From Tessaracoccus caeni (lineage in GTDB: Bacteria > Actinomycetota > Actinomycetes > Propionibacteriales > Propionibacteriaceae): a stretch of DNA of 64,000 bases. The notes under the pieces are model-generated. The model had not been told where the DNA came from and did no database searches. It was given only the letters and a program-made list of their open reading frames with translations. Of this stretch, positions 1 through 64,000 are shown piece by piece. A program made the translations under genes and the position numbers. The stretch covers positions 407,414-471,413 of the forward strand of contig NZ_JARGDO010000001.1 of the NCBI RefSeq assembly GCF_029211185.1, read 5' to 3'. Position 1 is the first letter of the stretch, and each line of letters starts with the position of its first letter.

Positions 1-2
1 GG

Positions 3-968
3 CAGCGTTGCCGGCTGAGCGCGGCCGTGGAGTTCCTGGTGGCGGGCTACGGCGTAGACCAGGTGGCCGCGCGAGTGGGCTTCGCCAGCCGCAACGGCTT
101 CACTCGCGCATTCAAACAGCAGTTCGGCGCAACCCCGCACGAGTTCAGCCGCGAGCTACCTGCCCACCCGACTGTCGGCGGGCCATCGCAACGCGTGCTG
201 GCCGCACGTCAGGCCGACAGCCTGCTGCAACTGGTGCGGTGGCGTGACACGCCGATCGTCGCACCGGAGACGATCCCACCCACCCGCACGGCGCCGCACA
301 CCAACGACGTGCACGTGCTCAGCTGGGTGTATCGCGGCAGCGGCTACCTGGATATCGGCGATCGGCGCCTTGAGCGTCGGCAAGGCGTCGCCACCTGGAT
401 CCCGGCCGGCGTCGAACACGTCACCGGCCTTCACCAAGGGTCCATCTCACTGCCCATCGGAACCGTCGGAACCGACGCTCTACAGCTGACTGAGCCGCTC
501 CAGGCGAGCTTCTCCCGAGCCTGGGACGACTACCTCATGTTCTGCGCCATCAGCGCTCGGTCACGGCTGCGGTCGGACGACTACGACCCCACCCACATCC
601 TTGGCCTGTTCGAAGAGCAACTCGCGACGCAGCGCGCGTTGACGGTGCCGATGCCCACCGACCCCCGCGCGAGGGAAGCGGCCACGCAGTACCTACGCCA
701 CATCGGCACGTCATGGGGATCAGACGCGTTCGACGTACCGGCCCCCGTGCATCGAGTCTTTCGTGAGCAGACCGGCATGACTTTCTCCCGCTGGTCCTAC
801 GCCGCCCGGATGCGGATGGCCCGAGACCTGCTGGCCGGAGGCGCAAAACCGAGCGCCGTCGCCCGCCGAGTGGGCTACGCCCACCTCCCGACGTTCAGCA
901 CCGCGTTCTCCCGCTTCCATGGCCTCTCGCCCCGCGAGTACCAGGAGCACCACCTGGTCGAGAGCTGA
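3..968 (+). CDS. AraC-family regulator, duplicated-domain type (5' partial)
   Basis: This is the C-terminal 321 residues of a transcription regulator whose start lies left of the window. The frame is open from base 3, and its first residues (QRCRL) already align inside the first helix-turn-helix of its two full-length paralogs at 4324-5922 and 7194-8783. Visible are the end of HTH 1 (VAARVGFASRNGFTRAF), a central cupin-like segment (HTNDVHVLSWVYRGSGYLDI, WIPAGVEHVTGL) and a second C-terminal AraC HTH ending in the signature FSRFHGLSPREYQE. It is convergent with the iron permease operon to its right. By family, AraC proteins bind promoter DNA through a pair of HTH motifs; control of iron-complex uptake is inferred from the neighbours. 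Confidence 0.85.
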   Translation, partial: QRCRLSAAVEFLVAGYGVDQVAARVGFASRNGFTRAFKQQFGATPHEFSRELPAHPTVGGPSQRVLAARQADSLLQLVRWRDTPIVAPETIPPTRTAPHTNDVHVLSWVYRGSGYLDIGDRRLERRQGVATWIPAGVEHVTGLHQGSISLPIGTVGTDALQLTEPLQASFSRAWDDYLMFCAISARSRLRSDDYDPTHILGLFEEQLATQRALTVPMPTDPRAREAATQYLRHIGTSWGSDAFDVPAPVHRVFREQTGMTFSRWSYAARMRMARDLLAGGAKPSAVARRVGYAHLPTFSTAFSRFHGLSPREYQEHHLVES

Positions 969-1055
969 GCAGAGGGTCAAGGCGGAAGACCTCCGACCGC
1001 CCCAGAATCGGACCGGCTGGGTCGATGTCCGCTGTCGTTGGCCCAGTTTCGATGA

Positions 1056-2129
1056 TCACCCAGCCTTCCGAGCCTCGCGGATGAGCAACCAGATCAGATA
1101 CAGCCCGCCGAGGCAGACCGTCACGAGGCCCACTGGCACTGCGCGATAGAGCTGCGCAATCACTCGGGACAGAAAATGGGCACCGCTCAGGAGCGCGGCT
1201 CCCATGCAACCCGCTGATATGACAGATACCCCCGGCGTGCGAGTGATCCTGCGCGCGAGTTGTGGAGCGGCGAGGGCGACGAACCCGATCGGCCCGGCAG
1301 CAGCAGTCACCAACGCCGTGCTTGCCACGCCGGTCACGAGCAAGGCGAGCCGGCAACGGCCAGCATGTACGCCTTGCGCGAGCGCGGCGTCGTCACCAAG
1401 CTCTAGCTGCCGTAGCTCGGGCGAGAGGAACCCTGCCACGGCGAGGACGACAAGCCCGATGATCAGCGACGGGACGAGGCTTTCCCAGGAGACGCGTGAG
1501 AGTGATCCCGCACCCCAGAACCCGACGGCCATCGCATCTTCGATATCGGCTCGGGTGATCAGATAGGAGTTCAGCGAGCCGAGCGCGGCGGAGACTCCGA
1601 TACCCACGACGATGAGCCGAAATCCTTGCACTCCGCGCCGATAGGCGAGGACGTAGACCAAGAAGGCAGTCAGGAGTCCCCCGGCGATCGCCGCAGAAGC
1701 AATCGACCAGTACCCGGTTGACCCGACCAAGACGATGGTGACCACGACGGCGGTGTACGAGCCGGCGTCGAAGCCGATCACATCAGGCGATCCCAAGGGA
1801 TTGCGGGTGAGCGACTGGAAGATCGCTCCGCCCACCCCCAGCAGTGCGCCGAAACAGACAGCGGCAACAGCGGACGGAAGGCGCCACTCGACGACGACCA
1901 TCCAGTGGCGGTCATCCCCCTGCCCGAGGAGAGTCCCGATCACCTCTCCCGGAGACATCGGGTACTCCCCGATGCCGATCGCCAGCACCGCAAGCACGAC
2001 GGCGACGCCACCGAGCACGGCATTCACGACGGTGGTGCGCACTCGTACCCGCATCGCTACCGCCCGGCCCCACCGCAGGACGCGATGCGCGTAGCCGAAA
2101 TCAATCGGCCGCCGTTCCTCGATTTTCAC
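1056..2129 (-). CDS. Iron-complex (siderophore) ABC transporter permease, FecCD family
   Basis: A polytopic membrane protein of 357 residues. It shows the FecCD hallmark region RLPSAVAAVCFGALLGVGG followed by FQSLTRNPLGSPDVIG, and a C-terminal coupling segment GPIGFVALAAPQLAR that contacts the ATPase in this family. It overlaps the preceding permease by 4 bp, so the two are translationally coupled and probably form the heterodimeric channel for iron-siderophore import. The N-terminal 30 residues before the first membrane segment are charged, and an internal Met could be the true start. No ATPase gene follows; the next gene is the convergent AraC fragment. The exact siderophore cannot be read from the sequence. 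Confidence 0.93.
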   Translation of the reverse strand: MKIEERRPIDFGYAHRVLRWGRAVAMRVRVRTTVVNAVLGGVAVVLAVLAIGIGEYPMSPGEVIGTLLGQGDDRHWMVVVEWRLPSAVAAVCFGALLGVGGAIFQSLTRNPLGSPDVIGFDAGSYTAVVVTIVLVGSTGYWSIASAAIAGGLLTAFLVYVLAYRRGVQGFRLIVVGIGVSAALGSLNSYLITRADIEDAMAVGFWGAGSLSRVSWESLVPSLIIGLVVLAVAGFLSPELRQLELGDDAALAQGVHAGRCRLALLVTGVASTALVTAAAGPIGFVALAAPQLARRITRTPGVSVISAGCMGAALLSGAHFLSRVIAQLYRAVPVGLVTVCLGGLYLIWLLIREARKAG

Positions 2130-3094
2130 AGACCGCTCGCCTTTCCTCGTCGCACGAGCGCGATCAGCACTGGCGCGCCGATCACCGCGGCAAGAACGCC
2201 GACCTCGATCTCACCAGGGCGCGCTATCAGACGACCGATCACGTCGGCGGTGAGCACAAGCGTCGGGGCAGCGATGACGGTATACGCGATGATCCACCGT
2301 TGATCCGGGCCGACGAACCACCGCGCCACATGCGGAATCATCAGGCCGACGAAAGCGATTCCGCCGGTGAGCGCCGTCGCGCCACCGGCGAGCAGCGTCA
2401 CGGCGACGATCCCGAGCACACGGGTTCGTGCCACGCTCGCCCCCAACGACGCTGCGAGCTCATCGCCCAGCGCAACAGCATTCAGCGAGCCGGCGACGAG
2501 CACCGCCAGGAGCAATCCGACGCCGAGGAACGGCAGCACCGCAGCGGTGTCCCCCAATGACGTGTTGGACACGGAACCGAGCGCCCAGTTCCGTATCGAC
2601 GTGAAGGTGCTCTCGTCGATCAGCGTCAGAAACGTCGAGTACCCACCCAGCACAGCGCCCAAGGCGACCCCGGCAAGCACCAGTTGGACCGGAGACGCGG
2701 CCGCTCGCCCGGCGGAACCGATGAGATACACGAGAACGGTTGCCATCACGGCGCCGGCGAACGCGAACCAGATGTATCCCTCGATGCTGGACACACCGAA
2801 CAGGCCGACGCCGAGGGTGACGGCGAATCCGGCTCCGGCGTTCACCCCGAGAACGCCGGGGTCGGCAAGCGGGTTGCGAGTGATGGCCTGGATCAACGCA
2901 CCGGCCACACCGAACGCAACCCCGGTGGCGATGCCGACCACGGTCCGCGGCACACGGAGCGACCAGAAGATCACCGACGCCTCGGAACTGTCCTGGTGCC
3001 ATAGCCCTAGCCACACCTCACCCAACGTCAGCTGCCTCGTGCCGAGCGCGAGGCTCAAGAGAACGGCCAGCAGCAATGCGCTGGTCAAGACCAC
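2126..3094 (-). CDS. Iron-complex ABC transporter permease, FecCD family (first subunit)
   Basis: A 322-residue multi-spanning membrane protein of the FecCD/BtuC family. It shows SLRVPRTVVGIATGVAFGVA, then ALIQAITRNPLADPGVLGVN, and the coupling loop GGIAFVGLMIPHVAR. The GTG start at 3094 is the only start codon I found in frame after the upstream lipoprotein gene, 41 bp away. The order lipoprotein, permease, permease on one strand is the usual layout of a ferric-siderophore import operon. The operon is probably repressed by iron through the DtxR-like box at 4267-4285 upstream of the lipoprotein gene. Confidence 0.93.
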   Translation of the reverse strand: MVLTSALLLAVLLSLALGTRQLTLGEVWLGLWHQDSSEASVIFWSLRVPRTVVGIATGVAFGVAGALIQAITRNPLADPGVLGVNAGAGFAVTLGVGLFGVSSIEGYIWFAFAGAVMATVLVYLIGSAGRAAASPVQLVLAGVALGAVLGGYSTFLTLIDESTFTSIRNWALGSVSNTSLGDTAAVLPFLGVGLLLAVLVAGSLNAVALGDELAASLGASVARTRVLGIVAVTLLAGGATALTGGIAFVGLMIPHVARWFVGPDQRWIIAYTVIAAPTLVLTADVIGRLIARPGEIEVGVLAAVIGAPVLIALVRRGKASGL

Positions 3095-3135
3095 GAGCCC
3101 GACGACCCGGCGCGAGGCCGACGATGCCCCGGGGT

Positions 3136-4194
3136 CTATGAGAACTGCTCCTCGATGAGATCGAGCAGCGCGAGGCTGCGCAGGTAGTCGGTCCTGAACG
3201 CCCAGTACGGCAGCTCAAAGGCATTTCCGCTCTTGACGGCTGGAAGGGTGCTGTAGATCGGATCCCCGGTGAGCGCGTCGGGCGCGGGCTTGACGATGTC
3301 CCCGCCCTGCCAGCCCAGGTAGATCAACGTGGGCGCGGTGAACGCCTCGATGACCTGCTCTCGGGATAGCTCGATCGTGTCCCCTGAACCGAAGGCGGCA
3401 TCGGCGTACTCCGGATGATCGGCGACGACCGTGTCCGGTTCGAAGCCGAGCTGCGCGAGCAGTTGCGGGAGATCGGAGTCCTCGGGCAACAGGAAGGGGT
3501 CGCCGTTCTCCAGCAACATGAGGTAGGCGACGGGGTTCTCCGGAAGCGTGATCGCGGCGGAGACCTCCGTCACACGTGCGTTGAACGTGTTGACGAGTTC
3601 AGCCTCGCGATCCGCGACATCGAAGACGTCCGCGAAGAAGGAAAGGTGATCTTGCCAAGTCAGAGCATCGGTGCCGACCAGAACTGTCGGCGCAACCTTG
3701 CTCAACTCGTCATAGGCGTCTCGCGCGTTGCTCCCGATCAGCCCCTGCCCGCCCCCGACGATGAGGTCGGGGTCCAGCGCGAGGATCTCCTCGACGTTCA
3801 TGCCGTCTTCCGAGAAGCCCTCGATCACCTGAGTTGCGTCCCGCTCCGCATGCTCGGCCCAGCTGGGGTACCCGCTGTCGGAGATGTTCGCCTGACCGTA
3901 GCTCGCGTACACGGGGATATCCAGCGCGTAGAGGTAGCCCGTGAGGTCCGCGTTCACCACGACGATCTTCTCGGGATTCGTCGGAATGGTGACGTCCCCC
4001 TGAGCGGTCGATACCACGCGCGTCGCACCATCGGATGACGGAGCAGCCGTCGGGTCAGACGACGCCGTCGCCGACGTCGCGTCGGATGACGGGGCAGGTG
4101 TGGTGGCGGGCGAACAAGCGGTCAGGATGAGCCCAGCGATCACGGTCGCAGCGGCAAGGAATGCACTCCGCCACCTCGGGAGCGTCATGGTCAT
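3136..4194 (-). CDS. Iron-siderophore substrate-binding lipoprotein (FecB/FepB type)
   Basis: A 352-residue class III periplasmic-binding-type lipoprotein. It has a signal peptide with lipobox LTAC (Cys about residue 27), a Ser/Thr/Ala linker, then two lobes with typical elements: NPEKIVVVNADLTGYLYALD, EEILALDPDLIVGGG and YWAFRTDYLRSLALLDLIEE. It would be anchored outside the membrane and deliver ferric-siderophore to the permeases encoded directly downstream. A second in-frame ATG two codons in (4188) is an alternative start. It is transcribed divergently from the AraC gene at 4324; the shared 129-bp intergenic region carries a DtxR-like iron box. Confidence 0.93.
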   Translation of the reverse strand: MTMTLPRWRSAFLAAATVIAGLILTACSPATTPAPSSDATSATASSDPTAAPSSDGATRVVSTAQGDVTIPTNPEKIVVVNADLTGYLYALDIPVYASYGQANISDSGYPSWAEHAERDATQVIEGFSEDGMNVEEILALDPDLIVGGGQGLIGSNARDAYDELSKVAPTVLVGTDALTWQDHLSFFADVFDVADREAELVNTFNARVTEVSAAITLPENPVAYLMLLENGDPFLLPEDSDLPQLLAQLGFEPDTVVADHPEYADAAFGSGDTIELSREQVIEAFTAPTLIYLGWQGGDIVKPAPDALTGDPIYSTLPAVKSGNAFELPYWAFRTDYLRSLALLDLIEEQFS

Positions 4195-4266
4195 GGTGGT
4201 GTTCTTCTTTCTCTGGGTTGCTCCGTGGGCGACGAGGCCGCGCGGTGTCGGCGAAATGGCCAGTGA

Positions 4267-4285
4267 TAAGGTTAGGCAACCCTCA
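4267..4285. promoter_or_regulatory. DtxR/IdeR-like iron box
   Basis: The 19-mer taaggttaggcaaccctca matches the DtxR consensus TTAGGTTAGGCTAACCTAA at 15 of 19 positions by my count. It sits between a siderophore-binding lipoprotein gene (left) and an AraC gene (right). Its left edge is exactly 57 bp from the AraC start codon, as in the second copy at 7137. Iron-dependent repression is inferred from the motif and the neighbours. Confidence 0.75.
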
Positions 4286-4311
4286 TCTGGTTTGGTGTGC
4301 GGGAAACGTCA

Positions 4312-4317
4312 TATACT
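4312..4317 (+). promoter_or_regulatory. -10 box for AraC gene; likely leaderless transcript
   Basis: The hexamer TATACT ends 6 nt before the ATG at 4324, so transcription would start at or next to the first codon. No Shine-Dalgarno is visible. The paralogous gene at 7194 has TATAGT at the same distance, and the surrounding bases (aaacg.catata.ttagg) are conserved between the two. A good -35 hexamer is not obvious. Confidence 0.55.
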
Positions 4318-4323
4318 TAGGCA

Positions 4324-5922
4324 ATGTCGCGCAGCTATCCCGGCCCCGTCGGCACCAGCGAGCCGCCGACGATTCCGGGAACACGATCAGATTCGACTCC
4401 TCCACCCCGCCGCCCGGCGCTGTATTGGGTGCGCACCGGCGACGCGCGCGTGCGCATCGACAATGCTGCGACCTTCCTCCTCACTGCCGGCGAAGGCCTC
4501 TGGATCCCAGAGGACACCTGGGATCGCCACGAGGTCGTCACGGAACCGGGCACCGTCGCTTTTCCGCTATGGTTCCACTCCGGTTTGGGCGTGGAGTCGC
4601 TATCGGGACCCACGCGATTCGAGGTTCCAGACGGCTGGCAGGACTGGCTGATCCAGCTCTTCAACCTGCAATCCACCCCATTCAGCGGTCGCGGGTACTC
4701 CCCTGACGCGATCACCGACCTGCTTCGCCACCCCGGCCGACGCTCGCCCATACCGCCCCAAGACGGGAACACCGAACCTTCGCCCACCACGCTCGGGCCA
4801 CCCCCGATACCGAAGGCCCGAGGAGCCAGGGCGGTGGCCGAGGAACTGATCCGTGACCCCGCCCTCGACCTCACCGTCGAGCAGTGGGCGACCCGGGCGC
4901 TCACCAGCCCGAGCAGCTTGCTCCGCGCCTTCCTCGCCGACACCGGTCTCACGTTCCAGCAGTGGCGACTCTGCTGCCGACTGACGACAGCCGTCGAGCA
5001 CCTGGCCGCCGGGTACAGCGTCGATCGGGTGGCGGCACTGGTGGGCTTCGGCAGCCGAAACGGCTTCACGCGCGCGTTCAAACAGCAGTACGGGATGACA
5101 CCCCACGAGCTCACCAAGAAGATCTCTGCCGGCGCCAACGCGGAGCAGCGCACCGCAGCGGCACGCCGGACAGACGACCTGATGCGCATGGTGCGGAGGA
5201 ATCACGGCCCCGCCGCGCCGGAGTTGCTGCCGGCGATGCGCACGCCCCCGCATACAAACGGTTTCCACGTGCTCAGCTGGATGTACCGAGGCAGCGGCTT
5301 TCTGGACATCGGCGATCGCCACTACGAGCGGAGGCGGGGCGTCGCAACCTGGATCCCCGCAGGGCTGGAGCACGTCACAGGTCTCCGCGCGAACTCGGTA
5401 TCGCTGCCCCTCGGAGACGCCAGCCCTGCCGACCTCTCGCTGACCGAACCGCTGCAGGTGCCGTTCTCCCCCGCATGGGACGACTACCTGATGTTCTGCT
5501 CCATCAGCGCCCGCACACACCTCCACCCCGACGGCTACGACCCACGGCACATCCTCGGCCTGTTCAGTGAGCAGCTCGCCGCGCAGCGTGCCTTGTCGGT
5601 CCCGATGCCCGCCGATCCACGCGCACGTGCGGTGGCGATGGAGTATCTCCGCCGCATCGGCTCATCGGGCGGATCACCCGCTCACGACCTCAGCACGGAG
5701 CTCCAGCGGACCTTCCGCGAAGAAACCGGCATGAACTTCTCCCGCTGGCGTTACGCTGCACGCATGCGCATCGCCCGCGACCTCCTGGCCGGAGGAGCCA
5801 AACCGAGCGCCGTCGCCCGCCGGGTGGGGTACGCCCACCTCCCCACCTTCAGCACCGCCTTCTCCCGCTTCCACGGAATGTCACCCCGCGAGTACCAAGA
5901 ACGCGAGACCGACGGCACCTGA
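4324..5922 (+). CDS. AraC-family regulator with two cupin/HTH modules
   Basis: A 532-residue regulator built from two AraC-like halves. Module 1 has a cupin-like N-terminus (about 35-95) and an HTH domain (about 169-265, with VAALVGFGSRNGFTRAFKQQ and GMTPHEL). Module 2 has a cupin-like segment (about 309-355, HTNGFHVLSWMYRGSGFLDI, WIPAGLEHVTGL) and a second HTH (about 427-528, ending FSRFHGMSPREYQE). Typical AraC regulators are about 300 residues, so this resembles a fused dimer. The flanking segments of the two halves also repeat, for example VPDGWQDWLIQLF and FSPAWDDYLMFC. It lies divergent from a siderophore-binding lipoprotein gene and downstream of an iron box; a role as an iron-complex-sensing activator is inferred. 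Confidence 0.9.
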   Translation: MSRSYPGPVGTSEPPTIPGTRSDSTPPPRRPALYWVRTGDARVRIDNAATFLLTAGEGLWIPEDTWDRHEVVTEPGTVAFPLWFHSGLGVESLSGPTRFEVPDGWQDWLIQLFNLQSTPFSGRGYSPDAITDLLRHPGRRSPIPPQDGNTEPSPTTLGPPPIPKARGARAVAEELIRDPALDLTVEQWATRALTSPSSLLRAFLADTGLTFQQWRLCCRLTTAVEHLAAGYSVDRVAALVGFGSRNGFTRAFKQQYGMTPHELTKKISAGANAEQRTAAARRTDDLMRMVRRNHGPAAPELLPAMRTPPHTNGFHVLSWMYRGSGFLDIGDRHYERRRGVATWIPAGLEHVTGLRANSVSLPLGDASPADLSLTEPLQVPFSPAWDDYLMFCSISARTHLHPDGYDPRHILGLFSEQLAAQRALSVPMPADPRARAVAMEYLRRIGSSGGSPAHDLSTELQRTFREETGMNFSRWRYAARMRIARDLLAGGAKPSAVARRVGYAHLPTFSTAFSRFHGMSPREYQERETDGT

Positions 5923-5965
5923 CGCCCCAGACCGCGGAGGACCCGTCGGCGCTCGTCTACGACGG

Positions 5966-5994
5966 GGTCCGGGCGCCGTCGTGGCGCCCGGACC
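5966..5994. terminator. Bidirectional terminator hairpin
   Basis: A perfect 12-bp inverted repeat (GGTCCGGGCGCC and its complement) with a 5-nt loop lies between two convergent stop codons, those of the AraC gene and of the lipoprotein gene at 6018. There is no strong T-run on either side. Confidence 0.7.
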
Positions 5995-6017
5995 GTTCTC
6001 CCGTTGAGGCGGGACCG

Positions 6018-7034
6018 TCATTCCTTAGCGGACAGAGCCGCCAATGCGGCCTCGACCGAGTCCAGGTACTTCGTAGCCAGTCCATAGGAGGAATTGCTGG
6101 CGCAGAAAACTCCCAGAGCGTGGCCGTCTTCGACCGCCGGAAGCGCCTGCCAGGTGTTGGTTTCCACCACCGGCTTGAAGTCGACCTGCACCTGACCCTC
6201 CTTATCGACGGGGTACAGGATCGCGTCGTACTGCGACAACTCCGCAAGCTGTTCAAAAGACCGGGCCTCGAAGGCCGCATCATCGGCGAGTTCTGGGAGT
6301 GTGATGCCGAGTTCCGACACCGCGAGTTCGGCGCATCCACTGTTATCGACGACGAACATCCCGGGCTCGGTCGCCGCCCAGCGATTGAGATTGACGAACG
6401 CCGTGCTGGCGATGAGCTCCGAATAAGTGCCCTTAATCGCCGCAACCTTCTCCTCGAACTGGTTCTTCTGCTCACCAAAGACAACCTCTTTGTTGCTGGC
6501 CTTTGCCATTCCAGCCGCGGCGGTGGTGCCGTCGGTCGCGAGGCTGAAGAACACCGTCGGCGCGATCGCCTGCAGCTCTGTGGCTATCGCGTCGTAGTCC
6601 TCCTGCTGAAGGAACATCAGGATGAGATCCGGTTCGAGACTCGCGATCTTCTCAAGGTCGACCTCGCCGGCACTCGTCCCGACGATCGTCGCGCCTCCAT
6701 AGGCCGCCTGCTGTTCCGCGCTCAACTTGTCGAAAAGGAAGCCGCTCAACTCCGTCGCTCCCACAGGCGCTCCGCCCAGGTCGATGTACGGCACCGTCGC
6801 AGAGCCGAGTGTGACGACTCGTTGCGGGTCAGCGGCCACCTCGATCGTTCCGTTGTCCGCATCGACCGTTTTGGCCTGGGCAGCCGTCGCCTCGGCGGTC
6901 GTCGTCTGGCCGACGGTTGGCGCACCGGTCTCCGGCTCACCGGAGCCTGGGTTTCCGTTGCAGGCAGTGAGGGCAAGGGTCGCACTCAGCAGTGTGGCAG
7001 CAAAGGCCGCCCTGCGGCGGCGGAGTGAGGTCAT
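6018..7034 (-). CDS. Iron-complex ABC transporter substrate-binding lipoprotein (orphan)
   Basis: A 338-residue exported binding protein with a twin-arginine-rich start (MTSLRRRRAAF) and lipobox LTAC. The mature part shows binding-protein elements DPQRVVTLGSATVPYIDLGG, LEKIASLEPDLILMF and DAILYPVD. The ATG at 7034 is chosen because AAGGA lies about 11 nt upstream; an in-frame ATG at 7067 would add 11 residues before the basic signal region. No permease or ATPase gene accompanies it, so it probably shares the FecCD pair encoded at 1056-3094 or a system elsewhere. It is divergent from an AraC gene, with a strong iron box between them. Confidence 0.9.
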   Translation of the reverse strand: MTSLRRRRAAFAATLLSATLALTACNGNPGSGEPETGAPTVGQTTTAEATAAQAKTVDADNGTIEVAADPQRVVTLGSATVPYIDLGGAPVGATELSGFLFDKLSAEQQAAYGGATIVGTSAGEVDLEKIASLEPDLILMFLQQEDYDAIATELQAIAPTVFFSLATDGTTAAAGMAKASNKEVVFGEQKNQFEEKVAAIKGTYSELIASTAFVNLNRWAATEPGMFVVDNSGCAELAVSELGITLPELADDAAFEARSFEQLAELSQYDAILYPVDKEGQVQVDFKPVVETNTWQALPAVEDGHALGVFCASNSSYGLATKYLDSVEAALAALSAKE

Positions 7035-7136
7035 GGTTGTGATGTTCCTTACTGAGGTCGTCGGCATACGGACGCAATCCGTTTCCGATCAGATCGAGGG
7101 GGGCGCCCGCGCACGATCGGCAGCAGGTCGCCCTAG

Positions 7137-7155
7137 TAAGGTTAGGGAAACCTAA
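7137..7155. promoter_or_regulatory. DtxR/IdeR-like iron box
   Basis: The 19-mer taaggttagggaaacctaa matches the DtxR consensus at 16 of 19 positions by my count and is nearly palindromic. It lies between the orphan binding-lipoprotein gene and the AraC gene at 7194, again exactly 57 bp before the AraC start codon. Confidence 0.82.
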
Positions 7156-7181
7156 TCTTAAATAGTACGGAGAAAACGCCA

Positions 7182-7187
7182 TATAGT
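7182..7187 (+). promoter_or_regulatory. -10 box for AraC gene; likely leaderless transcript
   Basis: TATAGT ends 6 nt before the ATG at 7194, with the same spacing and local context as the promoter of the paralog at 4324. A weak -35 candidate (ttaaat) lies around 7158-7163. The 6 nt before the start (taggag) include a purine run too close to act as a ribosome-binding site. Confidence 0.5.
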
Positions 7188-7193
7188 TAGGAG

Positions 7194-8783
7194 ATGGTGG
7201 GTTCTCCGGCAGTCGCATTCAACGACGACGGTCCGCCATCGATCCCCGCGGCGCGGCTGGACTGGACGGGGGTCCATCTCCACCCACTGCTGGTCTGGGT
7301 GCATGCTGGCTCTGCGCACGCGGTTGTCGATCACGCGGTGGCCTTCCACCTTTCTGCCGGGCAGGGAGCTCTGCTCACGGTGGGTGGGTATCGGCATCGA
7401 GGCATCGTCACCGAGCCGGGCTCCGTCGCCTTTCCGCTCTGGCTCGAACCCGGCGGCGGGTTGCCGACCGAGCCGACTCGCTTCGAGGTTCCGGACGGCT
7501 GGCGCGACTGGCTGATCCAGTACTTCAATCTGCAGGTCACGCCGTTCAGCGGGCGCGGATACTCTCAGGACACGATCACCGGCCTGTTCCGTCATCCCGG
7601 TGCTCAAGCGGCACCGCCAAGGCACACAAAGGAGGCCCTCTCGCCGCTGACACTCGGCCCGCCGCCGATGCCAAGGACCGGGGCTGCCCGGAGGGTCGCC
7701 GAGGAACTGATCCGTGACCCTGCGCTCGACTTCACCATCCAAGAATGGGCGACGCAGGTGCTCTCCAGCCCGCGCACCCTGCTACGTCAGTTCCTCACCG
7801 ACACAGCGCTCACCTTCATGCAATGGCGGCAGCGGTGCCGATTGCACGCGGCAGTCGAACTCCTGGTGGCGGGCTATGAGATCGCTCAGGTGGCCGCGCG
7901 GGTGGGCTTCATCAGCCGGGGAGGCTTCGACGACGCCTTCAAGCGTCAGTTCGGGTCGACTCCCTATCGGTTCAGTCGGGAGCTCTCCGCTCGTCTGGCC
8001 GATGATCGCGACAATGGCCGCGCAGCTGCGGCACGTCAAGCGGACAATCTGGCGCGCCTGATACGAGGAGGTGATGTTTCCGCTGCGGCACCGCACATGC
8101 TGCCCGCGGCTCGGACGCCTTCGCACACCAACGACACACATGTGCTCAGCTGGATGTATCGCGGTAGCGGATACCTGGATATCAGGGGTCGGCGCTACGA
8201 GCGGCGACGAGGCGTCGCAACCTGGATCCCTGCCGGCGTCGAGCACGTCACAGGGCTACACCAAGACTCCATCTCCCTCCCACTCGGAGAAGCCAGCACC
8301 GCCGACCTACAACTGACCAGACCGTTACAGGCACGGTTCTCCCCCGCATGGGACGACTACCTGATGTTCTGCTCGATCAGCGCCCGCTCCTTGCTGCGCC
8401 CCGACGGCTACGACCCCCGACACGTCCTCGACCTGTTCGCCGACCAGGTCGCCACACAACGAGCGCTATCGGTGCCGATGCCCACCAATCCACATGCGCG
8501 CGAACTCGCGATGACTTACCTGCGACGGATCGGCACGTCGAGACTCGACGTGCCGGCCGACATCCAGCGCATCTTTGTCGCCGAGACCGGAATGACCTTC
8601 GCCCGCTGGTGCTACGCGGCTCGCATGCGCATCGCCCGCGACTTGCTCGGCGGCGGCGCGAAGCCCAGCGCCGTGGCCCGCCGCGTCGGCTACACCCACC
8701 TCCCCACCTTCAGCACCGCCTTCTCCCGCTTCCACGGCCTCTCACCGCGCGAGTACCAGGAACAGCACCTCACGAAGGACTGA
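7194..8783 (+). CDS. AraC-family regulator with two cupin/HTH modules
   Basis: A 529-residue paralog of the regulator at 4324, colinear over its whole length. HTH 1 is at about 165-264 (VAARVGFISRGGFDDAFKRQ), the second cupin-like segment at about 310-355 (HTNDTHVLSWMYRGSGYLDI) and HTH 2 at about 428-524 (VARRVGYTHLPTFSTAFSRF, ending SPREYQE). Its N-terminal 100 residues are less conserved with the paralog than the rest, which suggests different ligands. It is divergent from the orphan siderophore-binding lipoprotein gene and is probably its regulator. Downstream lies a gene-poor stretch with mobile-element debris. Confidence 0.9.
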   Translation: MVGSPAVAFNDDGPPSIPAARLDWTGVHLHPLLVWVHAGSAHAVVDHAVAFHLSAGQGALLTVGGYRHRGIVTEPGSVAFPLWLEPGGGLPTEPTRFEVPDGWRDWLIQYFNLQVTPFSGRGYSQDTITGLFRHPGAQAAPPRHTKEALSPLTLGPPPMPRTGAARRVAEELIRDPALDFTIQEWATQVLSSPRTLLRQFLTDTALTFMQWRQRCRLHAAVELLVAGYEIAQVAARVGFISRGGFDDAFKRQFGSTPYRFSRELSARLADDRDNGRAAAARQADNLARLIRGGDVSAAAPHMLPAARTPSHTNDTHVLSWMYRGSGYLDIRGRRYERRRGVATWIPAGVEHVTGLHQDSISLPLGEASTADLQLTRPLQARFSPAWDDYLMFCSISARSLLRPDGYDPRHVLDLFADQVATQRALSVPMPTNPHARELAMTYLRRIGTSRLDVPADIQRIFVAETGMTFARWCYAARMRIARDLLGGGAKPSAVARRVGYTHLPTFSTAFSRFHGLSPREYQEQHLTKD

Positions 8784-8887
8784 GACAGATCCAGAGTCCG
8801 GAGCCGAAAGGCGTCGCATCGCGGTGACGTTCGCGGTCGCCAGTTGCACATCCGGCTCCGCTTTCGCGTTGCCAGCGGACCGGCCGC

Positions 8888-8950
8888 CCGCGTTTTTGAA
8901 CTAAGCAGCCGCGTTTTGTTAGTTCCGAGCCCCGCGTTTTGTTACTTCTA
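8888..8950. repeat. Three imperfect short direct repeats
   Basis: Three units beginning CCGCGTTTT start at 8888, 8909 and 8932, each followed by an A/T-rich tail; the last two share CCGCGTTTTGTTA.TTC. They end where the reading frame of the truncated antitoxin fragment begins. Function is unknown; they may be debris of a promoter duplication or a recombination scar. Confidence 0.5.
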
Positions 8951-8952
8951 GG

Positions 8953-9135
8953 CTCCGCAAGATCGAGTCCGGCAACCCCGGTGTCAGCTTCTGGAATGTC
9001 ACCCAGGTTCTGCGCGCCCTCGGGATCCTGGTTCAAGCCGTCGACGCCATCGATCCCCTCGCCAGCGACATCGGCAGGCTGCGCGCGGCCAACCTCGAGA
9101 AGAAGCGCGTTCGACGACCTCGGTCGATGCGCTGA
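8953..9135 (+). pseudogene. Truncated XRE/HipB-like antitoxin, C-terminal fragment
   Basis: An open frame of 60 residues with no start codon. It contains KIESGNPGVSFWNV, TQVLRALGILVQAVD and IDPLASDIGRLRAANLEKKR. This matches the C-terminal part of Cro/CI-type helix-turn-helix proteins of the HipB antitoxin kind: recognition helix, then a DPL...G.LRA tail. The N-terminal half, including the first HTH helices, is missing and is replaced by the short repeats at 8888-8950. No hipA kinase is present in the window. It is most likely a decayed toxin-antitoxin remnant in the accessory region. Confidence 0.6.
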
Positions 9136-9226
9136 CAGACCACGAGGGCGGGCCGTCGAGCGACAGCTCTCGGGCGGCCTGCATGCGCGCAGTTGACAGG
9201 CCATGTTCCGCAATGGATGCTCAACC

Positions 9227-9673
9227 ATGACCGGAATCACCATCGATGGCATCGAGATCGACCGCGACCTCGCCGCAGAACCCGCAGCAGTATTCTCAGC
9301 CTGGACGACGCCTCAGCACTTCGCACGATGGTTCGGTGGAAAAGACGTCGAAGTACCGCTCACCACGCTCGAGTTCGTCGCCGAGCCAGGTCGCACCTGG
9401 GCGGCACAGATGGTTCTGCCGAACGGAGCCACCATCGATTGGGCCGGCGACTTCATCGAGGTCGTCCCCGACAGGCGTCTCGTGTTCACCCTCACCGATC
9501 GCCCTGCCGAGCCCACCCGAGCGAAGATCGTCGTCGAACTGACCGCTATCGCCGATGGAACCCGGCTGCACTTCATGCAGGAAACCCCAGGATTCACGCC
9601 GGAGCAGCAGCAAGGCCTCATCGCGGGCTGGCAGTCGTTCATCGACGAACTCGAACGGATCGCGACGGAGTAG
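9227..9673 (+). CDS. SRPBCC / AHSA1-like domain protein
   Basis: A 148-residue soluble protein of the START/SRPBCC fold, similar to activator of Hsp90 ATPase homolog 1-like proteins. It begins with beta-strand IEIDRDLAAEPAAVFSAWTT, followed by PQHFARWFGG, central DWAGDFIEVVPDRRLVFT and C-terminal helix GLIAGWQSFIDELERI, all in the usual order and at full family length. The ATG at 9227 (MTGITIDG) is preferred; an in-frame ATG at 9203 would add eight residues that do not fit the fold. The ligand is unknown. In other actinobacteria such genes often sit with ArsR regulators, but none is adjacent here. Confidence 0.85.
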   Translation: MTGITIDGIEIDRDLAAEPAAVFSAWTTPQHFARWFGGKDVEVPLTTLEFVAEPGRTWAAQMVLPNGATIDWAGDFIEVVPDRRLVFTLTDRPAEPTRAKIVVELTAIADGTRLHFMQETPGFTPEQQQGLIAGWQSFIDELERIATE

Positions 9674-9780
9674 AGATCGCCGCAGTCCGAGTCCCGGTTA
9701 TGCGGCGAGCGCCCGGGATCCTGGATCAGACCATTGAGCCCCGCATCGATGCCCTCACTAGCGCGGGCTACGATTCTGCG

Positions 9781-10221
9781 ATGGACGATTCCCCCACACC
9801 GATCTGTCACCGGTGCGGCCAGCGCGTGAGCGTCAACGCCGAGTTCTATGACGTCTTCGAGCAGATGCACCAGGTGTGCTTCCATTACTCCTTCGAGCAC
9901 CGTGACGACCCCGACGAAGAGTGCGGCGCAGGCGGGTGCCCCGCGGGCGGCCTCTCCGCAGCCTCTTTCGCCGCCCGCGTCGGCGGAGTCGATCTCTCAC
10001 AGACCGGAAACACCGTGGTTCCTGCGATCCTCGCCCTCCGAGAGCTAGGAATGTCGATCGAGCAGAACGCCGGCGGATTCCTGGCCAGGTCCGGCAGCGC
10101 CACTTTCTACGCGGAAGATCCCGTTGCCGTGCTCGGCCTTGTGAAACTCGCTGAGATCCGTCGCCCGTGGAGCGCCACCGACCAGGAGATGGACGACATC
10201 CTGGCGGAGTTCGACCTGTAG
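9781..10221 (+). CDS. Hypothetical protein with CxxC motif
   Basis: A 146-residue protein I do not recognise. The N-terminus carries CHRCG, a possible zinc knuckle half, and a further Cys-rich stretch EECGAGGCPAGG at about residues 47-58. The C-terminal 70 residues look helical and acidic, ending DQEMDDILAEFDL. The ATG at 9781 is the first Met consistent with this composition; the frame is open further upstream but reads as arginine-rich shadow sequence. There is no signal peptide or membrane segment. It follows the SRPBCC gene by 107 bp on the same strand. Confidence 0.6.
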   Translation: MDDSPTPICHRCGQRVSVNAEFYDVFEQMHQVCFHYSFEHRDDPDEECGAGGCPAGGLSAASFAARVGGVDLSQTGNTVVPAILALRELGMSIEQNAGGFLARSGSATFYAEDPVAVLGLVKLAEIRRPWSATDQEMDDILAEFDL

Positions 10222-10376
10222 ACGAGCGACACCGGCAGGCTGCGCTGAATCCGTTACCCCTGCCTCATCGACGCCCCACTTTCCCCTCGTAGAGCCCGTG
10301 CTCCATATTAGATAATGTTCGAAAGTCGTCCCGTGCCCTGAAAGCCTTGATTTCTCGGGCAAAGGCCGGGATCGAA

Positions 10377-10608
10377 CTGGATCGCGGTCCGGGCACCTAT
10401 ACCCAGATTACTGACCCACGAGGACGTGTGGTCGCCGCGATTGAGAAGGTTCAAAACTCGGTCACCCCGCAGATGGCTGTCGACATGGTCGCCCGCTACG
10501 AGGCTGGCGCTTCGATACGCGAGGTCGCTGCGGCGTTCAATGTGCATCGCGAGAGCGCGGTGTGGAGCTTCGCCCGCCACTGGTTCGAGCTCGTGCGCTG
10601 TCCAAGAG
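10377..10608 (+). pseudogene. Helix-turn-helix remnant, resolvase/invertase-like C-terminus
   Basis: The frame encodes VTPQMAVDMVARYEAGASIR followed by EVAAAFNVHRESAVW. This resembles the Hin-type HTH found at the end of small serine resolvases and in related orphan DNA-binding proteins (pattern YxAGxSxxEVAxxFxVHRxTV). The upstream catalytic domain is absent, and after about 10600 the frame loses resemblance to anything recognisable. With the serine recombinase fragment near 15 kb it supports decayed mobile DNA here. A complete small HTH protein starting at TTG 10347 cannot be excluded. Confidence 0.4.
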
Positions 10609-10802
10609 CCCGGAACTTGAAGAACCTGCCCGATGAAGGGATCGTGCTGAACCGCTCTCATGCTCCGTGGCTGTGCGGCAGAGAAGAGGTGCGCGGGGTG
10701 GAATCGGAGTGCGCGAAGCCTCCATCTACACGGATCTCATCGTGAGTGGCTTGGATGCCGACAACATCAGCCGTCTGCTCGCTGTTCTGAAGGAGCGCGA
10801 GG

Positions 10803-11564
10803 TCATTCTTCATGTGACCGACCACGATGGCGGTTCCGACGTCCCCTCGTTTGTCGCGCACTCTTCGATGTCCATCCGTGCTCGTGCAGGCGTTCGAAGC
10901 CGTCGAGCATCACATCGAGGGTGAACGCGAACTCGAACTCATCGTCGCATCCGTGGCCCACGACGGAATCGTCGTGCTGGGCTACACCCGCCATCAGTAC
11001 GATGTTGGGATAGACCTGTGCCATCTGCTGCATCATCTGTGCCTGCATCTCCGGCGAGATGGTGCTCGCTGCTTCCTGGGACGGGACGCGCGACTCATCG
11101 AAGAGCTCCTGGGTGAAACCCCACATCCGCCCGCCGAGCGCATGCATGACGTGGTGCGTGAGGTCGGCGGAGAACCCGCCGGCAAGGAACATGCCGATCA
11201 TCGACTCCATATATGCGAGCACCGCAGGGGTCTTGTTCGTGCGAGTTTCGATGACCTGCCGCGACCACGCATGCTGCAGGAGCGCGCGCCGCGCGGAAAG
11301 CACGCGATGCCGCACAGTCGCCTTCCAATCCGCACCCTCAAGAGCGGGATTGATCTCACCGATCAGCACTTCCACCATGCCGTCGAGCAGCTCCTCTTTG
11401 TTGGCGACGTGCCTGTAGAGGGCCATCGGCACCACATCGAGTTCCTGAGCGAGGCGGCGCATGCTGAGCGCATCAATGCCGATCTCATCGGCAAGTGTCA
11501 CGGCTGCCTGCAGCACGCGGTCACGGTTCAGGCGCACGCGATGCTGGCTGTCGTCCTTCGCCAT
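10803..11564 (-). CDS. TetR-family transcriptional regulator with TetR_C-type ligand domain
   Basis: A 253-residue repressor. Its N-terminal HTH (about 12-60) reads RDRVLQAAVTLADEIGIDAL, SMRRLAQELDVVPMALYRHV. A C-terminal all-helical ligand-binding domain of the TetR_C class follows, with DGMVEVLIGEIN and GFSADLTHHVMHALGGRMWG. The last 20 residues are basic and low in complexity. It is divergent from the DUF2306/oxidoreductase fusion gene. Two 15-bp palindromes of the same sequence type lie in the shared promoter, so it very likely represses that gene and itself. The inducer is unknown; a quinone-like or electrophilic compound would fit the target enzyme. Confidence 0.9.
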   Translation of the reverse strand: MAKDDSQHRVRLNRDRVLQAAVTLADEIGIDALSMRRLAQELDVVPMALYRHVANKEELLDGMVEVLIGEINPALEGADWKATVRHRVLSARRALLQHAWSRQVIETRTNKTPAVLAYMESMIGMFLAGGFSADLTHHVMHALGGRMWGFTQELFDESRVPSQEAASTISPEMQAQMMQQMAQVYPNIVLMAGVAQHDDSVVGHGCDDEFEFAFTLDVMLDGFERLHEHGWTSKSARQTRGRRNRHRGRSHEE

Positions 11565-11618
11565 CTGGCACCTCCACTCAGAGAGTCTGGCGAACCTTCG
11601 GCTCCACCCGGGCTCGAC

Positions 11619-11648
11619 TTGACAAGTTTACAACGTACACACTAGCCT
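11619..11648 (+). promoter_or_regulatory. Sigma-70-type promoter for the fusion gene
   Basis: TTGACA (11619-11624) and TAGCCT (11643-11648) are separated by 18 bp. The predicted start is near 11655, about 43 nt ahead of the ATG at 11698, which has a purine-rich GGAG at 11686-11689. Operators overlap the spacer and the start region. Confidence 0.65.
11626..11640. promoter_or_regulatory. TetR operator O1
   Basis: GTTTAC AAC GTACAC is a 15-bp inverted repeat with one mismatch in 6-bp arms, lying in the spacer between the -35 and -10 boxes. Its complement reads GTGTACGTTGTAAAC, closely matching O2. Confidence 0.65.
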
Positions 11649-11658
11649 GACACTCAAT

Positions 11659-11673
11659 GTGTACGGTGTACAC
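11659..11673. promoter_or_regulatory. TetR operator O2
   Basis: GTGTAC GGT GTACAC is a perfect 6-bp inverted repeat with a 3-bp spacer, just downstream of the predicted transcription start. It lies 33 bp centre-to-centre from O1, about three helical turns. Confidence 0.75.
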
Positions 11674-11697
11674 GTCGGAGTGAAGGAGCAGGAATCC

Positions 11698-13428
11698 ATG
11701 AACGCCTCCACAGTCCCCCTAGAACTCACGGGAGGCACTCGACCGTCCCGCACCCAGTGGCTCGTGCCGGTGGGTCTGATCCTGGTCAGCCTGATCCCGA
11801 TCATTGCCGGATCATTGCGCCTTGCCGAGTTGACCGGTGGCGCGGTGGTCACGCCGGGCAACGCTCGCTTCTTCGATTCGCCGGTACCCGTAGTCGTTCA
11901 TATCGTCACCGCGACGCTGTTTTGCCTGCTCGGCGCGTTTCAGTTCGTTCCCGCGTTGCGTCGCCAGCGCCGCTGGCATCGAATGGCCGGTCGCGTGATC
12001 GTTCCAGTCGGGCTCCTCTCGGCATTGTCAGGGATGTGGATGGCCGTTTTCTACGACCTGCCCGCGCATGACGGCACTGTCCTGCTGTTCGTGCGCCTCT
12101 TCTTCGGTGGGTCCATGGTTGCCAGTCTCCTGATCGCCTTCGGCGCGATCCGCCGACGCGACCTCGCAACACATGGCGATTGGATGACGCGGGCATACGC
12201 TCTTGGGCTCGGTGCCGGCACGCAGGCGATTCTGCTGATGCCGGTGACAGCGGCGTTCGGGTCAGTGGATCAGCTTGCCCGCGCTGCGACGATGGCCGCG
12301 GCTTGGGTGGTCAACCTGCTCGTGGCGGAGTTCGCGATCCTCCGCCGACGCCGCCGATCGACGGCTGCGGGATCCCGAGAGGGATCTACTCGCGCATATG
12401 TCCAGGCGGGCGTCGAACGAGCAGAAGGTGCAGAGTCGCATTCCGAGACCATGCGAGCCGCGACCTACCATCACTTTGGAGCACCCGAGGTCGTCACGGT
12501 TGCAGAGGTTGCGAGACCCGCACCCCAGGCCGGGGAAGTGCGGGTGCGGGTATTGGCGAGCACAGTCAGCGCCGCTGATCACCGCGCACGGAGCCGCGAC
12601 ATTCCTTCCGGCCTGCGACTTCTTTCAGGCTTCACAATCGGCTTCCGCCGCCCGAGTCGCCCCGTGCTCGGCATGGACTTCGCAGGCGTGGTCGACGCTG
12701 TCGGCGATGACGTCACGAACCTCAGTATCGGCGACGAAGTGATCGCCATGCCTGGCAGCGCATATGGCGGACACGCGGAGTACGCGATCATTCGAGCCGA
12801 CGGCGCGATCACCTTGAAGCCACAGAACTTGGACTTCGACGCGGCGGCATCTCTCATCTTCGGTGGGATCACGGCGCTCGGATTCATGAACCAGGTCAAG
12901 ATCGCTCCGGGCGACACGGTTCTCGTGAACGGCGGATCCGGCGCCGTCGGCCTTGCCGCCATGCAGCTCGCGAAGCAGCTGAATGCCGAGGTGACAGCGG
13001 TGACGAGCGAGAAGAATCGAGAGTTGGTCACGGAGTTCGGTGCCGATCATGTGATCGACTACGAAAGCGAAGACTTCACGACTCAGGGCCTCAGCTACGA
13101 CGCTGTCATCGACTGCGTAGGAAACGTGCCGTTCGCACGTCTCGCGGGCGTTGCGAAACCAAGCGGTGCTGTGCTTCACGTCGCCGCAGACTTTGCCGCA
13201 GTCGCACTGTCGGCGTGGCGCACTCGCCGCACCGGAAAGTTCTGCACCGCGATGGTCGGGAAGTATCGCGCAGAGGACCTTGCCCACCTTGTGGCCCACG
13301 CCGAGAGCGGTCAGTTCAAGCCGACGATCGATCGAACGTATGACCTCGCCGACATCGTCGAAGCCCATCGCTACGTCGACCTGGGCCGCAAACGCGGGAG
13401 CGTGGTCCTTCGGATCGCATCGGCGTAG
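11698..13428 (+). CDS. DUF2306 membrane domain fused to zinc-independent MDR oxidoreductase
   Basis: A 576-residue two-domain protein. Residues 1-230 form a polytopic membrane region typical of DUF2306 (VGLILVSLIPIIAGSLRL, RRQRRWHRMAGRVIVPVG, RLFFGGSMVASLLIAFGAI). From about residue 252 (MRAATYHHFGAPEVV) a complete medium-chain dehydrogenase/quinone-oxidoreductase domain follows. It has GMDFAGVVDAVGDDV, the Rossmann loop NGGSGAVGLAAMQLAK and C-terminal VDLGRKRGSVVLRI, and lacks the catalytic zinc Cys set. The two domains are usually separate genes. The cofactor would be NADPH by family; the substrate is unknown. ATG 11698 is chosen because an upstream GTG at 11659 lies inside the operator. 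Confidence 0.88.
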   Translation: MNASTVPLELTGGTRPSRTQWLVPVGLILVSLIPIIAGSLRLAELTGGAVVTPGNARFFDSPVPVVVHIVTATLFCLLGAFQFVPALRRQRRWHRMAGRVIVPVGLLSALSGMWMAVFYDLPAHDGTVLLFVRLFFGGSMVASLLIAFGAIRRRDLATHGDWMTRAYALGLGAGTQAILLMPVTAAFGSVDQLARAATMAAAWVVNLLVAEFAILRRRRRSTAAGSREGSTRAYVQAGVERAEGAESHSETMRAATYHHFGAPEVVTVAEVARPAPQAGEVRVRVLASTVSAADHRARSRDIPSGLRLLSGFTIGFRRPSRPVLGMDFAGVVDAVGDDVTNLSIGDEVIAMPGSAYGGHAEYAIIRADGAITLKPQNLDFDAAASLIFGGITALGFMNQVKIAPGDTVLVNGGSGAVGLAAMQLAKQLNAEVTAVTSEKNRELVTEFGADHVIDYESEDFTTQGLSYDAVIDCVGNVPFARLAGVAKPSGAVLHVAADFAAVALSAWRTRRTGKFCTAMVGKYRAEDLAHLVAHAESGQFKPTIDRTYDLADIVEAHRYVDLGRKRGSVVLRIASA

Positions 13429-13440
13429 TCCGAGGCACCG

Positions 13441-13555
13441 GAACACGTAGGGGCCATCGCTCCACGAGTTCCAGAAATTCGACTGTACGAAACGCCTGTA
13501 GCCACTGAGACCATCACGGTGATAGCGGCGGAGATTTGCACACCTGTCGGTCGCG
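13441..13555. repeat. 115-bp direct repeat, copy 1 (flanks CPBP gene)
   Basis: This copy aligns without gaps to 14610-14724, with 16 mismatches in 115 positions by my count (about 86% identity). The longest shared block, from gtagccactgag to catcacggtga, is almost perfect. In both copies one + strand frame stays open and reads EH.GAIA.RVP.IRL then VATETITV.AA. Here that frame continues to a stop at 13641 (ending NKKHD). It may be the tail of a lost coding gene. Confidence 0.75.
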
Positions 13556-13662
13556 AAGAGTTCGTCTTCATCGGCGAGGTAGTGCTGTTCATCTGGCTAC
13601 TCGAATGGAGCGGCCGAACAGGAAACAAGAAGCACGACTGAGCGCGGAAAGAGAGCAATTTC

Positions 13663-14529
13663 ATGCCAAACTCCAGGCACACGCCCCGTACCCATACCAT
13701 CAGCGAGTTCTCCCAGACAGCTCCTGCAGCACTAGTGCCTCAGGATCCTGGGGCTCGCGCAGCAGCGCAGGGCGGGCTTCAGCAACTCTCACTGAGAAAC
13801 ACTCTGCTCGTCTGGCTCGGTGTCGCAGGGCCGATGGCGATCCTCGTCTGGGTCGTCTGGCCGATGCTCAGCACGGTGACCTCGATGAACTCGGGCATGC
13901 TGTTCTGGCTGCTCATGACCTGTGGCATGATCTGGCAATTCGTGTTCTCACTGATCCTGCTGCACCAAGAGCTAGGCACCCTGCGATGGTCCGTCATCGC
14001 CCCAAGGATCTGGGCGCAACAGCCTCGCGATCCTCGAACCGGCAACCCACGACCCCGCCTGTGGTGGATGCTCATCCCAATCGCCGCGGCCTTCGCTGTT
14101 CTCACCCTCACCAGTGATCTGCTGACGTCACTCATGGAGGCCGTCGGACTCACCGAACTCACAGGCGCGAGCATCAGCGGACTCGCCGATCCTGCGTTCA
14201 CCGGTCAATGGTGGATCTTCGCCGTTGCAGTGATCAGCTTCGTCTTTAACTACGCACTGGGCGAGGAGCTGTTCTTCCGCGGGGTGCTGCTACCACGCAT
14301 GCAGGGCGTGTTCGGCCGGTGGGACTGGCTCGCAAACGCTGTCTTGTTCACGATCTACCACACGCAGAAGCTCTGGACTTTGCCGATCGTGCTCCTCACA
14401 GCACTGCCCTTCAGTTGGGCAGCTCGGCGGTATCGCACCATCTGGTTCGCGGTGATCTTGCACGCAATCGAAGGGGTCGTCGTGCTCGTGTTGGTGTTCG
14501 CCGTGGTGAGTGGCCTCGCTTTCTCGTGA
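13663..14529 (+). CDS. CPBP-family intramembrane metalloprotease (Abi/CAAX-like)
   Basis: A 288-residue membrane protein with about seven hydrophobic segments. It carries the CPBP (Rce1-like) motif EELFFRG (E201, E202, R206), a second motif LFTIYH (His about 233) and a third LHAIEG near the C-terminus, where Asn is more usual. The family includes CAAX prenyl proteases and bacteriocin self-immunity proteins; which role applies here cannot be told from sequence. The N-terminal 50 residues are cytoplasmic and low in complexity. The gene lies between two copies of a 115-bp direct repeat in the accessory region, so it may have moved as a cassette. Confidence 0.88.
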   Translation: MPNSRHTPRTHTISEFSQTAPAALVPQDPGARAAAQGGLQQLSLRNTLLVWLGVAGPMAILVWVVWPMLSTVTSMNSGMLFWLLMTCGMIWQFVFSLILLHQELGTLRWSVIAPRIWAQQPRDPRTGNPRPRLWWMLIPIAAAFAVLTLTSDLLTSLMEAVGLTELTGASISGLADPAFTGQWWIFAVAVISFVFNYALGEELFFRGVLLPRMQGVFGRWDWLANAVLFTIYHTQKLWTLPIVLLTALPFSWAARRYRTIWFAVILHAIEGVVVLVLVFAVVSGLAFS

Positions 14530-14609
14530 CGGCGAGCAAGAGCAGCGAACGCGAGGAGCAAGGACGAAGCCTCATGAACCCAGCAATCAAGAGGCGGTCC
14601 GAAGCACAG

Positions 14610-14724
14610 GAACATTTAGGGGCCATCGCGCTTCGAGTGCCAATAATTCGACTGGACAAAACGCTTGTAGCCACTGAGACCATCACGGTGACAGCGGCGG
14701 ACATGAGCACACCTGCCGGTCGCG
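14610..14724. repeat. 115-bp direct repeat, copy 2 (flanks CPBP gene)
   Basis: Gap-free partner of 13441-13555, 1169 bp downstream in the same orientation. The open frame EHLGAIALRVPIIRL ... VATETITVTAADMSTPAGR runs to a stop at 14744. I do not recognise the encoded peptide. Confidence 0.75.
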
Positions 14725-14838
14725 GGCAGATGCGGAGCCAGTAGGAGCTCATATCGTGACCACGTTGCTGTCGGAGGAGGCCCTGTTCGCTGGTGTCGGT
14801 GTCCCGCTCAGGGTGCTGGCGCAGGCGACAGAGGTGCC

Positions 14839-15432
14839 GTCAAGACCGGTCAGATCAACCCGGCGACTCGAGATGCGCTGCGCGGCATGCTCCATCATGC
14901 ACTGGATCGCCTCACGAAAGCCGCGTCGACCGAGGCCGCAGATCTCACGCTTCGGCGCACCGAGAACCTGGCCGAGCAAGACCGTCTCCTCGAGTCGCAT
15001 CTGAAAGACGCGCTGAGCCTCGAGCAGTTCAAGAAGTACCAGGATCGGCTCCGCGCCGACCTCGACGAGCGGCTCGCGGAACATAACAACGACTACACCG
15101 AGGCCCGCAACCACATCGACGACTGCCTCGACCTCGCCACCGACATCGGACGTATCTACGCGGGCTGCAACGACCAGAACCGCCGCCTGGCGAACCAGGC
15201 GTTCTTCACTCGCATCCGCATCGGCGAGTACAAGCAACTTGAGGCCGAACTCGCGAAGCCCTTCACGGTGCTGCTGGACCCGAGCGTCCAGCAGGAAGCC
15301 CTCGCGCGCGACGAGCACGGCGACGGCACAGGGGGCGAGAACGAAACCGCGACGCTGTCTCGTGTGTCGCAGTTTCGAACATCGCGCATTGAGTGCCCCC
15401 AGCGGGGCTCGAACCCGCGACCCATGGATTAA
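14839..15432 (+). pseudogene. Serine recombinase (large resolvase), C-terminal fragment
   Basis: The frame matches the coiled-coil and C-terminal end of large serine recombinases: LTLRRTENLAEQDRLLESHL, LSLEQFKKYQDRLRADLDER, DDCLDLATDIGRIYAGCND, NRRLANQAFFTRIRIGEYKQ, PFTVLLDPSVQQEAL. The catalytic domain and the start of the recombinase domain are missing; only faint frame continuity extends left of 14839. The stop (15430-15432) lies inside the tRNA-Lys gene, so the last dozen residues are tRNA sequence read on the opposite strand. The best interpretation is the remnant of an integrated element that ended at the tRNA. Confidence 0.75.
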
Positions 15433-15466
15433 AAGTCCACTGCTCTGCCAACTGAGCTATAGGGGC
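15394..15466 (-). tRNA. tRNA-Lys (anticodon TTT)
   Basis: A 73-nt cloverleaf on the minus strand. Acceptor GCCCCTA pairs with TGGGGGC, the D-arm is GCTCAGTTGGCAGAGC, the anticodon loop is CTTTTAA and the T-arm is GCGGGTTCGAGCCCCGC. CCA is not encoded. Its 3' end faces the mobile-element remnant at 14839-15432. Confidence 0.97.
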
Positions 15467-15511
15467 CCGTCCAGCATAGCGGCGGGCAGCAGGTGAGGGA
15501 CACTTGGAGGC

Positions 15512-16141
15512 ATGGCGGACTGGATGTGGCTACTGATAGCCCTTGGCATCGGGATCCCCCTGCTTGCCGGAGCGGTCGTCGTCGACCTGCGACGGCGACG
15601 CCGCACCGAGGGACCATCGCAGTCGGCAGCACCAGGCGACTCCTCGCCCGCCTTCCTCACGCAGGAGGACATCGACCATCTTCCCGAGCCCCAGGCCTCA
15701 GCTAATCCGTGGCCGAAGCAAGGACGACGATTCGAGTTCGGGTACGCCCACCCAGACTTCCGTACCCACGGCACCACGGCCCAATGGGAGAACGCGGTCG
15801 TGCTGGTGGTGGACGGGCCTGTCCTGGATATGCGCCAGCTCGTCGGCCCGCTCGGGCGCGCCACCATCGACGCCCCGCTGGCACTCGTGGCACCGTCGTA
15901 CTCCCCCGACGTGCTCGCGACCCTGTCGGCGAACCGACGCGCCTTGAACATGCCGGTCCTTGCTTGCACGGCGTCGGAGACCGATGTGGCCGAACTCGCG
16001 ACCTGGTGCGGGGCAGAGATACTCTCACCCAGCGACCTGTCCGCAGGCTACGTTCCCGCCGCCGCTCTCGGCAGGGCTCGCCGCTGGATCAGCGAGGCAC
16101 GAGGCAGCTGGGTGGAGCCCGCCTTCCCACACGAGGACTAG
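15512..16141 (+). CDS. Membrane-anchored protein resembling a GroEL apical domain
   Basis: A 209-residue protein. One N-terminal transmembrane segment (about 5-25, LLIALGIGIPLLAGAVVVDL) is followed by RRRRR and a flexible linker. A domain from about 70 to 200 follows GroEL apical-domain order: F.FGYAHPDF (compare GYLSPYF), VVLVVDGPVLDMRQLVGPLG (compare ILLADKKISNIREMLPVLE), APLALVAPSYSPDVLATLSA, VAELATWCGAEILSPSDL, and LGRARRW (compare LGQAKRV). Equatorial and intermediate domains with ATPase motifs are absent. By topology the domain lies in the cytoplasm. The similarity is by eye and function is unknown. A GGAGG lies only one nt before the ATG, so Met5 (15524) is an alternative start. Confidence 0.7.
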   Translation: MADWMWLLIALGIGIPLLAGAVVVDLRRRRRTEGPSQSAAPGDSSPAFLTQEDIDHLPEPQASANPWPKQGRRFEFGYAHPDFRTHGTTAQWENAVVLVVDGPVLDMRQLVGPLGRATIDAPLALVAPSYSPDVLATLSANRRALNMPVLACTASETDVAELATWCGAEILSPSDLSAGYVPAAALGRARRWISEARGSWVEPAFPHED

Positions 16142-16174
16142 CCTCCCTCGCCTCTCGACGACCCGAAACCCTGA

Positions 16175-16200
16175 ACCTAAACTTCAGGTTTAGGTATACT
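16175..16200 (+). promoter_or_regulatory. Inverted repeat overlapping a TATACT -10 box
   Basis: ACCTAAAC TTCAG GTTTAGGT (16175-16195) is a perfect 8-bp inverted repeat. Its last base is the first base of TATACT (16195-16200). It has no T-run and is AT-rich, so it fits an operator in the promoter spacer better than a terminator. The next gene on the strand starts at 16483. Confidence 0.45.
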
Positions 16201-16482
16201 TAAGTCGTACTCACTTTTGTCTTAGGTACAAAGGGACATTCGACGTTTGGCTAGTCGACATCTGGCGCATTGCACCTAGTCAGAGCGCTACCACCGTAGG
16301 CATAGCATATTTTGCACGATTTCACCATAGTCATTTGTCCATTCAGGAAATTCTCAGATCCAGCCTTGTGGCCAAGCAGCGCCCCTCCTAATGTCCAGGG
16401 TGCAGGTGGGGGAAACCATCAAGGACCAGCGAGGGAGACCTCCCGAGCACATCGGAAGTGCCGGGGGTTCTGAGGAGGACTC
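16201..16482 (+). other. Long AT-richer leader upstream of the SH3 protein gene
   Basis: Roughly 280 bp without a gene and visibly lower in GC than its surroundings. It may be a long 5' leader of the secreted SH3 protein gene. It ends with a small hairpin (GGGAG acCTCCC region near 16433-16446) and a good ribosome site, GAGGAG, 7 nt ahead of the ATG. I looked for a c-di-AMP (ydaO) riboswitch, common before such genes, and did not find its conserved 3' core. Confidence 0.35.
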
Positions 16483-17874
16483 ATGAGGGCAGTAAGAAGC
16501 CTACGAGCGTGCGGTGCGGCGGCAGGACTGGCGCTGCTTCTGCAGACGACGGGGTCGCTGGTCTTGGGACCACTCGCCGATGCCGACACCACCATGACGG
16601 CGACCACCCGCGTGCACGTGAGAAGCGAACCCTCCACATCAGCCAAGAGCCTCACCATCCTGAGCTCGGGCGAGGAAGTGACGGCTGGCCGCACCTCGGA
16701 CGACGGCTGGACCGAGGTCACCTACCAGGGGCAGAAGGCCTACGTCTTCGGCAAGTACCTCAGCGGGAAGACAACCTCGGCGCCCGTGCAGGACTCCGGC
16801 GCGACGGGCACCGCCTACACCACCGGCACACTGAACGTTCGAACCGGCCCGGGCACGAGCTACAGCAAGGTGGGCACGGCCGCCAAGGGCACCGCCCTGA
16901 CGCTCACCGGCAAGATCAGCGGGAACTTCACCCAGATCCTGTGGCGAGACAAGGAACACTGGGTCGCCAGCTCCTACCTCTCTGAGAGCAAGCCATCGAA
17001 TCCTGCCACGCTTCCCAAGGTCACGAGCAAGGGCAAGGCGACCACCGCCCTCATGATTCGCACCACGTCGACGAGTTCCTTCCAATCCCTCGGAGACGTG
17101 CCCCGCAACACCATCCTGGACCTCACCGGCAAGGTCGAGAACGGCATGGCCCAGGTGATCTGGGAAGGCAACGTCCACTGGGTCAACAACCGCTACCTGA
17201 CGGCGGTCGAAGAGGACAGCACGCCGGAGGCCCCGTCGTCGCAGCCCAAGACGTCCACCCGATACGCCACCGCCGATCTCAACGTGTGGGCGAAGAGCAG
17301 CGGCTTGTCCCACTCGACCGAGATCCCGCGAGGATCGAAGATCCAGGTCACGGGCACCATCGAGAACGGACGCGCGGAGATCATCCACAACGGTGCACGC
17401 CGCTGGGTCACCTCGCGTTACACCAGCACCACCAAGCCGACGACCACTCCCCCAGCGGCGGGCGGTGGCCTGGTCAAGGGTCCGTCGTCCACCACCGATC
17501 GCGCCAACATCAATAAGGGCTACTCCAGCGGCCTCGACAAGGTGAACGACGACGCCAAGCGCATCGCCTGGTACGTCTGGGACAACTACCCCGCGATCAG
17601 GACGATGTACGGCTGGCGCCGCGACGTCACCCCCGATCACCCGGCCGGCCGCGCCATCGACGTGATGATCCCCAACTACCGCAAGGACAATCGCGTCGGC
17701 GACGAGATCGCCCAGTTCTTCCGCGACAACGCCAAGGAGTTCGGCGTCAGCTACATCATCTGGGACCAGAAGATCTGGAGCGTCGCGCGCAACAGCGAAG
17801 GCTGGCGCCACATGGCCAGCCGCGGCGGCGATACCGCCAACCACAAGGACCACGTCCACATCAACACCTACTGA
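16483..17874 (+). CDS. Secreted SH3-repeat protein with LAS-type peptidase-like C-terminus
   Basis: A 463-residue exported protein. A signal peptide (1-34, ending LADA) precedes four SH3b-like cell-wall-binding repeats (about 40-95, 103-165, 176-245, 260-320), each with the pattern LNVRTGPGTSYSKVG and HWV.S.YL. A Thr/Pro linker follows. The C-terminal domain (about 335-463) has a zinc-ligand arrangement HPAGRAID (H386, D393) and DHVHI (H457, H459), as in LAS/M15-like D,D-peptidases and ARB_07466-type proteins. It probably acts outside the cell on or near peptidoglycan; catalytic activity is inferred from the ligands. A terminator hairpin follows 23 bp after the stop. Confidence 0.88.
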   Translation: MRAVRSLRACGAAAGLALLLQTTGSLVLGPLADADTTMTATTRVHVRSEPSTSAKSLTILSSGEEVTAGRTSDDGWTEVTYQGQKAYVFGKYLSGKTTSAPVQDSGATGTAYTTGTLNVRTGPGTSYSKVGTAAKGTALTLTGKISGNFTQILWRDKEHWVASSYLSESKPSNPATLPKVTSKGKATTALMIRTTSTSSFQSLGDVPRNTILDLTGKVENGMAQVIWEGNVHWVNNRYLTAVEEDSTPEAPSSQPKTSTRYATADLNVWAKSSGLSHSTEIPRGSKIQVTGTIENGRAEIIHNGARRWVTSRYTSTTKPTTTPPAAGGGLVKGPSSTTDRANINKGYSSGLDKVNDDAKRIAWYVWDNYPAIRTMYGWRRDVTPDHPAGRAIDVMIPNYRKDNRVGDEIAQFFRDNAKEFGVSYIIWDQKIWSVARNSEGWRHMASRGGDTANHKDHVHINTY

Positions 17875-17896
17875 GCCATCTCCCGCACGCCCGCAC

Positions 17897-17923
17897 GGGC
17901 CGGTACCCGCAAGGTGCCGGCCC
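17897..17923 (+). terminator. Terminator hairpin after SH3 protein gene
   Basis: GGGCCGGTACC and GGTGCCGGCCC form an 11-bp stem with one mismatch and a 5-nt loop, ahead of the tRNA cluster. Confidence 0.6.
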
Positions 17924-17970
17924 GCTGGCTTGCACAGCACCCCGCTCGCCCCCTAAACTTTTCCGAGCTA

Positions 17971-18043
17971 GTCCCCATCGTCTAGCGGCCTAGGACTCCG
18001 CCCTTTCACGGCGGCAGCACGGGTTCGAATCCCGTTGGGGATG
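17971..18043 (+). tRNA. tRNA-Glu (anticodon TTC)
   Basis: A 73-nt cloverleaf. The acceptor GTCCCCA pairs with TGGGGAT (one G-U), the anticodon stem is CCGCC/GGCGG with loop CTTTCAC, and the T-arm is ACGGGTTCGAATCCCGT. Confidence 0.97.
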
Positions 18044-18177
18044 CGAGACGTCTTCGGACGACTCATTCTTCTTGACCGAAGAATGCCGGTAAATCGGCAG
18101 AGAACGGCGGATTTTACATCAGCCCAATCTGCCAGTAAGGTTTACCGAGTCGGGTTCGCCCGACAGGCCAAGAAATT

Positions 18178-18251
18178 GGCCCCGTGGCGCAGTTGGTTAG
18201 CGCGCCGCCCTGTCACGGCGGAGGTCGCGGGTTCGAGTCCCGTCGGGGTCG
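18178..18251 (+). tRNA. tRNA-Asp (anticodon GTC)
   Basis: A 74-nt cloverleaf with acceptor GGCCCCG/CGGGGTC, anticodon loop CTGTCAC on a CCGCC/GGCGG stem, and T-arm GCGGGTTCGAGTCCCGT. It is the second gene of a Glu-Asp-Phe cluster. Confidence 0.97.
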
Positions 18252-18276
18252 CTAGAGTGGTGAAAGCCACTCGGTC

Positions 18277-18350
18277 GGCCAGGTAGCTCAGTTGGTACGA
18301 GCGCTCGCCTGAAAAGTGAGAGGTCGCCGGTTCGACCCCGGCCCTGGCCA
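18277..18350 (+). tRNA. tRNA-Phe (anticodon GAA)
   Basis: A 74-nt cloverleaf with acceptor GGCCAGG/CCTGGCC, anticodon loop CTGAAAA, and T-arm GCCGGTTCGACCCCGGC. A terminator follows at once. Confidence 0.97.
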
Positions 18351-18362
18351 CAAAAGCAAAAT

Positions 18363-18388
18363 CAAAGCCCCACCACGGTGGGGCTTTT
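18363..18388 (+). terminator. Rho-independent terminator of the tRNA cluster
   Basis: AAAGCCCCACC acg GTGGGGCTTTTG: a GC-rich stem with a 3-nt loop and a T-run. It also lies just beyond the stop of the convergent hydrolase gene, so it may serve both directions. Confidence 0.85.
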
Positions 18389-18390
18389 GT

Positions 18391-19410
18391 TTATTCGGTT
18401 ACCTTTTCGATCGCTTCGGGCTCTTCCTCCCGCTCTTCCCGCGGCTCAGGAACCCTGCTGTAGGCACCGAGGAATCTACTCACCTCGTCGAAGAACATCG
18501 CGCGTGCGGGAGCGGCCGACAAGACGATGTCGTGCACGGCGTCCGGGATGCGCACTAGCGTGACGTGGTGGCCCAGACGATGCACACGCGACGCGATCCG
18601 CTCGACGTCCAGCACGACGTCGGCCGTCCTGAGTCCCTCGTGCCACTTACGCGAGAAATCACTGCGCTCAGCCGTCAGCACGAGCACTGGGCAATCGACG
18701 GACAGTCCGTGCTCAACCCGGGTTTGACCAGCCATGATGGCCTTCAACCACCCGATCCTGATGCCGAAGGCGGGATCGCCTTTGAACTTCGGGTTGTAGT
18801 CCCACTCCCCCTCCAAGGCCGCGGAGATCGTGCGCGCGTAGAAGCCGCCATCGCTCATGACGAGCGTCCTGGTGGACGCCACGGCGCTCATCGCGTTGAA
18901 CACAGGCTGCGCCGCCGGTCGGAGGACCGGAGAGCCCTGCATCTCGATCCAGGGCGCGTTGAGCACGACGGCCGAAAAGGCCCCCGGACGCTCATGGGCG
19001 TATAAAACGGCAGCGAGACCACCCGTCGAATGCCCCATCAAGACGATCTCCCGATAGCCCTGATCTCGAAGCAACTCGTATGCGGCGTCGAACTCCGCGA
19101 AATAGTCTTCGAGAGCAGCGACATATCCGGCCAGCTGACCACCTCGCAAAGAGCGACCATAACGGCGCAATTCGAGGGCATAGAAGTCGAAACCATCACG
19201 CGCGACAGAATCTGCCAGATGAGTCTGGAAGAAATAGTCGTTCCAGCCGTGCACATAAAGCAGTGCACGAGGCCCCGTCGGGGAATTCCTGCGCACGACC
19301 GTCGCTACTAGCGAGCCGGCGGGCTCGAAGTCATAGGTGGGTTCGTCCGGCAGCGGAATAGTGGTGAGTTCGTATCCTGCGAGCTCCGCGTCTGGGAGCC
19401 ACTCGACCAT
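18391..19410 (-). CDS. Alpha/beta hydrolase, lysophospholipase/monoacylglycerol-lipase-like
   Basis: A 339-residue cytosolic hydrolase of the serine aminopeptidase S33/Hydrolase_4 type. It has the oxyanion region LLYVHGWNDYFFQTHLAD, the nucleophile elbow GHSTGG (Ser about residue 151), an acid in LVLTAERSDFS and a C-terminal His in IPDAVHDIVLS. The elements are in the correct order and the length is typical. By family it cleaves acyl esters such as monoacylglycerols; the substrate here is unproven. The tail is Glu-rich (PREEREEEPEAIE). A DUF3073 gene lies just upstream on the same strand. Confidence 0.85.
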   Translation of the reverse strand: MVEWLPDAELAGYELTTIPLPDEPTYDFEPAGSLVATVVRRNSPTGPRALLYVHGWNDYFFQTHLADSVARDGFDFYALELRRYGRSLRGGQLAGYVAALEDYFAEFDAAYELLRDQGYREIVLMGHSTGGLAAVLYAHERPGAFSAVVLNAPWIEMQGSPVLRPAAQPVFNAMSAVASTRTLVMSDGGFYARTISAALEGEWDYNPKFKGDPAFGIRIGWLKAIMAGQTRVEHGLSVDCPVLVLTAERSDFSRKWHEGLRTADVVLDVERIASRVHRLGHHVTLVRIPDAVHDIVLSAAPARAMFFDEVSRFLGAYSRVPEPREEREEEPEAIEKVTE

Positions 19411-19433
19411 CGCCCTTGCCTCAGCGCCGGACG

Positions 19434-19646
19434 TCAGGGACGCGTGTCGTCACCTGTAAAGGAGTCGTCGTCATCCGCGTAAGGATCACCCGGGTCTGAG
19501 TAAGCGTCGGGAACCTCATCGTTGCTGCTGTCGCTGCTGTAACCACGCAGCTCGCGCTCGAGTGAGGCGAAATCGGTGTCTACGGAGCGGTACTTCAGGT
19601 CGCGTGCGACCCTCGTCTGCTTTGCCTTTGCACGGCCGCGTCCCAT
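19434..19646 (-). CDS. DUF3073 domain-containing small protein
   Basis: A 70-residue protein starting MGRGRAKAKQTRVARDLKYR, the diagnostic N-terminus of DUF3073, an actinobacterial family of unknown function. The second half is acidic and disordered (DPYADDDDSFTGDDTRP). ATG 19646 is chosen because the family begins exactly there; an in-frame start at 19715 would add 23 unrelated residues. The basic head and acidic tail suggest nucleic-acid or ribosome association, but that is inference. Confidence 0.85.
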   Translation of the reverse strand: MGRGRAKAKQTRVARDLKYRSVDTDFASLERELRGYSSDSSNDEVPDAYSDPGDPYADDDDSFTGDDTRP

Positions 19647-19795
19647 ATCGGGTCGACCCCCTTGCTTCTGTCCTCGCGGGTTGCCGCGGAAATCTGTCAG
19701 TTCTTCGTGACGCACAGGCTACCCAATGAACGCACTTTGGCCAACCGCGCCCACCGGGCGTCGCCTGCCCCACGTCATGTGCAGCCGACCACTAG

Positions 19796-22045
<2,250 letters not shown>

Positions 22046-22056
22046 GACGACAACCG

Positions 22057-22087
22057 AAGCGCCCCTGCCATCCCGGCAGGGGCGCTT
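22057..22087 (+). terminator. Terminator of icd
   Basis: AAGCGCCCCTGCC atccc GGCAGGGGCGCTT: a perfect 13-bp stem with a 5-nt loop, ending in TTTCGTCGT, 12 nt after the icd stop codon. Confidence 0.88.
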
Positions 22088-22137
22088 TCGTCGTACTTCC
22101 CCAGACTCTGCGTCCCGCCGCCGATCAGCCGGAGAAA

Positions 22138-22282
22138 CCGCAAAATCGGCCAACGGCCGATTTTCGGCAACAGACAACGGAAAATCGACCACCGTCTCGC
22201 CCTCTCCGGCGACGGTTGTTGGGGCGTTGGCCCATTTTCGGCGCTAGACACCGCAAAATCGGCCATTGGCCGATTTTCCTGG
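22138..22282. repeat. Clustered palindromes, ATTTTCGGC/GGCCGATTTTCC family
   Basis: It begins with AAAATCGGCC aac GGCCGATTTT (22142-22164) and ends with AAAATCGGCCATTGGCC plus GATTTTCC (about 22255-22279). Between them lie divergent half units and a central stem around 22190-22215 (ACCGTC.CGCC with GGCGACGGT). The right-hand 55 bp are closely repeated at 47088-47142. It lies between icd and the oxidase gene; it is a dispersed element of unknown function. Confidence 0.75.
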
Positions 22283-22332
22283 ATTGTCGGATTGTCGGAT
22301 TGGTGGCGGGGGCGGGGTGGGAGGATGAGCGG

Positions 22333-23592
22333 ATGGCAGTGACCAACTGGGCGGGCAACGTCACATTCACCCCGCACGACGTCCTTGTGCCGCGCACTCT
22401 GGAGGACGCGCAGGCGATGGTGGCCGGGGCGCGTCGGATTCGCGCGCTGGGGACCGGGCACTCGTTCAACCCCATCGCCGATTCCGACGCGCTCATCTCG
22501 ATGCACGCCGTCGACCTCCCCTTCTCGCTGGACGAGCAGGCCCGGACGGTGACGGTGCCGGGAGCCGTCCCTTACGGCGCCGTTGCAGGCTTCCTGCAGG
22601 AGCAGGGCTGGGCACTGCACAACCTAGGATCGCTGCCGCATATCTCGGTGGCCGGAGCCATCGCGACGGGCACCCACGGCTCCGGCGACGGCAACGGCGT
22701 CCTCGCCACCGCTGTTCGGGGGATTGAACGGATCGGGCCCGACGGTGACCTCAGCTGGGTGCGTGCTGGCGAGCCGGACTTCGAGGGCAGCGTGGTGGCG
22801 CTCGGCGCGCTGGGGATCACGACTCGCCTCGAGCTGGCCATCGAACCCACCTACGACATCACCCAGCACATCTACACCGACCTCCTCTGGGACCGCTTCC
22901 TCGACGAGTTCGACGACGTCATGAGCGCCGCCTACAGCGTCAGCGTGCTGGGTCGCTGGAGCGAGCCGACCCTCTCGACCCTGTGGCTCAAGTGCCGAAA
23001 CGACGACGCGACGCCGACCGCCAGCCGGTTCGGCGCTGCGCTCCAGGCTCCGCGCGTCGGGGCCCTCCCCGACGGCGGTTCGCCCGACGACAACCTCACC
23101 CCGATCGGCACCCGCGGAAGCTGGGCGACCCGCCTGGCGCACTTCCGGTTCGATCGGGCCCCCAGCGCCGGCGGCGACGAGCTCCAGTCCGAGTACTTCG
23201 TGCCCCGCGACCAGGCCGTCGAGGCGCTGCGCGCCATACGCGCACTGGCCGATCGCATCGACCCGGTGCTGCACGTCAGCGAGTTCCGCACCTTCACCGG
23301 GGATCACCTCTGGCTGAGCGGCGGCGAAGGCGGAGCGTGTCTCGGCATCCACTTCACGTGGCAGAAGCGCCCCGACGACGTGGTCCGCGTCCTACCCGAG
23401 ATCGAGGCGGCACTCGCCCCGTTCTCCCCTCGCGCCCACTGGGGAAAGCTCTGCAGCGACGTCTTCGACCAAGCCGCGGCCTATCGTCGAGTGCCGGACT
23501 TCCTCGACCTCGTCGACCGCGTCGATCCGGCCGGCACCTTCCGCTGCCCGCACCTCGAACACGCGCTCGGGTACGGGAGAAGAACTGACTAG
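22333..23592 (+). CDS. FAD-dependent alditol/xylitol oxidase-like enzyme
   Basis: A 419-residue flavoenzyme of the vanillyl-alcohol-oxidase superfamily. It resembles Streptomyces alditol oxidase from end to end: start VTNWAGNVTFTPHDVLVPRT, the FAD-linking GTGHSFNPIAD (the His is the likely covalent flavin site), LGSLPHISVAGAIATGTHGS, ELQSEYFVPRDQAVEALRAI and RAHWGKLCSD. By family it oxidises the terminal alcohol of polyols such as xylitol or sorbitol, using O2 and forming H2O2. A gulonolactone-oxidase relative is the main alternative. ATG 22333 follows GGATGAGCGG. Its stop interlocks with that of the convergent purM in CTAG. Confidence 0.88.
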   Translation: MAVTNWAGNVTFTPHDVLVPRTLEDAQAMVAGARRIRALGTGHSFNPIADSDALISMHAVDLPFSLDEQARTVTVPGAVPYGAVAGFLQEQGWALHNLGSLPHISVAGAIATGTHGSGDGNGVLATAVRGIERIGPDGDLSWVRAGEPDFEGSVVALGALGITTRLELAIEPTYDITQHIYTDLLWDRFLDEFDDVMSAAYSVSVLGRWSEPTLSTLWLKCRNDDATPTASRFGAALQAPRVGALPDGGSPDDNLTPIGTRGSWATRLAHFRFDRAPSAGGDELQSEYFVPRDQAVEALRAIRALADRIDPVLHVSEFRTFTGDHLWLSGGEGGACLGIHFTWQKRPDDVVRVLPEIEAALAPFSPRAHWGKLCSDVFDQAAAYRRVPDFLDLVDRVDPAGTFRCPHLEHALGYGRRTD

Positions 23593-24635
23593 ACGAGGCG
23601 AGCGGAGCCGGGGCCGTCGGAGGCCTCGATCTCGCCGAGCATCCAACTCCAGACGCCTCGGGCCTGGAGGGCAGCGAGAGCAGCAGGAACCTCGTCCTGC
23701 GGCAGGATCGCGACCATGCCGACACCCATGTTGAGCGTGGCGTCGACGTCGGCCTGAGAGAGGCCACCCACCTGCTGCACCAGCTGGAAGATCGCGGGCG
23801 GCGTCCAGGAGGAGCGCTGCAGCACGGCCGTCATGCCGTCGGGGATCACGCGGGCAAGGTTGTTCTCCAGCCCCCCGCCGGTGATGTGGCTCATGGCGTG
23901 CACCTCGGCCTTGGCGATCAGGTCGAGCACGTCGAGGGCGTACACCTTGGTGGGCTCGAGAAGCTCCTCGCCCAGGGTGCGGCCCAGCTCGTCGACGTGC
24001 CGGTCCAGGGCCCAGCCGGCCTGGTTCAGCAGCACGTGGCGCACCAGCGAGTAGCCGTTGGAGTGCAGGCCCGAAGACTTCATGGCGATCACCGCGTCGC
24101 CGGGGCGAACCCGCTCGGGACCGAGGATCTTCGAGCGCTCGACGATGCCCGTCGTCGCGCCGGCGATGTCGTACTCGTCGGGGCCGAGCAGGCCGGGGTG
24201 TTCGGCGGTCTCGCCGCCCACCAGCGAGCAGCCGGCGGCGATGCACGCCTCGGCGATACCGCCGACGATCGCCGCGATCCGCTCGGGCACCACCTTTCCG
24301 GTGGCGATGTAGTCGGTGACGAAGAGGGGCTCGGCGCCGCACACCACCAGGTCGTCGACGAGCATGCCGATCAGGTCGAAGCCGATGGTGTCGTGCTTGT
24401 CCAGGGCCTGCGCGATGGCCACCTTGGTGCCCACGCCGTCGGTGGAGGTGGCGAGCACCGGATGCTCGTAGTTCTTGAAGGCGGAGGCGTCGAAGAAACC
24501 GGCGAAGCCGCCCAAACCGCCGAGCACCTCGGGGCGGCGGCTACGCGCGACGGAGGCCTTCATCAACTCGACGGCACGATCGCCCGCCTCGATATCGACG
24601 CCGGCCGCGGCGTAGGCGGACTTGGCTGCGGTCAT
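23589..24635 (-). CDS. purM: Phosphoribosylformylglycinamidine cyclo-ligase
   Basis: A 348-residue AIR synthetase, step 5 of purine synthesis: FGAM plus ATP to AIR. Family marks are YAAAGVDIEAGDRAVELMK, HPVLATSTDGVGTKVAIAQA, VCGAEPLFVTDYIATGKV, CSLVGGETAEHPG and HITGGGLENNLARV. It overlaps purF by 4 bp, so the two are translationally coupled in the order purF-purM. It is convergent with the alditol oxidase gene, with interlocked stops and no terminator between. Confidence 0.97.
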   Translation of the reverse strand: MTAAKSAYAAAGVDIEAGDRAVELMKASVARSRRPEVLGGLGGFAGFFDASAFKNYEHPVLATSTDGVGTKVAIAQALDKHDTIGFDLIGMLVDDLVVCGAEPLFVTDYIATGKVVPERIAAIVGGIAEACIAAGCSLVGGETAEHPGLLGPDEYDIAGATTGIVERSKILGPERVRPGDAVIAMKSSGLHSNGYSLVRHVLLNQAGWALDRHVDELGRTLGEELLEPTKVYALDVLDLIAKAEVHAMSHITGGGLENNLARVIPDGMTAVLQRSSWTPPAIFQLVQQVGGLSQADVDATLNMGVGMVAILPQDEVPAALAALQARGVWSWMLGEIEASDGPGSARLV

Positions 24636-26101
24636 CGTTCCTCCAGTTGCAATAGCTTGGCCTGCTCGGGCGGCACTCCGATCGGGTACTTACCGTCGAA
24701 GCATGCGCGGCACAGCTGGTCGGCCGGGATGGTGGTGGCCTCGGTGAGGCCGTCCAGCGAGATGTAGCCCAAGGTGTCGGCGCCGAGCGAGCGTCGGATC
24801 TCCTCCACCGACAGCCCGGGCGCGATCAGCTCGGCGCGGGTGGCGAAGTCGATGCCGTAGAAGCACGGCCACTCCACCGGCGGCGACGAGATCCGCACGT
24901 GGATCTCCTTGGCGCCGGCCTCGCGCAGCATCCGCACCAGTGCGCGCTGGGTGTTGCCGCGCACGATCGAATCGTCCACCACCACCAGGCGCTTGCCCTC
25001 GATCACCTCGCGCAGCGGGTTGAGCTTCAATCGGATGCCCAGCTGCCGGATGGTCTGCGAGGGCTGGATGAAGGTGCGCCCGACGTAGGCGTTCTTCACC
25101 AGCCCGAGACCGAAGGGGATGCCGGAGCCCTGCGCGTAGCCCACCGCCGACGGGGTACCCGACTCGGGCACCGGGATCACCAGGTCGGCATCGACGGGAT
25201 GCTCCTCGGCGAGCTTGCGGCCGATCTGCACTCGGGTGGCATGGACACCGCGCCCCGCGATGGTGGTATCGGGCCGAGCGAGATAGACGTACTCGAAGAT
25301 GCAGCCCTTGGGCTTGGCCTCGGCGAAGCGCTTGGTGCGCAGACCCCGCTCGTCGATGGCGACGAACTCCCCCGGCTCGATCTCGCGCACGAAGCTGGCG
25401 CCGACGATGTCCAGCGCCGCGCTCTCGGAAGCCACCACCCAGCCGCCCTGCAGCCGCCCCAGCACCAGCGGACGGATGCCCTGCGGATCCCGCGCCGCGA
25501 AGAGCGTGTTCTCGGTCATGAAGGTGAGGCAGAAGGCCCCGCGCAGGCGCGGCAGCACCTGCATCGCGACGTCCTCGATATCGACGCTGTTGAAGGACGT
25601 CATGATGGCGGTGACCAACGAGGTGTCGTTGGTGGAGTCCATGGTGGTCTTGGCGGGCACCAGCTGGCTGGGCGCGAGCTCGTGCAGCCACTCCTCGAGC
25701 TCCGCGGTGTTCGTCAGGTTGCCGTTGTGCGCCAGCGCCAGACCGGTGCCGTCGGACAGCGAGCGGAAGGTGGGCTGCGCGTTCTGCCAGACGGAGGCGC
25801 CCGTCGTCGAGTAGCGGGTGTGCCCGATGGCCAGCTTGCCTGGCAGCGAACTCAGCGTGGCCTCGTCGAAGACCTGCGACACCAGGCCCATGTCCTTGAA
25901 CACCATGATCCGGGAACCATTGCTGACCGCCATGCCCGCGGACTCCTGACCGCGATGCTGCAGCGCGAAGAGGCCGAAGTAGGTGAGTTGGGCAACATCC
26001 TCGTCGGGAGCCCATACCCCGAAGACACCGCATTCATCCTGCGGGCCGCGGTCGGAGCCGGGGTCGAGGGTCAAACGTCCGTCGGGTCGCAGCACCCCCA
26101 C
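24632..26101 (-). CDS. purF: Amidophosphoribosyltransferase
   Basis: A 489-residue first committed enzyme of purine synthesis (PRPP plus glutamine to phosphoribosylamine). A 23-residue propeptide ends before the Ntn nucleophile Cys24 in DECGVFGVWAP. The glutaminase half has RYSTTG and HNGNLTN. The phosphoribosyltransferase half has the PRPP loop VVVDDSIVRGNTQ, followed by RISSPPVEWPCFYGID. The propeptide and Cys-rich layout are of the iron-sulfur Bacillus type. It is the first gene of purF-purM, and its promoter lies in the 200-bp gap shared with the HPr gene. Confidence 0.97.
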   Translation of the reverse strand: MGVLRPDGRLTLDPGSDRGPQDECGVFGVWAPDEDVAQLTYFGLFALQHRGQESAGMAVSNGSRIMVFKDMGLVSQVFDEATLSSLPGKLAIGHTRYSTTGASVWQNAQPTFRSLSDGTGLALAHNGNLTNTAELEEWLHELAPSQLVPAKTTMDSTNDTSLVTAIMTSFNSVDIEDVAMQVLPRLRGAFCLTFMTENTLFAARDPQGIRPLVLGRLQGGWVVASESAALDIVGASFVREIEPGEFVAIDERGLRTKRFAEAKPKGCIFEYVYLARPDTTIAGRGVHATRVQIGRKLAEEHPVDADLVIPVPESGTPSAVGYAQGSGIPFGLGLVKNAYVGRTFIQPSQTIRQLGIRLKLNPLREVIEGKRLVVVDDSIVRGNTQRALVRMLREAGAKEIHVRISSPPVEWPCFYGIDFATRAELIAPGLSVEEIRRSLGADTLGYISLDGLTEATTIPADQLCRACFDGKYPIGVPPEQAKLLQLEER

Positions 26102-26299
26102 AGCATAGAGGCAGAAAGCCGCCCATGGCGAAGAGGTTCCGCCGATGGCCTGCGACGCCCTTGCTGTCCGGAAGGTCCGATGGTTGGCCCTATCCGCGTG
26201 TGACTTGGGATGACTCTGTAGGATGACGTGCGATCAGGTTTCGCACGGTGTCAGTGCAGCGCCGGGGTGGCGAAACCCGCACGGAAGGAGCCAGCGTTG

Positions 26300-26563
26300 G
26301 TGAGCAAGACGGTCGTGGTCGGATCTCGGATCGGACTGCATGCGGCCCCCGCCCAGACCATCGCATCGGAAGCCTCCGCGTACGAGGAACCGGTCCTGCT
26401 CTCGCTCGCCGGCACCGACGAAAGCGTCAACGCCAACTCCGCCCTGCTCATCATGATGCTGGGCGCGGAGTGCGGTGCGCGGGTCACCGTCACGTCAACG
26501 AACGCCGACGCCGTCGAGCGGATCGCGGGCCTCATCGAGCAGGATCTCACCCTCCACGACTAG
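26300..26563 (+). CDS. HPr-like phosphocarrier protein, atypical active site
   Basis: An 87-residue protein with the HPr fold pattern: VVVGSRIGLHAAPAQTIASE, the regulatory-Ser region VNANSALLIMML, and GARVTVTSTNADAVERIAGL. HPr carries phosphate from enzyme I to sugar-specific EIIA proteins through the His of GLHARPA. Here the motif is GLHAAPA, so the usually conserved Arg two residues after the His is Ala. The start is GTG at 26300, 9 nt after GGAAGGAG; TTG at 26297 is an alternative. It could serve the DhaM EIIA encoded at 58323, or be a regulatory HPr. Confidence 0.85.
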   Translation: MSKTVVVGSRIGLHAAPAQTIASEASAYEEPVLLSLAGTDESVNANSALLIMMLGAECGARVTVTSTNADAVERIAGLIEQDLTLHD

Positions 26564-26576
26564 CGTCCGCCTCCTG

Positions 26577-27908
26577 CTACAGCTGCGAGAGGTTCTCCAG
26601 CAACAGGGCCTCGGCGGCAGCGGCCTTGGCCAGATCGCCAAGGTCGAGCGACTCGTCGATGCCGTGCATCCTCGACGTGGGGTCGACCACCGCGGTGACA
26701 AGCACCAACGCGCCAGGATTGCGGGCCGCGAACTCGGCCACGATCGGGATCGATCCGCCGCAGCCGATCTGCACCGGCGTCACGCCGAAGGCCTCGTCGA
26801 AGGCGGCGACCGAGGCGGCCGCGCGTTCGTCGGTCATCGCGATCTCGCTGCCCGACGCGGCTTGACCGGGCACCACGTCGACGCGCACGCCCCACTCGGC
26901 GTGCTCCCGCAGGTGCCTGGCCAGCGCGACCGCCGCCCGATCGGCGTCGTCGCCAGGAGCCAGCCGCAGGCTCACCTTCGCACGCGCCGTCGGGGACAGC
27001 GTGTTGGAGGCATCGCGCACGGGGGTGGCGTCGATGGCGAGCACGGTGGCCGCCGGCTTGGTCCACATCCGGGCGGCAAGGCTGCCGGTGCCGATCCACT
27101 CGACGCCGTCCAGGACGCCGGTCTCCTCGCGCAGCCGGTCCTCCGGGTACTCGACGGACACGTCGTCGCTGCCCAGCAGTCCCGCGACGGCCACGTCGCC
27201 GTTCTCGTCGTGCAGGGTGGCCAGCAATCGGCAGAGCGCCGTGAGCGCGTCGGGCACCACGCCGCCGAATTGGCCCGAGTGCAGGCCGGTGGCCAACGTG
27301 GAGACGGTAACCTCGGCGTCGACGGTGCCCCGCAGCGAGGTGGTCAGCGACGGCTTGCCCACCTCCCAGTTCACCGAGTCGGCGATCACGAAGACGTCGG
27401 CCGACAGCTCGTCGGCGAAAGTGTCCAGCAGAGCAGGCATCGAGGGCGAGCCGATCTCCTCCTCGCCTTCGACGAAGACCTTGACGCCCACTGGCGGCCT
27501 GCCTTCAAAAGCACGCAGCGCCGCCAGGTGCACGGCCAGCCCACCCTTGTCGTCGGCCGTGCCTCGGCCGAAGAGCCGCCCGTCGCGCTCGGTCGCCCGA
27601 AAGGGCTCGGCGGTCCAGGCGGAGCGCTCGCCGGTAGGCTGCACGTCGTAGTGGGCGTAGAGCAGCACCGTCGGCGCCCCCTCGGGCGCGGGGAAATGAC
27701 CGTAGACGGCGGGCTTGCCGCCGGCCTCCAGCAGCCTCACGCTCGGGCAGCCGAGCTCCTCCAGCAATCGCTGCACCTCCGCCGCACAACGGGCCACGTC
27801 GCCGTCGTGTTCAGGAAGAGAAGAAACCGAAGGAATGGCCACCAACTGCTCCAGATCGACGACGACCCCGGGCATGACGGCATCGACTGCACCACGCACA
27901 TCACTCAT
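26577..27908 (-). CDS. M20-family dipeptidase
   Basis: A 443-residue cytosolic di-zinc peptidase of the M20/M25/M40 family. Metal and catalytic motifs are in order: [10 protein letters not shown] (His ligand and catalytic Asp), [10 protein letters not shown] (bridging Asp), EGEEEIGSP (catalytic Glu and ligand) and [11 protein letters not shown] (C-terminal His). A dimerisation domain sits between the two halves of the catalytic domain. By family it cleaves dipeptides or N-acyl amino acids. The start [11 protein letters not shown] at 27908 is preferred over an upstream in-frame start at 27980, which would overlap the purL leader. It is divergent from purL, with a 40-bp gap. Confidence 0.92.
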
Positions 27909-27948
27909 GAGGCTCAGCCTACGCCGATCGTCCGATAGATTATGGCGC

Positions 27949-30198
27949 GTGGTAGACACGGTCGAGCATGCGCGAAACACCCCTGAGCTGGAGCAGCCCT
28001 ATGGCGCCCTGGGGGTGAAGGACGACGAGTACCAGCGGATCCGCGAGATCCTCGGCCGGCGCCCCACCGCCGCCGAACTGGCGATGTACTCGGTGATGTG
28101 GTCGGAGCACTGCTCCTACAAGTCCTCCAAGGTGCACCTGAAGCGCTTCGGCGTGCTGCCCCAGGAGACCCCGCGCGGGCCGCTGCTGGCCGGCATCGGC
28201 GAGAACGCCGGCGTGGTCGACATCGGCCAGGGCTACGCGGTCACCTTCAAGGCCGAGTCGCACAACCACCCGTCCTACGTGGAGCCCTACCAGGGCGCGG
28301 CCACGGGCGTCGGCGGCATCGTGCGCGACATCCTGGCCATGGGTGCTCGCCCCATCGGCGTGATGGACTCGCTGCGCTTCGGCCCGCTCGACGAGCCCGA
28401 CACGCATCGGGTGCTGCCCGGCGTGGTGGCCGGCGTCGGCGGCTACGGCAACTGCCTGGGCCTGCCCAACATCGGCGGCGAGGTACAGTTCGACAAGTCC
28501 TACCTTGGCAACCCACTGGTCAACGCGCTGTGCGTCGGCGTGCTGCGCCATGAGGATCTGCACCTTGCCCACGCCTCCGGCGTCGGCAACAAGGTGATCC
28601 TGTTCGGCGCAGCGACGGGCGGCGACGGCATCGGCGGCGCCTCGATTCTGGCGTCGGAGACCTTCGACAAGACCGGCCCGGCCAAGCGCCCGTCGGTGCA
28701 GGTGGGCGACCCCTTCATGGAGAAGCTGCTGATCGAGTGCACCCTGGAGCTGTTCCAGGCGGGCATCATCAACGGCATCCAGGACTTCGGCGCCGCCGGC
28801 ATCTCCTGCGCCACCTCCGAGCTTGCCTCAGCGGGCGACGGCGGCATGTGGGTCGACCTCGACCTGGTGCCGCTGCGCGATCCCTCCCTGCTGCCGGAGG
28901 AGATCCTGATGAGCGAGTCGCAGGAGCGGATGATGGCGGTGGTCGAGCCTGCCAACGTGGATCGCTTCATGGAGATCTGCGCCAAGTGGGACGTGCTGGC
29001 CACCGTCGTCGGCGAGGTGATCGAAGGCGACCGGCTGATCATCGAGTCGAAGGGCCAGGTGATCGTCGACGTCGATCCCAAGACCGTCGCGCACGAGGGC
29101 CCCGTGTACGAGCGTCCCTTCGCCCGTCCCGCGAACCTGGACGACATCCAGGCCGACGCGGCCGAGGCGCTCCCCCGCGACAACTCGGCTGAGGCCCTGC
29201 GCGAGACGCTGCTCGGCGTGCTGGCTCACGGCAACGTCGCGGACAAGTCGTGGGTGACGGATCAGTACGACCGCTACGTGCGCGGCAACACCGTGCTTGC
29301 GCAGCCCGACGACTCCGGCATGCTGCGCATCGACGAGGACACCAACCTCGGCATCGCGCTGGCGCTGGACGCCAACTCCCGCTTCACCTACCTCAACCCG
29401 TACTGGGGCGCCCAGCAGTCGCTGGCCGAGGCCTACCGCAACGTCGCCGTCGCCGGCGCTCAGCCAGTGGCCATCACCGACTGCCTGAACTTCGGCTCCC
29501 CCGAGGATCCCGAGGTGATGTACACCTTCGTCGAGGCGATCAAGGGCCTGGTCGACGCCTGCGCGGAGCTGGGTCTGCCGGTGACCGGGGGCAACGTCTC
29601 GCTGTACAACCAGACGGCCTCCACCCCGATTCTGCCCACGCCCACCATCGGCGTGCTCGGCGTGATCGACGACGTGCGCACCCGCATCCGCAACAGCTTC
29701 GTGGCCGCCGGCGACACGGTGGTGCTGCTGGGCGAGACCAAGGAAGAGCTGTCCGGGTCCATCTGGGCCGCCGTCGCGCACTCCCACCTGGGCGGTCAGC
29801 CGCCGGCGCCCAACCTGGCCGCTGAGAAGGCGCTGTGCGCGCTGTTCGGCGAGGCTGCGGCGAACGGACTGTTGAGCTCGGCCCACGACCTGAGCGACGG
29901 CGGCCTGGCCATCGCCCTGGCGGAGTCGGCCTTCCGCAGCGGGCTCGGGGTCGCCGTCGAGCTGCCCGTCGAGGACGCCACCGTCGCCCTGTTCAGCGAG
30001 TCCCCGGCGCGGGCGGTCGTGTCCCTGCCAGCCGATCGTTTGGGCGAGTTGGAGGAGCTGGCTGGCCGTTACGGCGTGCCGGTCGCCCTGCTGGGCGAGG
30101 TCACCGAGGCCCCGGAGTTGGTGTTCGGCGACGTCACCGTCTCCATCGACGACGCCCGCCAGGCGTGGACGGACACCATTCCCGCCGCGATGGGGTAG
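27949..30198 (+). CDS. purL: Phosphoribosylformylglycinamidine synthase, small PurL subunit
   Basis: A 749-residue ATP-dependent subunit that works with PurQ (glutaminase) and PurS (scaffold) to make FGAM from FGAR. It is of the short Gram-positive type, not the 1300-residue fused form. Motifs include [70 protein letters not shown] and [17 protein letters not shown]. The GTG at 27949 is taken as start. No Shine-Dalgarno is visible, and TAGATT lies 7 nt upstream, so the transcript may be leaderless. purQ and purS are nearby but on the opposite strand. Confidence 0.96.
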
Positions 30199-30595
30199 CC
30201 CCACCCGCGCTCTTCGAGGTGCACCCCACTTACGCTCTTCGAGGTGCACGCCACTTACGCTCTTCGAGGTGCGAGGCCGCTCGCGGCCGAGCCTCGAGGA
30301 GAGCCACCGGCAGCCGAAGAACCTAGTCGTGTGGAGGATGGGGTTCGCGAGTGGGTGTGGTGGGCGTAATAGCCGTGGGCCCGCGCGAAGCGCCGGAACA
30401 CGGCCGGCGGCGGGCACTTCGAGGCTCGCTTCGCTCGCACCTCAGCAACCGCGACCCCATCCGTAACACGACGGACTGGACCACGGGACTAGTTCCTGCG
30501 AACTCTCACGCTTGGTCTTTTCGAGGCTCGGCCGCGAACGGCCTCACACCTCAAAGACCGTGATGGTGACGCTCTTCGAGGAGAGCATCGGGGAT
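30199..30595. repeat. Repeat-rich convergent intergenic region
   Basis: About 400 bp between purL and convergent purQ without a gene. It starts with three direct copies of CGCTCTTCGAGGTGC at 30208, 30233 and 30258 (25-bp period). A palindrome follows at 30265-30299 (GAGGTGCGAGGCCGC with GCGGCCGAGCCTCGAGG). Further GAGGCTCG-type palindromes lie at 30408-30437 and 30527-30560. A partial fourth copy (CGCTCTTCGAGG) is at 30570. The outer palindrome type recurs at 42.8 kb and 47.0 kb. Confidence 0.75.
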
Positions 30596-31267
30596 CTACT
30601 TACGCTGGAGGAAGGCCAGGACCGACTGGAAGAAGCCCAAGCCGTCGAGTGACGAGCCCGTCAGCTCTTCGACGTTGTGCTCGGGGTGCGGCATCAGGCC
30701 GACGACGTTGCCCTTGGCGTTGGTGATGCCGGCGATGTCATTGGCGGAGCCATTGGGGTTGTCCAGGTAACGGAAGACCACCTGGTCGTTGTCCTCCAGG
30801 CGCTTCAACGTCTCGGGCGAGGCCTGGTAGTTGCCCTCGCCGTTCTTCAGCGCGATGACGATCTCCTGGCCTTTGGTGAAGGCGCAGCTCCAGGTGGTGT
30901 CGATGGTCTCGACGCGCAGCCTCTCGTCGCGGCAGATGAAGTGCTGGTTCACATTGCGGATCATGGCGCCGTCGAGCAAGTGCGCCTCGCAGAGCAGCTG
31001 GAAGCCGTTGCAGATGCCGAGGATGGGCATCCCCTTGCCGGCTGCGTCGATGATGGTGTCCATGATGGGGCTGAACCGGGCGATGGCGCCGCAGCGCAGA
31101 TAATCGCCGTAGGAGAACCCGCCGGGCAGCACGATCGCGTCCACGCCCTCGATGGAGTCGGAGCCGTGCCACAACGGCACGGCCTCGGCGCCCGAGATCT
31201 TCACCGCGCGCAGCGCGTCCTGATCGTCGAGCGAACCGGGGAAGGTGACGACGCCGATCCGACGCAT
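30596..31267 (-). CDS. purQ: Phosphoribosylformylglycinamidine synthase, glutaminase subunit
   Basis: A 223-residue class I glutamine amidotransferase that supplies ammonia to PurL. It has [36 protein letters not shown], the nucleophile elbow GICNGFQLL (Cys about 87) and the His-Glu pair in GLMPHPEHN. It shares one base with the end of purS, so purS-purQ form a tight pair. purL is convergent and separate, which is unusual compared with purSQL operons. Confidence 0.97.
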
Positions 31268-31506
31268 CAGTCGGCCACCACGTCGAAGGACTCGATGACG
31301 GTGTTGGCCAGCAGCTTGTCGGCGGCCTGCTCGATCTGGGCCAGTACCTCGGGCGTGACCTCCCCGTCGACCTCGATCTCGAAGCGCTTGCCCTGACGCA
31401 CGGTCAGGCCCTCGAATCCCAGACGCTTGAGCGCTCCGGTGACGGCCTTGCCCTGAGGGTCGAGGATCTCCGGCTTGGGCATGACGTTAACGACGACGCG
31501 TGGCAT
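31267..31506 (-). CDS. purS: Phosphoribosylformylglycinamidine synthase subunit PurS
   Basis: A 79-residue protein that bridges PurQ and PurL and helps channel ammonia. It shows the compact family pattern [40 protein letters not shown] and FEIEVDGEV, and its length is normal. It is the first gene of the purS-purQ pair. A long hairpin at 31589-31643 separates it from the upstream glycosidase gene. Confidence 0.96.
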
Positions 31507-31588
31507 GGCAGCAGCTTAGCCTCAAACCCCGCAATCCCGCCCACCCGATGCTCCCAGGCGGACCCGCACACGACATGCCTGCGCTTCG

Positions 31589-31643
31589 GCTACGTATATG
31601 GCGCGACCTGTACCTCCTGCGCAGATCGCGCCATATACATAGC
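31589..31643. terminator. Long hairpin with conserved tip (copy 1)
   Basis: Two 22-nt arms (GCTACGTATATGGCGCGACC plus TG, and its complement with two mismatches) enclose an 11-nt loop. The tip (31606-31626) has CTGTACCT....GCGCAGAT, shared with hairpins at 39292 and 46061. It lies downstream of the GH4 gene and before purS; it is a candidate terminator without a clear T-run. Confidence 0.75.
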
Positions 31644-31667
31644 TGGAGGAAAACCACCCGGCGCTGA

Positions 31668-33047
31668 CTACCCGAACAGCGTCCGGATCTCCGGGTGGGC
31701 GGCGCGGTAGCCGTCGAGCAGTTCGCGGCCGAGGCGCGGTGAGTCGACCAGAGGGTGGATCGCGAAACCCTCCCACGCCTTCTCTAGTGATCGGCTCAGC
31801 GCCGCTTCGGCGATCGCCTGCTCCGAGGCGCGCAACCGGGCCATCATGCCGAGCTGGGCCAGCGTCAAGGGGGCGACCGGCAGCGGGTGCACCCCGTCGC
31901 CGTCGACGACGCAGCCGGCCTCGACCACCACGTCGTCGCCCAGCTCCGGCACGATCCGCGACCCGCCCGCGCCGTTGCCGACGTCCAGGATCATCCGCTC
32001 GGGCGCGCCCGTGGCCAGCGCGGTCATCAGGCGCAGCGCCACCTCCTGGTAGCCACCGCCGGCGATGTCCTCCTCGCGGCGCTCCTCGTCGCGGGCCTCG
32101 GCCATGTACGTCGACTCGCGCACGTGCAGCGCCTCCTGCCACGTCTTCAGCGGCGACGACGATGCCGCCAGCTCGGCGTCGAAGCGGCGCTGCTGCTCGG
32201 CCAGGAACTCGCCACGCGTATGGTCCGCCTCCCGGATGTGGGCGACCGCCTGGTCGGTGTGCCAGTAGTAATAGAGGTATTCGTTGGGCAGGCAGCCGGT
32301 GGCACGCACCCACTCCTTGCCGATGAGCCGGGCCTCCTCAATGTGCTCAAGCGCAGCGTCGTCGGCCAGCAGTTCCGGCAGCCGGTCCACGCCGTCGATG
32401 GCCACCGAGCGCAGCCAGCCCATGTGGTTGAGGCCGATGTAGTCGTAGGCCACTCGGTCTTGATCGTGTTCCAGCGAGACGCCCAGCAGGCGCGAGACCC
32501 GGCGGACCAGGCCGATCGGGGTGTCGCAGATGCCGACGACGCGGTCGCCGAGCACTCCGCGCATGGCTTGGGTGACGATGCCCGCGGGGTTGGTGAAGTT
32601 GATGGTCCAGGCGTTCGGGGCCACCTCCGCGATGGTGGTGGCCACCTCGTGCATCACGGGAATCGTGCGCAGCGCGTAGGCGAGCCCACCCGGACCGATG
32701 GTCTCTTGGCCGAGCAGGCCGAGGTTCAAGGCCACTCGTTCGTCGACGATCCGCCCTTCGGCGCCGCCGACGCGGATGGCGGAGAAGACGAAATCGGCAC
32801 CGCGCAGGGCCTCGCGCAGATCGGTGGTGGCGAGCACCCTCGGCGCGGAGGCCGGGTCGGGCAGCTGGGCGGCGCGCTCGTCGAGGATCTTAGAAACCCC
32901 GGCCAGCCGTTCGGGTGACGAGTCGTGCAGGGCCACCTCGTCGATGGCGATCGCAGGGCGTCCCGCGGCGGCCAGCGCGTTGGTGACCACCGCGTCGTAG
33001 ACCAGCGGCACGCGGAACCCGCCACCGCCGAGAATCGCGAGCTTCAT
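31668..33047 (-). CDS. Glycoside hydrolase family 4, 6-phospho-beta-glucosidase-like
   Basis: A 459-residue NAD- and metal-dependent glycosidase. N-terminal Rossmann motif KLAILGGGGFRVPLVYDAVV; then VGGAEGRIVDERVALNLGLL, INFTNPAGIVTQAM, the metal-binding Cys segment GICDTPIGLVRRV and the metal His segment GLNHMGWLRSV. GH4 enzymes cleave by an oxidation-elimination mechanism. This subgroup mostly hydrolyses 6-phospho-beta-glucosides, with alpha-glycosidases as an alternative. The ATG at 33047 overlaps the end of the DeoR regulator gene (ATGA), so the two are co-transcribed. The divergent ABC transporter and PfkB kinase suggest one sugar pathway. Confidence 0.9.
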   Translation of the reverse strand: MKLAILGGGGFRVPLVYDAVVTNALAAAGRPAIAIDEVALHDSSPERLAGVSKILDERAAQLPDPASAPRVLATTDLREALRGADFVFSAIRVGGAEGRIVDERVALNLGLLGQETIGPGGLAYALRTIPVMHEVATTIAEVAPNAWTINFTNPAGIVTQAMRGVLGDRVVGICDTPIGLVRRVSRLLGVSLEHDQDRVAYDYIGLNHMGWLRSVAIDGVDRLPELLADDAALEHIEEARLIGKEWVRATGCLPNEYLYYYWHTDQAVAHIREADHTRGEFLAEQQRRFDAELAASSSPLKTWQEALHVRESTYMAEARDEERREEDIAGGGYQEVALRLMTALATGAPERMILDVGNGAGGSRIVPELGDDVVVEAGCVVDGDGVHPLPVAPLTLAQLGMMARLRASEQAIAEAALSRSLEKAWEGFAIHPLVDSPRLGRELLDGYRAAHPEIRTLFG

Positions 33048-33814
33048 GGTGTGAGCACCTCCAGGGTGGATTCGGGGGGCAGGAAGAGCGCCTCGGGGGT
33101 GAGCGGCTGATCCGTGATCACGGTGTGGAATGCCGTGACGGGCGCCACCTCGAGGAAGCCGGAGCCGGGGAACTTCGTGTGGTCGGCGAGCAGATAGCTG
33201 CGGGTGGCGATGTCGATCATGGCGCGTTTGTTGGGCACCTCGGAGGGGGTGGAGTCCAGCACGGCGCCGTCCGGTCGCACCCCGGCCGCCCCAAGGAACG
33301 CCGCGTCCACCCGCACCTGCCGCAGGCACATCTCGGTGAGCGCGCCCACCATCGATTCGTAGTTGGGCCTGAGCACGCCCCCCATGATGACGAGGTCGAT
33401 GTCGGGCGCGTCCGCGAGTTCCCGCACCACCGCCAGTGACGCCGTGACCACCGTCAGACGACGATGCGCGAGATACTCGCACATCGCGAAGACCGTGGTG
33501 CCGATGTCGAGGGCGACGACGTCTCCGTCGCGAACCTGCTCGGCGGCGAGCCGTGCGATCTCTGTCTTCTCCCGCGACTGGTTCTTCGCCACCACGGAAA
33601 AGGCCCGTGCGTCCGCCTCCGGACGGATGCCGACGCGGGGCAGCGTCGCACCGCCACGGACCCGTTCGACGAGTCCGCGCTCGGCCAGCGCATCGAGATC
33701 GCGGCGCACGGTTGCCTCGGAAACCCCCAGCGCCTGAGCCACGGCAGGGATCCGCACCGAGCCGGAAGCATGGAGCAGCTCCAGGCAACGGCGTTGGCGG
33801 ACCTCGGTGAGCAT
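33044..33814 (-). CDS. DeoR/GlpR-family transcriptional regulator
   Basis: A 256-residue sugar-phosphate-responsive repressor. The N-terminal winged HTH reads RQRRCLELLHASGSVRIPAV, AQALGVSEATVRRDLDALAE. The C-terminal effector domain has VALDIGTTVFAMCEYLAHRR, LVIMGGVLRPNYESMVGALT and YLLADHTKFPGSGFLEVAPV, typical of DeoR_C. The start MLTEVRQRR at 33814 is preferred over an upstream in-frame start at 33883, which lies in AT-rich promoter DNA. It is divergent from the sugar-binding lipoprotein gene and translationally coupled to the GH4 gene. It probably represses both directions and is relieved by a phosphorylated sugar. Confidence 0.93.
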   Translation of the reverse strand: MLTEVRQRRCLELLHASGSVRIPAVAQALGVSEATVRRDLDALAERGLVERVRGGATLPRVGIRPEADARAFSVVAKNQSREKTEIARLAAEQVRDGDVVALDIGTTVFAMCEYLAHRRLTVVTASLAVVRELADAPDIDLVIMGGVLRPNYESMVGALTEMCLRQVRVDAAFLGAAGVRPDGAVLDSTPSEVPNKRAMIDIATRSYLLADHTKFPGSGFLEVAPVTAFHTVITDQPLTPEALFLPPESTLEVLTP

Positions 33815-33853
33815 GCGCTCAGCGTAACCCACCCCGTCACCAAGACTGAACAG

Positions 33854-33864
33854 TTTGTAACAAA
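33854..33864. promoter_or_regulatory. Near-palindrome in the divergent sugar promoter
   Basis: TTTGTAACAAA differs from a perfect palindrome only at its centre. It lies in an AT-rich 120-bp gap between the DeoR gene and the ABC binding-protein gene. It is a candidate DeoR operator; no second copy was seen. Confidence 0.4.
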
Positions 33865-33934
33865 TCACTACATCTTCTATCAATTCATCGCAGGCTTTGG
33901 CAGACTAGAAGCACGTGTTCAATGAGGAGGACCA

Positions 33935-35320
33935 ATGACCAAACCCCGTTTCCGCCGCCGGATCGTGCTCGCCTCGATCGCCGGTGTCGCGACCGTCGGG
34001 CTGGCCGCCGGCTGCGCGCCCGGTGAGCCCGCCGCCCCGACGACCACCCCCGCCGACCCGGGCACTTCCGCCACCGCTCCTGCCCTCAACACCGACCCCG
34101 CGACGATGGGCGACGTCGAGCTGGTGCTCTGGGACCAGGAGACGCGCGGCTCGCAGAACGACGCTCTGGAGGCGCTCAACCAGGCGTTCCAAGACAAGTA
34201 CCCGAACATCACCATCAAGCGCACCAGCCAGTCCTTCGACGACCTCAAGGCTCAGGTGTCGCTGGCCCTGTCCGGCGAGGATGTCCCCGACGTCGTCCAG
34301 GTCAACAACGCGCGCGGCGACATGGGCCAGTACGTGAAGGCCGGCCAGCTCACCGACCTCACCCCCTATGCCGAGGCCTACGGCTGGGCGGACCGCTTCC
34401 CGGCCTCCGTGTTGAGCAAGGTGCGCTACTCGGCCGACGCCGCGACCTTCGGCGACGGCAACCTGTACGGCCTGCCGCAGACCGGCGAGATCGTCGGCAT
34501 CTTCTACTCGGCCAGCAAGCTGGACAAGATCGGCGGCAAGGCACCCGACAGCTGGGAGGAGTACCTCGCCCTGCTCGACACCGCCAAGGCGGCCGGCGAG
34601 CAGCCGATGATCCTCGGCAATGTCGAGAGCTGGCCCGCGCTGCACGTCTTCGGTCCGCTGCAGGGCCACTTCGTGGCTGCCCAGGACATCGTCAATCTCG
34701 GCATGGGCAACGCCGGCGCCAGCTGGCTGAGCGACGGCAACGTCGCGGCCATGACGCAGTTCGCCAAGTGGGGCGCGGAGGGCTACTTTGGCTCGTCGCC
34801 GAACGGCCTCGACTACGACCTGGCCTGGTCCGAGTTCACGAAGGGCACCGGCGTGTTCCTGCCGGGCGGCTCCTGGCTGGGCGCGGACCTGGAGGCCGCG
34901 ATGGGCGACGATCTGCACTTCATGGCACCGCCGCCCGGAATCGACGGCACCCCCGCCACCACCGGCGGCACGGGCATCCCGTTCTCCATCCCGGCCAAGG
35001 CCAAGAACAAGGACGCAGCCGCCGCGTACATCGACTTCATCACCAACGACGACGCCATGCAGGTGATCGCGGACAACGGCGGCATGCCGGTGCTGCGCAC
35101 CGCCGAACTGGCACCCGAGAGCGGCGTGCAGAACGAGATCTACACGGCCTTCGACCTGGTCTCGAACAACGGAACCCTGCTGCCCTACCTCGACTACGCG
35201 ACCCCGTCCTTCGCGGCCACCGCCGGCCAGGGTCTGCAGGAGGCCTTGGGCGCGCAGCGCACGCCGGAGGAAGTGCTGCAGGCCTTCGAGGACGACTACC
35301 AGGCGTTCATCGGTGGCTGA
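33935..35320 (+). CDS. Sugar ABC transporter substrate-binding lipoprotein
   Basis: A 461-residue family 1 extracellular solute-binding protein. Its signal peptide has lipobox LAAGC (Cys about 28), followed by a Thr/Pro/Ala linker, then VELVLWDQETRGSQNDALEA, FDDLKAQVSLALSGEDVPDV, LPQTGEIVGIFYSASKLDKI and a C-terminal NDDAMQVIADNGGMPVLRTA. It captures a sugar, probably an oligosaccharide or glycoside, outside the membrane for the two permeases downstream. A strong GAGGAGG lies 4 nt before the ATG. The next gene overlaps its end by 8 bp. No ATPase gene is present, so a shared MsiK-like ATPase is likely. Confidence 0.94.
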   Translation: MTKPRFRRRIVLASIAGVATVGLAAGCAPGEPAAPTTTPADPGTSATAPALNTDPATMGDVELVLWDQETRGSQNDALEALNQAFQDKYPNITIKRTSQSFDDLKAQVSLALSGEDVPDVVQVNNARGDMGQYVKAGQLTDLTPYAEAYGWADRFPASVLSKVRYSADAATFGDGNLYGLPQTGEIVGIFYSASKLDKIGGKAPDSWEEYLALLDTAKAAGEQPMILGNVESWPALHVFGPLQGHFVAAQDIVNLGMGNAGASWLSDGNVAAMTQFAKWGAEGYFGSSPNGLDYDLAWSEFTKGTGVFLPGGSWLGADLEAAMGDDLHFMAPPPGIDGTPATTGGTGIPFSIPAKAKNKDAAAAYIDFITNDDAMQVIADNGGMPVLRTAELAPESGVQNEIYTAFDLVSNNGTLLPYLDYATPSFAATAGQGLQEALGAQRTPEEVLQAFEDDYQAFIGG

Positions 35321-36230
35321 CACGACCCGACGGCGAGGCCGGGAGCGGCCCTCGGCGGTGGTGCGCTCGCGCGCCACACCGTATCTCTACCTGCTCCCGG
35401 CCCTGCTGGTCTACGGCGCGTTCATGCTCTATCCGCTCGTGCGGTCGGCGCAGTTCTCGCTGTTCGACTGGCCGGGATTCGGCCCGTCCACCTTCGTCGG
35501 CCTGGACAACTACGCCGACCTGCTCACCGACCGTCGCTTCCTGGCCTCCATCGGCCACGCTCTCCAGCTGATCGTCTACTACTCGATCCTGCCGCTGATC
35601 GTAGGACTCATCCTGGCTGCGGTGCTGCGTCGCGGCCAGGTGCGGGGCCTCGGTATCTACCGGGCGATCATCTTTCTGCCCCAAGTGATCGCGCTCGTCG
35701 TGGTGGCCGTCGCGTGGCATCAGATCTACTCCCCGTACGGCCCTCTCAACCGCTTCCTGGAGTCGATCGGGTTGGGGCACATCGCCCGCGGCTGGCTGGG
35801 CGACCCCACTTGGGCGCTGCCCGCCGTCGGGCTGATCGGCTTCTGGCTCTCAACCGGCCTGGTGATGCTGCTCCTGCTGGCCGGCATGGGGCGCATCCCC
35901 AACGATCTCTACGAGGCCGCCCGTCTCGACGGCGCGGGCCCCGTCTCGGAGTTCTTCGCGATCACGCTGCCCAGCGTCCGCGGCGAGATCACGACGGCGC
36001 TGGTGCTGACCATCATCGCCGCACTCAAGACCTTCGACCTGGTCTACCTCACCACCGGCGGCGGCCCGGGCACCCGCACGACGGTGCCCAGCTACGAGGT
36101 CTACAACCGCGCCTTCACCCTCAAGGAAGTGGGCTCTGCGTCCGCAGTGGCGGTGGTGCTCACGATCATCGTCTTCCTGATCAACGTCGTCGTCTCCCGG
36201 ATCGGCGAGGAACCGGCGGTGCGACGATGA
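35313..36230 (+). CDS. Sugar ABC transporter permease, MalF-like
   Basis: A 305-residue inner-membrane permease with six hydrophobic segments (YLYLLPALLVYGAFMLYPLV, LQLIVYYSILPLIVGLILAA and others). The EAA coupling loop reads IPNDLYEAARLDGAGPVSEF followed by FAITLP, as in the MalF/UgpA group. It pairs with the MalG-like permease at 36227, whose start overlaps its stop (ATGA). The GTG start overlaps the binding-protein gene by 8 bp, implying coupled translation. Confidence 0.94.
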   Translation: MADTTRRRGRERPSAVVRSRATPYLYLLPALLVYGAFMLYPLVRSAQFSLFDWPGFGPSTFVGLDNYADLLTDRRFLASIGHALQLIVYYSILPLIVGLILAAVLRRGQVRGLGIYRAIIFLPQVIALVVVAVAWHQIYSPYGPLNRFLESIGLGHIARGWLGDPTWALPAVGLIGFWLSTGLVMLLLLAGMGRIPNDLYEAARLDGAGPVSEFFAITLPSVRGEITTALVLTIIAALKTFDLVYLTTGGGPGTRTTVPSYEVYNRAFTLKEVGSASAVAVVLTIIVFLINVVVSRIGEEPAVRR

Positions 36231-37036
36231 AGACCTCACGCGCCGAACGCACGCTCAACTACGTCGTCCTGACCGTCTTCGCGATCTTCGCGATCAGCCC
36301 CATCCTCACCATCGTCGCCACCGCGCTGGGTCCGCAGGTGCGCGACCAGACGTCGGGCCTGCACTTCGGCAACCTGATCGACGCGTGGAACATCGGGCAG
36401 TTCGGCCCGGCCATGATGCGCTCGGTGGCGGTGGCGGCGCTGGTCGTCACGTCGGCCCTCGCGCTCTCGATCCTGGCCGGATACGCCTTCGGAACCATGC
36501 GCTTCCGCGGCGCGACGGCGCTGTTCTACCTCTTCCTGCTGGGCCTGATGATCCCGGCCGAGGCCATCGTCATCCCGCTGTTCTTCGACCTGCGCATGCT
36601 CGGCATGACCGACACCATCTGGGCGGTGGCGCTCCCCCAGATCGCCCAGTCGGTCGCCTTCGGCACCTTCTGGATGCGCGCCCAGTTCCGTGCGCTCCCG
36701 TCCAACCTGGTGGAGGCGGCCGCCATCGACGGCTCGGGCGCCTTCTCGACGCTATGGCGCGTCGTCGTGCCGCCGTCCGCGCCGTCGATCGCGACGGTCG
36801 CGGTGCTGATGTTCATGTGGACCTGGAACGAATTCCTGATCCCGCTGATCATGTCCCCGACGGGAGCCTGGCGCACCGCGCCGCTCGGACTGGCCATCTT
36901 CAAGGGGCAATACACCGCGGACACGGCGCTCATCGCGTCCGCGGGCGTGATCATCGCGACACCGATCGTCGTGATGTTCATAGCCCTGCAGCGCTACTTC
37001 ATCAACGGAATGCTGGAAGGAGCGGCTAAGGAATGA
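36227..37036 (+). CDS. Sugar ABC transporter permease, MalG-like
   Basis: A 269-residue permease with six membrane segments. It has LNYVVLTVFAIFAISPILTI at the N-terminus, the EAA loop LPSNLVEAAAIDGSGAFSTL followed by WRVVVPPSAPS, and a C-terminal LQRYFINGMLEGAAKE, the usual MalG-type ending. ATG 36227 is chosen for the ATGA overlap with the MalF-like gene; the open frame extends far upstream only as shadow sequence. It overlaps the PfkB kinase gene by 4 bp downstream. Confidence 0.94.
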   Translation: MKTSRAERTLNYVVLTVFAIFAISPILTIVATALGPQVRDQTSGLHFGNLIDAWNIGQFGPAMMRSVAVAALVVTSALALSILAGYAFGTMRFRGATALFYLFLLGLMIPAEAIVIPLFFDLRMLGMTDTIWAVALPQIAQSVAFGTFWMRAQFRALPSNLVEAAAIDGSGAFSTLWRVVVPPSAPSIATVAVLMFMWTWNEFLIPLIMSPTGAWRTAPLGLAIFKGQYTADTALIASAGVIIATPIVVMFIALQRYFINGMLEGAAKE

Positions 37037-38175
37037 CCATCGAACTGCACCGCGATCACGACGAGGTCTTCTGCCCGGACTGCTGGGCCTGGGATCCGAT
37101 GGCCCGGGTCCGCAAGCCCGAGGATCCGCCGCTCGACGTGATCACCACTGGCACCGTCTTCTTCGACCTCATCTTCACCGGCCTCCCCCGGCTGCCCGAG
37201 CCGGGCGAGGAGTTGTGGAGCACCGGCATGGGCTCGTGCCCCGGCGGCATCGCCAACCTTGCCACCGCGTCGGCGCGACTGGGCCTGCGCACCGGTCTCG
37301 TCGCGGGTTTCGGCGACGACACCTACGGCGACTGGATGTGGGAGACGCTGTCCGAGCAGGAGCGCATCGACCTCAGCGCCTCGCGCCAATTCCCCAACTT
37401 CCATTCCGCGATCACCGTGTCGATGGCGTTCCGCGGCGACCGCGGCATGGTCACCCACGGCCATCCCCTGCCCGAACCCGTGCTCAGCGACCTCACCCGC
37501 CTGCCGTCGTCGAAGGCGGCCGTCATCGACCTCAACGGCGACGTGTCGTGGCTGGACGAACTGAAGCGCCGCGGCACCCTGGTGTTCGCGGACGTCGGCT
37601 TCGACGAGACCGGGCGCTGGGATCCCGCCGACCTGGAGCCGCTGGCCCAATGCCATGCCTTCACCCCCAACTCGGTCGAGGCGATGAGCTACACCCGCAC
37701 CGACACACCCGCGGAGGCGCTGCACAAGCTGGCCGACCTGGTGCCGCTCGCGGTGGTCACCGACGGGGTGCGCGGCAGCTACGCCCTCGACCAGACCACC
37801 GGCGAGCAGGCCTACTGTCCCGCACTGAGCGTCGAGGCGATCGACCCCACGGGCGCCGGCGACGTGTTCGCGGCCTCGTGCGTGCTCGGCACGCTGGCCG
37901 GCTGGCCACTGAAGCAGCGCCTGCGCTTCGCGTCGCTCAGCTCCGCGCTGGCGGTGCTGGGCTTCGGCGGCTCGCTGGCGGCCCCGGGTTGGGGCGACCT
38001 GTCCGACTGGTGGCGCGACACCAAACGCCGCGCGGCCGACAACGACCCCAAGGCACAGCTCCGGGTGGAACAGTACGGCTTCATGGACGACCTGGTGCCC
38101 AAGCACCGGGTGCAAGGCGTGCGCCGGGCGATGGGCACCTTCGCCATGGCCTCCGACGCGGAACACCACTACTGA
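37033..38175 (+). CDS. PfkB-family carbohydrate kinase
   Basis: A 380-residue ribokinase-like enzyme. It has substrate-side GSCPGGIANLATASARLGLR (PfkB signature 1 region), VAGFGDDTYGDWM, LVFADVGFDETGRWDP, and the ATP/anion-hole signature DPTGAGDVFAAS (catalytic Asp). An unusual N-terminal 35 residues carry CPDCWAWDPM, a possible metal-binding pair not standard for the family. It is the fourth gene of the sugar ABC operon and overlaps it by ATGA. With the GH4 enzyme it suggests intracellular phosphorylation of an imported glycoside or sugar. The substrate is unknown. Confidence 0.91.
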   Translation: MTIELHRDHDEVFCPDCWAWDPMARVRKPEDPPLDVITTGTVFFDLIFTGLPRLPEPGEELWSTGMGSCPGGIANLATASARLGLRTGLVAGFGDDTYGDWMWETLSEQERIDLSASRQFPNFHSAITVSMAFRGDRGMVTHGHPLPEPVLSDLTRLPSSKAAVIDLNGDVSWLDELKRRGTLVFADVGFDETGRWDPADLEPLAQCHAFTPNSVEAMSYTRTDTPAEALHKLADLVPLAVVTDGVRGSYALDQTTGEQAYCPALSVEAIDPTGAGDVFAASCVLGTLAGWPLKQRLRFASLSSALAVLGFGGSLAAPGWGDLSDWWRDTKRRAADNDPKAQLRVEQYGFMDDLVPKHRVQGVRRAMGTFAMASDAEHHY

Positions 38176-38258
38176 GAGACTCCGTGAGCGTTCCCGGCCA
38201 ACCTTTTTGGAACCTCGTCGCGTCGTAGGGAGCGAAGGCGCGAGAAGAGGAGTCCACG

Positions 38259-39293
38259 ATGAAGCGCAACCGGTTCCGTCGCATAGCGATGGGTGTCGCC
38301 ACCATGTTCCTGGCGCTGAGCTTGGCGGGGTGCGCAGCGGGTGCTGCGACGGATAGCGAGATCGCTCCGCAGGCCGGCAGGGACGCTGGGCAATACGACC
38401 AAGCCACCGCGGGGTTCGAAAAAGGCGCAGACATGCCGGCAGCCGCAGACATGATGTACCCCGCCGACGGGACGGAGGACGTCTACGGCGACGAGGCTGG
38501 GCGGATGATCATCCGCAACAAGGTACTGCGGGTCGAGGTGCCCAGCACCGCCGAGACCGTCACCAAGATCCGAGACCTGACCCGCTCCCACAAGGGCAGC
38601 GTCTCCGACATGCAGGTCGCCACCGACAGCGAGGACTGGGTCTACCACTACGACGAGTACGGCAACCCCGTCGGCGACGGCACGGCGCTGCGCGGCTGGG
38701 TGACCGTCCGGGTGCCGAGCGATTCGTACGAGGACTTCATCGCGGACGTCTCCAAGCTGGGCACGATCAAGTACCAGTCGGAGTCCACCAACGACGTCAC
38801 GCAGGAGCACGTCGACCTGTCCGCGCGTTTGAAGAACCTCCAGGCCCAGGAGGCCCGGCTGCGGGACTTCTTCGACGCCGCGAAGAACGTCAAGGAGATG
38901 CTGTCGATCGAGGAGGAGCTGGGCCGGGTGCGGGGCGATATCGAGTCACTCGACGCACAGGTGACCTATCTGGAACGGCAGGCTGCGATGGCGACGGTGA
39001 CCGTCGAGTTGGTCGAGCCACGAGCCGTCGTTCGTCCCGAGGGCGAGTCGTGGGGCTTCTCCCAGGCGATCACCGACGGCATCCGCGGAGCGGCCAGCGT
39101 CATCGCCGGGGCCCTGAGCTTCCTGATCGCCACGTCGCCGCTGTGGATCATCGGCGCGGTGCTGTTCTTCCCGATCCGCCGTTGGCTGCGTCGCCGGAAG
39201 AGCGAGAAGGCTCCGCTCGTGCCGGCCACAACGATCCCGGCAGCGCCTGCAGCAGAGGTGAGACCGCCGACTAGCAACCACTCTCCCGAATAA
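38259..39293 (+). CDS. DUF4349 lipoprotein
   Basis: A 344-residue envelope protein. The signal peptide has lipobox SLAGC (Cys about 25). A DUF4349 domain (about 85-295) contains MIIRNKVLRVEVPSTAETVT, GWVTVRVPSDSYEDFIADVS and a coiled coil LSARLKNLQAQEARLRDFFD. A C-terminal membrane segment follows (VIAGALSFLIATSPLWIIGA) with a basic tail. DUF4349 proteins resemble sensor parts of anti-sigma-like systems, but function is unknown. Having both a lipid anchor and a transmembrane helix is typical for the family. The stop codon forms the edge of the 39292 hairpin. Confidence 0.88.
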   Translation: MKRNRFRRIAMGVATMFLALSLAGCAAGAATDSEIAPQAGRDAGQYDQATAGFEKGADMPAAADMMYPADGTEDVYGDEAGRMIIRNKVLRVEVPSTAETVTKIRDLTRSHKGSVSDMQVATDSEDWVYHYDEYGNPVGDGTALRGWVTVRVPSDSYEDFIADVSKLGTIKYQSESTNDVTQEHVDLSARLKNLQAQEARLRDFFDAAKNVKEMLSIEEELGRVRGDIESLDAQVTYLERQAAMATVTVELVEPRAVVRPEGESWGFSQAITDGIRGAASVIAGALSFLIATSPLWIIGAVLFFPIRRWLRRRKSEKAPLVPATTIPAAPAAEVRPPTSNHSPE

Positions 39294-39354
39294 AAGTGGC
39301 TGAGCGGGGGGTATCTGTACGTATTGCACAGATACCCCCCGCTCAGCCACTTTT
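39292..39354. terminator. Perfect 27-bp hairpin with conserved tip (copy 2), bidirectional
   Basis: Perfect 27-nt arms, AAAAGTGGCTGAGCGGGGGG then TATCTGT and its complement, enclose a 9-nt loop and are followed by TTTTATTTTT. It lies between the convergent DUF4349 gene and purC. It begins inside the TAA stop of the former. Its tip (39313-39333) matches that of the 46061 hairpin in 19 of 21 positions. Confidence 0.88.
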
Positions 39355-39380
39355 ATTTTTGGCATGCGCAGGTTACGCGG

Positions 39381-40265
39381 CTAGGCGGCACTCCAGGGGG
39401 TGCCAGTGAGGAGACGGAAGGCCTCCTGGTAGCGGTCCTGGGTGGCGCGCACCACGTCGTCGGGCAGAGCAGGGGGCGGGGTGTCGGAGGCCTTGTCCCA
39501 GCCGGATTCCTTGGCCAGCCAGTCGCGCACATGCTGTTTGTCGAAGCTGGGCAGCGCCTCCCCCGGCACCCAGGCGGCGGCGTCCCAGAAGCGGGAGGAG
39601 TCGGGGGTGAGCACCTCATCGGCCAGCACCAGGGTGCCGTCGGCGCGCCGGCCGAACTCGAACTTGGTATCGGCGAGGATCACGCCTCGCTCGGCGGCCA
39701 GCGCCTCGGCCCGGGAATAGACGCTGAGCGTCAGGTCGCGCAGTTGTTCGGCCAGGTCGGCGCCGTGCAGGTTGGCGATGGTGGCGAAGTCGACGTTCGG
39801 GTCGTGCTCCCCCAGGGGTGCCTTGATGGCGGGCGTGAAGATGGGCTCGGGCAGCTTGTCGCCATCGCGCAGGCCTGCGGGAAGCGGTACGCCACATACC
39901 GACTGAGACTCTTGGTATTCGGCCCATCCCGAACCAGTCAAGTAACCGCGGGCGACGCACTCAACCTCCACCATGTCGAGCGCCTCGACGATGGTGGCGC
40001 GGCCGCGCACCGGCTCAGGCACGTCGGTGGACAGCACGTGGTTGTCGATCAGATCGGCCAGCTGCTCGAACCACCACAGCGACAGCTGGGTGAGGATCGC
40101 TCCCTTGCCGGGGATCGGGGTGGAGAGCACATGGTCGTAGGCCGAGATGTTATCGGTGGCCACCATCAGGATGGCGGGTGCGCCGTCGTGGGTGACGTCG
40201 AATAGTTCGCGCACCTTTCCGGCGTAACGAAGGGGCAGGTTCAGCTGGCTCGCATACTGGCTCAC
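39381..40265 (-). CDS. purC: Phosphoribosylaminoimidazole-succinocarboxamide synthase
   Basis: A 294-residue SAICAR synthetase (CAIR plus aspartate plus ATP). Motifs: LPLRYAGKVRELFDVTHDGA, ATDNISAYDHVLSTPIPGKG, VECVARGYLTGSGWAEYQES, LADTKFEFGRRADGTLVLAD and LTPDSSRFWDAAAWVPG. This is the roughly 290-residue form found in actinobacteria. It is a single gene with the MFS gene 10 bp upstream on the same strand, and it ends at the bidirectional hairpin. Confidence 0.97.
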   Translation of the reverse strand: MSQYASQLNLPLRYAGKVRELFDVTHDGAPAILMVATDNISAYDHVLSTPIPGKGAILTQLSLWWFEQLADLIDNHVLSTDVPEPVRGRATIVEALDMVEVECVARGYLTGSGWAEYQESQSVCGVPLPAGLRDGDKLPEPIFTPAIKAPLGEHDPNVDFATIANLHGADLAEQLRDLTLSVYSRAEALAAERGVILADTKFEFGRRADGTLVLADEVLTPDSSRFWDAAAWVPGEALPSFDKQHVRDWLAKESGWDKASDTPPPALPDDVVRATQDRYQEAFRLLTGTPWSAA

Positions 40266-40274
40266 GGCCGCAGT

Positions 40275-41477
40275 TTACGCGGCTTTAGAGACCCGCTTCA
40301 GCGTGTCCGGGGTGGTCAGCCACGGCAGCATCGAGACCAACAGGATGGCTCCCGTCAAGAGGAAGGCCCAGTCGTAGCCCCAGGTGTCGACGATCAGCCC
40401 GGCGACGACCGGACCGATGATGGCGCCGACGTCTGCGACCATCTGAGACACCGCGATCACCTGGCCGGCGGAGCGCTCGGAGCCGATGATGTCGGCCAGT
40501 GCGGCCTGCGTCGACGGATTCAGCATGCCGACGCCGACGCCCGCCGCCAGGCACAGCAGCAGGATCCACCAGAACTGCCCGCCGAAGCCGAGGATGGCGG
40601 TGAAGCCTCCCGCGATCAGAGATCCGACCAGGATCAGCGGCTTACGACCTCGTCGGTCGGCATAGCGGGACGAGAAGGGCAGCGTCGCGGCGTTGCCCAC
40701 CGCGAAGGCCGCGAGCACGGCGCCGGAGACCCACGGCTCATCGCTGACCGCGAAGGCGACGAACAGCGGAATCAGCGAGACCCGCACGCCGAAGTTGGCC
40801 CATCCGTTGGCGAACATGGTCGCGAGCGCCGCGCGATAGGCGTTGTCGCGGAACGCCTCGGCCAGGGTCATCGGCGGCTGCGCACCCTGTCCGGAGGCCC
40901 CGAGCAGGCGTTCGCGCGGCAGCAGCCAGCCCACCAACGCCGCCGCAACCACAAGGAAGCCCGCATAGACCAGGAACGGCACCTGCACCCCGAAGCCACC
41001 CAGCAGGCCGCCGATCAGCGGCCCGGTGATGTTGCCCACCAAAAAGGTGGCTCCGTACAGCGCGGAGACTCGGCCTCTCATCGTCGGCGGGGCGAGCTTC
41101 ACCAGCATGCCGACGGCCGCGACGGTGAACATCACCGAACCGATGCCGCCCAGCGAGCGGAAGATCAGCAGTTGCCAGTAGTTGGCGGCGAACGCCGTGG
41201 CCGCCGACGAAGCAGCGACGATCAGCACGCCCGCCATGTAGGTGCGCTGCTCGCCGAAGCGCTGCACCAGCGAACCGGCGGGCGTCGCCCACAGCAGTCG
41301 GAAGGCGGCGAAGGCGCTGACCACGATCGTCGTCGCGGTCACCGAAGCCGACATCTGCTGTGCGAAAAGGGGAAGGATCGGCGCGATCAGGCCGTAGCCC
41401 ACGGCGACCGCGAAGGCCGCTCCCACGAGCACCCAGATCTGGGTGGGGATCTTCTCTGAAGTGGCGTTGGCAGGCAT
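40275..41477 (-). CDS. MFS transporter, multidrug/metabolite exporter type
   Basis: A 400-residue membrane protein with 12 predicted segments. MFS landmarks include LVQRFGEQRTYMAGVLIVAA (loop 2-3), LLIFRSLGGIGSVMFTVAAV and GPLIGGLLGGFGVQVPFLVY (helix 5 motif C of drug:H+ antiporters). ATG 41477 (MPANATSEKIPTQ) is preferred; an upstream frame to 41600 reads through the DUF4921 start. The substrate is unknown. It is probably co-transcribed with purC, which might hint at a purine-related export role, but that is speculation. Confidence 0.88.
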   Translation of the reverse strand: MPANATSEKIPTQIWVLVGAAFAVAVGYGLIAPILPLFAQQMSASVTATTIVVSAFAAFRLLWATPAGSLVQRFGEQRTYMAGVLIVAASSAATAFAANYWQLLIFRSLGGIGSVMFTVAAVGMLVKLAPPTMRGRVSALYGATFLVGNITGPLIGGLLGGFGVQVPFLVYAGFLVVAAALVGWLLPRERLLGASGQGAQPPMTLAEAFRDNAYRAALATMFANGWANFGVRVSLIPLFVAFAVSDEPWVSGAVLAAFAVGNAATLPFSSRYADRRGRKPLILVGSLIAGGFTAILGFGGQFWWILLLCLAAGVGVGMLNPSTQAALADIIGSERSAGQVIAVSQMVADVGAIIGPVVAGLIVDTWGYDWAFLLTGAILLVSMLPWLTTPDTLKRVSKAA

Positions 41478-41526
41478 CGCCGCCCATTCTGCCCCCGAGT
41501 GCTCAACGATGCCTAAAGTGTGAGGG

Positions 41527-42786
41527 ATGAAGAACGATCCGCCCCCCATCCGACGGCTCGCCGACGGCACGATCAAGCAGACCAACCCGTTGTCGGGCAC
41601 GCAGGTCTGGACGGTGCCCGGGCGCGGCCACCGCCCCTTGGGCGCCCCCGCCGGCGCGGGCGAACCGATCGATCACAGCCAGCACGGTCGGCACTGCGCC
41701 TTCTGCCACCGTCGTTACCTGGACACCCCGCCGGAGAAGTCGCGGCTGGTGCGCACCGCTCAGGGCTACCGGAGGCTCGACGCGCTGTCCGCCATCGAGC
41801 TCGACCGCAGCGTCGCCCATGTGCGCCGGGTTCCCAACCTGTTCGAGATCCTCTCGCTCGACTACTGGCAGGCCAACCACGGCTACAAGATCCCCGACGA
41901 GGCTCGGGCACGGATGCAGTCCTATCTGAGCGACCCCGTCGGCCGCGCTCATGCGATGGGGATGGCCAAGTCGAGATGGCTGGCCGGCGGGGGCACCGTC
42001 GAGTCGTGGGAGCAGGCGGACAAGGCGGCCCGGCTGGATCTGGTGGAGAACTTCTTCGCCGGCGGCCACGACGTGATCATCGGCCCGCGCCACTTCGTCG
42101 ACGGCGCCACCACCACCGACCAGCTCGCCGGCGTGGCGTCGCTGGCGCCTGACGAGCACCTGGCCTACCTGGCGCTGACCATCGACGCGATGGCCGACCT
42201 CTGGCAACTCAACGACGCCGTGCGCTACGTCGCTACCTTCCAGAACTGGCTGCGTCCGGCCGGGGCGAGCTTCGATCATCTGCACAAGCAGGTGGTGGCG
42301 ATCGACGAACCCGGCGAGGCCGCCCGGCGCGAGCGGTTGATCATCGCCGCAAGGCCTGACGCCTACCGCGAGGCGGTGGAGTACGCCCGATCCGAGGGCC
42401 TGGTGGTGGCCGAGAACGACCACGCCGTCGCCTTCGCCGGCTACGGTCACCGCTTCCCCACGCTCGAGATCCACTCCAAGGCCGACGGCCACCTCCGCCC
42501 GTGGGAGCACTCGCCTGAGCAGGTGGCCGGGATGGCGGCGCTGCTGCGCGCCTGCCACGTCGCGACGGGCGACGAGGTGCCCAGCAACGAGGAGTGGCAT
42601 TACCGCCCGCGCGGCTTCGCCCAGGAGATGCCCTGGCGGATCAACCTGAAGTGGCGCATCTCCACGCTCGCAGGTTTCGAGGGCGGTACGAAGATCAACA
42701 TCAACACGCTGTCCCCGTACGACGTCCGCGACCGCGCCCTCAGCCGCCTCAGCGCCTTGGGACGCGACCCACACCGCGCTCGTTGA
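41527..42786 (+). CDS. DUF4921 family protein, galactose-1-P uridylyltransferase-like
   Basis: A 419-residue protein of the HIT/GalT-like DUF4921 group. The N-terminal zinc-type motif CAFCHRRYLDTPPEK (Cys pair) is followed by RRVPNLFEILSLDYWQANHG, a HIT-like catalytic segment ASFDHLHKQVVAID and a C-terminal RINLKWRISTLAGFEGGTKI. By resemblance it may act on nucleotide sugars or nucleotides, but no activity is established. It is monocistronic, divergent from the MFS gene with a 50-bp gap, and followed by palindromic repeats. Confidence 0.82.
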   Translation: MKNDPPPIRRLADGTIKQTNPLSGTQVWTVPGRGHRPLGAPAGAGEPIDHSQHGRHCAFCHRRYLDTPPEKSRLVRTAQGYRRLDALSAIELDRSVAHVRRVPNLFEILSLDYWQANHGYKIPDEARARMQSYLSDPVGRAHAMGMAKSRWLAGGGTVESWEQADKAARLDLVENFFAGGHDVIIGPRHFVDGATTTDQLAGVASLAPDEHLAYLALTIDAMADLWQLNDAVRYVATFQNWLRPAGASFDHLHKQVVAIDEPGEAARRERLIIAARPDAYREAVEYARSEGLVVAENDHAVAFAGYGHRFPTLEIHSKADGHLRPWEHSPEQVAGMAALLRACHVATGDEVPSNEEWHYRPRGFAQEMPWRINLKWRISTLAGFEGGTKININTLSPYDVRDRALSRLSALGRDPHRAR

Positions 42787-42960
42787 GGCGCGAGGCCGCC
42801 CGCGGCCGAGCCTCGAAAGGAGCGCGACCTTGGGCGGAGACCGTCCTTCGGCTGCGCGTTGGGTCGCTTCGAGGCTCGCTTGCGCTCGCACCTCAACGAC
42901 CGTGATCACCCCACGCTCCTTGGATCGTGCGAGGAACGAGCCTCGAAAGGAGCGTGCCCC
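42783..42960. repeat. GAGGCTCG-type palindromic repeats
   Basis: Three units lie between the DUF4921 gene and convergent purB: 42783-42820 (GAGGCGCGAGGCCGC with GCGGCCGAGCCTC), 42867-42900 (TTCGAGGCTCGC with GCTCGCACCTCAACGACCG) and 42929-42950 (GTGCGAGGAACGAGCCTCG). The flanks CGAAAGGAGCG and CCTCAACGACC recur with them. The same element type is found at 30.2-30.6 kb and 47012-47048. Confidence 0.7.
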
Positions 42961-43039
42961 TGAGCAGAGACCGTCGTTAGACCACCAGCCGGGTCGCTTC
43001 GTCGCAACTCAACGTCCGGAATGATGCGCGCCCCGAGAA

Positions 43040-44470
43040 CTACAGGACGCTACCCGGGCGGTAGGCGGCAGCCTCCGGGTTGGCGTCGACCAGCTCGGCG
43101 ATCCGGGCGGCCAGGCGCGCGACCTGGTCGGTGGCGGTGCCGGCCAGCTCCATGGGGCTGGTGACCAGCGAACCGAGTTCGTCGCGAGTCAGCCCGATGC
43201 GCTCGTCGGCGGCCAGCCGGTCGAGCAGGTCGTTGTCCTTGGCTCCCTTGCGTAGATCCAGCGCGACAGCCACCGCGTGCTCCTTGATGGCCTCGTGCGC
43301 CACCTCACGGCCGACGCCCTTGCGCACCGCCGCCATCAGCACCTTGGTGGTGGTGAGGAACGGCAGGTAGCGCTCCAGCTCGGCCTCGATCACGGCGGGG
43401 AAGGCGCCGAAGTCGGCGAGCACCGTGAGGAAGGTCTCGAACAGGCCGTCGAGGGCGTAGAACGCATCAGGCAGCGCGACGCGGCGCACCACGGAGCAGG
43501 ACACGTCACCCTCGTTCCACTGGTCGCCGGCCAGCTCGCCGATCATCGAGACGTAGCCGCGCACGATCACGGCCATCCCGTTGACGCGCTCGCAGGAGCG
43601 GGTGTTCATCTTGTGCGGCATCGCCGACGAGCCCACCTGGCCCTCCTTGAAGCCCTCGGTCACCAGCTCGATGCCGGCCATCAGCCGGATGGTGGTGGCC
43701 AGGTTCGACGGGGCCGCCGCCACCTGCGCGAGGGCGGTGAGCGCGTCGTAGTCGAGGGAGCGCGGGTAGACCTGGCCGGTGGAGGTGAACACCGCGCGGA
43801 AGCCGAGCTCCTCAGTGACGCGGCGCTCGAGCTCGGCGAGCTTGGCGGCGTCGCCGTCCAGGAGATCGAGCATGTCCTGGGCCGTGCCGACGGGGCCCTT
43901 GATGCCGCGCGCCGGGTAGCGGCCGATCAGGTCGTCGAGGCGGTCCAGGCCCACCAGCAGCTCGTCGGCGACGGTCGCAAAGCGCTTGCCGAGCGTGGTG
44001 ATCTGAGCGGCGACGTTGTGCGAGCGGCCGGTCAGCGGCTGCTCGGAGTACTGGGTGGCCAGGCGGGCCAGCTGGGCCAGAGCCGCGATAACCCGGGTGC
44101 GGATCACGTCGAGGGAACGCAGCACCTGGAGCTGCTCGATGTTCTCGGTGAGGTCGCGCGAGGTCATGCCCTTGTGCACGTGCTCGTGGCCAGCGAGGTC
44201 GTTGAACTCCTCGATGCGGGCCTTCACGTCGTGCCGGGTGATGCGCTCGCGGGCGTCGATGGAGGCCAGGTTCACGTCGTCGATCACGGCCTCGTAGGCG
44301 GCGATCACCTCGTCGGGGTTCGCGCCGCCGAAGTCGACGCCCAGGTCGCGCTGGGCGCGCAGCACTGCCAGCCACAGCCGGCGCTCGGCGACGATCTTCG
44401 CCTCGGGAGCCCAGATCTCGCGCATCTGGGGGGAGGCATAACGGTTGGCCAGCACGTTGGGAACGCTCAT
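43040..44470 (-). CDS. purB: Adenylosuccinate lyase
   Basis: A 476-residue enzyme of the fumarase/aspartase superfamily, acting twice in purine synthesis (SAICAR to AICAR, adenylosuccinate to AMP). Motifs: NRYASPQMREIWAPEAKIVA, THDVK-like RITRHDVKARIEEF, GMTSRDLTENIEQLQ and the signature GSSAMPHKMNTRSCE. ATG 44470 fits the family start. A perfect DnaA-type 9-mer lies 30 bp upstream. Transcription is toward the DUF4921 repeats. Confidence 0.96.
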   Translation of the reverse strand: MSVPNVLANRYASPQMREIWAPEAKIVAERRLWLAVLRAQRDLGVDFGGANPDEVIAAYEAVIDDVNLASIDARERITRHDVKARIEEFNDLAGHEHVHKGMTSRDLTENIEQLQVLRSLDVIRTRVIAALAQLARLATQYSEQPLTGRSHNVAAQITTLGKRFATVADELLVGLDRLDDLIGRYPARGIKGPVGTAQDMLDLLDGDAAKLAELERRVTEELGFRAVFTSTGQVYPRSLDYDALTALAQVAAAPSNLATTIRLMAGIELVTEGFKEGQVGSSAMPHKMNTRSCERVNGMAVIVRGYVSMIGELAGDQWNEGDVSCSVVRRVALPDAFYALDGLFETFLTVLADFGAFPAVIEAELERYLPFLTTTKVLMAAVRKGVGREVAHEAIKEHAVAVALDLRKGAKDNDLLDRLAADERIGLTRDELGSLVTSPMELAGTATDQVARLAARIAELVDANPEAAAYRPGSVL

Positions 44471-44499
44471 GGGCGCCGAGTCTAGTGGCGCACGGCGGG

Positions 44500-44508
44500 T
44501 TATCCACA
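44500..44508. promoter_or_regulatory. Single DnaA-box 9-mer
   Basis: TTATCCACA matches the strict DnaA box consensus, in the 119-bp divergent gap between purB and a lipoprotein gene. A single box can occur by chance; no cluster was seen. Confidence 0.3.
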
Positions 44509-44589
44509 ACGCACGAAGGGCACCTACAAATGCTCTGAGTCCGCGGCTAGATTTTGGCGCACAGCTCGGCCGATTCCAGAGGAGCATCC

Positions 44590-46038
44590 ATGAGCCGCCC
44601 GTCCCTTTCCGCAGCCCTCGCGTTCCTCCTTGTCCTGACAGCCTGCGTACCGGACGCGTCACAAACCCCGTCCCCCGAACCGACGCCGACCGAAAGCCCG
44701 GAGCCCACAGTCACCGTGGCGTGGGAGACCGAGGAGTCCCCCATCGGTAAGCCGTGGGTCAGCGACGACGTGGTGGTCAGCTATATCCGCACCAACAGAG
44801 GCATCGCCCTCGCCGGTTTCGACCCCGCCACGGGCACCAAGATCTGGTCGCACCCTGCATCGTTGGGAGGGATTCCCTTCGGCATGTCGATCAATGCCGC
44901 AGTGCGTGAATACGAGGGACAGAGCTGGACCGCTTTCCTCAGCGAAGCCGACGGCGGATGGACCGGGGTAGTGCTCGCTGACGCAGTCACCGGCGGGATC
45001 CGGGGTCTCCGGGAGCACCGCGTCTGGGCCATTTCGCTTCCCTCCGAATGCCTCGACGACCCGGAGCCGACGTTCTGCATCCAGGGGATGTTCAACGAAA
45101 GCGGCGCGTACGGCCAGGTCCGGGTGGATGTCAACGCGAGCACTATCGATCCCGTCGGTGACTACCCCCAACCCACGAATTCGAGGATGGTCGGGGACCG
45201 GGTTTACTCAACCAACGAACGCTCGCCCGAGGAAACGGAAGGGCTGGGGTACATCGCGGACGGCAAGGTGCTGTGGGAGTACGACTACCACGATCTCTTT
45301 GGCCCCGACACCTCGTCTGACGCCGGCTGGGCATGGTACTCAGATGACGACCACGATCCCGTTGTCGGTCTCGGACACATATGGCGCGACCAGTTCGTTG
45401 AGCAGAGTTTTACGTTCCCGTTGAGCGACTCCTCGCTGGTGGCTATCTCCAAGGAGGAAGGGGAGATCCTCTGGCGCTCTCCAGCAACTGATCTCTGCCC
45501 GTTCGCAGTAGATAACTATCTCGATGAGGCGAACCGGATCATCGGCTGCCGCTATGCCTCCGGCGAAGCGCGTATGACCTGGGAGGAGGATGGCTCCTTG
45601 TCAGAGGACTACAAGGACGTTGCCATGTCACTCGTGGGACTCGACCTACACGAAGGCACCACCGTCTGGGAGCACCGACTCAGCGCTGACCTCCTGCATG
45701 CCCCCGACAAGGGCTGGAGCTTCGTCTCGCAAGAGGAGGAGATCATCATCCCATCAACAGGAACATCCGTGACGCTCGTCGATCCGAGAACGGGTGCAGC
45801 GAGACCAGCCGAGCCGCAAGACCTCTTCGTGTGCGAACGCGACAGGGAGCGCTTCCTTCCCACCTGGGGGGATGAGCCCGGCTCATACGGCGCGGGCAAG
45901 GGCCGGTACCCCTGCGACCAGTCGGGAGCGGAGCTACCGGATTGGACCGCTTCTCAGGTGGAGCAGGCCGGTAGGCTCGCCGGGGAGGTGCATGTGATCT
46001 CGATGCCGGATCGGTTGATCGGGGTACGCGTGGCATGA
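44590..46038 (+). CDS. Secreted lipoprotein with PQQ-like beta-propeller repeats
   Basis: A 482-residue exported protein with lipobox VLTAC (Cys about 19) and a Pro/Thr/Ser linker. It has repeated segments of the PQQ-enzyme-like propeller type: GFDPATGTKIWSHPASLGG, VLWEYDYHDLFGPD, VAISKEEGEILWRSPATDLC and GLDLHEGTTVWEHRLSADLL. No catalytic residues or precise family were recognised. It would fold outside the membrane and may act in binding or assembly. ATG 44590 follows AGAGGAG at good spacing. It is divergent from purB and ends before the 46061 hairpin. Confidence 0.75.
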   Translation: MSRPSLSAALAFLLVLTACVPDASQTPSPEPTPTESPEPTVTVAWETEESPIGKPWVSDDVVVSYIRTNRGIALAGFDPATGTKIWSHPASLGGIPFGMSINAAVREYEGQSWTAFLSEADGGWTGVVLADAVTGGIRGLREHRVWAISLPSECLDDPEPTFCIQGMFNESGAYGQVRVDVNASTIDPVGDYPQPTNSRMVGDRVYSTNERSPEETEGLGYIADGKVLWEYDYHDLFGPDTSSDAGWAWYSDDDHDPVVGLGHIWRDQFVEQSFTFPLSDSSLVAISKEEGEILWRSPATDLCPFAVDNYLDEANRIIGCRYASGEARMTWEEDGSLSEDYKDVAMSLVGLDLHEGTTVWEHRLSADLLHAPDKGWSFVSQEEEIIIPSTGTSVTLVDPRTGAARPAEPQDLFVCERDRERFLPTWGDEPGSYGAGKGRYPCDQSGAELPDWTASQVEQAGRLAGEVHVISMPDRLIGVRVA

Positions 46039-46060
46039 AAAGCGCCGGGTGCCGAACCTT

Positions 46061-46119
46061 CGGCTACGGATATGGCGCGATCTGTACCTATTTCACAGAT
46101 CGCACCATATCCGTAGCCG
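46061..46119. terminator. 25-bp hairpin with conserved tip (copy 3), bidirectional
   Basis: Arms of 25 nt (CGGCTACGGATATGGCGCGA plus TCTGT) pair with one mismatch around a 9-nt loop. The stem is related to the 31589 hairpin and the tip (46080-46100) to both other copies. It lies between convergent genes. Confidence 0.82.
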
Positions 46120-46137
46120 GAGATTCTCCATCCCGGT

Positions 46138-46992
46138 TCACAACGCCGAAATGCGACCGATCAGGTGCGGCTTGTTCTCCTTGCCGCGCACCACGAAGCG
46201 AGTGATACCGTCCTCCCGCGCTTGGGCGAAGCGCACTTTGCCCGGCAGGAAGATCGGTTTGGTGAACTGCACTCCTACTCGGTAGGCCTCGGGGAGGTGT
46301 CCGTCGAAGGCGGCCAGTGCCCGGGCATGGGTCCACATGCCGTGGATGATCGGACGCGGGAAGCCGAAGAGTCGCGCGGTGACGGGGCTGAGGTGGATCG
46401 GGTTGGCGTCGCCGCTGACCGCCGCGTACTGCCGGCCGAGGTCTGGGGGCAGTCGCCACTGCTGCGCGTCGGGCGCCTCCGGGGCGGTCTCACGCACCGC
46501 CGTCGGAGGCTCGCCCGGCAGCTTCGCACCTCGGGCCAGATACTGGCTGACGCCGCGCCAGGCCAGGTGATCGTCGATGTGCACCGTGCCGACCATGTCG
46601 AAGATGACGCCCTTGGCGTGCGGCTGAGGATTCTCCGCGCGCGCCATCAGACGCACCTTCTGGCCGATCCGAGCCGGCCGCAACAGTTCCATGTCGTTGC
46701 GCACGTGCACCAGGCCGGCCAGCCCGAAGGGGAAGTCGGCCTCGGCCATAAGCGCCATCTGGAGCGGGAAGGTCAGCACGTGCAGCCAGGTGGGCGGCAC
46801 GACGTCGCGCACGGCGAAGCCGGTGACCCGGGCGTAGCGAACGTAGGGCTCCACGTCGAGGCGATGATCGTCGATCAACGCGGCGCGATCCGGGAAGTCG
46901 CCCGGGCGCGCCGACCCCTTGCCGCCCAGCGTCGCCTTCACGAACAGCTTGTTGACGCTGGGCGCCTCCGCGTAGGTGCGAACGTCAGTCAT
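46138..46992 (-). CDS. MaoC-family (R)-enoyl-CoA hydratase-like, double hot-dog
   Basis: A 284-residue protein with two hot-dog halves. The N-terminal half lacks clear catalytic residues (LTFPLQMALMAEADFPFGLA). The C-terminal half has the hydratase signature YAAVSGDANPIHL (Asp and His), then FGFPRPIIHGMWTHARALAA. By family it hydrates trans-2-enoyl-CoA or -ACP to the (R)-3-hydroxy form. GGGGGAGG stands 5 nt before the ATG at 46992. It lies downstream of a FabG4-like reductase and a thiolase on the same strand, so it forms part of a fatty-acyl cluster. Confidence 0.87.
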   Translation of the reverse strand: MTDVRTYAEAPSVNKLFVKATLGGKGSARPGDFPDRAALIDDHRLDVEPYVRYARVTGFAVRDVVPPTWLHVLTFPLQMALMAEADFPFGLAGLVHVRNDMELLRPARIGQKVRLMARAENPQPHAKGVIFDMVGTVHIDDHLAWRGVSQYLARGAKLPGEPPTAVRETAPEAPDAQQWRLPPDLGRQYAAVSGDANPIHLSPVTARLFGFPRPIIHGMWTHARALAAFDGHLPEAYRVGVQFTKPIFLPGKVRFAQAREDGITRFVVRGKENKPHLIGRISAL

Positions 46993-47011
46993 CACGACCT
47001 CCCCCTGTCCG

Positions 47012-47048
47012 TCGCTTCGAGGCTCGTTCCTCGCACCTCAGCGACCGT
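47012..47048. repeat. GAGGCTCG-type palindrome
   Basis: CGCTTCGAGGCTCG ttcc TCGCACCTCAGCGACCG, the same element type as at 42867-42900 and 30408-30437. It lies between the MaoC and FabG4-like genes. Confidence 0.65.
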
Positions 47049-47071
47049 CACACCCACCGTCCGCAGCAATT

Positions 47072-47142
47072 CAGGAAAATCGGCTACTGGCCGATTTTCG
47101 GCATCAGACACCGGAAAATGGGCCATTGGCCGATTTTCCTGG
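47072..47142. repeat. ATTTTCGGC/GGCCGATTTTCC repeat, second locus
   Basis: Two facing palindromes (GGAAAATCGGCTACTGGCC with GATTTTC, then GGAAAATGGGCCATTGGCC with GATTTTCC) are joined by GGCATCAGACACC. They are closely similar to 22228-22282 (joint GGCGCTAGACACC). The element lies between the MaoC and FabG4-like genes. Confidence 0.75.
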
Positions 47143-47169
47143 ATACGGGGGAGGTTGATCGGACGCATG

Positions 47170-48570
47170 TCAGGCCCCGATCAGGTTCTGGCCACAGACG
47201 CGGATAACCTGGCCGTCGACCCCGCCGGAGCAAGGGCCGCAGAGGTAGGCGATGGTCTCGGCGACGTCGTCGGGCTTGCCGCCCTGGCTCAGCGAGTTGG
47301 TGCGACGGAAGATCTCGCGCTGGACGAAGGGGATGGCCCCGGTCATCTCGGTCTCGATGAACCCTGGCGCCACCGCATTGACGGTGATGGCGCGCCCCGC
47401 CAACTCCTCCTTCATCGCCCACACCAAACCCATCACCCCGGCCTTGGAGGCGGCGTAGTTGGTCTGGCCCCGGTTGCCGGCGACACCCGAGGTGGACGCG
47501 ATGCCGACGATCCGCCCGTTCTCACCGAAGGATCCGGGGACGTCGTTGTTCAGCAGATACTCGTTGATGGTCATCTCCGCGCGGAGGTTCACGTCGAGCA
47601 CGCTGGCCCAGCGCTTCTCGTCGAGGTTGGCGAGCAGCTTGTCGCGGGTGATGCCGGCGTTGTGCACGATCGCCCACAGCCGAGCGTCCTTCCCGTGCAC
47701 CTGCGCGATGTGCTCCGTGATCCGCCGGCCGGCGTCGGGGCTGGTGATGTCGAGCTGCAGCGCCGAGCCGCCCACCTCATTGGCCACAGCCGCCAGCGAC
47801 TCCCCCGCCGCCGGGATGTCCACGGCGACGACGGTGGCCCCGTCGCGCGCGAAGATCCGCGCGATGGCCGCCCCGATGCCGCGGGCTGCGCCCGTGACCA
47901 CCACGATCCGCCCCGTGAACGGCACGTCGACGCTGGGATGCGGATCCTTCGACGGCCCCACGCGCCAGGTCTGGCCGTCGACGAAGGCCGAGCGGCCGTG
48001 CAGCAGGAACCACACCGTGGAGGCGAGATCCTCGGCCGGCGTGTCCTTGAGCAGGAAGACGAGGTTCGTGGTGGCACCGTCGCGCAGTTCCTTGCCGACG
48101 GTGCGGTTGATGCCGTCGATGCCTTGAGCCACGGCCTTCGCTTCGAGTCCGTCCACCGCAGACGCGTCGGTGGCCAGGATGATGATCCGGCCCGAACGCT
48201 CGAGCCCTCGCATGACGGGCCGAAGCAGCTGGCGCAGCCCTTCGAGTTGGTCGATCGTGCGCACGCCCGTGGCGTCAACGATCAGCGCGCCGGGACGCAC
48301 GGGGTAGCGCGGCGCGCGCTCTCGTCCCTTGTCGTCGAGGGTGCGAGCCTCAGGCACGTCGCGCAGCGCCTCCTCGAAGGGCACATTCAAGAGACCCAGC
48401 ACCTCGGCGGCAATCCCACCGCCTTCCAGTTCGCCGAGCACCACCGGCCCCGCGGGCATCCGTCGCCCGCGACGCAGCAGTGGCGGATCGCTCAACCCCG
48501 CCTTGCCCGCGACGAACTTGCCGACGGGCGAGGTGTACAGGCTTTCGAGCAGGCTGGACACGCGCGTCAC
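47170..48570 (-). CDS. High-molecular-weight 3-oxoacyl reductase, FabG4-like
   Basis: A 466-residue short-chain dehydrogenase with an extra N-terminal flavodoxin-like half (about 1-205, RPGALIVDATGVRTIDQLEG), as in mycobacterial FabG4. A standard SDR domain follows: VVTGAARGIGAAIARIFARD, VHNAGIT, catalytic Ser in IVGIASTSGVAGN, and YAASKAGVMGL with the Tyr-Lys pair. By family it reduces 3-oxoacyl-CoA or oxidises 3-hydroxyacyl-CoA with NAD(H). It overlaps the thiolase gene by 4 bp, consistent with a beta-oxidation operon of thiolase, reductase and hydratase. Confidence 0.92.
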   Translation of the reverse strand: MTRVSSLLESLYTSPVGKFVAGKAGLSDPPLLRRGRRMPAGPVVLGELEGGGIAAEVLGLLNVPFEEALRDVPEARTLDDKGRERAPRYPVRPGALIVDATGVRTIDQLEGLRQLLRPVMRGLERSGRIIILATDASAVDGLEAKAVAQGIDGINRTVGKELRDGATTNLVFLLKDTPAEDLASTVWFLLHGRSAFVDGQTWRVGPSKDPHPSVDVPFTGRIVVVTGAARGIGAAIARIFARDGATVVAVDIPAAGESLAAVANEVGGSALQLDITSPDAGRRITEHIAQVHGKDARLWAIVHNAGITRDKLLANLDEKRWASVLDVNLRAEMTINEYLLNNDVPGSFGENGRIVGIASTSGVAGNRGQTNYAASKAGVMGLVWAMKEELAGRAITVNAVAPGFIETEMTGAIPFVQREIFRRTNSLSQGGKPDDVAETIAYLCGPCSGGVDGQVIRVCGQNLIGA

Positions 48571-49814
48571 TTCCCTTCCAGAATCGCGACGACCCCTTGG
48601 CCGCCGGCAGCGCAGATGGAGATCAGGCCGCGCGAGCCCGCCCCCTTCAGATGCAGCATCTTGGCCAGCGTGGCGACGATCCGGGCGCCCGTGGCGGCGA
48701 AGGGATGCCCGGCCGCCAGCGACGATCCGTTGACGTTGACCCGGTCGCGGTCGATTGTGCCGAGGCCGGCCTTCTCCAGGGCCTTCAACGTCGCGCAGAC
48801 GGTGCCGGCGAAGGCCTCGTGGAACTCGTAGTAGTCGAAGTCGTTCAGCGTCAGGCCGTTGCGTTCGAGCAGGACGGGCAACGCCCGGGTGGGTGCGAGC
48901 AGCAGGTCGTCGGCGCCGGAGACGTAGTCGGCAGCCGCCACCTGGGCGTCCACGAACTGGGCCAGAACGGGCCAGCCCTTCTCCCTGGCCACCGACTCTT
49001 CCGCCAACAGCACGGCGGCGGCACCGTCGGTGAGGGCCGTCGAGTTGCCGGCGGTCATCGTCGCGGAGTCCTTGTCGCCGAACACAGTGCGCAGCTTGGC
49101 GAGCGCCTCCATCGACGTCTCGGGCCGCAGCACGCCGTCCTTGGTCACCCCCAGATAGGGCGAGACGAGGTCGTCGAAGAAGCCCTCATCCCAGGCGCGC
49201 GCCAGATTGCGATGCGACGCCAGCGCCAGCTCATCCTGCTCCTCGCGGGTGAGTTCCCACCGTGCGGCGGTCAGCGCCTGCGACTCCCCCATGCTCAGCC
49301 CTGTGCGAGCCTCCACGACGCCCGGCGGAACCGGCACCAGATTCCCCGGCCGGATGGTGGACAGAGCCCTCAACCGCTCCCCCAGCGACCGCGCACGGTT
49401 TGCCGCCAGGATGGCGCGGCGGAGTCCTTCGGTGACGACGATAGGGGCGTCGGAGGCCGAGTCTGCGCCGCCCGCGATCCCGGTATCGATCTGGCCCAGC
49501 CGGATCTTGTTGGAGATGTAGACCGCAGCCTCGAGGCTGGTGCAGCAGGCCTGCGCGATATCGACGGCGGGGGTGAGCGGCGACAGCGCCGAGCCGAGCA
49601 CCGCCTCACGGGTGAGGTTGAAGTCTCGGGTGTGCTTGAGCACCGCTCCTCCCGCCACCTCGCCGAGCGCCGCGCCGGACAGCCCGAATCTCGCGACCAG
49701 CCCGTCCAGGGCCGCGGTGAACAGGTCTTGCGCGGACGCGGAAGCGTACTTGCCCCCGGCCTTGACGAAGGGGGTCCGGTTTCCCCCCACCACCACTGCG
49801 GCGCCTAGCGTCAT
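48567..49814 (-). CDS. Acetyl-CoA C-acyltransferase (thiolase, FadI/FadA type)
   Basis: A 415-residue thiolase. The acyl-accepting Cys lies in DIAQACCTSLEAAVYISNK, the His in YYEFHEAFAGTVCATLKALE, and the C-terminal Cys and glycine loop in LISICAAGGQGVVAILEG. NGSSLAAGHPFAATGAR is also conserved. It cleaves 3-ketoacyl-CoA to acetyl-CoA and a shortened acyl-CoA. ATG 49814 follows AGAGG by about 9 nt; an in-frame start at 49850 would fall in the operator. It is the first gene of the minus-strand acyl-CoA operon, divergent from the TetR gene. Confidence 0.94.
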   Translation of the reverse strand: MTLGAAVVVGGNRTPFVKAGGKYASASAQDLFTAALDGLVARFGLSGAALGEVAGGAVLKHTRDFNLTREAVLGSALSPLTPAVDIAQACCTSLEAAVYISNKIRLGQIDTGIAGGADSASDAPIVVTEGLRRAILAANRARSLGERLRALSTIRPGNLVPVPPGVVEARTGLSMGESQALTAARWELTREEQDELALASHRNLARAWDEGFFDDLVSPYLGVTKDGVLRPETSMEALAKLRTVFGDKDSATMTAGNSTALTDGAAAVLLAEESVAREKGWPVLAQFVDAQVAAADYVSGADDLLLAPTRALPVLLERNGLTLNDFDYYEFHEAFAGTVCATLKALEKAGLGTIDRDRVNVNGSSLAAGHPFAATGARIVATLAKMLHLKGAGSRGLISICAAGGQGVVAILEGK

Positions 49815-49851
49815 CGTCTGATCCTCTCGATCGGGTCGTCCGAAATTCAAC

Positions 49852-49878
49852 GTACCAGATACTTGACGTATCGGATAC
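49852..49878. promoter_or_regulatory. Tandem operator GTAYCNGATAC x2
   Basis: GTACCAGATAC (49852-49862) and GTATCGGATAC (49868-49878) are direct copies with a 16-bp period. The second is a perfect 5-bp palindrome. They lie between the thiolase and TetR genes; TetR binding and acyl-CoA relief are inferred. Confidence 0.65.
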
Positions 49879-49879
49879 T

Positions 49880-50533
49880 GTGAGTTTCGTGAATACTGTC
49901 AAAGAGGTCGACGGGCGCGCCGCGCGCTGGGAGCAGCACAATGAAGAGCGCCGCCGCGAACTGATCAATGAGGCGCTGCGCGCGATCCGCCTGCACGGCC
50001 CGGGCGTCGGCATGGACGAGATCGCGGCCCAGGCCAAGACCTCCAAGCCCGTGCTCTACCGCCACTTCGGCACCAAGTTCGGACTGCATCAGGCGATCGT
50101 CGAAGCCACCCACGCGTTCATCTTCCAGAGCCTCCCGCTCGGCGATGTGGAGTCGCTCGAGCCCCGTGAGCTCATCCACGAACTCGCCGACGCCTACCTC
50201 TCGCTCGTGGAGCGCGACCCGCACATCTACGCCTTCGTGATCACCCGTCCCAGCGCCGACGCCGGCGACGAGCACCCCGTACTGGGCATCACCGCCCGGA
50301 TCGGCAACGAGATCTCGCGCGCCATGGCGAGCTGGCTGCGTCGCAACAACCTCGACGAGCAGGCCGCCAACACCTGGGGCCACGGCGTCGTCGGCTTCGT
50401 CTACGCCGTCGCCGACCGCTGGATCCTGACCCAGCACACCAGACCACGAGAAGACGTCGTGGGTTTCATCGACCAGATGTTTGCCGCCACCTTCACCCCC
50501 TCACCCGCCAGCAGTGATGCAAGGAGCAATTGA
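49880..50533 (+). CDS. TetR-family regulator of the acyl-CoA cluster
   Basis: A 217-residue repressor. The N-terminal HTH (about 24-70) contains RRRELINEALRAIRLHGPGV, GMDEIAAQAKTSKPVLYRHF; a helical ligand domain follows with ELIHELADAYLSLVERDPHI. It lies between the thiolase-reductase-hydratase operon (left) and the acyl-CoA oxidase-like gene (right, 17 bp after its stop). It probably controls fatty-acid degradation, like other actinobacterial fatty-acid TetR regulators. The start may be GTG 49880 or GTG 49889; neither has a ribosome site. Confidence 0.9.
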   Translation: MSFVNTVKEVDGRAARWEQHNEERRRELINEALRAIRLHGPGVGMDEIAAQAKTSKPVLYRHFGTKFGLHQAIVEATHAFIFQSLPLGDVESLEPRELIHELADAYLSLVERDPHIYAFVITRPSADAGDEHPVLGITARIGNEISRAMASWLRRNNLDEQAANTWGHGVVGFVYAVADRWILTQHTRPREDVVGFIDQMFAATFTPSPASSDARSN

Positions 50534-50550
50534 TGTTCAAGGAGCAGAAG

Positions 50551-52476
50551 ATGACCATCACTCCCACCGGAGACGCCCTCCGCACGGCCCTCGACGGACC
50601 GTTCCATGAGATCAAGCAAAGGTGGCGCGATGAGATCACCGCGGACGACGTCGTCCGCGATCCCACGCTTAGCCTGGAGGAGGCCCGCGACTGGACGCTG
50701 GACCGGGTGATCCGCGTCGCTCGCCGCCAGTTCGTCACCGCGGGCTTCCCCGCCGCGCAGGGCGGCAGGGGCAGCGTCGCCGAGTCGGTCGCCAACTTCG
50801 AGATGCTCGCCATGGGCGACTTGTCACTGACCATCAAGTCGGGCGTCCAGCACGGGCTGTTCGGCGGCGCCATCACCAACCTGGGCACGCAGTGGCACCA
50901 CGAGACCTTCCTCCCCGGCGCCATCGACGTCTCGCTGCCTGGTTGCTTCGCGATGACCGAACTGGGTCATGGCTCGGACGTGCAGTCGGTGGAGACCACC
51001 ATCACCTACCTCCCCGACAGCGACGAGTTCGAGGTGGACTCCCCCACCCCGCAGGCCACCAAGGCCTACATCGGCAACGCGGCTCGCGACGGCCGGATGG
51101 CCGTGGTGTTCGGGCAGCTCTTCGTCGACGGGGAGCACCACGGCGTGCACGCGATCCTCGTCCCGATTCGGTCGCACGACGGCAGCCCGCTCGACGGCGT
51201 CACCTGCGGCGACCACGGCCACAAGGGTGGCCTGCTCGGCATCGACAACGGCACCATCCGCTTCGACCACGTCCGGGTGCCCCGTCAGATGCTGCTCGAC
51301 CGCTACGGCGGCGTCGACGACGAGGGCACCTACCACTCGCCCATCGCATCGAAGAACGCCCGCTTCTTCACGATGCTCGGCACCTTGGTGCGCGGCCGGA
51401 TCTGCGTCGGAGCCGGGGCGGCCGCCGCCGCACGCAAGGCGCTGACGATCGCCGTGGACTACGGGACGCGTCGCCGCCAGTTCCGCGCACCGGGTCTGGG
51501 CGACGAGATCCCGCTGTTGGACTACCTGACGCACCAGCGTCGCCTGCTGCCTGCCGTCGCCACCGCCTACGCGTACGGCTTCGCGGTCAACGAGCTGGCG
51601 ATGCAGCTGCAGCGCGTCCAGGACGCCGAGGGCGCCGATCCCAGGGCGGCCAGGGAGCTGGAGACCCGCGCGGCCGGCATCAAGGCGGCGCTCACCCGCT
51701 TCGCCACCGACACCATCCAGGCCTGCCGCGAGGCGTGCGGCGGTGCCGGCTACATGAGCGGCAACGGCATCACCCTGCCACGCCAGGACGTCGACATCTT
51801 CGCGACCTTCGAGGGCGACAACACCGTGCTGCTGCAGCTTGTCGCCAAGGCCCTGCTGCTCGACTATAAGTCGACCTGGGGCGACATGGATCTGCGCGGC
51901 GCCGCCCAGGCCACCGCCAAGCTGATCGGCGGCGCCGTCATGGAACGCACCACGGCGCGCTCCCTCATCGACCGCCTGGTGGCCACCGCCAAGCGCACCC
52001 CGGAGGACCGTCAGCTGCTCGCGCGCGGATGGCACGTCCAGATGTTCGAGTTCCGCGAGCGCCACATCACCGAGGGCCTGGCGCAGCGGATGCGCGCTGC
52101 CGGCAAGCTCAAGGGCGAGGCCCAATGGCAGGCCATCAACGCCTGCCAGACCCACATGCTCGAGGCCGCCCGCGCCCACATCGACCGCGTCGTGCTGGAG
52201 GCCTTCATCCAAGGCATCGACGACTGCACGGACGACTACGTCACCTCGCTGCTCGTCAAGGTGTGCGATCTCTACGCGCTGTCCACCATCGAGGCCAACC
52301 GCGCCTGGTACATGGAGCATGAGGCCTTCGACCCCAAGCGCTCCAAGCTGATCACGCGCGCCGTCGACGCGCTGTGCGGGGAGCTGCGAACCAAGGCCGG
52401 CCCGTTGGCCGAGGGCCTCGGAATGCCGCGGCACTGGCTCTCCACCGACGCCGTCCCGCCGCTGATCGAGGCCTAG
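50551..52476 (+). CDS. Acyl-CoA dehydrogenase/oxidase, ACOX-like
   Basis: A 641-residue flavoenzyme, longer than the usual 380-residue dehydrogenases and closer to acyl-CoA oxidases. Motifs: GLFGGAITNLGTQWHHETFL, CFAMTELGHGSDVQSVETTI, RRRQFRAPGLGDEIPLLDYL, CREACGGAGYMSGNGI and the catalytic Glu region DIFATFEGDNTVLLQLVAKA. It introduces the trans-2 double bond into acyl-CoA, the first step of beta-oxidation; O2 or ETF as acceptor cannot be decided. ATG 50551 has AAGGAG 7 nt upstream; earlier in-frame starts at 50530 and 50533 overlap the TetR stop. Its stop interlocks with that of the convergent DUF3048 gene. Confidence 0.9.
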   Translation: MTITPTGDALRTALDGPFHEIKQRWRDEITADDVVRDPTLSLEEARDWTLDRVIRVARRQFVTAGFPAAQGGRGSVAESVANFEMLAMGDLSLTIKSGVQHGLFGGAITNLGTQWHHETFLPGAIDVSLPGCFAMTELGHGSDVQSVETTITYLPDSDEFEVDSPTPQATKAYIGNAARDGRMAVVFGQLFVDGEHHGVHAILVPIRSHDGSPLDGVTCGDHGHKGGLLGIDNGTIRFDHVRVPRQMLLDRYGGVDDEGTYHSPIASKNARFFTMLGTLVRGRICVGAGAAAAARKALTIAVDYGTRRRQFRAPGLGDEIPLLDYLTHQRRLLPAVATAYAYGFAVNELAMQLQRVQDAEGADPRAARELETRAAGIKAALTRFATDTIQACREACGGAGYMSGNGITLPRQDVDIFATFEGDNTVLLQLVAKALLLDYKSTWGDMDLRGAAQATAKLIGGAVMERTTARSLIDRLVATAKRTPEDRQLLARGWHVQMFEFRERHITEGLAQRMRAAGKLKGEAQWQAINACQTHMLEAARAHIDRVVLEAFIQGIDDCTDDYVTSLLVKVCDLYALSTIEANRAWYMEHEAFDPKRSKLITRAVDALCGELRTKAGPLAEGLGMPRHWLSTDAVPPLIEA

Positions 52477-53576
52477 GAAAACTGCAGGTCGGCCTGGGGC
52501 GAGGGCAACTCGACCCAGGTCCGACCCGGAGCCATCAGCAGCGACGAGCCGTCGGTCAGCCTCAAGTTGAAGGGCTCCCCGACGGTGCCCTTGCCCCAGC
52601 GTCCCGTGACCACTTTGCCGCCATGCGCATAGTGGAAGTCCCCGGCGGCGTCGATGATCTCCAGGATCGGATCATCCGCGTGCGTGCCGTTGCCGATGCG
52701 CCCCATCTCCCACGGCGCGACGATGATGAGCACGGCATCAGCGGTCACGCGTTCGCCATCGGCCAGGATGTGCTCGCCCCAGGGTTGGCTGCGCAGGTAG
52801 GAGTTGCTCGCGGCGTCGTACTCGTAGGTCATGTCGTATTCGTGCCCCGACCCATAGGGAATGACGAGGCTGGTGGCCGCGCTACCCGTGGCCGTCGACG
52901 CGGCCTCCGCGGTTGGCGCGAACGAGAAATACGGCTCGGGCGCCTCGGTGTTGCGCTCCGCCAACTCGGCCATCCTCGCGGGATGCGCCTGGATCGCGCG
53001 ATCGTATTGCGTCTTTCCCCTGACCGTGTACAACCGGTCCTGGTCGACGCTGTACGCGCCGGTGCCTCGCCAGTCGAGGTAGGTCATCCGCTCCAGATAC
53101 TCGGCATGCTCGTCGGTATAGGCCAGCACCCAGTCAGCGGCGCCGGTGTTTCCGAAGACGGGACGCAGGGGCGAGAGCAGCGGCACGTCGGCCGGCCGGA
53201 TCGAGCGAATGGGGCCCACAGCGTCGGCGTATCGGCTGTGGAACACCGGCGCCAGGCGGGTCGCGCCGTAGTCGTTGGGTTGGCAGAACACGATGTCGGC
53301 CTCGAGCAGCCCCCGTTGCGGTTGCTCGGATTGAAGGTTCGGCACTTTCAACGCCACCGCCGGCCGACTCATGATGGCCTCGTCGACGAGCGGCAGCCCC
53401 GTCAGCGGCGCCACCGGAACCGGCGCGACCGAAAGGGACGGAGACGGGCTGGCGACGGGCGTCGGCGAGGGGGTGGGAGTGGGCGTCACCGGATCCGGTT
53501 TGGGTGCACAGGCAGCCGCGGCGGCACCCATCGCACCCGCTCCCGCGATCAGGACCGCTCGCCTTGATGTCTCCAC
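52473..53576 (-). CDS. DUF3048 lipoprotein (YerB-like)
   Basis: A 367-residue exported protein. The N-terminus has SRRAVLI and AAAACAP, combining a possible Tat motif with a lipobox (Cys about 23), then a long Pro/Thr/Ser linker. The DUF3048 domain shows PAVALKVPNLQSEQPQRGLL, DIVFCQPNDYGATRLAPVFH, YADAVGPIRSIRPADVPLLS and the C-terminal YAHGGKVVTGRWGKGTVGEP. Function of the family (Bacillus YerB) is unknown. The gene shares CTAG with the stop of the acyl-CoA oxidase-like gene and lies 41 bp downstream of purD on the same strand. Confidence 0.88.
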   Translation of the reverse strand: METSRRAVLIAGAGAMGAAAAACAPKPDPVTPTPTPSPTPVASPSPSLSVAPVPVAPLTGLPLVDEAIMSRPAVALKVPNLQSEQPQRGLLEADIVFCQPNDYGATRLAPVFHSRYADAVGPIRSIRPADVPLLSPLRPVFGNTGAADWVLAYTDEHAEYLERMTYLDWRGTGAYSVDQDRLYTVRGKTQYDRAIQAHPARMAELAERNTEAPEPYFSFAPTAEAASTATGSAATSLVIPYGSGHEYDMTYEYDAASNSYLRSQPWGEHILADGERVTADAVLIIVAPWEMGRIGNGTHADDPILEIIDAAGDFHYAHGGKVVTGRWGKGTVGEPFNLRLTDGSSLLMAPGRTWVELPSPQADLQFS

Positions 53577-53617
53577 AGCAGCTCCCTCGTTGCTCGGCCG
53601 TGAATCAGCCTAGCGAG

Positions 53618-54844
53618 TCAGTGGGGCACCCCGATGTCGCCGCGGTGGAACCCATCGGCGAAATCGATGCGAGCCAGATGGGCGTACGCGCGTTCCCTGG
53701 CCTGATCGAGGTCGACTCCGCGGGCGATCGTGCCGAGCACCCGCCCCCCGGAGGCGACCAGCTGATCGTCGACGATGCGGGTTCCCGCGTGCAGGACGTA
53801 GGCGTCGTCTTCGTCGTCGGGCAGCACGATCGCGCCCCCTGTGGTCGGGGTTCCCGGGTAGCCGGCGGCCGCCGACACCACCACGACGGCAGCTCCGTCA
53901 TGCCACTCCAGCGGCGGCAGCGTGCTCAGTTCTCCTCGGGCGGCCGCGCGCAGCACGGTGGCCAGCGGCGTCTTGAGCAGGGCCAGCACCGCTTGGGTCT
54001 CCGGGTCGCCGAAGCGCACATTGAACTCGACGACACGCAGCCCGCGCGAGGTGAGCGCGAGTCCGGCGTAGAGCAGGCCGACGAAGGGCGTTCCGCGGCG
54101 CGCCATCTCGGCGACGGTGGGGTTCACCACGTCGCGCATGATCTCGTCCACCAGATCCTCGGGCGCCCACGGCAGCGGGGCGTAGGCGCCCATGCCGCCG
54201 GTGTTGGGGCCGGCGTCGCCGTCGCCGACGCGCTTGAAGTCCTGCGCCGGCATCAGCGGCACGGCGCGTTCACCGTCGCAGACGGCGAACAGCGACACCT
54301 CGGGTCCGTCAAGGAAGTCCTCGATCACGACGCGCCCGCAGGAGGCTGCGTGCGCCAGGGCTGCGTCGCGATCGTCCGTAACCACGACGCCCTTGCCCGC
54401 GGCCAGCCCGTCGTCCTTGACGACATGCGGCGCACCGAACTCGTCGAGCGCAGCGGCGGCCTGTTCCGGCGTCTCACACACGCGGGAGTCGGCCGTGGGC
54501 ACGCCCGCGGCGCGCATCACCTCTTTGGCGAAGGCCTTCGATCCTTCCAGCACGGCTGCCTCTTGACTCGGTCCGAACACATCGAAGCCGGCCTCGCGCA
54601 GAGCGTCGGCGACGCCCGCCACCAGCGGGGCCTCGGGGCCGATCACGACCAGGTCGATGCCGAGTTCGCGCGCCAGCGCCACGACGGCGGCGGGATCGTT
54701 CGCGTCGATGGCATGCAACTCGGCCAGCGCACCGATGCCGGGGTTGCCCGGAGCAGCATGAAGCGCGGTGACGGACGGATCGGCGACGAGTGACCGGGCC
54801 AGCGCGTGCTCGCGCCCGCCGGAACCAAGCAGAAGGATCTTCAC
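53618..54844 (-). CDS. purD: Phosphoribosylamine-glycine ligase
   Basis: A 408-residue GAR synthetase, step 2 of purine synthesis. N-terminal VKILLLGSGGREHALARSLV, then VVIGPEAPLVAGVADALREA, an ATP-grasp core with VKDDGLAAGKGVVVTDDRDA, SLFAVCDGERAVPLMPAQDF and GDAGPNTGGMGAYAPLPW, and VVEFNVRFGDPETQAVLALL. GTG 54844 matches the family start exactly; an in-frame upstream start at 54889 lies in the palindrome. It is downstream of purA and a small membrane-protein gene on the same strand, but a large hairpin intervenes. Confidence 0.96.
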   Translation of the reverse strand: MKILLLGSGGREHALARSLVADPSVTALHAAPGNPGIGALAELHAIDANDPAAVVALARELGIDLVVIGPEAPLVAGVADALREAGFDVFGPSQEAAVLEGSKAFAKEVMRAAGVPTADSRVCETPEQAAAALDEFGAPHVVKDDGLAAGKGVVVTDDRDAALAHAASCGRVVIEDFLDGPEVSLFAVCDGERAVPLMPAQDFKRVGDGDAGPNTGGMGAYAPLPWAPEDLVDEIMRDVVNPTVAEMARRGTPFVGLLYAGLALTSRGLRVVEFNVRFGDPETQAVLALLKTPLATVLRAAARGELSTLPPLEWHDGAAVVVVSAAAGYPGTPTTGGAIVLPDDEDDAYVLHAGTRIVDDQLVASGGRVLGTIARGVDLDQARERAYAHLARIDFADGFHRGDIGVPH

Positions 54845-54876
54845 GCGCCTCAGCCTAGTGCCCTCCGCCGCCGACC

Positions 54877-54948
54877 ATGAGAAACGCACCCTCGATCGCG
54901 ATTCCGCGAAATTCGTCCCTGTCAGGGCGTCGAGTGTGCGTTTCTCAT
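54877..54948. terminator. Branched palindrome between purD and the small membrane-protein gene
   Basis: Outer arms ATGAGAAACGCACCCTCGA (54877-54895) and its complement (54930-54948) pair with one mismatch. The interior holds two small hairpins, TCGCG attc CGCGA and CCCT gtc AGGG, giving a predicted three-way junction. The right edge overlaps the stop codon of the small membrane-protein gene, so it is probably a terminator for purA and that gene. Confidence 0.65.
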
Positions 54949-55151
54949 CATTCGTCCTCGCGACGCTCAGCCTCCTGGGCGCGCTGTACTAACACGCGGA
55001 AGCCGAGGATGGCCAAAACGAAGCCGCCGCCCACGGGCACGGCCCACCACCAGCCCCAGCCGAGGTCTTCCTGCCAGATCGCGACGACGAGCGTGCCGAT
55101 CATGAACACGACGATCAGCGCGGTCAGGCTCCAAACCAGCCGTCGGGACAC
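54948..55151 (-). CDS. Small two-helix membrane protein
   Basis: A 67-residue protein with two hydrophobic segments (VWSLTALIVVFMIGTLVVAI, about 6-25; WAVPVGGGFVLAILGFRVLV, about 36-55) and a charged C-terminus QRAQEAERREDE. The turn is Trp-rich (GWGWWW). I do not recognise a family. It is 13 bp downstream of purA on the same strand and probably co-transcribed. Its stop lies at the edge of the 54877 palindrome. Confidence 0.7.
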   Translation of the reverse strand: MSRRLVWSLTALIVVFMIGTLVVAIWQEDLGWGWWWAVPVGGGFVLAILGFRVLVQRAQEAERREDE

Positions 55152-55164
55152 GGCCCTGCTCCGA

Positions 55165-56451
<1,287 letters not shown>

Positions 56452-56687
56452 TCAATTACCTCCACACATGGACGAAGCCCCGCGCATCGCACCGGGGCAT
56501 TGCAACCGCATTCTACGTGAGAGTTCGTGCATCTCCTACACAGCGTCGCTGCGCGGACGTTCAATCGGACTGTTTGGCCTTGTCTCACCCCTGTTGTCGC
56601 ACGCCCAATTGAGGCAAGCTATGAGTAACCATCGAGGTGCGGTGGCGCCAGTGCAGGCGCTGTCCGATTCGGCTTTAGGAGCTCCGG

Positions 56688-57683
56688 ATGAAGAAACTGA
56701 TCAACTCCCCCGACGACGTGGTGACCGACGCCCTCATCGGCATCGAGGCTGCTCATCCCGAGCTGAGCGTCGACCACGACACCCAGGTCATCTACCGCGC
56801 CGAGCCCAAGCCCGCGGGCAAGGTCGCGCTCATCTCCGGCGGCGGTTCGGGCCACGAGCCGCTGCACGGCGGCTTCGTCGGCACCGGCATGCTGGACGCC
56901 GCGTGCGCCGGTGCCGTGTTCACCTCACCCACTCCCGACAAGGTGCTGGCCGCGACGCAGCGCGCCGACACGGGCGCCGGCGTCGTGCACATCGTCAAGA
57001 ACTACACCGGCGACGTGATGAACTTCGAGATGGCCGCGGAGATGGCCGCCGACCTGGATATCGCCGTCGAATCGGTGCTGGTGGCCGACGACGTGGCCGT
57101 CGAGGACTCGACGTGGACCGCCGGTCGACGCGGTGTGGGCGGCACGCTGGCCGTCGAGAAGATCGCCGGTGCCGCTGCCGAAGAAGGCAAGTCGCTGGCC
57201 GAGGTGGCCGAGATCGCGCGCCGCGTGGCCGACAGCAGTCGCTCGATGGGCGTGGCCCTGACCTCGTGCACCGTTCCGGCCGCCGGGCATCCGACGTTCG
57301 ATCTTCCCGAAGACCAGATGGAGATCGGCATCGGGATCCACGGCGAGCCCGGCCGCGAGCGTCGTCCGCTGGGCACGGCCAAGGAGATCGCAAGGCAGCT
57401 GGTCGATCCGATCCTCGCCGACTACGACTTCACCGGCGCCCCGGTGATCGTCCTCATGAACGGCCTGGGCGGCACGCCGCTGATCGAGCTCTACGTCGCC
57501 TACGGCGAGGTCAAGGCGCTGCTGGACGCGGCGGGCGTCACCGTGGCACGCGTCCTCGTCGGCAACTACGTCACCAGCCTGGACATGGCCGGCTGCTCGC
57601 TCAGCCTCACCAAGGCCGACGACGAACTGCTGCGCTTGTGGGATGCCCCGGTGAACACGTCGGGCCTAAGGTGGGGAGTGTGA
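56688..57683 (+). CDS. dhaK: Dihydroxyacetone kinase, substrate-binding subunit DhaK
   Basis: A 331-residue subunit that binds dihydroxyacetone through a covalent hemiaminal with a His, here most likely in [14 protein letters not shown] (about residue 218). Other marks: [60 protein letters not shown] and [20 protein letters not shown]. Phosphorylation to DHAP is done by DhaL, recharged by DhaM through the PTS. It is the first gene of dhaKLM, with ATG after GGAGCTCCGG, and is coupled to dhaL by a 4-bp overlap. Confidence 0.97.
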
Positions 57684-58318
57684 CTGACACCACTTCCACG
57701 ACCGCCGTCGTCGCCGACTGGCTGAGGCGTTTCGCCGCTCATATCGCCGAGAACAAGGATCTCCTGACCGACCTGGATTCCGCGATCGGGGATGCCGATC
57801 ACGGGGCCAACATGCATCGCGGTATGGGTGCGATTGTCGCGTTGCTCGATCAGAAGGAGTTCGCCAGCGCCACCGACCTGCTGCGCCAGGCCGGAATGGC
57901 CCTGGTGAGCAACGTCGGTGGCGCTAGCGGGCCGCTGTACGGAACCTTCCTCATGAAGGCGGCCGCGCCCCTCGGCGACGCCGAGCTCGACGCCAGAGCT
58001 CTCGCCAAGGCGCTGCTGGCCGGACTCGATGGGGTCAAGGCGCGGGGCCGGGCCGAGTTGGGCGACAAGACCATGGTCGACGCGATGACGCCGGCGACGG
58101 AGGCTTTCGCGGCCGCCGCGGGTTCCGGCGCGACGCCTGCCGACGCCGCGAAGGCCGCTCGCGACGCGGCCGCCGCGGGGCGCGATGCCACCACTGCGCT
58201 GGTGGCCCGCAAGGGCCGGGCGAGCTACCTGGGCGAACGGTCCGCCGGCCATACGGATCCGGGTGCGACGTCGACCGCGCTCTTGTTCGCGTCGCTCGCC
58301 GAAGCGCTGGAGGGCTGA
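57680..58318 (+). CDS. dhaL: Dihydroxyacetone kinase, ADP-binding subunit DhaL
   Basis: A 212-residue helical-barrel subunit that holds ADP and passes phosphate to dihydroxyacetone on DhaK. The magnesium-nucleotide motif is DSAIGDADHGANMHRG. NVGGASGPLYGTFLMKAAAP and ERSAGHTDPGATSTALLFAS are typical. The GTG start at 57680 overlaps the dhaK stop (GTGTGA). dhaM follows 4 bp after the stop. Confidence 0.97.
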   Translation: MTDTTSTTAVVADWLRRFAAHIAENKDLLTDLDSAIGDADHGANMHRGMGAIVALLDQKEFASATDLLRQAGMALVSNVGGASGPLYGTFLMKAAAPLGDAELDARALAKALLAGLDGVKARGRAELGDKTMVDAMTPATEAFAAAAGSGATPADAAKAARDAAAAGRDATTALVARKGRASYLGERSAGHTDPGATSTALLFASLAEALEG

Positions 58319-58322
58319 GCCG

Positions 58323-58733
58323 GTGACCGTAGGCATCGTGGTGGTCTCGCATAGCCGCGCGCTGGCAGAGGCCGCCGTCGCTTTGGCCTCCGAGATGGTG
58401 CACAAGGATCCGCCGCCGTTGGAGATCGCCGCCGGCACTCCCGACGGCGGGTTCGGCACCGACGCCGCGGAGGTGATGACGGCCATCGGCACGGTCGATC
58501 AGGGTGACGGGGTGGCGATCTTCACCGATCTGGGCTCGGCGATCATGAGCGCGGAGATGGCCATCGAGTTCCTCGACGGCGATCCGGCGACCTATCGGAT
58601 CGTCGCGGCCCCCTTCGTCGAGGGGCTCGTCGCCGGGATCGTGCGCGCCTCCATGGGCGGCTCGCTTGAGGCCGTGGCCAAGGACGCCGAAGGGGCTTTG
58701 GCGTCCAAGGTGAAGCACATCGGCGCGCGGTGA
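58323..58733 (+). CDS. dhaM: PTS-dependent dihydroxyacetone kinase phosphotransferase DhaM (EIIA domain only)
   Basis: A 136-residue EIIA-mannose-type protein. The phosphoryl-accepting His lies in GIVVVSHSRALAEAAVALAS, followed by TDQGDGV-like VDQGDGVAIFTDLGSAIMSA. It rephosphorylates ADP on DhaL using PTS phosphate. In enterobacteria DhaM also contains HPr and EI-like domains; these are absent here, as in other Gram-positive forms, so an external HPr is needed. GTG 58323 starts right after dhaL. A gap then leads to the DUF3151 gene. Confidence 0.94.
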   Translation: MTVGIVVVSHSRALAEAAVALASEMVHKDPPPLEIAAGTPDGGFGTDAAEVMTAIGTVDQGDGVAIFTDLGSAIMSAEMAIEFLDGDPATYRIVAAPFVEGLVAGIVRASMGGSLEAVAKDAEGALASKVKHIGAR

Positions 58734-58770
58734 TTCCGGCGCCTCACAACGAGTCCGTTAGGGTGGAGAC

Positions 58771-59214
58771 ATGAGCGAGACGCACCCCAATCTGCTGGCG
58801 AATTCGGTCGTTGTCGAACTGCCCGAGGATCCCGCGCTGGCTGACATCGCAGAGCACGGCAAGGAGGGGTTCCTCGAGGTCGTGAGCCGGCACCCGTCGT
58901 CGTCGCTGTGCTGGGCGCTGCTCGCGGAAACCTGTCTCCGAGACGACGACCTGGGCAACTCGCTGGCGGCCTACGCGTACGCGCGCACCGGGTATCACCG
59001 CGGGTTGGACACGCTGCGTCGCAACGGTTGGAAGGGTTCGGGCCACGTTCCTTGGGAGCATGAGCCCAACCGCGGCTTCCTGCGAGCGCTCTGGGCGCTG
59101 AGCGTCGCCGCCGGCCGGATCGGCGAGACCGAGGAGCAGGAGCGTTGCGCCCAGTTCCTCCGCGACTCCTCGGAGACCGCCTACCAAGTGCTGGCCGACG
59201 GGGCGGTCTCGTAG
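58771..59214 (+). CDS. DUF3151 domain-containing protein
   Basis: A 147-residue soluble protein of the actinobacterial DUF3151 family. Its pattern: PNLLANSVVVELPEDPALAD, SSSLCWALLAETCLRDDDLG, AAYAYARTGYHRGLDTLRRN and GWKGSGHVPWEHEPNRGFLR. Its helical hairpin pattern resembles TPR-like folds. Function is unknown. The ATG is preceded by GGTGGAG. It is 37 bp after dhaM and may belong to the same transcript. Confidence 0.88.
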   Translation: MSETHPNLLANSVVVELPEDPALADIAEHGKEGFLEVVSRHPSSSLCWALLAETCLRDDDLGNSLAAYAYARTGYHRGLDTLRRNGWKGSGHVPWEHEPNRGFLRALWALSVAAGRIGETEEQERCAQFLRDSSETAYQVLADGAVS

Positions 59215-59302
59215 CGGCCCCTCCGCCACCATTCATCGGGAGTTCATCCCGTCGGAACCTCTAAGGTTGGTGACACGTCGCCGTCGACTGTGAGGAGCCA
59301 TC

Positions 59303-60634
59303 ATGTCCCGAACGAGGTCCATCCTGCTGACCGTCGCACTGTGCGCCACCAGCACGCTCGCCGCACCGGCTCTGGCCCGGGCCGATGAGCCCGAGGTGAC
59401 CTTCGCCACCTTCAATGCCAGCCTCAACCGGAACGCCGAGGGCCAGCTGCTGGCCGATCTGTCCACCGGCGACAACGAGCAGGCCCGCAACGCCGCAGAG
59501 ACCATCCAGCGGGCGAACCCGGACATCGTGCTGGTCAACGAGTTCGACTATGACGCCGACGGCGAGGCCGTGCGCCTGTTCGCGGAGAACTATCTCGCGG
59601 TGGGACAGAACGGCGCGGATCCCATCGAGTTTCCGTACTCCTGGACCGGTCCGGTCAACACGGGCGTGCCGAGCGGCCACGACTTGAACAATGACGGCAC
59701 CGTCGGCGGGCCGGACGATGCCTTCGGCTTCGGCACCTTCCCCGGTCAATACGGCTTGGTGGTCTACTCGAAGTACCCGATCCTGGCCGATGACGTGCGC
59801 ACCTTCCAGAACTTCCTGTGGGGCGACATGCCGGGGGCGCTGCTGCCGGACAACCCGGACACGGCTGAGCCCGCCGACTGGTTCTCAGCGGAGGAACTCA
59901 AGGCCGTGCGGTTGTCATCCAAGACCCACGCGGATGTGCCGGTGAACGTCGACGGAACCATCGTGCACGTCCTGGTGGCGCACCCCACCCCGCCGTCGTT
60001 CGACGGACCGGAGCGACGCAACAAGCTGCGCAACCACGACGAGATCCGGCTGTGGGCCGACTACGTCTCCGATGACGCCGACTATCTCTATGACGACGAC
60101 GGCGCCACCGGAGGGCTGCCGGCTGGCAGCAGCTTCGTGGTGCTGGGCGACTACAACTCCGATCCCAACGACGGCGACTCAGAGCCCGGAGCCATCCAGC
60201 AACTGCTCGACGCACCGGCGGTGCTGGATCCCAAGCCCACCTCCGAGGGCGCCGTCGAGGCGGCTGAGCAGGGCGGCGCCAACGACAGCCACCTCAGCGA
60301 GGCGCGCTTCGACACCGCCGACTTCGGCGACGACCCCGCTCCGGGCAACCTGCGCGTGGACTACGTCTTGTTGAGTTCGGCGACGATGACGGTCAAGGAC
60401 GCCGGGGTCTGGTGGCCGGTCAGTTCCGATCCGCTGTCACGCCTCACGGGCACCTACCCCTTCCCGACGTCGGACCACCGCTTGGTGTGGGTCACCGCAA
60501 CGATCGCCGGAGAGAAGCCCACCCCGTCGCCGACTCCGACGCCGTCGGAGTCTCCGTCGCCCACACCGTCTCCCTCCGCCAAGCCGACCGCAACGCCCCC
60601 GGTGAAGCCCGGCCTGCCGAAGACCGGCGCCTGA
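59303..60634 (+). CDS. Secreted endonuclease/exonuclease/phosphatase-family protein with bare LPKTG end
   Basis: A 443-residue exported protein with a signal peptide (1-28, ending ALARA). The EEP fold contains VTFATFNASLNRN, IVLVNEFDYDADGEA (Glu ligand), HVLVAHPTPPSFDGPERRNK, SFVVLGDYNSDPNDGDS (Asp-Asn pair) and PTSDHRLVWVTATI (Asp-His). All catalytic elements are visible, so phosphoesterase activity is likely; the substrate (nucleic acid, phospholipid or phosphate ester) is open. A Pro/Thr/Ser linker leads to GLPKTGA and the stop. A sortase motif should be followed by a hydrophobic helix and basic tail, which are absent. AGGAG precedes the ATG. Confidence 0.88.
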   Translation: MSRTRSILLTVALCATSTLAAPALARADEPEVTFATFNASLNRNAEGQLLADLSTGDNEQARNAAETIQRANPDIVLVNEFDYDADGEAVRLFAENYLAVGQNGADPIEFPYSWTGPVNTGVPSGHDLNNDGTVGGPDDAFGFGTFPGQYGLVVYSKYPILADDVRTFQNFLWGDMPGALLPDNPDTAEPADWFSAEELKAVRLSSKTHADVPVNVDGTIVHVLVAHPTPPSFDGPERRNKLRNHDEIRLWADYVSDDADYLYDDDGATGGLPAGSSFVVLGDYNSDPNDGDSEPGAIQQLLDAPAVLDPKPTSEGAVEAAEQGGANDSHLSEARFDTADFGDDPAPGNLRVDYVLLSSATMTVKDAGVWWPVSSDPLSRLTGTYPFPTSDHRLVWVTATIAGEKPTPSPTPTPSESPSPTPSPSAKPTATPPVKPGLPKTGA

Positions 60635-60659
60635 TCCGAGACGTCGAATGCGTCGGGCC

Positions 60660-60797
60660 GGCTGGCTATCCAGGTTGAGTCCGTCAGGTTTGAGGCGCTC
60701 CAGGCCTCAGCCAGGCTATGGATGTCAGCATGCTGACGTTCAGAACCCCGCTGACGCCGGATCGGTGGGCGACTGAACGAAATCCGCCTCGATCAGT
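60660..60797. other. Gap with small palindromes
   Basis: No gene seen. GAGGC gctccag GCCTC lies at about 60692-60708, and the perfect 14-bp palindrome GTCAGCATGCTGAC at 60724-60737. The first could terminate the phosphoesterase gene; the second is unexplained. Confidence 0.4.
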
Positions 60798-61736
60798 TCA
60801 CGGTGACTTCGGCATCACGTTGACCACCTGATACTCACCGACCCTGAGCTGCTCCTCCGAGACCAGCTCCTGCTCGATCGTCCCGGACTGACCGATACCC
60901 GTCCAGGCCACGTCCCAATGCGCAGTGGCGGTGATGGTGTAATCGCCCTGCTTCCGGTAGCCGCTTTGATAGCCGCAGACCACCTTGTGCTCCGGCGAGA
61001 GAGTGGACTTCGTGTACGGCGCGCCTGGTCCGGAACAGGTCACCGCTTGGCTCCCATCACCGAAGTCCCAGACGACCTTGTCCAGCGTCGCGGTCAGCGA
61101 GACGGTGAAGCCTCGCTCCGATGCGCTCGCGGTCCGCGACCCGAGATCCGTTTGGGAGGTATCCGCCCACACCGGTACGGGGAAGCCGACGATGCCCATC
61201 GAGTCCGAGTTCTTCGACGTCGCCTGCGGGAAGGTCGCGATCGTCACCTTGGAAAGCTGAAGCTCCGCGACGGCACGCCACGCGAGTTCTTCCGGATCGG
61301 GCGGCGGAAGTGCAGGCGCGCCAGGCAGCCACCGCGTGAATGTCAACCCGTAGTCAGGATCAGCGCTGTTGAACAGCGGAGGGCTGCAGAGATAGACCGC
61401 GCCATCTGTGTTGCCGTTCCACGCAAAATCGGTCTTCGGAGGTGGGGGATCCATAGCCCTGCACCACCCGCTCACCGTCGGGCTCCAGATGCCCGCGTCG
61501 GTCGAACATGAAACCTCGCGCCCTTGGTAAGAACAGGTCGTCGTGCCACCCTTCGAACGTTTGCCATTGGTGGGCCGCGCGTCACCGTCACCGGAGTCCC
61601 CCACCGTTCCGGATTCGTCATTCCGGATGTATCCGAGGCCGTCCGTAGACACTCCGGGCGGCAAGTCGGCATAGGCGACCTGGCTCGCAAGTGCAGCGAT
61701 GATGCCAAGGAGCGGCCCAACGACACGTACCCGCAT
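60798..61736 (-). CDS. Exported protein of unknown function with PKD-like segment
   Basis: A 312-residue protein with a signal peptide (LGIIAALASQVAYA) and an otherwise soluble mature part. It has a Cys-pair region (TCSYQGREVSCSTDAG) and a C-terminal half with WDFGDGSQAVTCSGPGAPYT, which resembles a PKD/Ig-like strand motif (FGDG). No enzyme motif was seen. The ATG at 61736 overlaps the stop of the upstream lipoprotein gene (TGATG), so the pair is translationally coupled; GTG 61742 is an alternative. It is convergent with the phosphoesterase gene. Confidence 0.7.
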   Translation of the reverse strand: MRVRVVGPLLGIIAALASQVAYADLPPGVSTDGLGYIRNDESGTVGDSGDGDARPTNGKRSKGGTTTCSYQGREVSCSTDAGIWSPTVSGWCRAMDPPPPKTDFAWNGNTDGAVYLCSPPLFNSADPDYGLTFTRWLPGAPALPPPDPEELAWRAVAELQLSKVTIATFPQATSKNSDSMGIVGFPVPVWADTSQTDLGSRTASASERGFTVSLTATLDKVVWDFGDGSQAVTCSGPGAPYTKSTLSPEHKVVCGYQSGYRKQGDYTITATAHWDVAWTGIGQSGTIEQELVSEEQLRVGEYQVVNVMPKSP

Positions 61737-62371
61737 CAGCACTTGAGGTCAATCGTCTTTAGAAGGGCCGCCCTCCAGATATCGTCAGCGCCCTGCTCCA
61801 TGAGAAGGTCAAATCTCGTATTCTGGGCAACCAGACCCTCAGCTTCCTCATTGGTATCGACATGGACCGCCTTGATCTGGGTGCGGTCGAGGCAGTATGT
61901 GACATGGGCGGTCCTCACGCCATCGCCATTCGTGCTGGGCTCGCCGATCTCAACGTCTCGGAACACCGCATCGCCAACCTGCTTCAAGCCCTCATCCCTA
62001 AAGAACTGTATGGAGCGAACGATCTCAACGGCTTCTTGGCCCACGGTAACCAACTGGATCTCGCTCAGGTCCATCAGCGTGGGATCCTTAGCGAACTTGT
62101 CCAGCGTCTGGTGATACGCCTGCCAACCAGCGCGGATCTCCGCCTGTTCAGGGGTATCTCCCGACGTGTCGTCAGGGAACGACTCCAAGGCAGTGGGGCT
62201 AGGACTCGAAGACACCGAAGGACTCGGGGACTCCAACGGTGTGGGGCTGGGTTTGGTCGAGGTGCTGGCCGTGGGCGACGGTGACGTCGTTGGGTCCGGC
62301 TCGGAGGGCGTGCAAGCACCAACGAGCACGGTCGCGAGAACCACAACAGCAACGCGAACAGACTTTCGCAT
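61736..62371 (-). CDS. Lipoprotein of unknown function
   Basis: A 211-residue exported protein. The signal peptide VRVAVVVLATVLVGAC has a lipobox (Cys about 18), followed by a 40-residue Ser/Pro/Thr linker. A compact domain starts at about residue 70 with AEIRAGWQAYHQTLDKFAKD and contains HVTYCLDRTQIKAVHVDTNE. The second half resembles small alpha+beta folds of secreted actinobacterial lipoproteins, but no family is claimed. It is the first gene of a two-gene unit with the PKD-like protein. ATG 62371 fits the signal peptide; the frame stays open further upstream without coding character. Confidence 0.72.
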   Translation of the reverse strand: MRKSVRVAVVVLATVLVGACTPSEPDPTTSPSPTASTSTKPSPTPLESPSPSVSSSPSPTALESFPDDTSGDTPEQAEIRAGWQAYHQTLDKFAKDPTLMDLSEIQLVTVGQEAVEIVRSIQFFRDEGLKQVGDAVFRDVEIGEPSTNGDGVRTAHVTYCLDRTQIKAVHVDTNEEAEGLVAQNTRFDLLMEQGADDIWRAALLKTIDLKC

Positions 62372-62655
62372 CTCATCAACTCCATCGGCACCGTCGAGAT
62401 CACGTGGTTCACACCACGAATCAGCAGCGTTCCCCTCCCCACCGGTGAACTCGTCCGCCCATTCAACCAGGGCCGGCCATGCACGCGGAGGGTTTGCGAC
62501 AAGGCTGTGGAGAACTCCCCCGTCGGGATCAGCATTAGGGCACGGCACGGTCACACCCGTACACTTGGGCCTCGGACTTCCGTCGTCCGGCGTTTCCCGA
62601 GGTGATGTCACCGGCACCCTCAGAGCCCGGAACACCCCAGCAATCCCTTGGAGAG
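62372..62655. other. Divergent intergenic region upstream of typA
   Basis: About 290 bp without a gene. A possible -10 (TACACT, 62570-62575) lies about 85 nt ahead of typA, with no convincing -35. No hairpin or known leader motif was recognised. Confidence 0.3.
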
Positions 62656-62661
62656 ATGCGC

Positions 62662-64000
62662 ATGCCCATTCGTCATGACCTGCGAAACGTCGCGATCGTC
62701 GCGCACGTCGACCACGGAAAGACCACCCTCGTCGACGCCATGCTGTGGCAGTCCGGCGCATTCCGGGAAGGCTCCGACGTCAACAAGCGGGTCATGGATT
62801 CGATGGACCTCGAGCGCGAGAAGGGCATCACCATTCTCGCCAAGAACACTGCGGTCAAGCATCGTCGCCCCGACGGCACCGACATGATCATCAACATCAT
62901 CGACACCCCCGGCCACGCCGACTTCGGTGGCGAGGTGGAGCGCGGGCTGGAGATGGTCGACGGCGTGATCCTGCTGGTCGATTCCTCGGAGGGCCCACTC
63001 CCCCAGACCCGCTTCGTGCTGCGCAAGGCGTTGGCCAAGAAGCTGCCCATCATCGTGGTGGTGAACAAGGTGGACCGCTCCGACGCCCGCATCTCCGCGG
63101 TGGTCGACGAGACCTACGACCTGTTCATGGATCTCCTCGACGACGACGCCGGCGACGCGCTCGACTTCCCGATCGTCTTCGCCTCGGCCAAGGCCGGCCG
63201 GGCGTCGCTCACCCAGCCCGCCGACGGCGAGATGCCCGACTCCTCCAACCTCGAGCCGCTGTTCGACACCCTGTTCGAGCACATCCCCGCTCCCACCTAT
63301 GAGGAAGGCGCGGTGCTGCAGGCTCACGTCACCAACCTCGACGCCTCGCCGTACCTCGGCCGTCTGGCGCTGTGCCGGATCATCGAGGGCGAGCTGAAGC
63401 GCGGCCAGGTGGTGGCCTGGTGCCGGGCCGACGGCACCGTCAAGAACGTGAAGCTCACCGAACTGCTGATGACCGAGGCGCTGGAGCGCGTTCCCGCCGA
63501 GTCCGCGGGGCCGGGCGACATCGTCGCGATCGCCGGCATCCCGGAGATCACCATCGGCGAGACCCTCTCCGATCCCGAGAACCCCAAGCCGCTGCCGCTG
63601 ATCACGGTCGACCAGCCGTCGATCTCGATGACCATCGGCATCAACACCTCGCCGCTGGCCGGCAAGTCGGGCAAGAACCTGACCGCCCGCCTGGTGAAGG
63701 CCCGCCTTGAGCAGGAGCTGATCGGCAACGTGTCGATCAAGGTGCTGCCCACCGAGCGTCCCGATACCTGGGAGGTGCAGGGCCGTGGCGAGCTGCAGCT
63801 GGCCATCCTGGTGGAGATGATGCGACGCGAGGGCTTCGAGCTCACCGTCGGCAAACCGCAGGTGGTCACGCAGGTGATCGACGGCAAGGTGCACGAGCCC
63901 GTCGAGCGCCTCACCATCGATGTGCCCGAGGAGCACGTCGGCACGGTCACCCAGCTGCTGGGCACGCGCCGCGGCCGGATGGAGACCATGGTCAATCACG
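62662..64000 (+). CDS. typA: Translational GTPase TypA/BipA (3' partial)
   Basis: The first 446 residues of a ribosome-binding GTPase of the EF-G superfamily; the gene runs off the window. G motifs: AHVDHGKTTLVDAMLWQSG (G1), MDLEREKGITILAKNTAV (G2), IIDTPGHADFGGEVER (G3), VVNKVDR (G4) and FASAKAG (G5). Domain II and the start of domain III follow (VSIKVLPTERPDTWEVQGRG, ELQLAILVEMMRREGFELTV). It supports ribosome assembly and stress adaptation. ATG 62662 (MPIRHDLRNVAI) with GGAGAG 6 nt upstream is preferred; ATG 62656 directly abuts that site. Confidence 0.96.
   Translation, partial: MPIRHDLRNVAIVAHVDHGKTTLVDAMLWQSGAFREGSDVNKRVMDSMDLEREKGITILAKNTAVKHRRPDGTDMIINIIDTPGHADFGGEVERGLEMVDGVILLVDSSEGPLPQTRFVLRKALAKKLPIIVVVNKVDRSDARISAVVDETYDLFMDLLDDDAGDALDFPIVFASAKAGRASLTQPADGEMPDSSNLEPLFDTLFEHIPAPTYEEGAVLQAHVTNLDASPYLGRLALCRIIEGELKRGQVVAWCRADGTVKNVKLTELLMTEALERVPAESAGPGDIVAIAGIPEITIGETLSDPENPKPLPLITVDQPSISMTIGINTSPLAGKSGKNLTARLVKARLEQELIGNVSIKVLPTERPDTWEVQGRGELQLAILVEMMRREGFELTVGKPQVVTQVIDGKVHEPVERLTIDVPEEHVGTVTQLLGTRRGRMETMVNH

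Follow-up and report, generated by a model that had tools for sequence, protein, structure and literature searches.

Results

Organization of the locus

The window analyzed here is a stretch of 64,000 nucleotides from Tessaracoccus caeni. It carries a gene in which a membrane domain of the DUF2306 family is joined in one frame to a reductase of the MDR superfamily, and a TetR-family gene is transcribed away from it on the other strand. The features of the locus are as follows.

10803 to 11564, minus strand: TetR-family repressor gene, 253 aa, divergent from the fusion (TetR_N plus TetR_C_1)
11619 to 11624, plus strand: –35 box TTGACA (by eye)
11626 to 11640, plus strand: putative operator O1, GTTTACAACGTACAC, 11 of 12 arm positions, between the –35 and –10 boxes
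11643 to 11648, plus strand: –10 box TAGCCT, 18-bp spacer (by eye)
11659 to 11673, plus strand: putative operator O2, GTGTACGGTGTACAC, at about +1, 33 bp from O1
11683 to 11688, plus strand: ribosome binding site AAGGAG (by eye)
11698 to 13428, plus strand: DUF2306::MDR fusion gene, 576 aa plus stop
11698 to 12342, plus strand: DUF2306 part, residues 1 to 215 (Pfam, hydrophobic segments)
12343 to 12450, plus strand: linker, residues 216 to 251 (36 residues)
12451 to 13425, plus strand: MDR reductase part, residues 252 to 576 (Pfam; MDR start ATG 12451)

The single 576-residue frame reported in the preliminary description was confirmed as one continuous ORF running from ATG 11698 to the stop codon at 13426 to 13428 on the plus strand. 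The longest listed ORF is opened by GTG 11659, which lies within O2; judged by eye, ATG 11698, 9 nt after AAGGAG, is the sensible start for the fusion. The same description had read the product as a polytopic DUF2306 region followed by a complete MDR domain, and this also held, with six hydrophobic segments and Pfam matches above cut-off in both parts. DUF2306 (PF10067) covers residues 66 to 214 (126.8 bits, cut-off 31.6; profile positions 2 to 147 of 147), ADH_N (PF08240) covers residues 278 to 373 (44.2 bits, cut-off 23.5), and ADH_zinc_N_2 (PF13602) covers residues 447 to 571 (92.3 bits, cut-off 27). PF00107 is above its cut-off in the MDR part as well, and the Pfam matches assign this part to the MDR superfamily.

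The DUF2306 part is predicted to be a polytopic membrane protein from its hydrophobic segments (residues 22 to 40, 63 to 81, 100 to 118, 128 to 146, 169 to 187, and 197 to 215) and loop charges. Basic residues number six in loop 2-3, four in loop 4-5, and eight in the linker, and two, none, and one in loops 1-2, 3-4, and 5-6, respectively; this distribution obeys the positive-inside rule, so that the C terminus and the MDR domain should be cytoplasmic, alongside NAD(P)H. In an alignment of 28 rows, some of them near-copies and with the distant second copy L093 omitted beforehand, 16 DUF2306 positions are invariant, including H68, H94, and H159 as well as Q82, W93, R99, W114, R133, W162, and M163, which would seem to be more than a mere anchor needs. 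No solved structure matched DUF2306 by sequence at E ≤ 1. AlphaFold2 run from three sequences gave models with mean pLDDT values of 60.4 (N-part) and 41.7 (full length), too weak for a fold claim, and a Foldseek search with this weak N-part model returned no match at E ≤ 0.001.

In the zinc-dependent alcohol dehydrogenase branch, cysteine ligands hold the catalytic and structural zinc. The MDR part has cysteines at positions 473 and 516 only; because there are just two, the usual zinc ligands should be absent, and by its cysteine ligands the MDR part falls outside this branch. Against the PIG3 NAD(P)H quinone oxidoreductase model (TIGR02824, NCBIfam) it scored 128.6 bits, below the 296.8 cut-off. 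It matches by sequence the solved MDR chains 3tqh, 5a3j, and 4ida (E values from 8.8e-37 to 9.6e-24), of which 3tqh and 5a3j are named quinone oxidoreductase or homolog, whereas 4ida, an enone reductase, was deposited as a ripening-induced protein. Unlike the fusion, these chains of 321 to 332 aa leave no room for a membrane part of DUF2306 size.

The TetR gene product matches TetR_N (36.4 bits, cut-off 24) and TetR_C_1 (46.3 bits, cut-off 21) in Pfam; its score against the tetracycline repressor model (NCBIfam NF010319), 82.1 bits, is below the 265 cut-off. Its solved relatives include ActR, TetR, and SimReg2/SimR, which sense antibiotics according to the accessible part of PMC4486848.

Twin putative operators in the fusion promoter

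The TTGACA/TAGCCT promoter, divergent from the TetR gene, was confirmed by eye. It had been described as carrying two 15-bp palindromes of the same sequence; there are indeed two sites, and their arms are common, but their whole sequences differ. O2 is a perfect 15-bp palindrome (GTGTAC-N3-GTACAC), whereas in O1 one left-arm position is mismatched and the centre is unlike that of O2. The half-site core of O1 and O2 may resemble that of the SimR operator. With up to 1 mismatch, GTNTACNNNGTACAC matched only at the O1 and O2 places in the 64 kb, giving 4 strand matches against 0.15 expected, and 4 or more were reached in 0 of 100 shuffles. The exact pattern GTNTACNNNGTANAC was found at 3 places in the 4.16-Mb own genome, 2 of which are the window promoter, and the reversed control at none; judged by this exact pattern, the window promoter is the sole twin-site promoter in its genome. 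No RNA element reached the gathering score in 10500 to 14800.

Targets of related TetR genes

Relatives of the TetR protein (P0002) were searched for in 187 and 189 genomes, one per species, of two families other than the window's; the sample is not neutral, because these families were chosen after DUF2306 or MDR relatives had turned up in them. At E ≤ 1e-38, 24 and 24 genomes matched, with 54 matches in total, and the best 20 loci per search, 40 of the 54 matches, were taken. The divergent targets of these 40, called in some loci as the first gene by a GC3 rule and a reading of the start codon, were DUF4386 (15 loci), DUF2306 alone (11, including L122), MDR alone (4), F420H2_quin_red first (3, one then followed by an overlapping MDR gene), DUF2306 then MDR (2), and DUF2867 (1); one further target could not be assigned to a family, and none was found at three loci. 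The window (fused) and the MDR loci L118, L119, and L120, obtained from the search with the fusion protein (P0001), complete a set of 44 loci, and seven more distant TetR-MDR loci (own genome, 1; genus, 5; order, 1) extend it to a 51-row table.

DUF2306 alone and DUF4386 are the commonest targets of this TetR group. DUF4386 (PF14329) leads with 15 of the 44 loci (L179 to L181, L183, L185, L186, L188, L190 to L195, L197, and L198). An efflux pump is the first divergent target at none of the 40 (out of 44) loci with a target assigned to a family. Targets cluster on the TetR tree without each forming a single block (17 changes, against 30 in shuffles). At L122 (4998 to 5691), the TetR gene, which diverges from a DUF2306 gene, is itself broken across two frames, and both operators are intact. 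The less similar TetR relatives at L196, L203, and L204 adjoin F420H2-dependent quinone reductase genes and have no twin sites. Searches of open-licence PMC found no literature on DUF4386, on a TetR repressor with an F420H2-dependent quinone reductase, or on a TetR gene divergent from a DUF2306 membrane protein with NADPH.

Twin sites across TetR relatives

A sequence close to the start of the TetR gene counted as a site when 10 or more of its 12 arm positions matched, with operator thresholds and distance windows chosen after the first sites had been seen. Two sites occur in 30 of the 51 rows, with start-to-start distances of 32 to 37 bp in all 30 and of 34 bp in 15 of them. Where the TetR E value is ≤ 3e-59, two sites are present in 29 of 32 rows (28 of 31 without the window); the three exceptions are L196, which has no site, and L169 and L170, each with a single site and no gene recognized as a divergent target. 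Sorted by target, the rows with two sites are 11/11 for DUF2306, 2/2 for DUF2306 then MDR, 1/1 for the fusion, 14/15 for DUF4386, and 2/14 for MDR (12 of the 14 MDR-alone rows being without), and 0/3 for F420H2_quin_red, 0/1 for DUF2867, 0/1 for the unclassified target, and 0/3 where no target was found. In a tiling of the 44 loci in 240-nt pieces, real promoters counted, a site occurred in 46 of 1413 tiles and two in 24.

The –35/O1/–10/O2 order is repeated at L118 (MDR alone) and L122 (DUF2306 alone), where the –35 box (TTGACA and TTGACG, respectively) is similarly placed relative to O1. TetR-linked MDR genes at L118 and L187 share the TetR clade and the two-site promoter of the window, and the window's MDR part is 54% and 61% identical to theirs, but they are without a DUF2306 part. 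The 15 TetR-linked DUF4386 loci (e.g., L185 and L192) belong to the same wider TetR group and, as noted, nearly all have twin sites, although their target is a membrane-like family with 5 to 10 hydrophobic peaks each and no MDR. At least three distant TetR-MDR pairs of the genus (L006, L007, and L011) have paired palindromes of another sequence (partly by eye). In place of two palindromes, the congener TetR-MDR promoters at L008 (1354 to 1407) and L009 (1393 to 1442) contain several GTAC cores, many of them spaced at 7 bp.

TetR relatives up to 71% identical retain the twin sites. Since the sites track the TetR, not the target, among the closest relatives, which is the strongest argument available from this comparison, the window TetR is the likely binder of O1 and O2; the earlier proposal that it binds them is thus supported to this extent, that the sites are kept beside the closest TetR relatives whatever the target. 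As far as such comparisons go, the fusion is probably switched by its own TetR at two DNA sites.

Rarity of the fusion and its split counterparts

The fusion protein was searched for in overlapping draws of genomes from the genus (39), family (198), order (391), class (394), and phylum (396); except in the genus, E limits of 1e-58 to 1e-66 were applied and the best 3 to 6 candidates per genome were kept. Among those draws, a match over residues 1 to 576 was found in the own genome only, a rarity that holds within these draws, because strict E limits and the best 3 to 6 candidates could hide fusions. None of 2262 matching plasmid records covers 80% of the fusion query, and a peptide-pattern genome search, which reaches close relatives only, returned two DUF2306 relatives and no fusion. 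Three other genomes of the genus yielded DUF2306 relatives at E ≤ 1e-15, and no TetR of the window's kind was found in the stretches examined around them.

A search for the same domain pair elsewhere, as the preliminary description had advised, found DUF2306 and MDR paired at L166, L172, and L077 but fused only in the window. In all three, the final 4 bp of the DUF2306 gene are also the first 4 bp of the MDR gene (GTGA, ATGA, and GTGA, respectively). L166 and L172 belong to the window's TetR clade, have twin sites, and carry the two parts in the window's order, but as two overlapping genes rather than one chain; no published name for such TetR-linked pairs was found in open-licence PMC. L077, from the window's own family, adjoins not a TetR gene but a large frame that matches the HTH part only of the response-regulator query (E value, 8.2e-7).

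Among the relatives compared, the TetR most similar to the window's is that of L166 (71% identity), where DUF2306 and MDR are 61% and 56% identical to the window's parts; the best identities to the single parts are at L187 for MDR (61%) and L171 for DUF2306 (64%). In quick trees, all 13 TetR-linked DUF2306 rows, together with L077 and the long-branched L087, join the window DUF2306 (99*); the window MDR clusters with L187 (90), close to L118 and the paired MDRs. The DUF2306 tree drew on 21 of the 31 remaining DUF2306 loci not in the TetR clade, and the MDR tree was built without the distant genus MDRs. The window MDR may be nearest to a stand-alone MDR rather than a paired one, and, because the trees are without bootstrap and several forks are open, a joint ancestor of the fused parts is likely, not proven. 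By eye, the linker of the window starts with VQAGVER, to be compared with AQAGVAR in the DUF2306 tail of L166, and has about 10 further residues without counterpart in the L166 and L172 pairs. From residue 220, the two other frames stop at 12576 to 12578 and 12740 to 12742, 125 and 289 nt beyond the MDR start; a single false indel therefore explains the fusion poorly, because these frames run far past the MDR start and leave no neat 4-bp overlap.

DUF2306 in other settings

Outside the TetR clade, 32 DUF2306 loci were compared: 14 have a histidine kinase gene paired with a response regulator gene next to them (e.g., L052, L053, L101, L102, and L121), 8 lie near a large frame matching the response-regulator HTH part only, and 10 have neither by five queries; an MDR gene is near DUF2306 at two of the 32 (L077 and L125). 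DUF2306 often adjoins a regulator, which fits an inducible function. According to the accessible parts of a 2026 study, the epoxidation of pramanicin in vivo depends on PraC, a fungal DUF2306 protein of 393 aa; the mechanism is left open there, with a redox partner as one option that the authors name (PMC12895699). PraC belongs to the same membrane family as the window's DUF2306 part and has been connected with redox chemistry that acts on a lipophilic molecule, but it is fungal, is likened to the window's part by family membership alone, and comes with no mention of an MDR domain in those parts of the study (PMC12895699). Because a DUF2306 protein is linked to epoxidation, DUF2306 may exceed an anchor role. 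In the accessible parts of PMC8262933 and PMC9617413, DUF2306 appears merely as table entries.

Genomic surroundings

In the three congeners G005, G006, and G027, the sequence to the right of the tRNA-Lys gene (15393 to 15466) is shared with the window, and blastn found no shared sequence to its left over 10 to 11 kb in each. Because sharing stops at tRNA-Lys, the region looks variable and was possibly acquired; by this comparison (positions 1 to 15392 against G005, G006, and G027; L212 to L214), the tRNA gene resembles a hot spot. That a mobile element brought the gene in remains a hint, as no second copy of the tRNA end was found within the window; G006 has a second, partial tRNA copy of 45 nt about 7.3 kb off. 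The frame at 14887 to 15466, which runs into the tRNA-Lys(ttt) gene, has no Pfam match and a weak PHROGs match to an unknown family (0.0045); it may be a recombinase end. A 128-nt direct repeat (13428 to 13555 and 14597 to 14724, 86% identical), whose first copy begins at the final base of the fusion's stop codon, brackets a CPBP/Rce1-like membrane protease gene (13663 to 14529). Elsewhere in the window, three similar long AraC-type regulators (27 to 968, 4324 to 5922, and 7194 to 8783) alternate with apparent iron-siderophore uptake genes (by eye); the one at 7194 to 8783, the only one of the three scanned, has HTH_18 twice and AraC_binding.

Discussion

We propose, at roughly even confidence, that the fusion is a membrane-tethered NAD(P)H reductase, induced by its substrate or by stress, that acts on lipophilic electrophiles. 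When no inducer is present, TetR dimers on O1, within the promoter, and O2, at about +1, would block RNA polymerase, and a ligand, probably lipophilic, would free them from the operators. The product would then insert six helices with both ends cytoplasmic, holding a zinc-free MDR reductase against the cytoplasmic side of the membrane, where the DUF2306 part may present or first modify a quinone-, enone-, or epoxide-like compound dissolved in the membrane for reduction by the MDR domain. The gene would have come from the joining of a DUF2306 gene and an MDR gene; in some relatives, overlapping pairs of the two stand behind this type of TetR promoter. In this scheme the domains, the layout of the promoter, the conservation of the twin sites, the split pairs of the relatives, and the open frame are observed; we infer TetR binding, topology, the absence of zinc, the cofactor, and the course of the fusion, and we guess at the inducer, the substrate, and the DUF2306 chemistry.

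The tethered reductase is favoured on account of the predicted cytoplasmic position of the MDR domain, the invariant DUF2306 residues, and the role of PraC in epoxidation. Quinone or electrophile detoxification, as suggested in the preliminary description, is plausible: three less similar TetR relatives adjoin F420H2-dependent quinone reductase genes, and the MDR part resembles quinone oxidoreductase chains. The prevalence of DUF2306 alone and DUF4386 as targets fits poorly with a reductase-centred function. Also speaking against the tethered reductase are the PIG3 score of the MDR part, the lack of twin sites at the three F420H2 quinone-reductase loci and in 12 of the 14 MDR-alone rows, and the presence of a nearby MDR gene at just 2 of the 32 DUF2306 loci beyond the TetR clade.

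In another account, a small insertion joined the gene ends, the domains keep their old separate jobs, and the tethering carries no particular significance. Either DUF2306 or MDR by itself often suffices as a target, and one fused case was found against a split pair in three other genomes; since a like regulator and promoter precede each part and both together, a common job is suggested instead, and we consider an incidental fusion rather unlikely. Joining by a false indel in assembly or sequencing is exceedingly improbable: the relatives do have two genes with 4-bp overlaps, and the own genome is a draft of 82 contigs, but a single indel yields no such overlap when the other frames meet their stops only 125 and 289 nt beyond ATG 12451, and the linker holds the approximately 10 residues seen by eye beyond the L166 and L172 pairs. 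The division of labor within the chain could also be another, with DUF2306 itself the membrane redox enzyme and MDR its NAD(P)H-using partner, one chain carrying one lipophilic substrate through two steps. The need for PraC in pramanicin epoxidation, with a redox partner named as an option in the accessible parts of that study (PMC12895699), points this way. So do the 16 invariant positions in 28 rows and the fusion and 4-bp overlaps that tie both parts together. To our knowledge, however, MDR enzymes have no flavin and no iron-sulphur centre and so should not simply pass electrons to an oxygenase, and an adjacent MDR gene is lacking at most of the DUF2306 loci examined, which leaves such a redox pair distinctly unlikely. 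It is improbable that the locus is a resistance switch, in which the TetR senses an antibiotic or drug-like natural product and the fusion modifies the same compound. The solved relatives ActR, TetR, and SimReg2/SimR do sense antibiotics (accessible part of PMC4486848), but the window TetR scores 82.1 bits against the 265 cut-off for the tetracycline repressor, and no efflux pump is the first target at the 40 of 44 loci with a family-assigned target.

A broader reading would make DUF2306 a membrane redox family with an NAD(P)H-dependent MDR partner and the twin-operator TetR clade a dedicated sensor of membrane-dissolved redox or electrophile stress, with DUF2306, MDR, and DUF4386 as interchangeable effectors; we regard this as unlikely. 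One TetR clade with a single promoter design is found ahead of DUF2306, of a reductase of known kind, or of DUF4386, the first two being fused here. Little or nothing is known about what the membrane-like families DUF2306 and DUF4386 do, and the locus gives them a natural link to a likely detoxifying reductase. The fusion also bears on the question posed in the accessible parts of the PraC paper, namely, by what mechanism DUF2306 works and whether with a redox partner or none (PMC12895699). The ligand that releases the window TetR would be a lead to the substrate of DUF2306, MDR, and DUF4386 alike.
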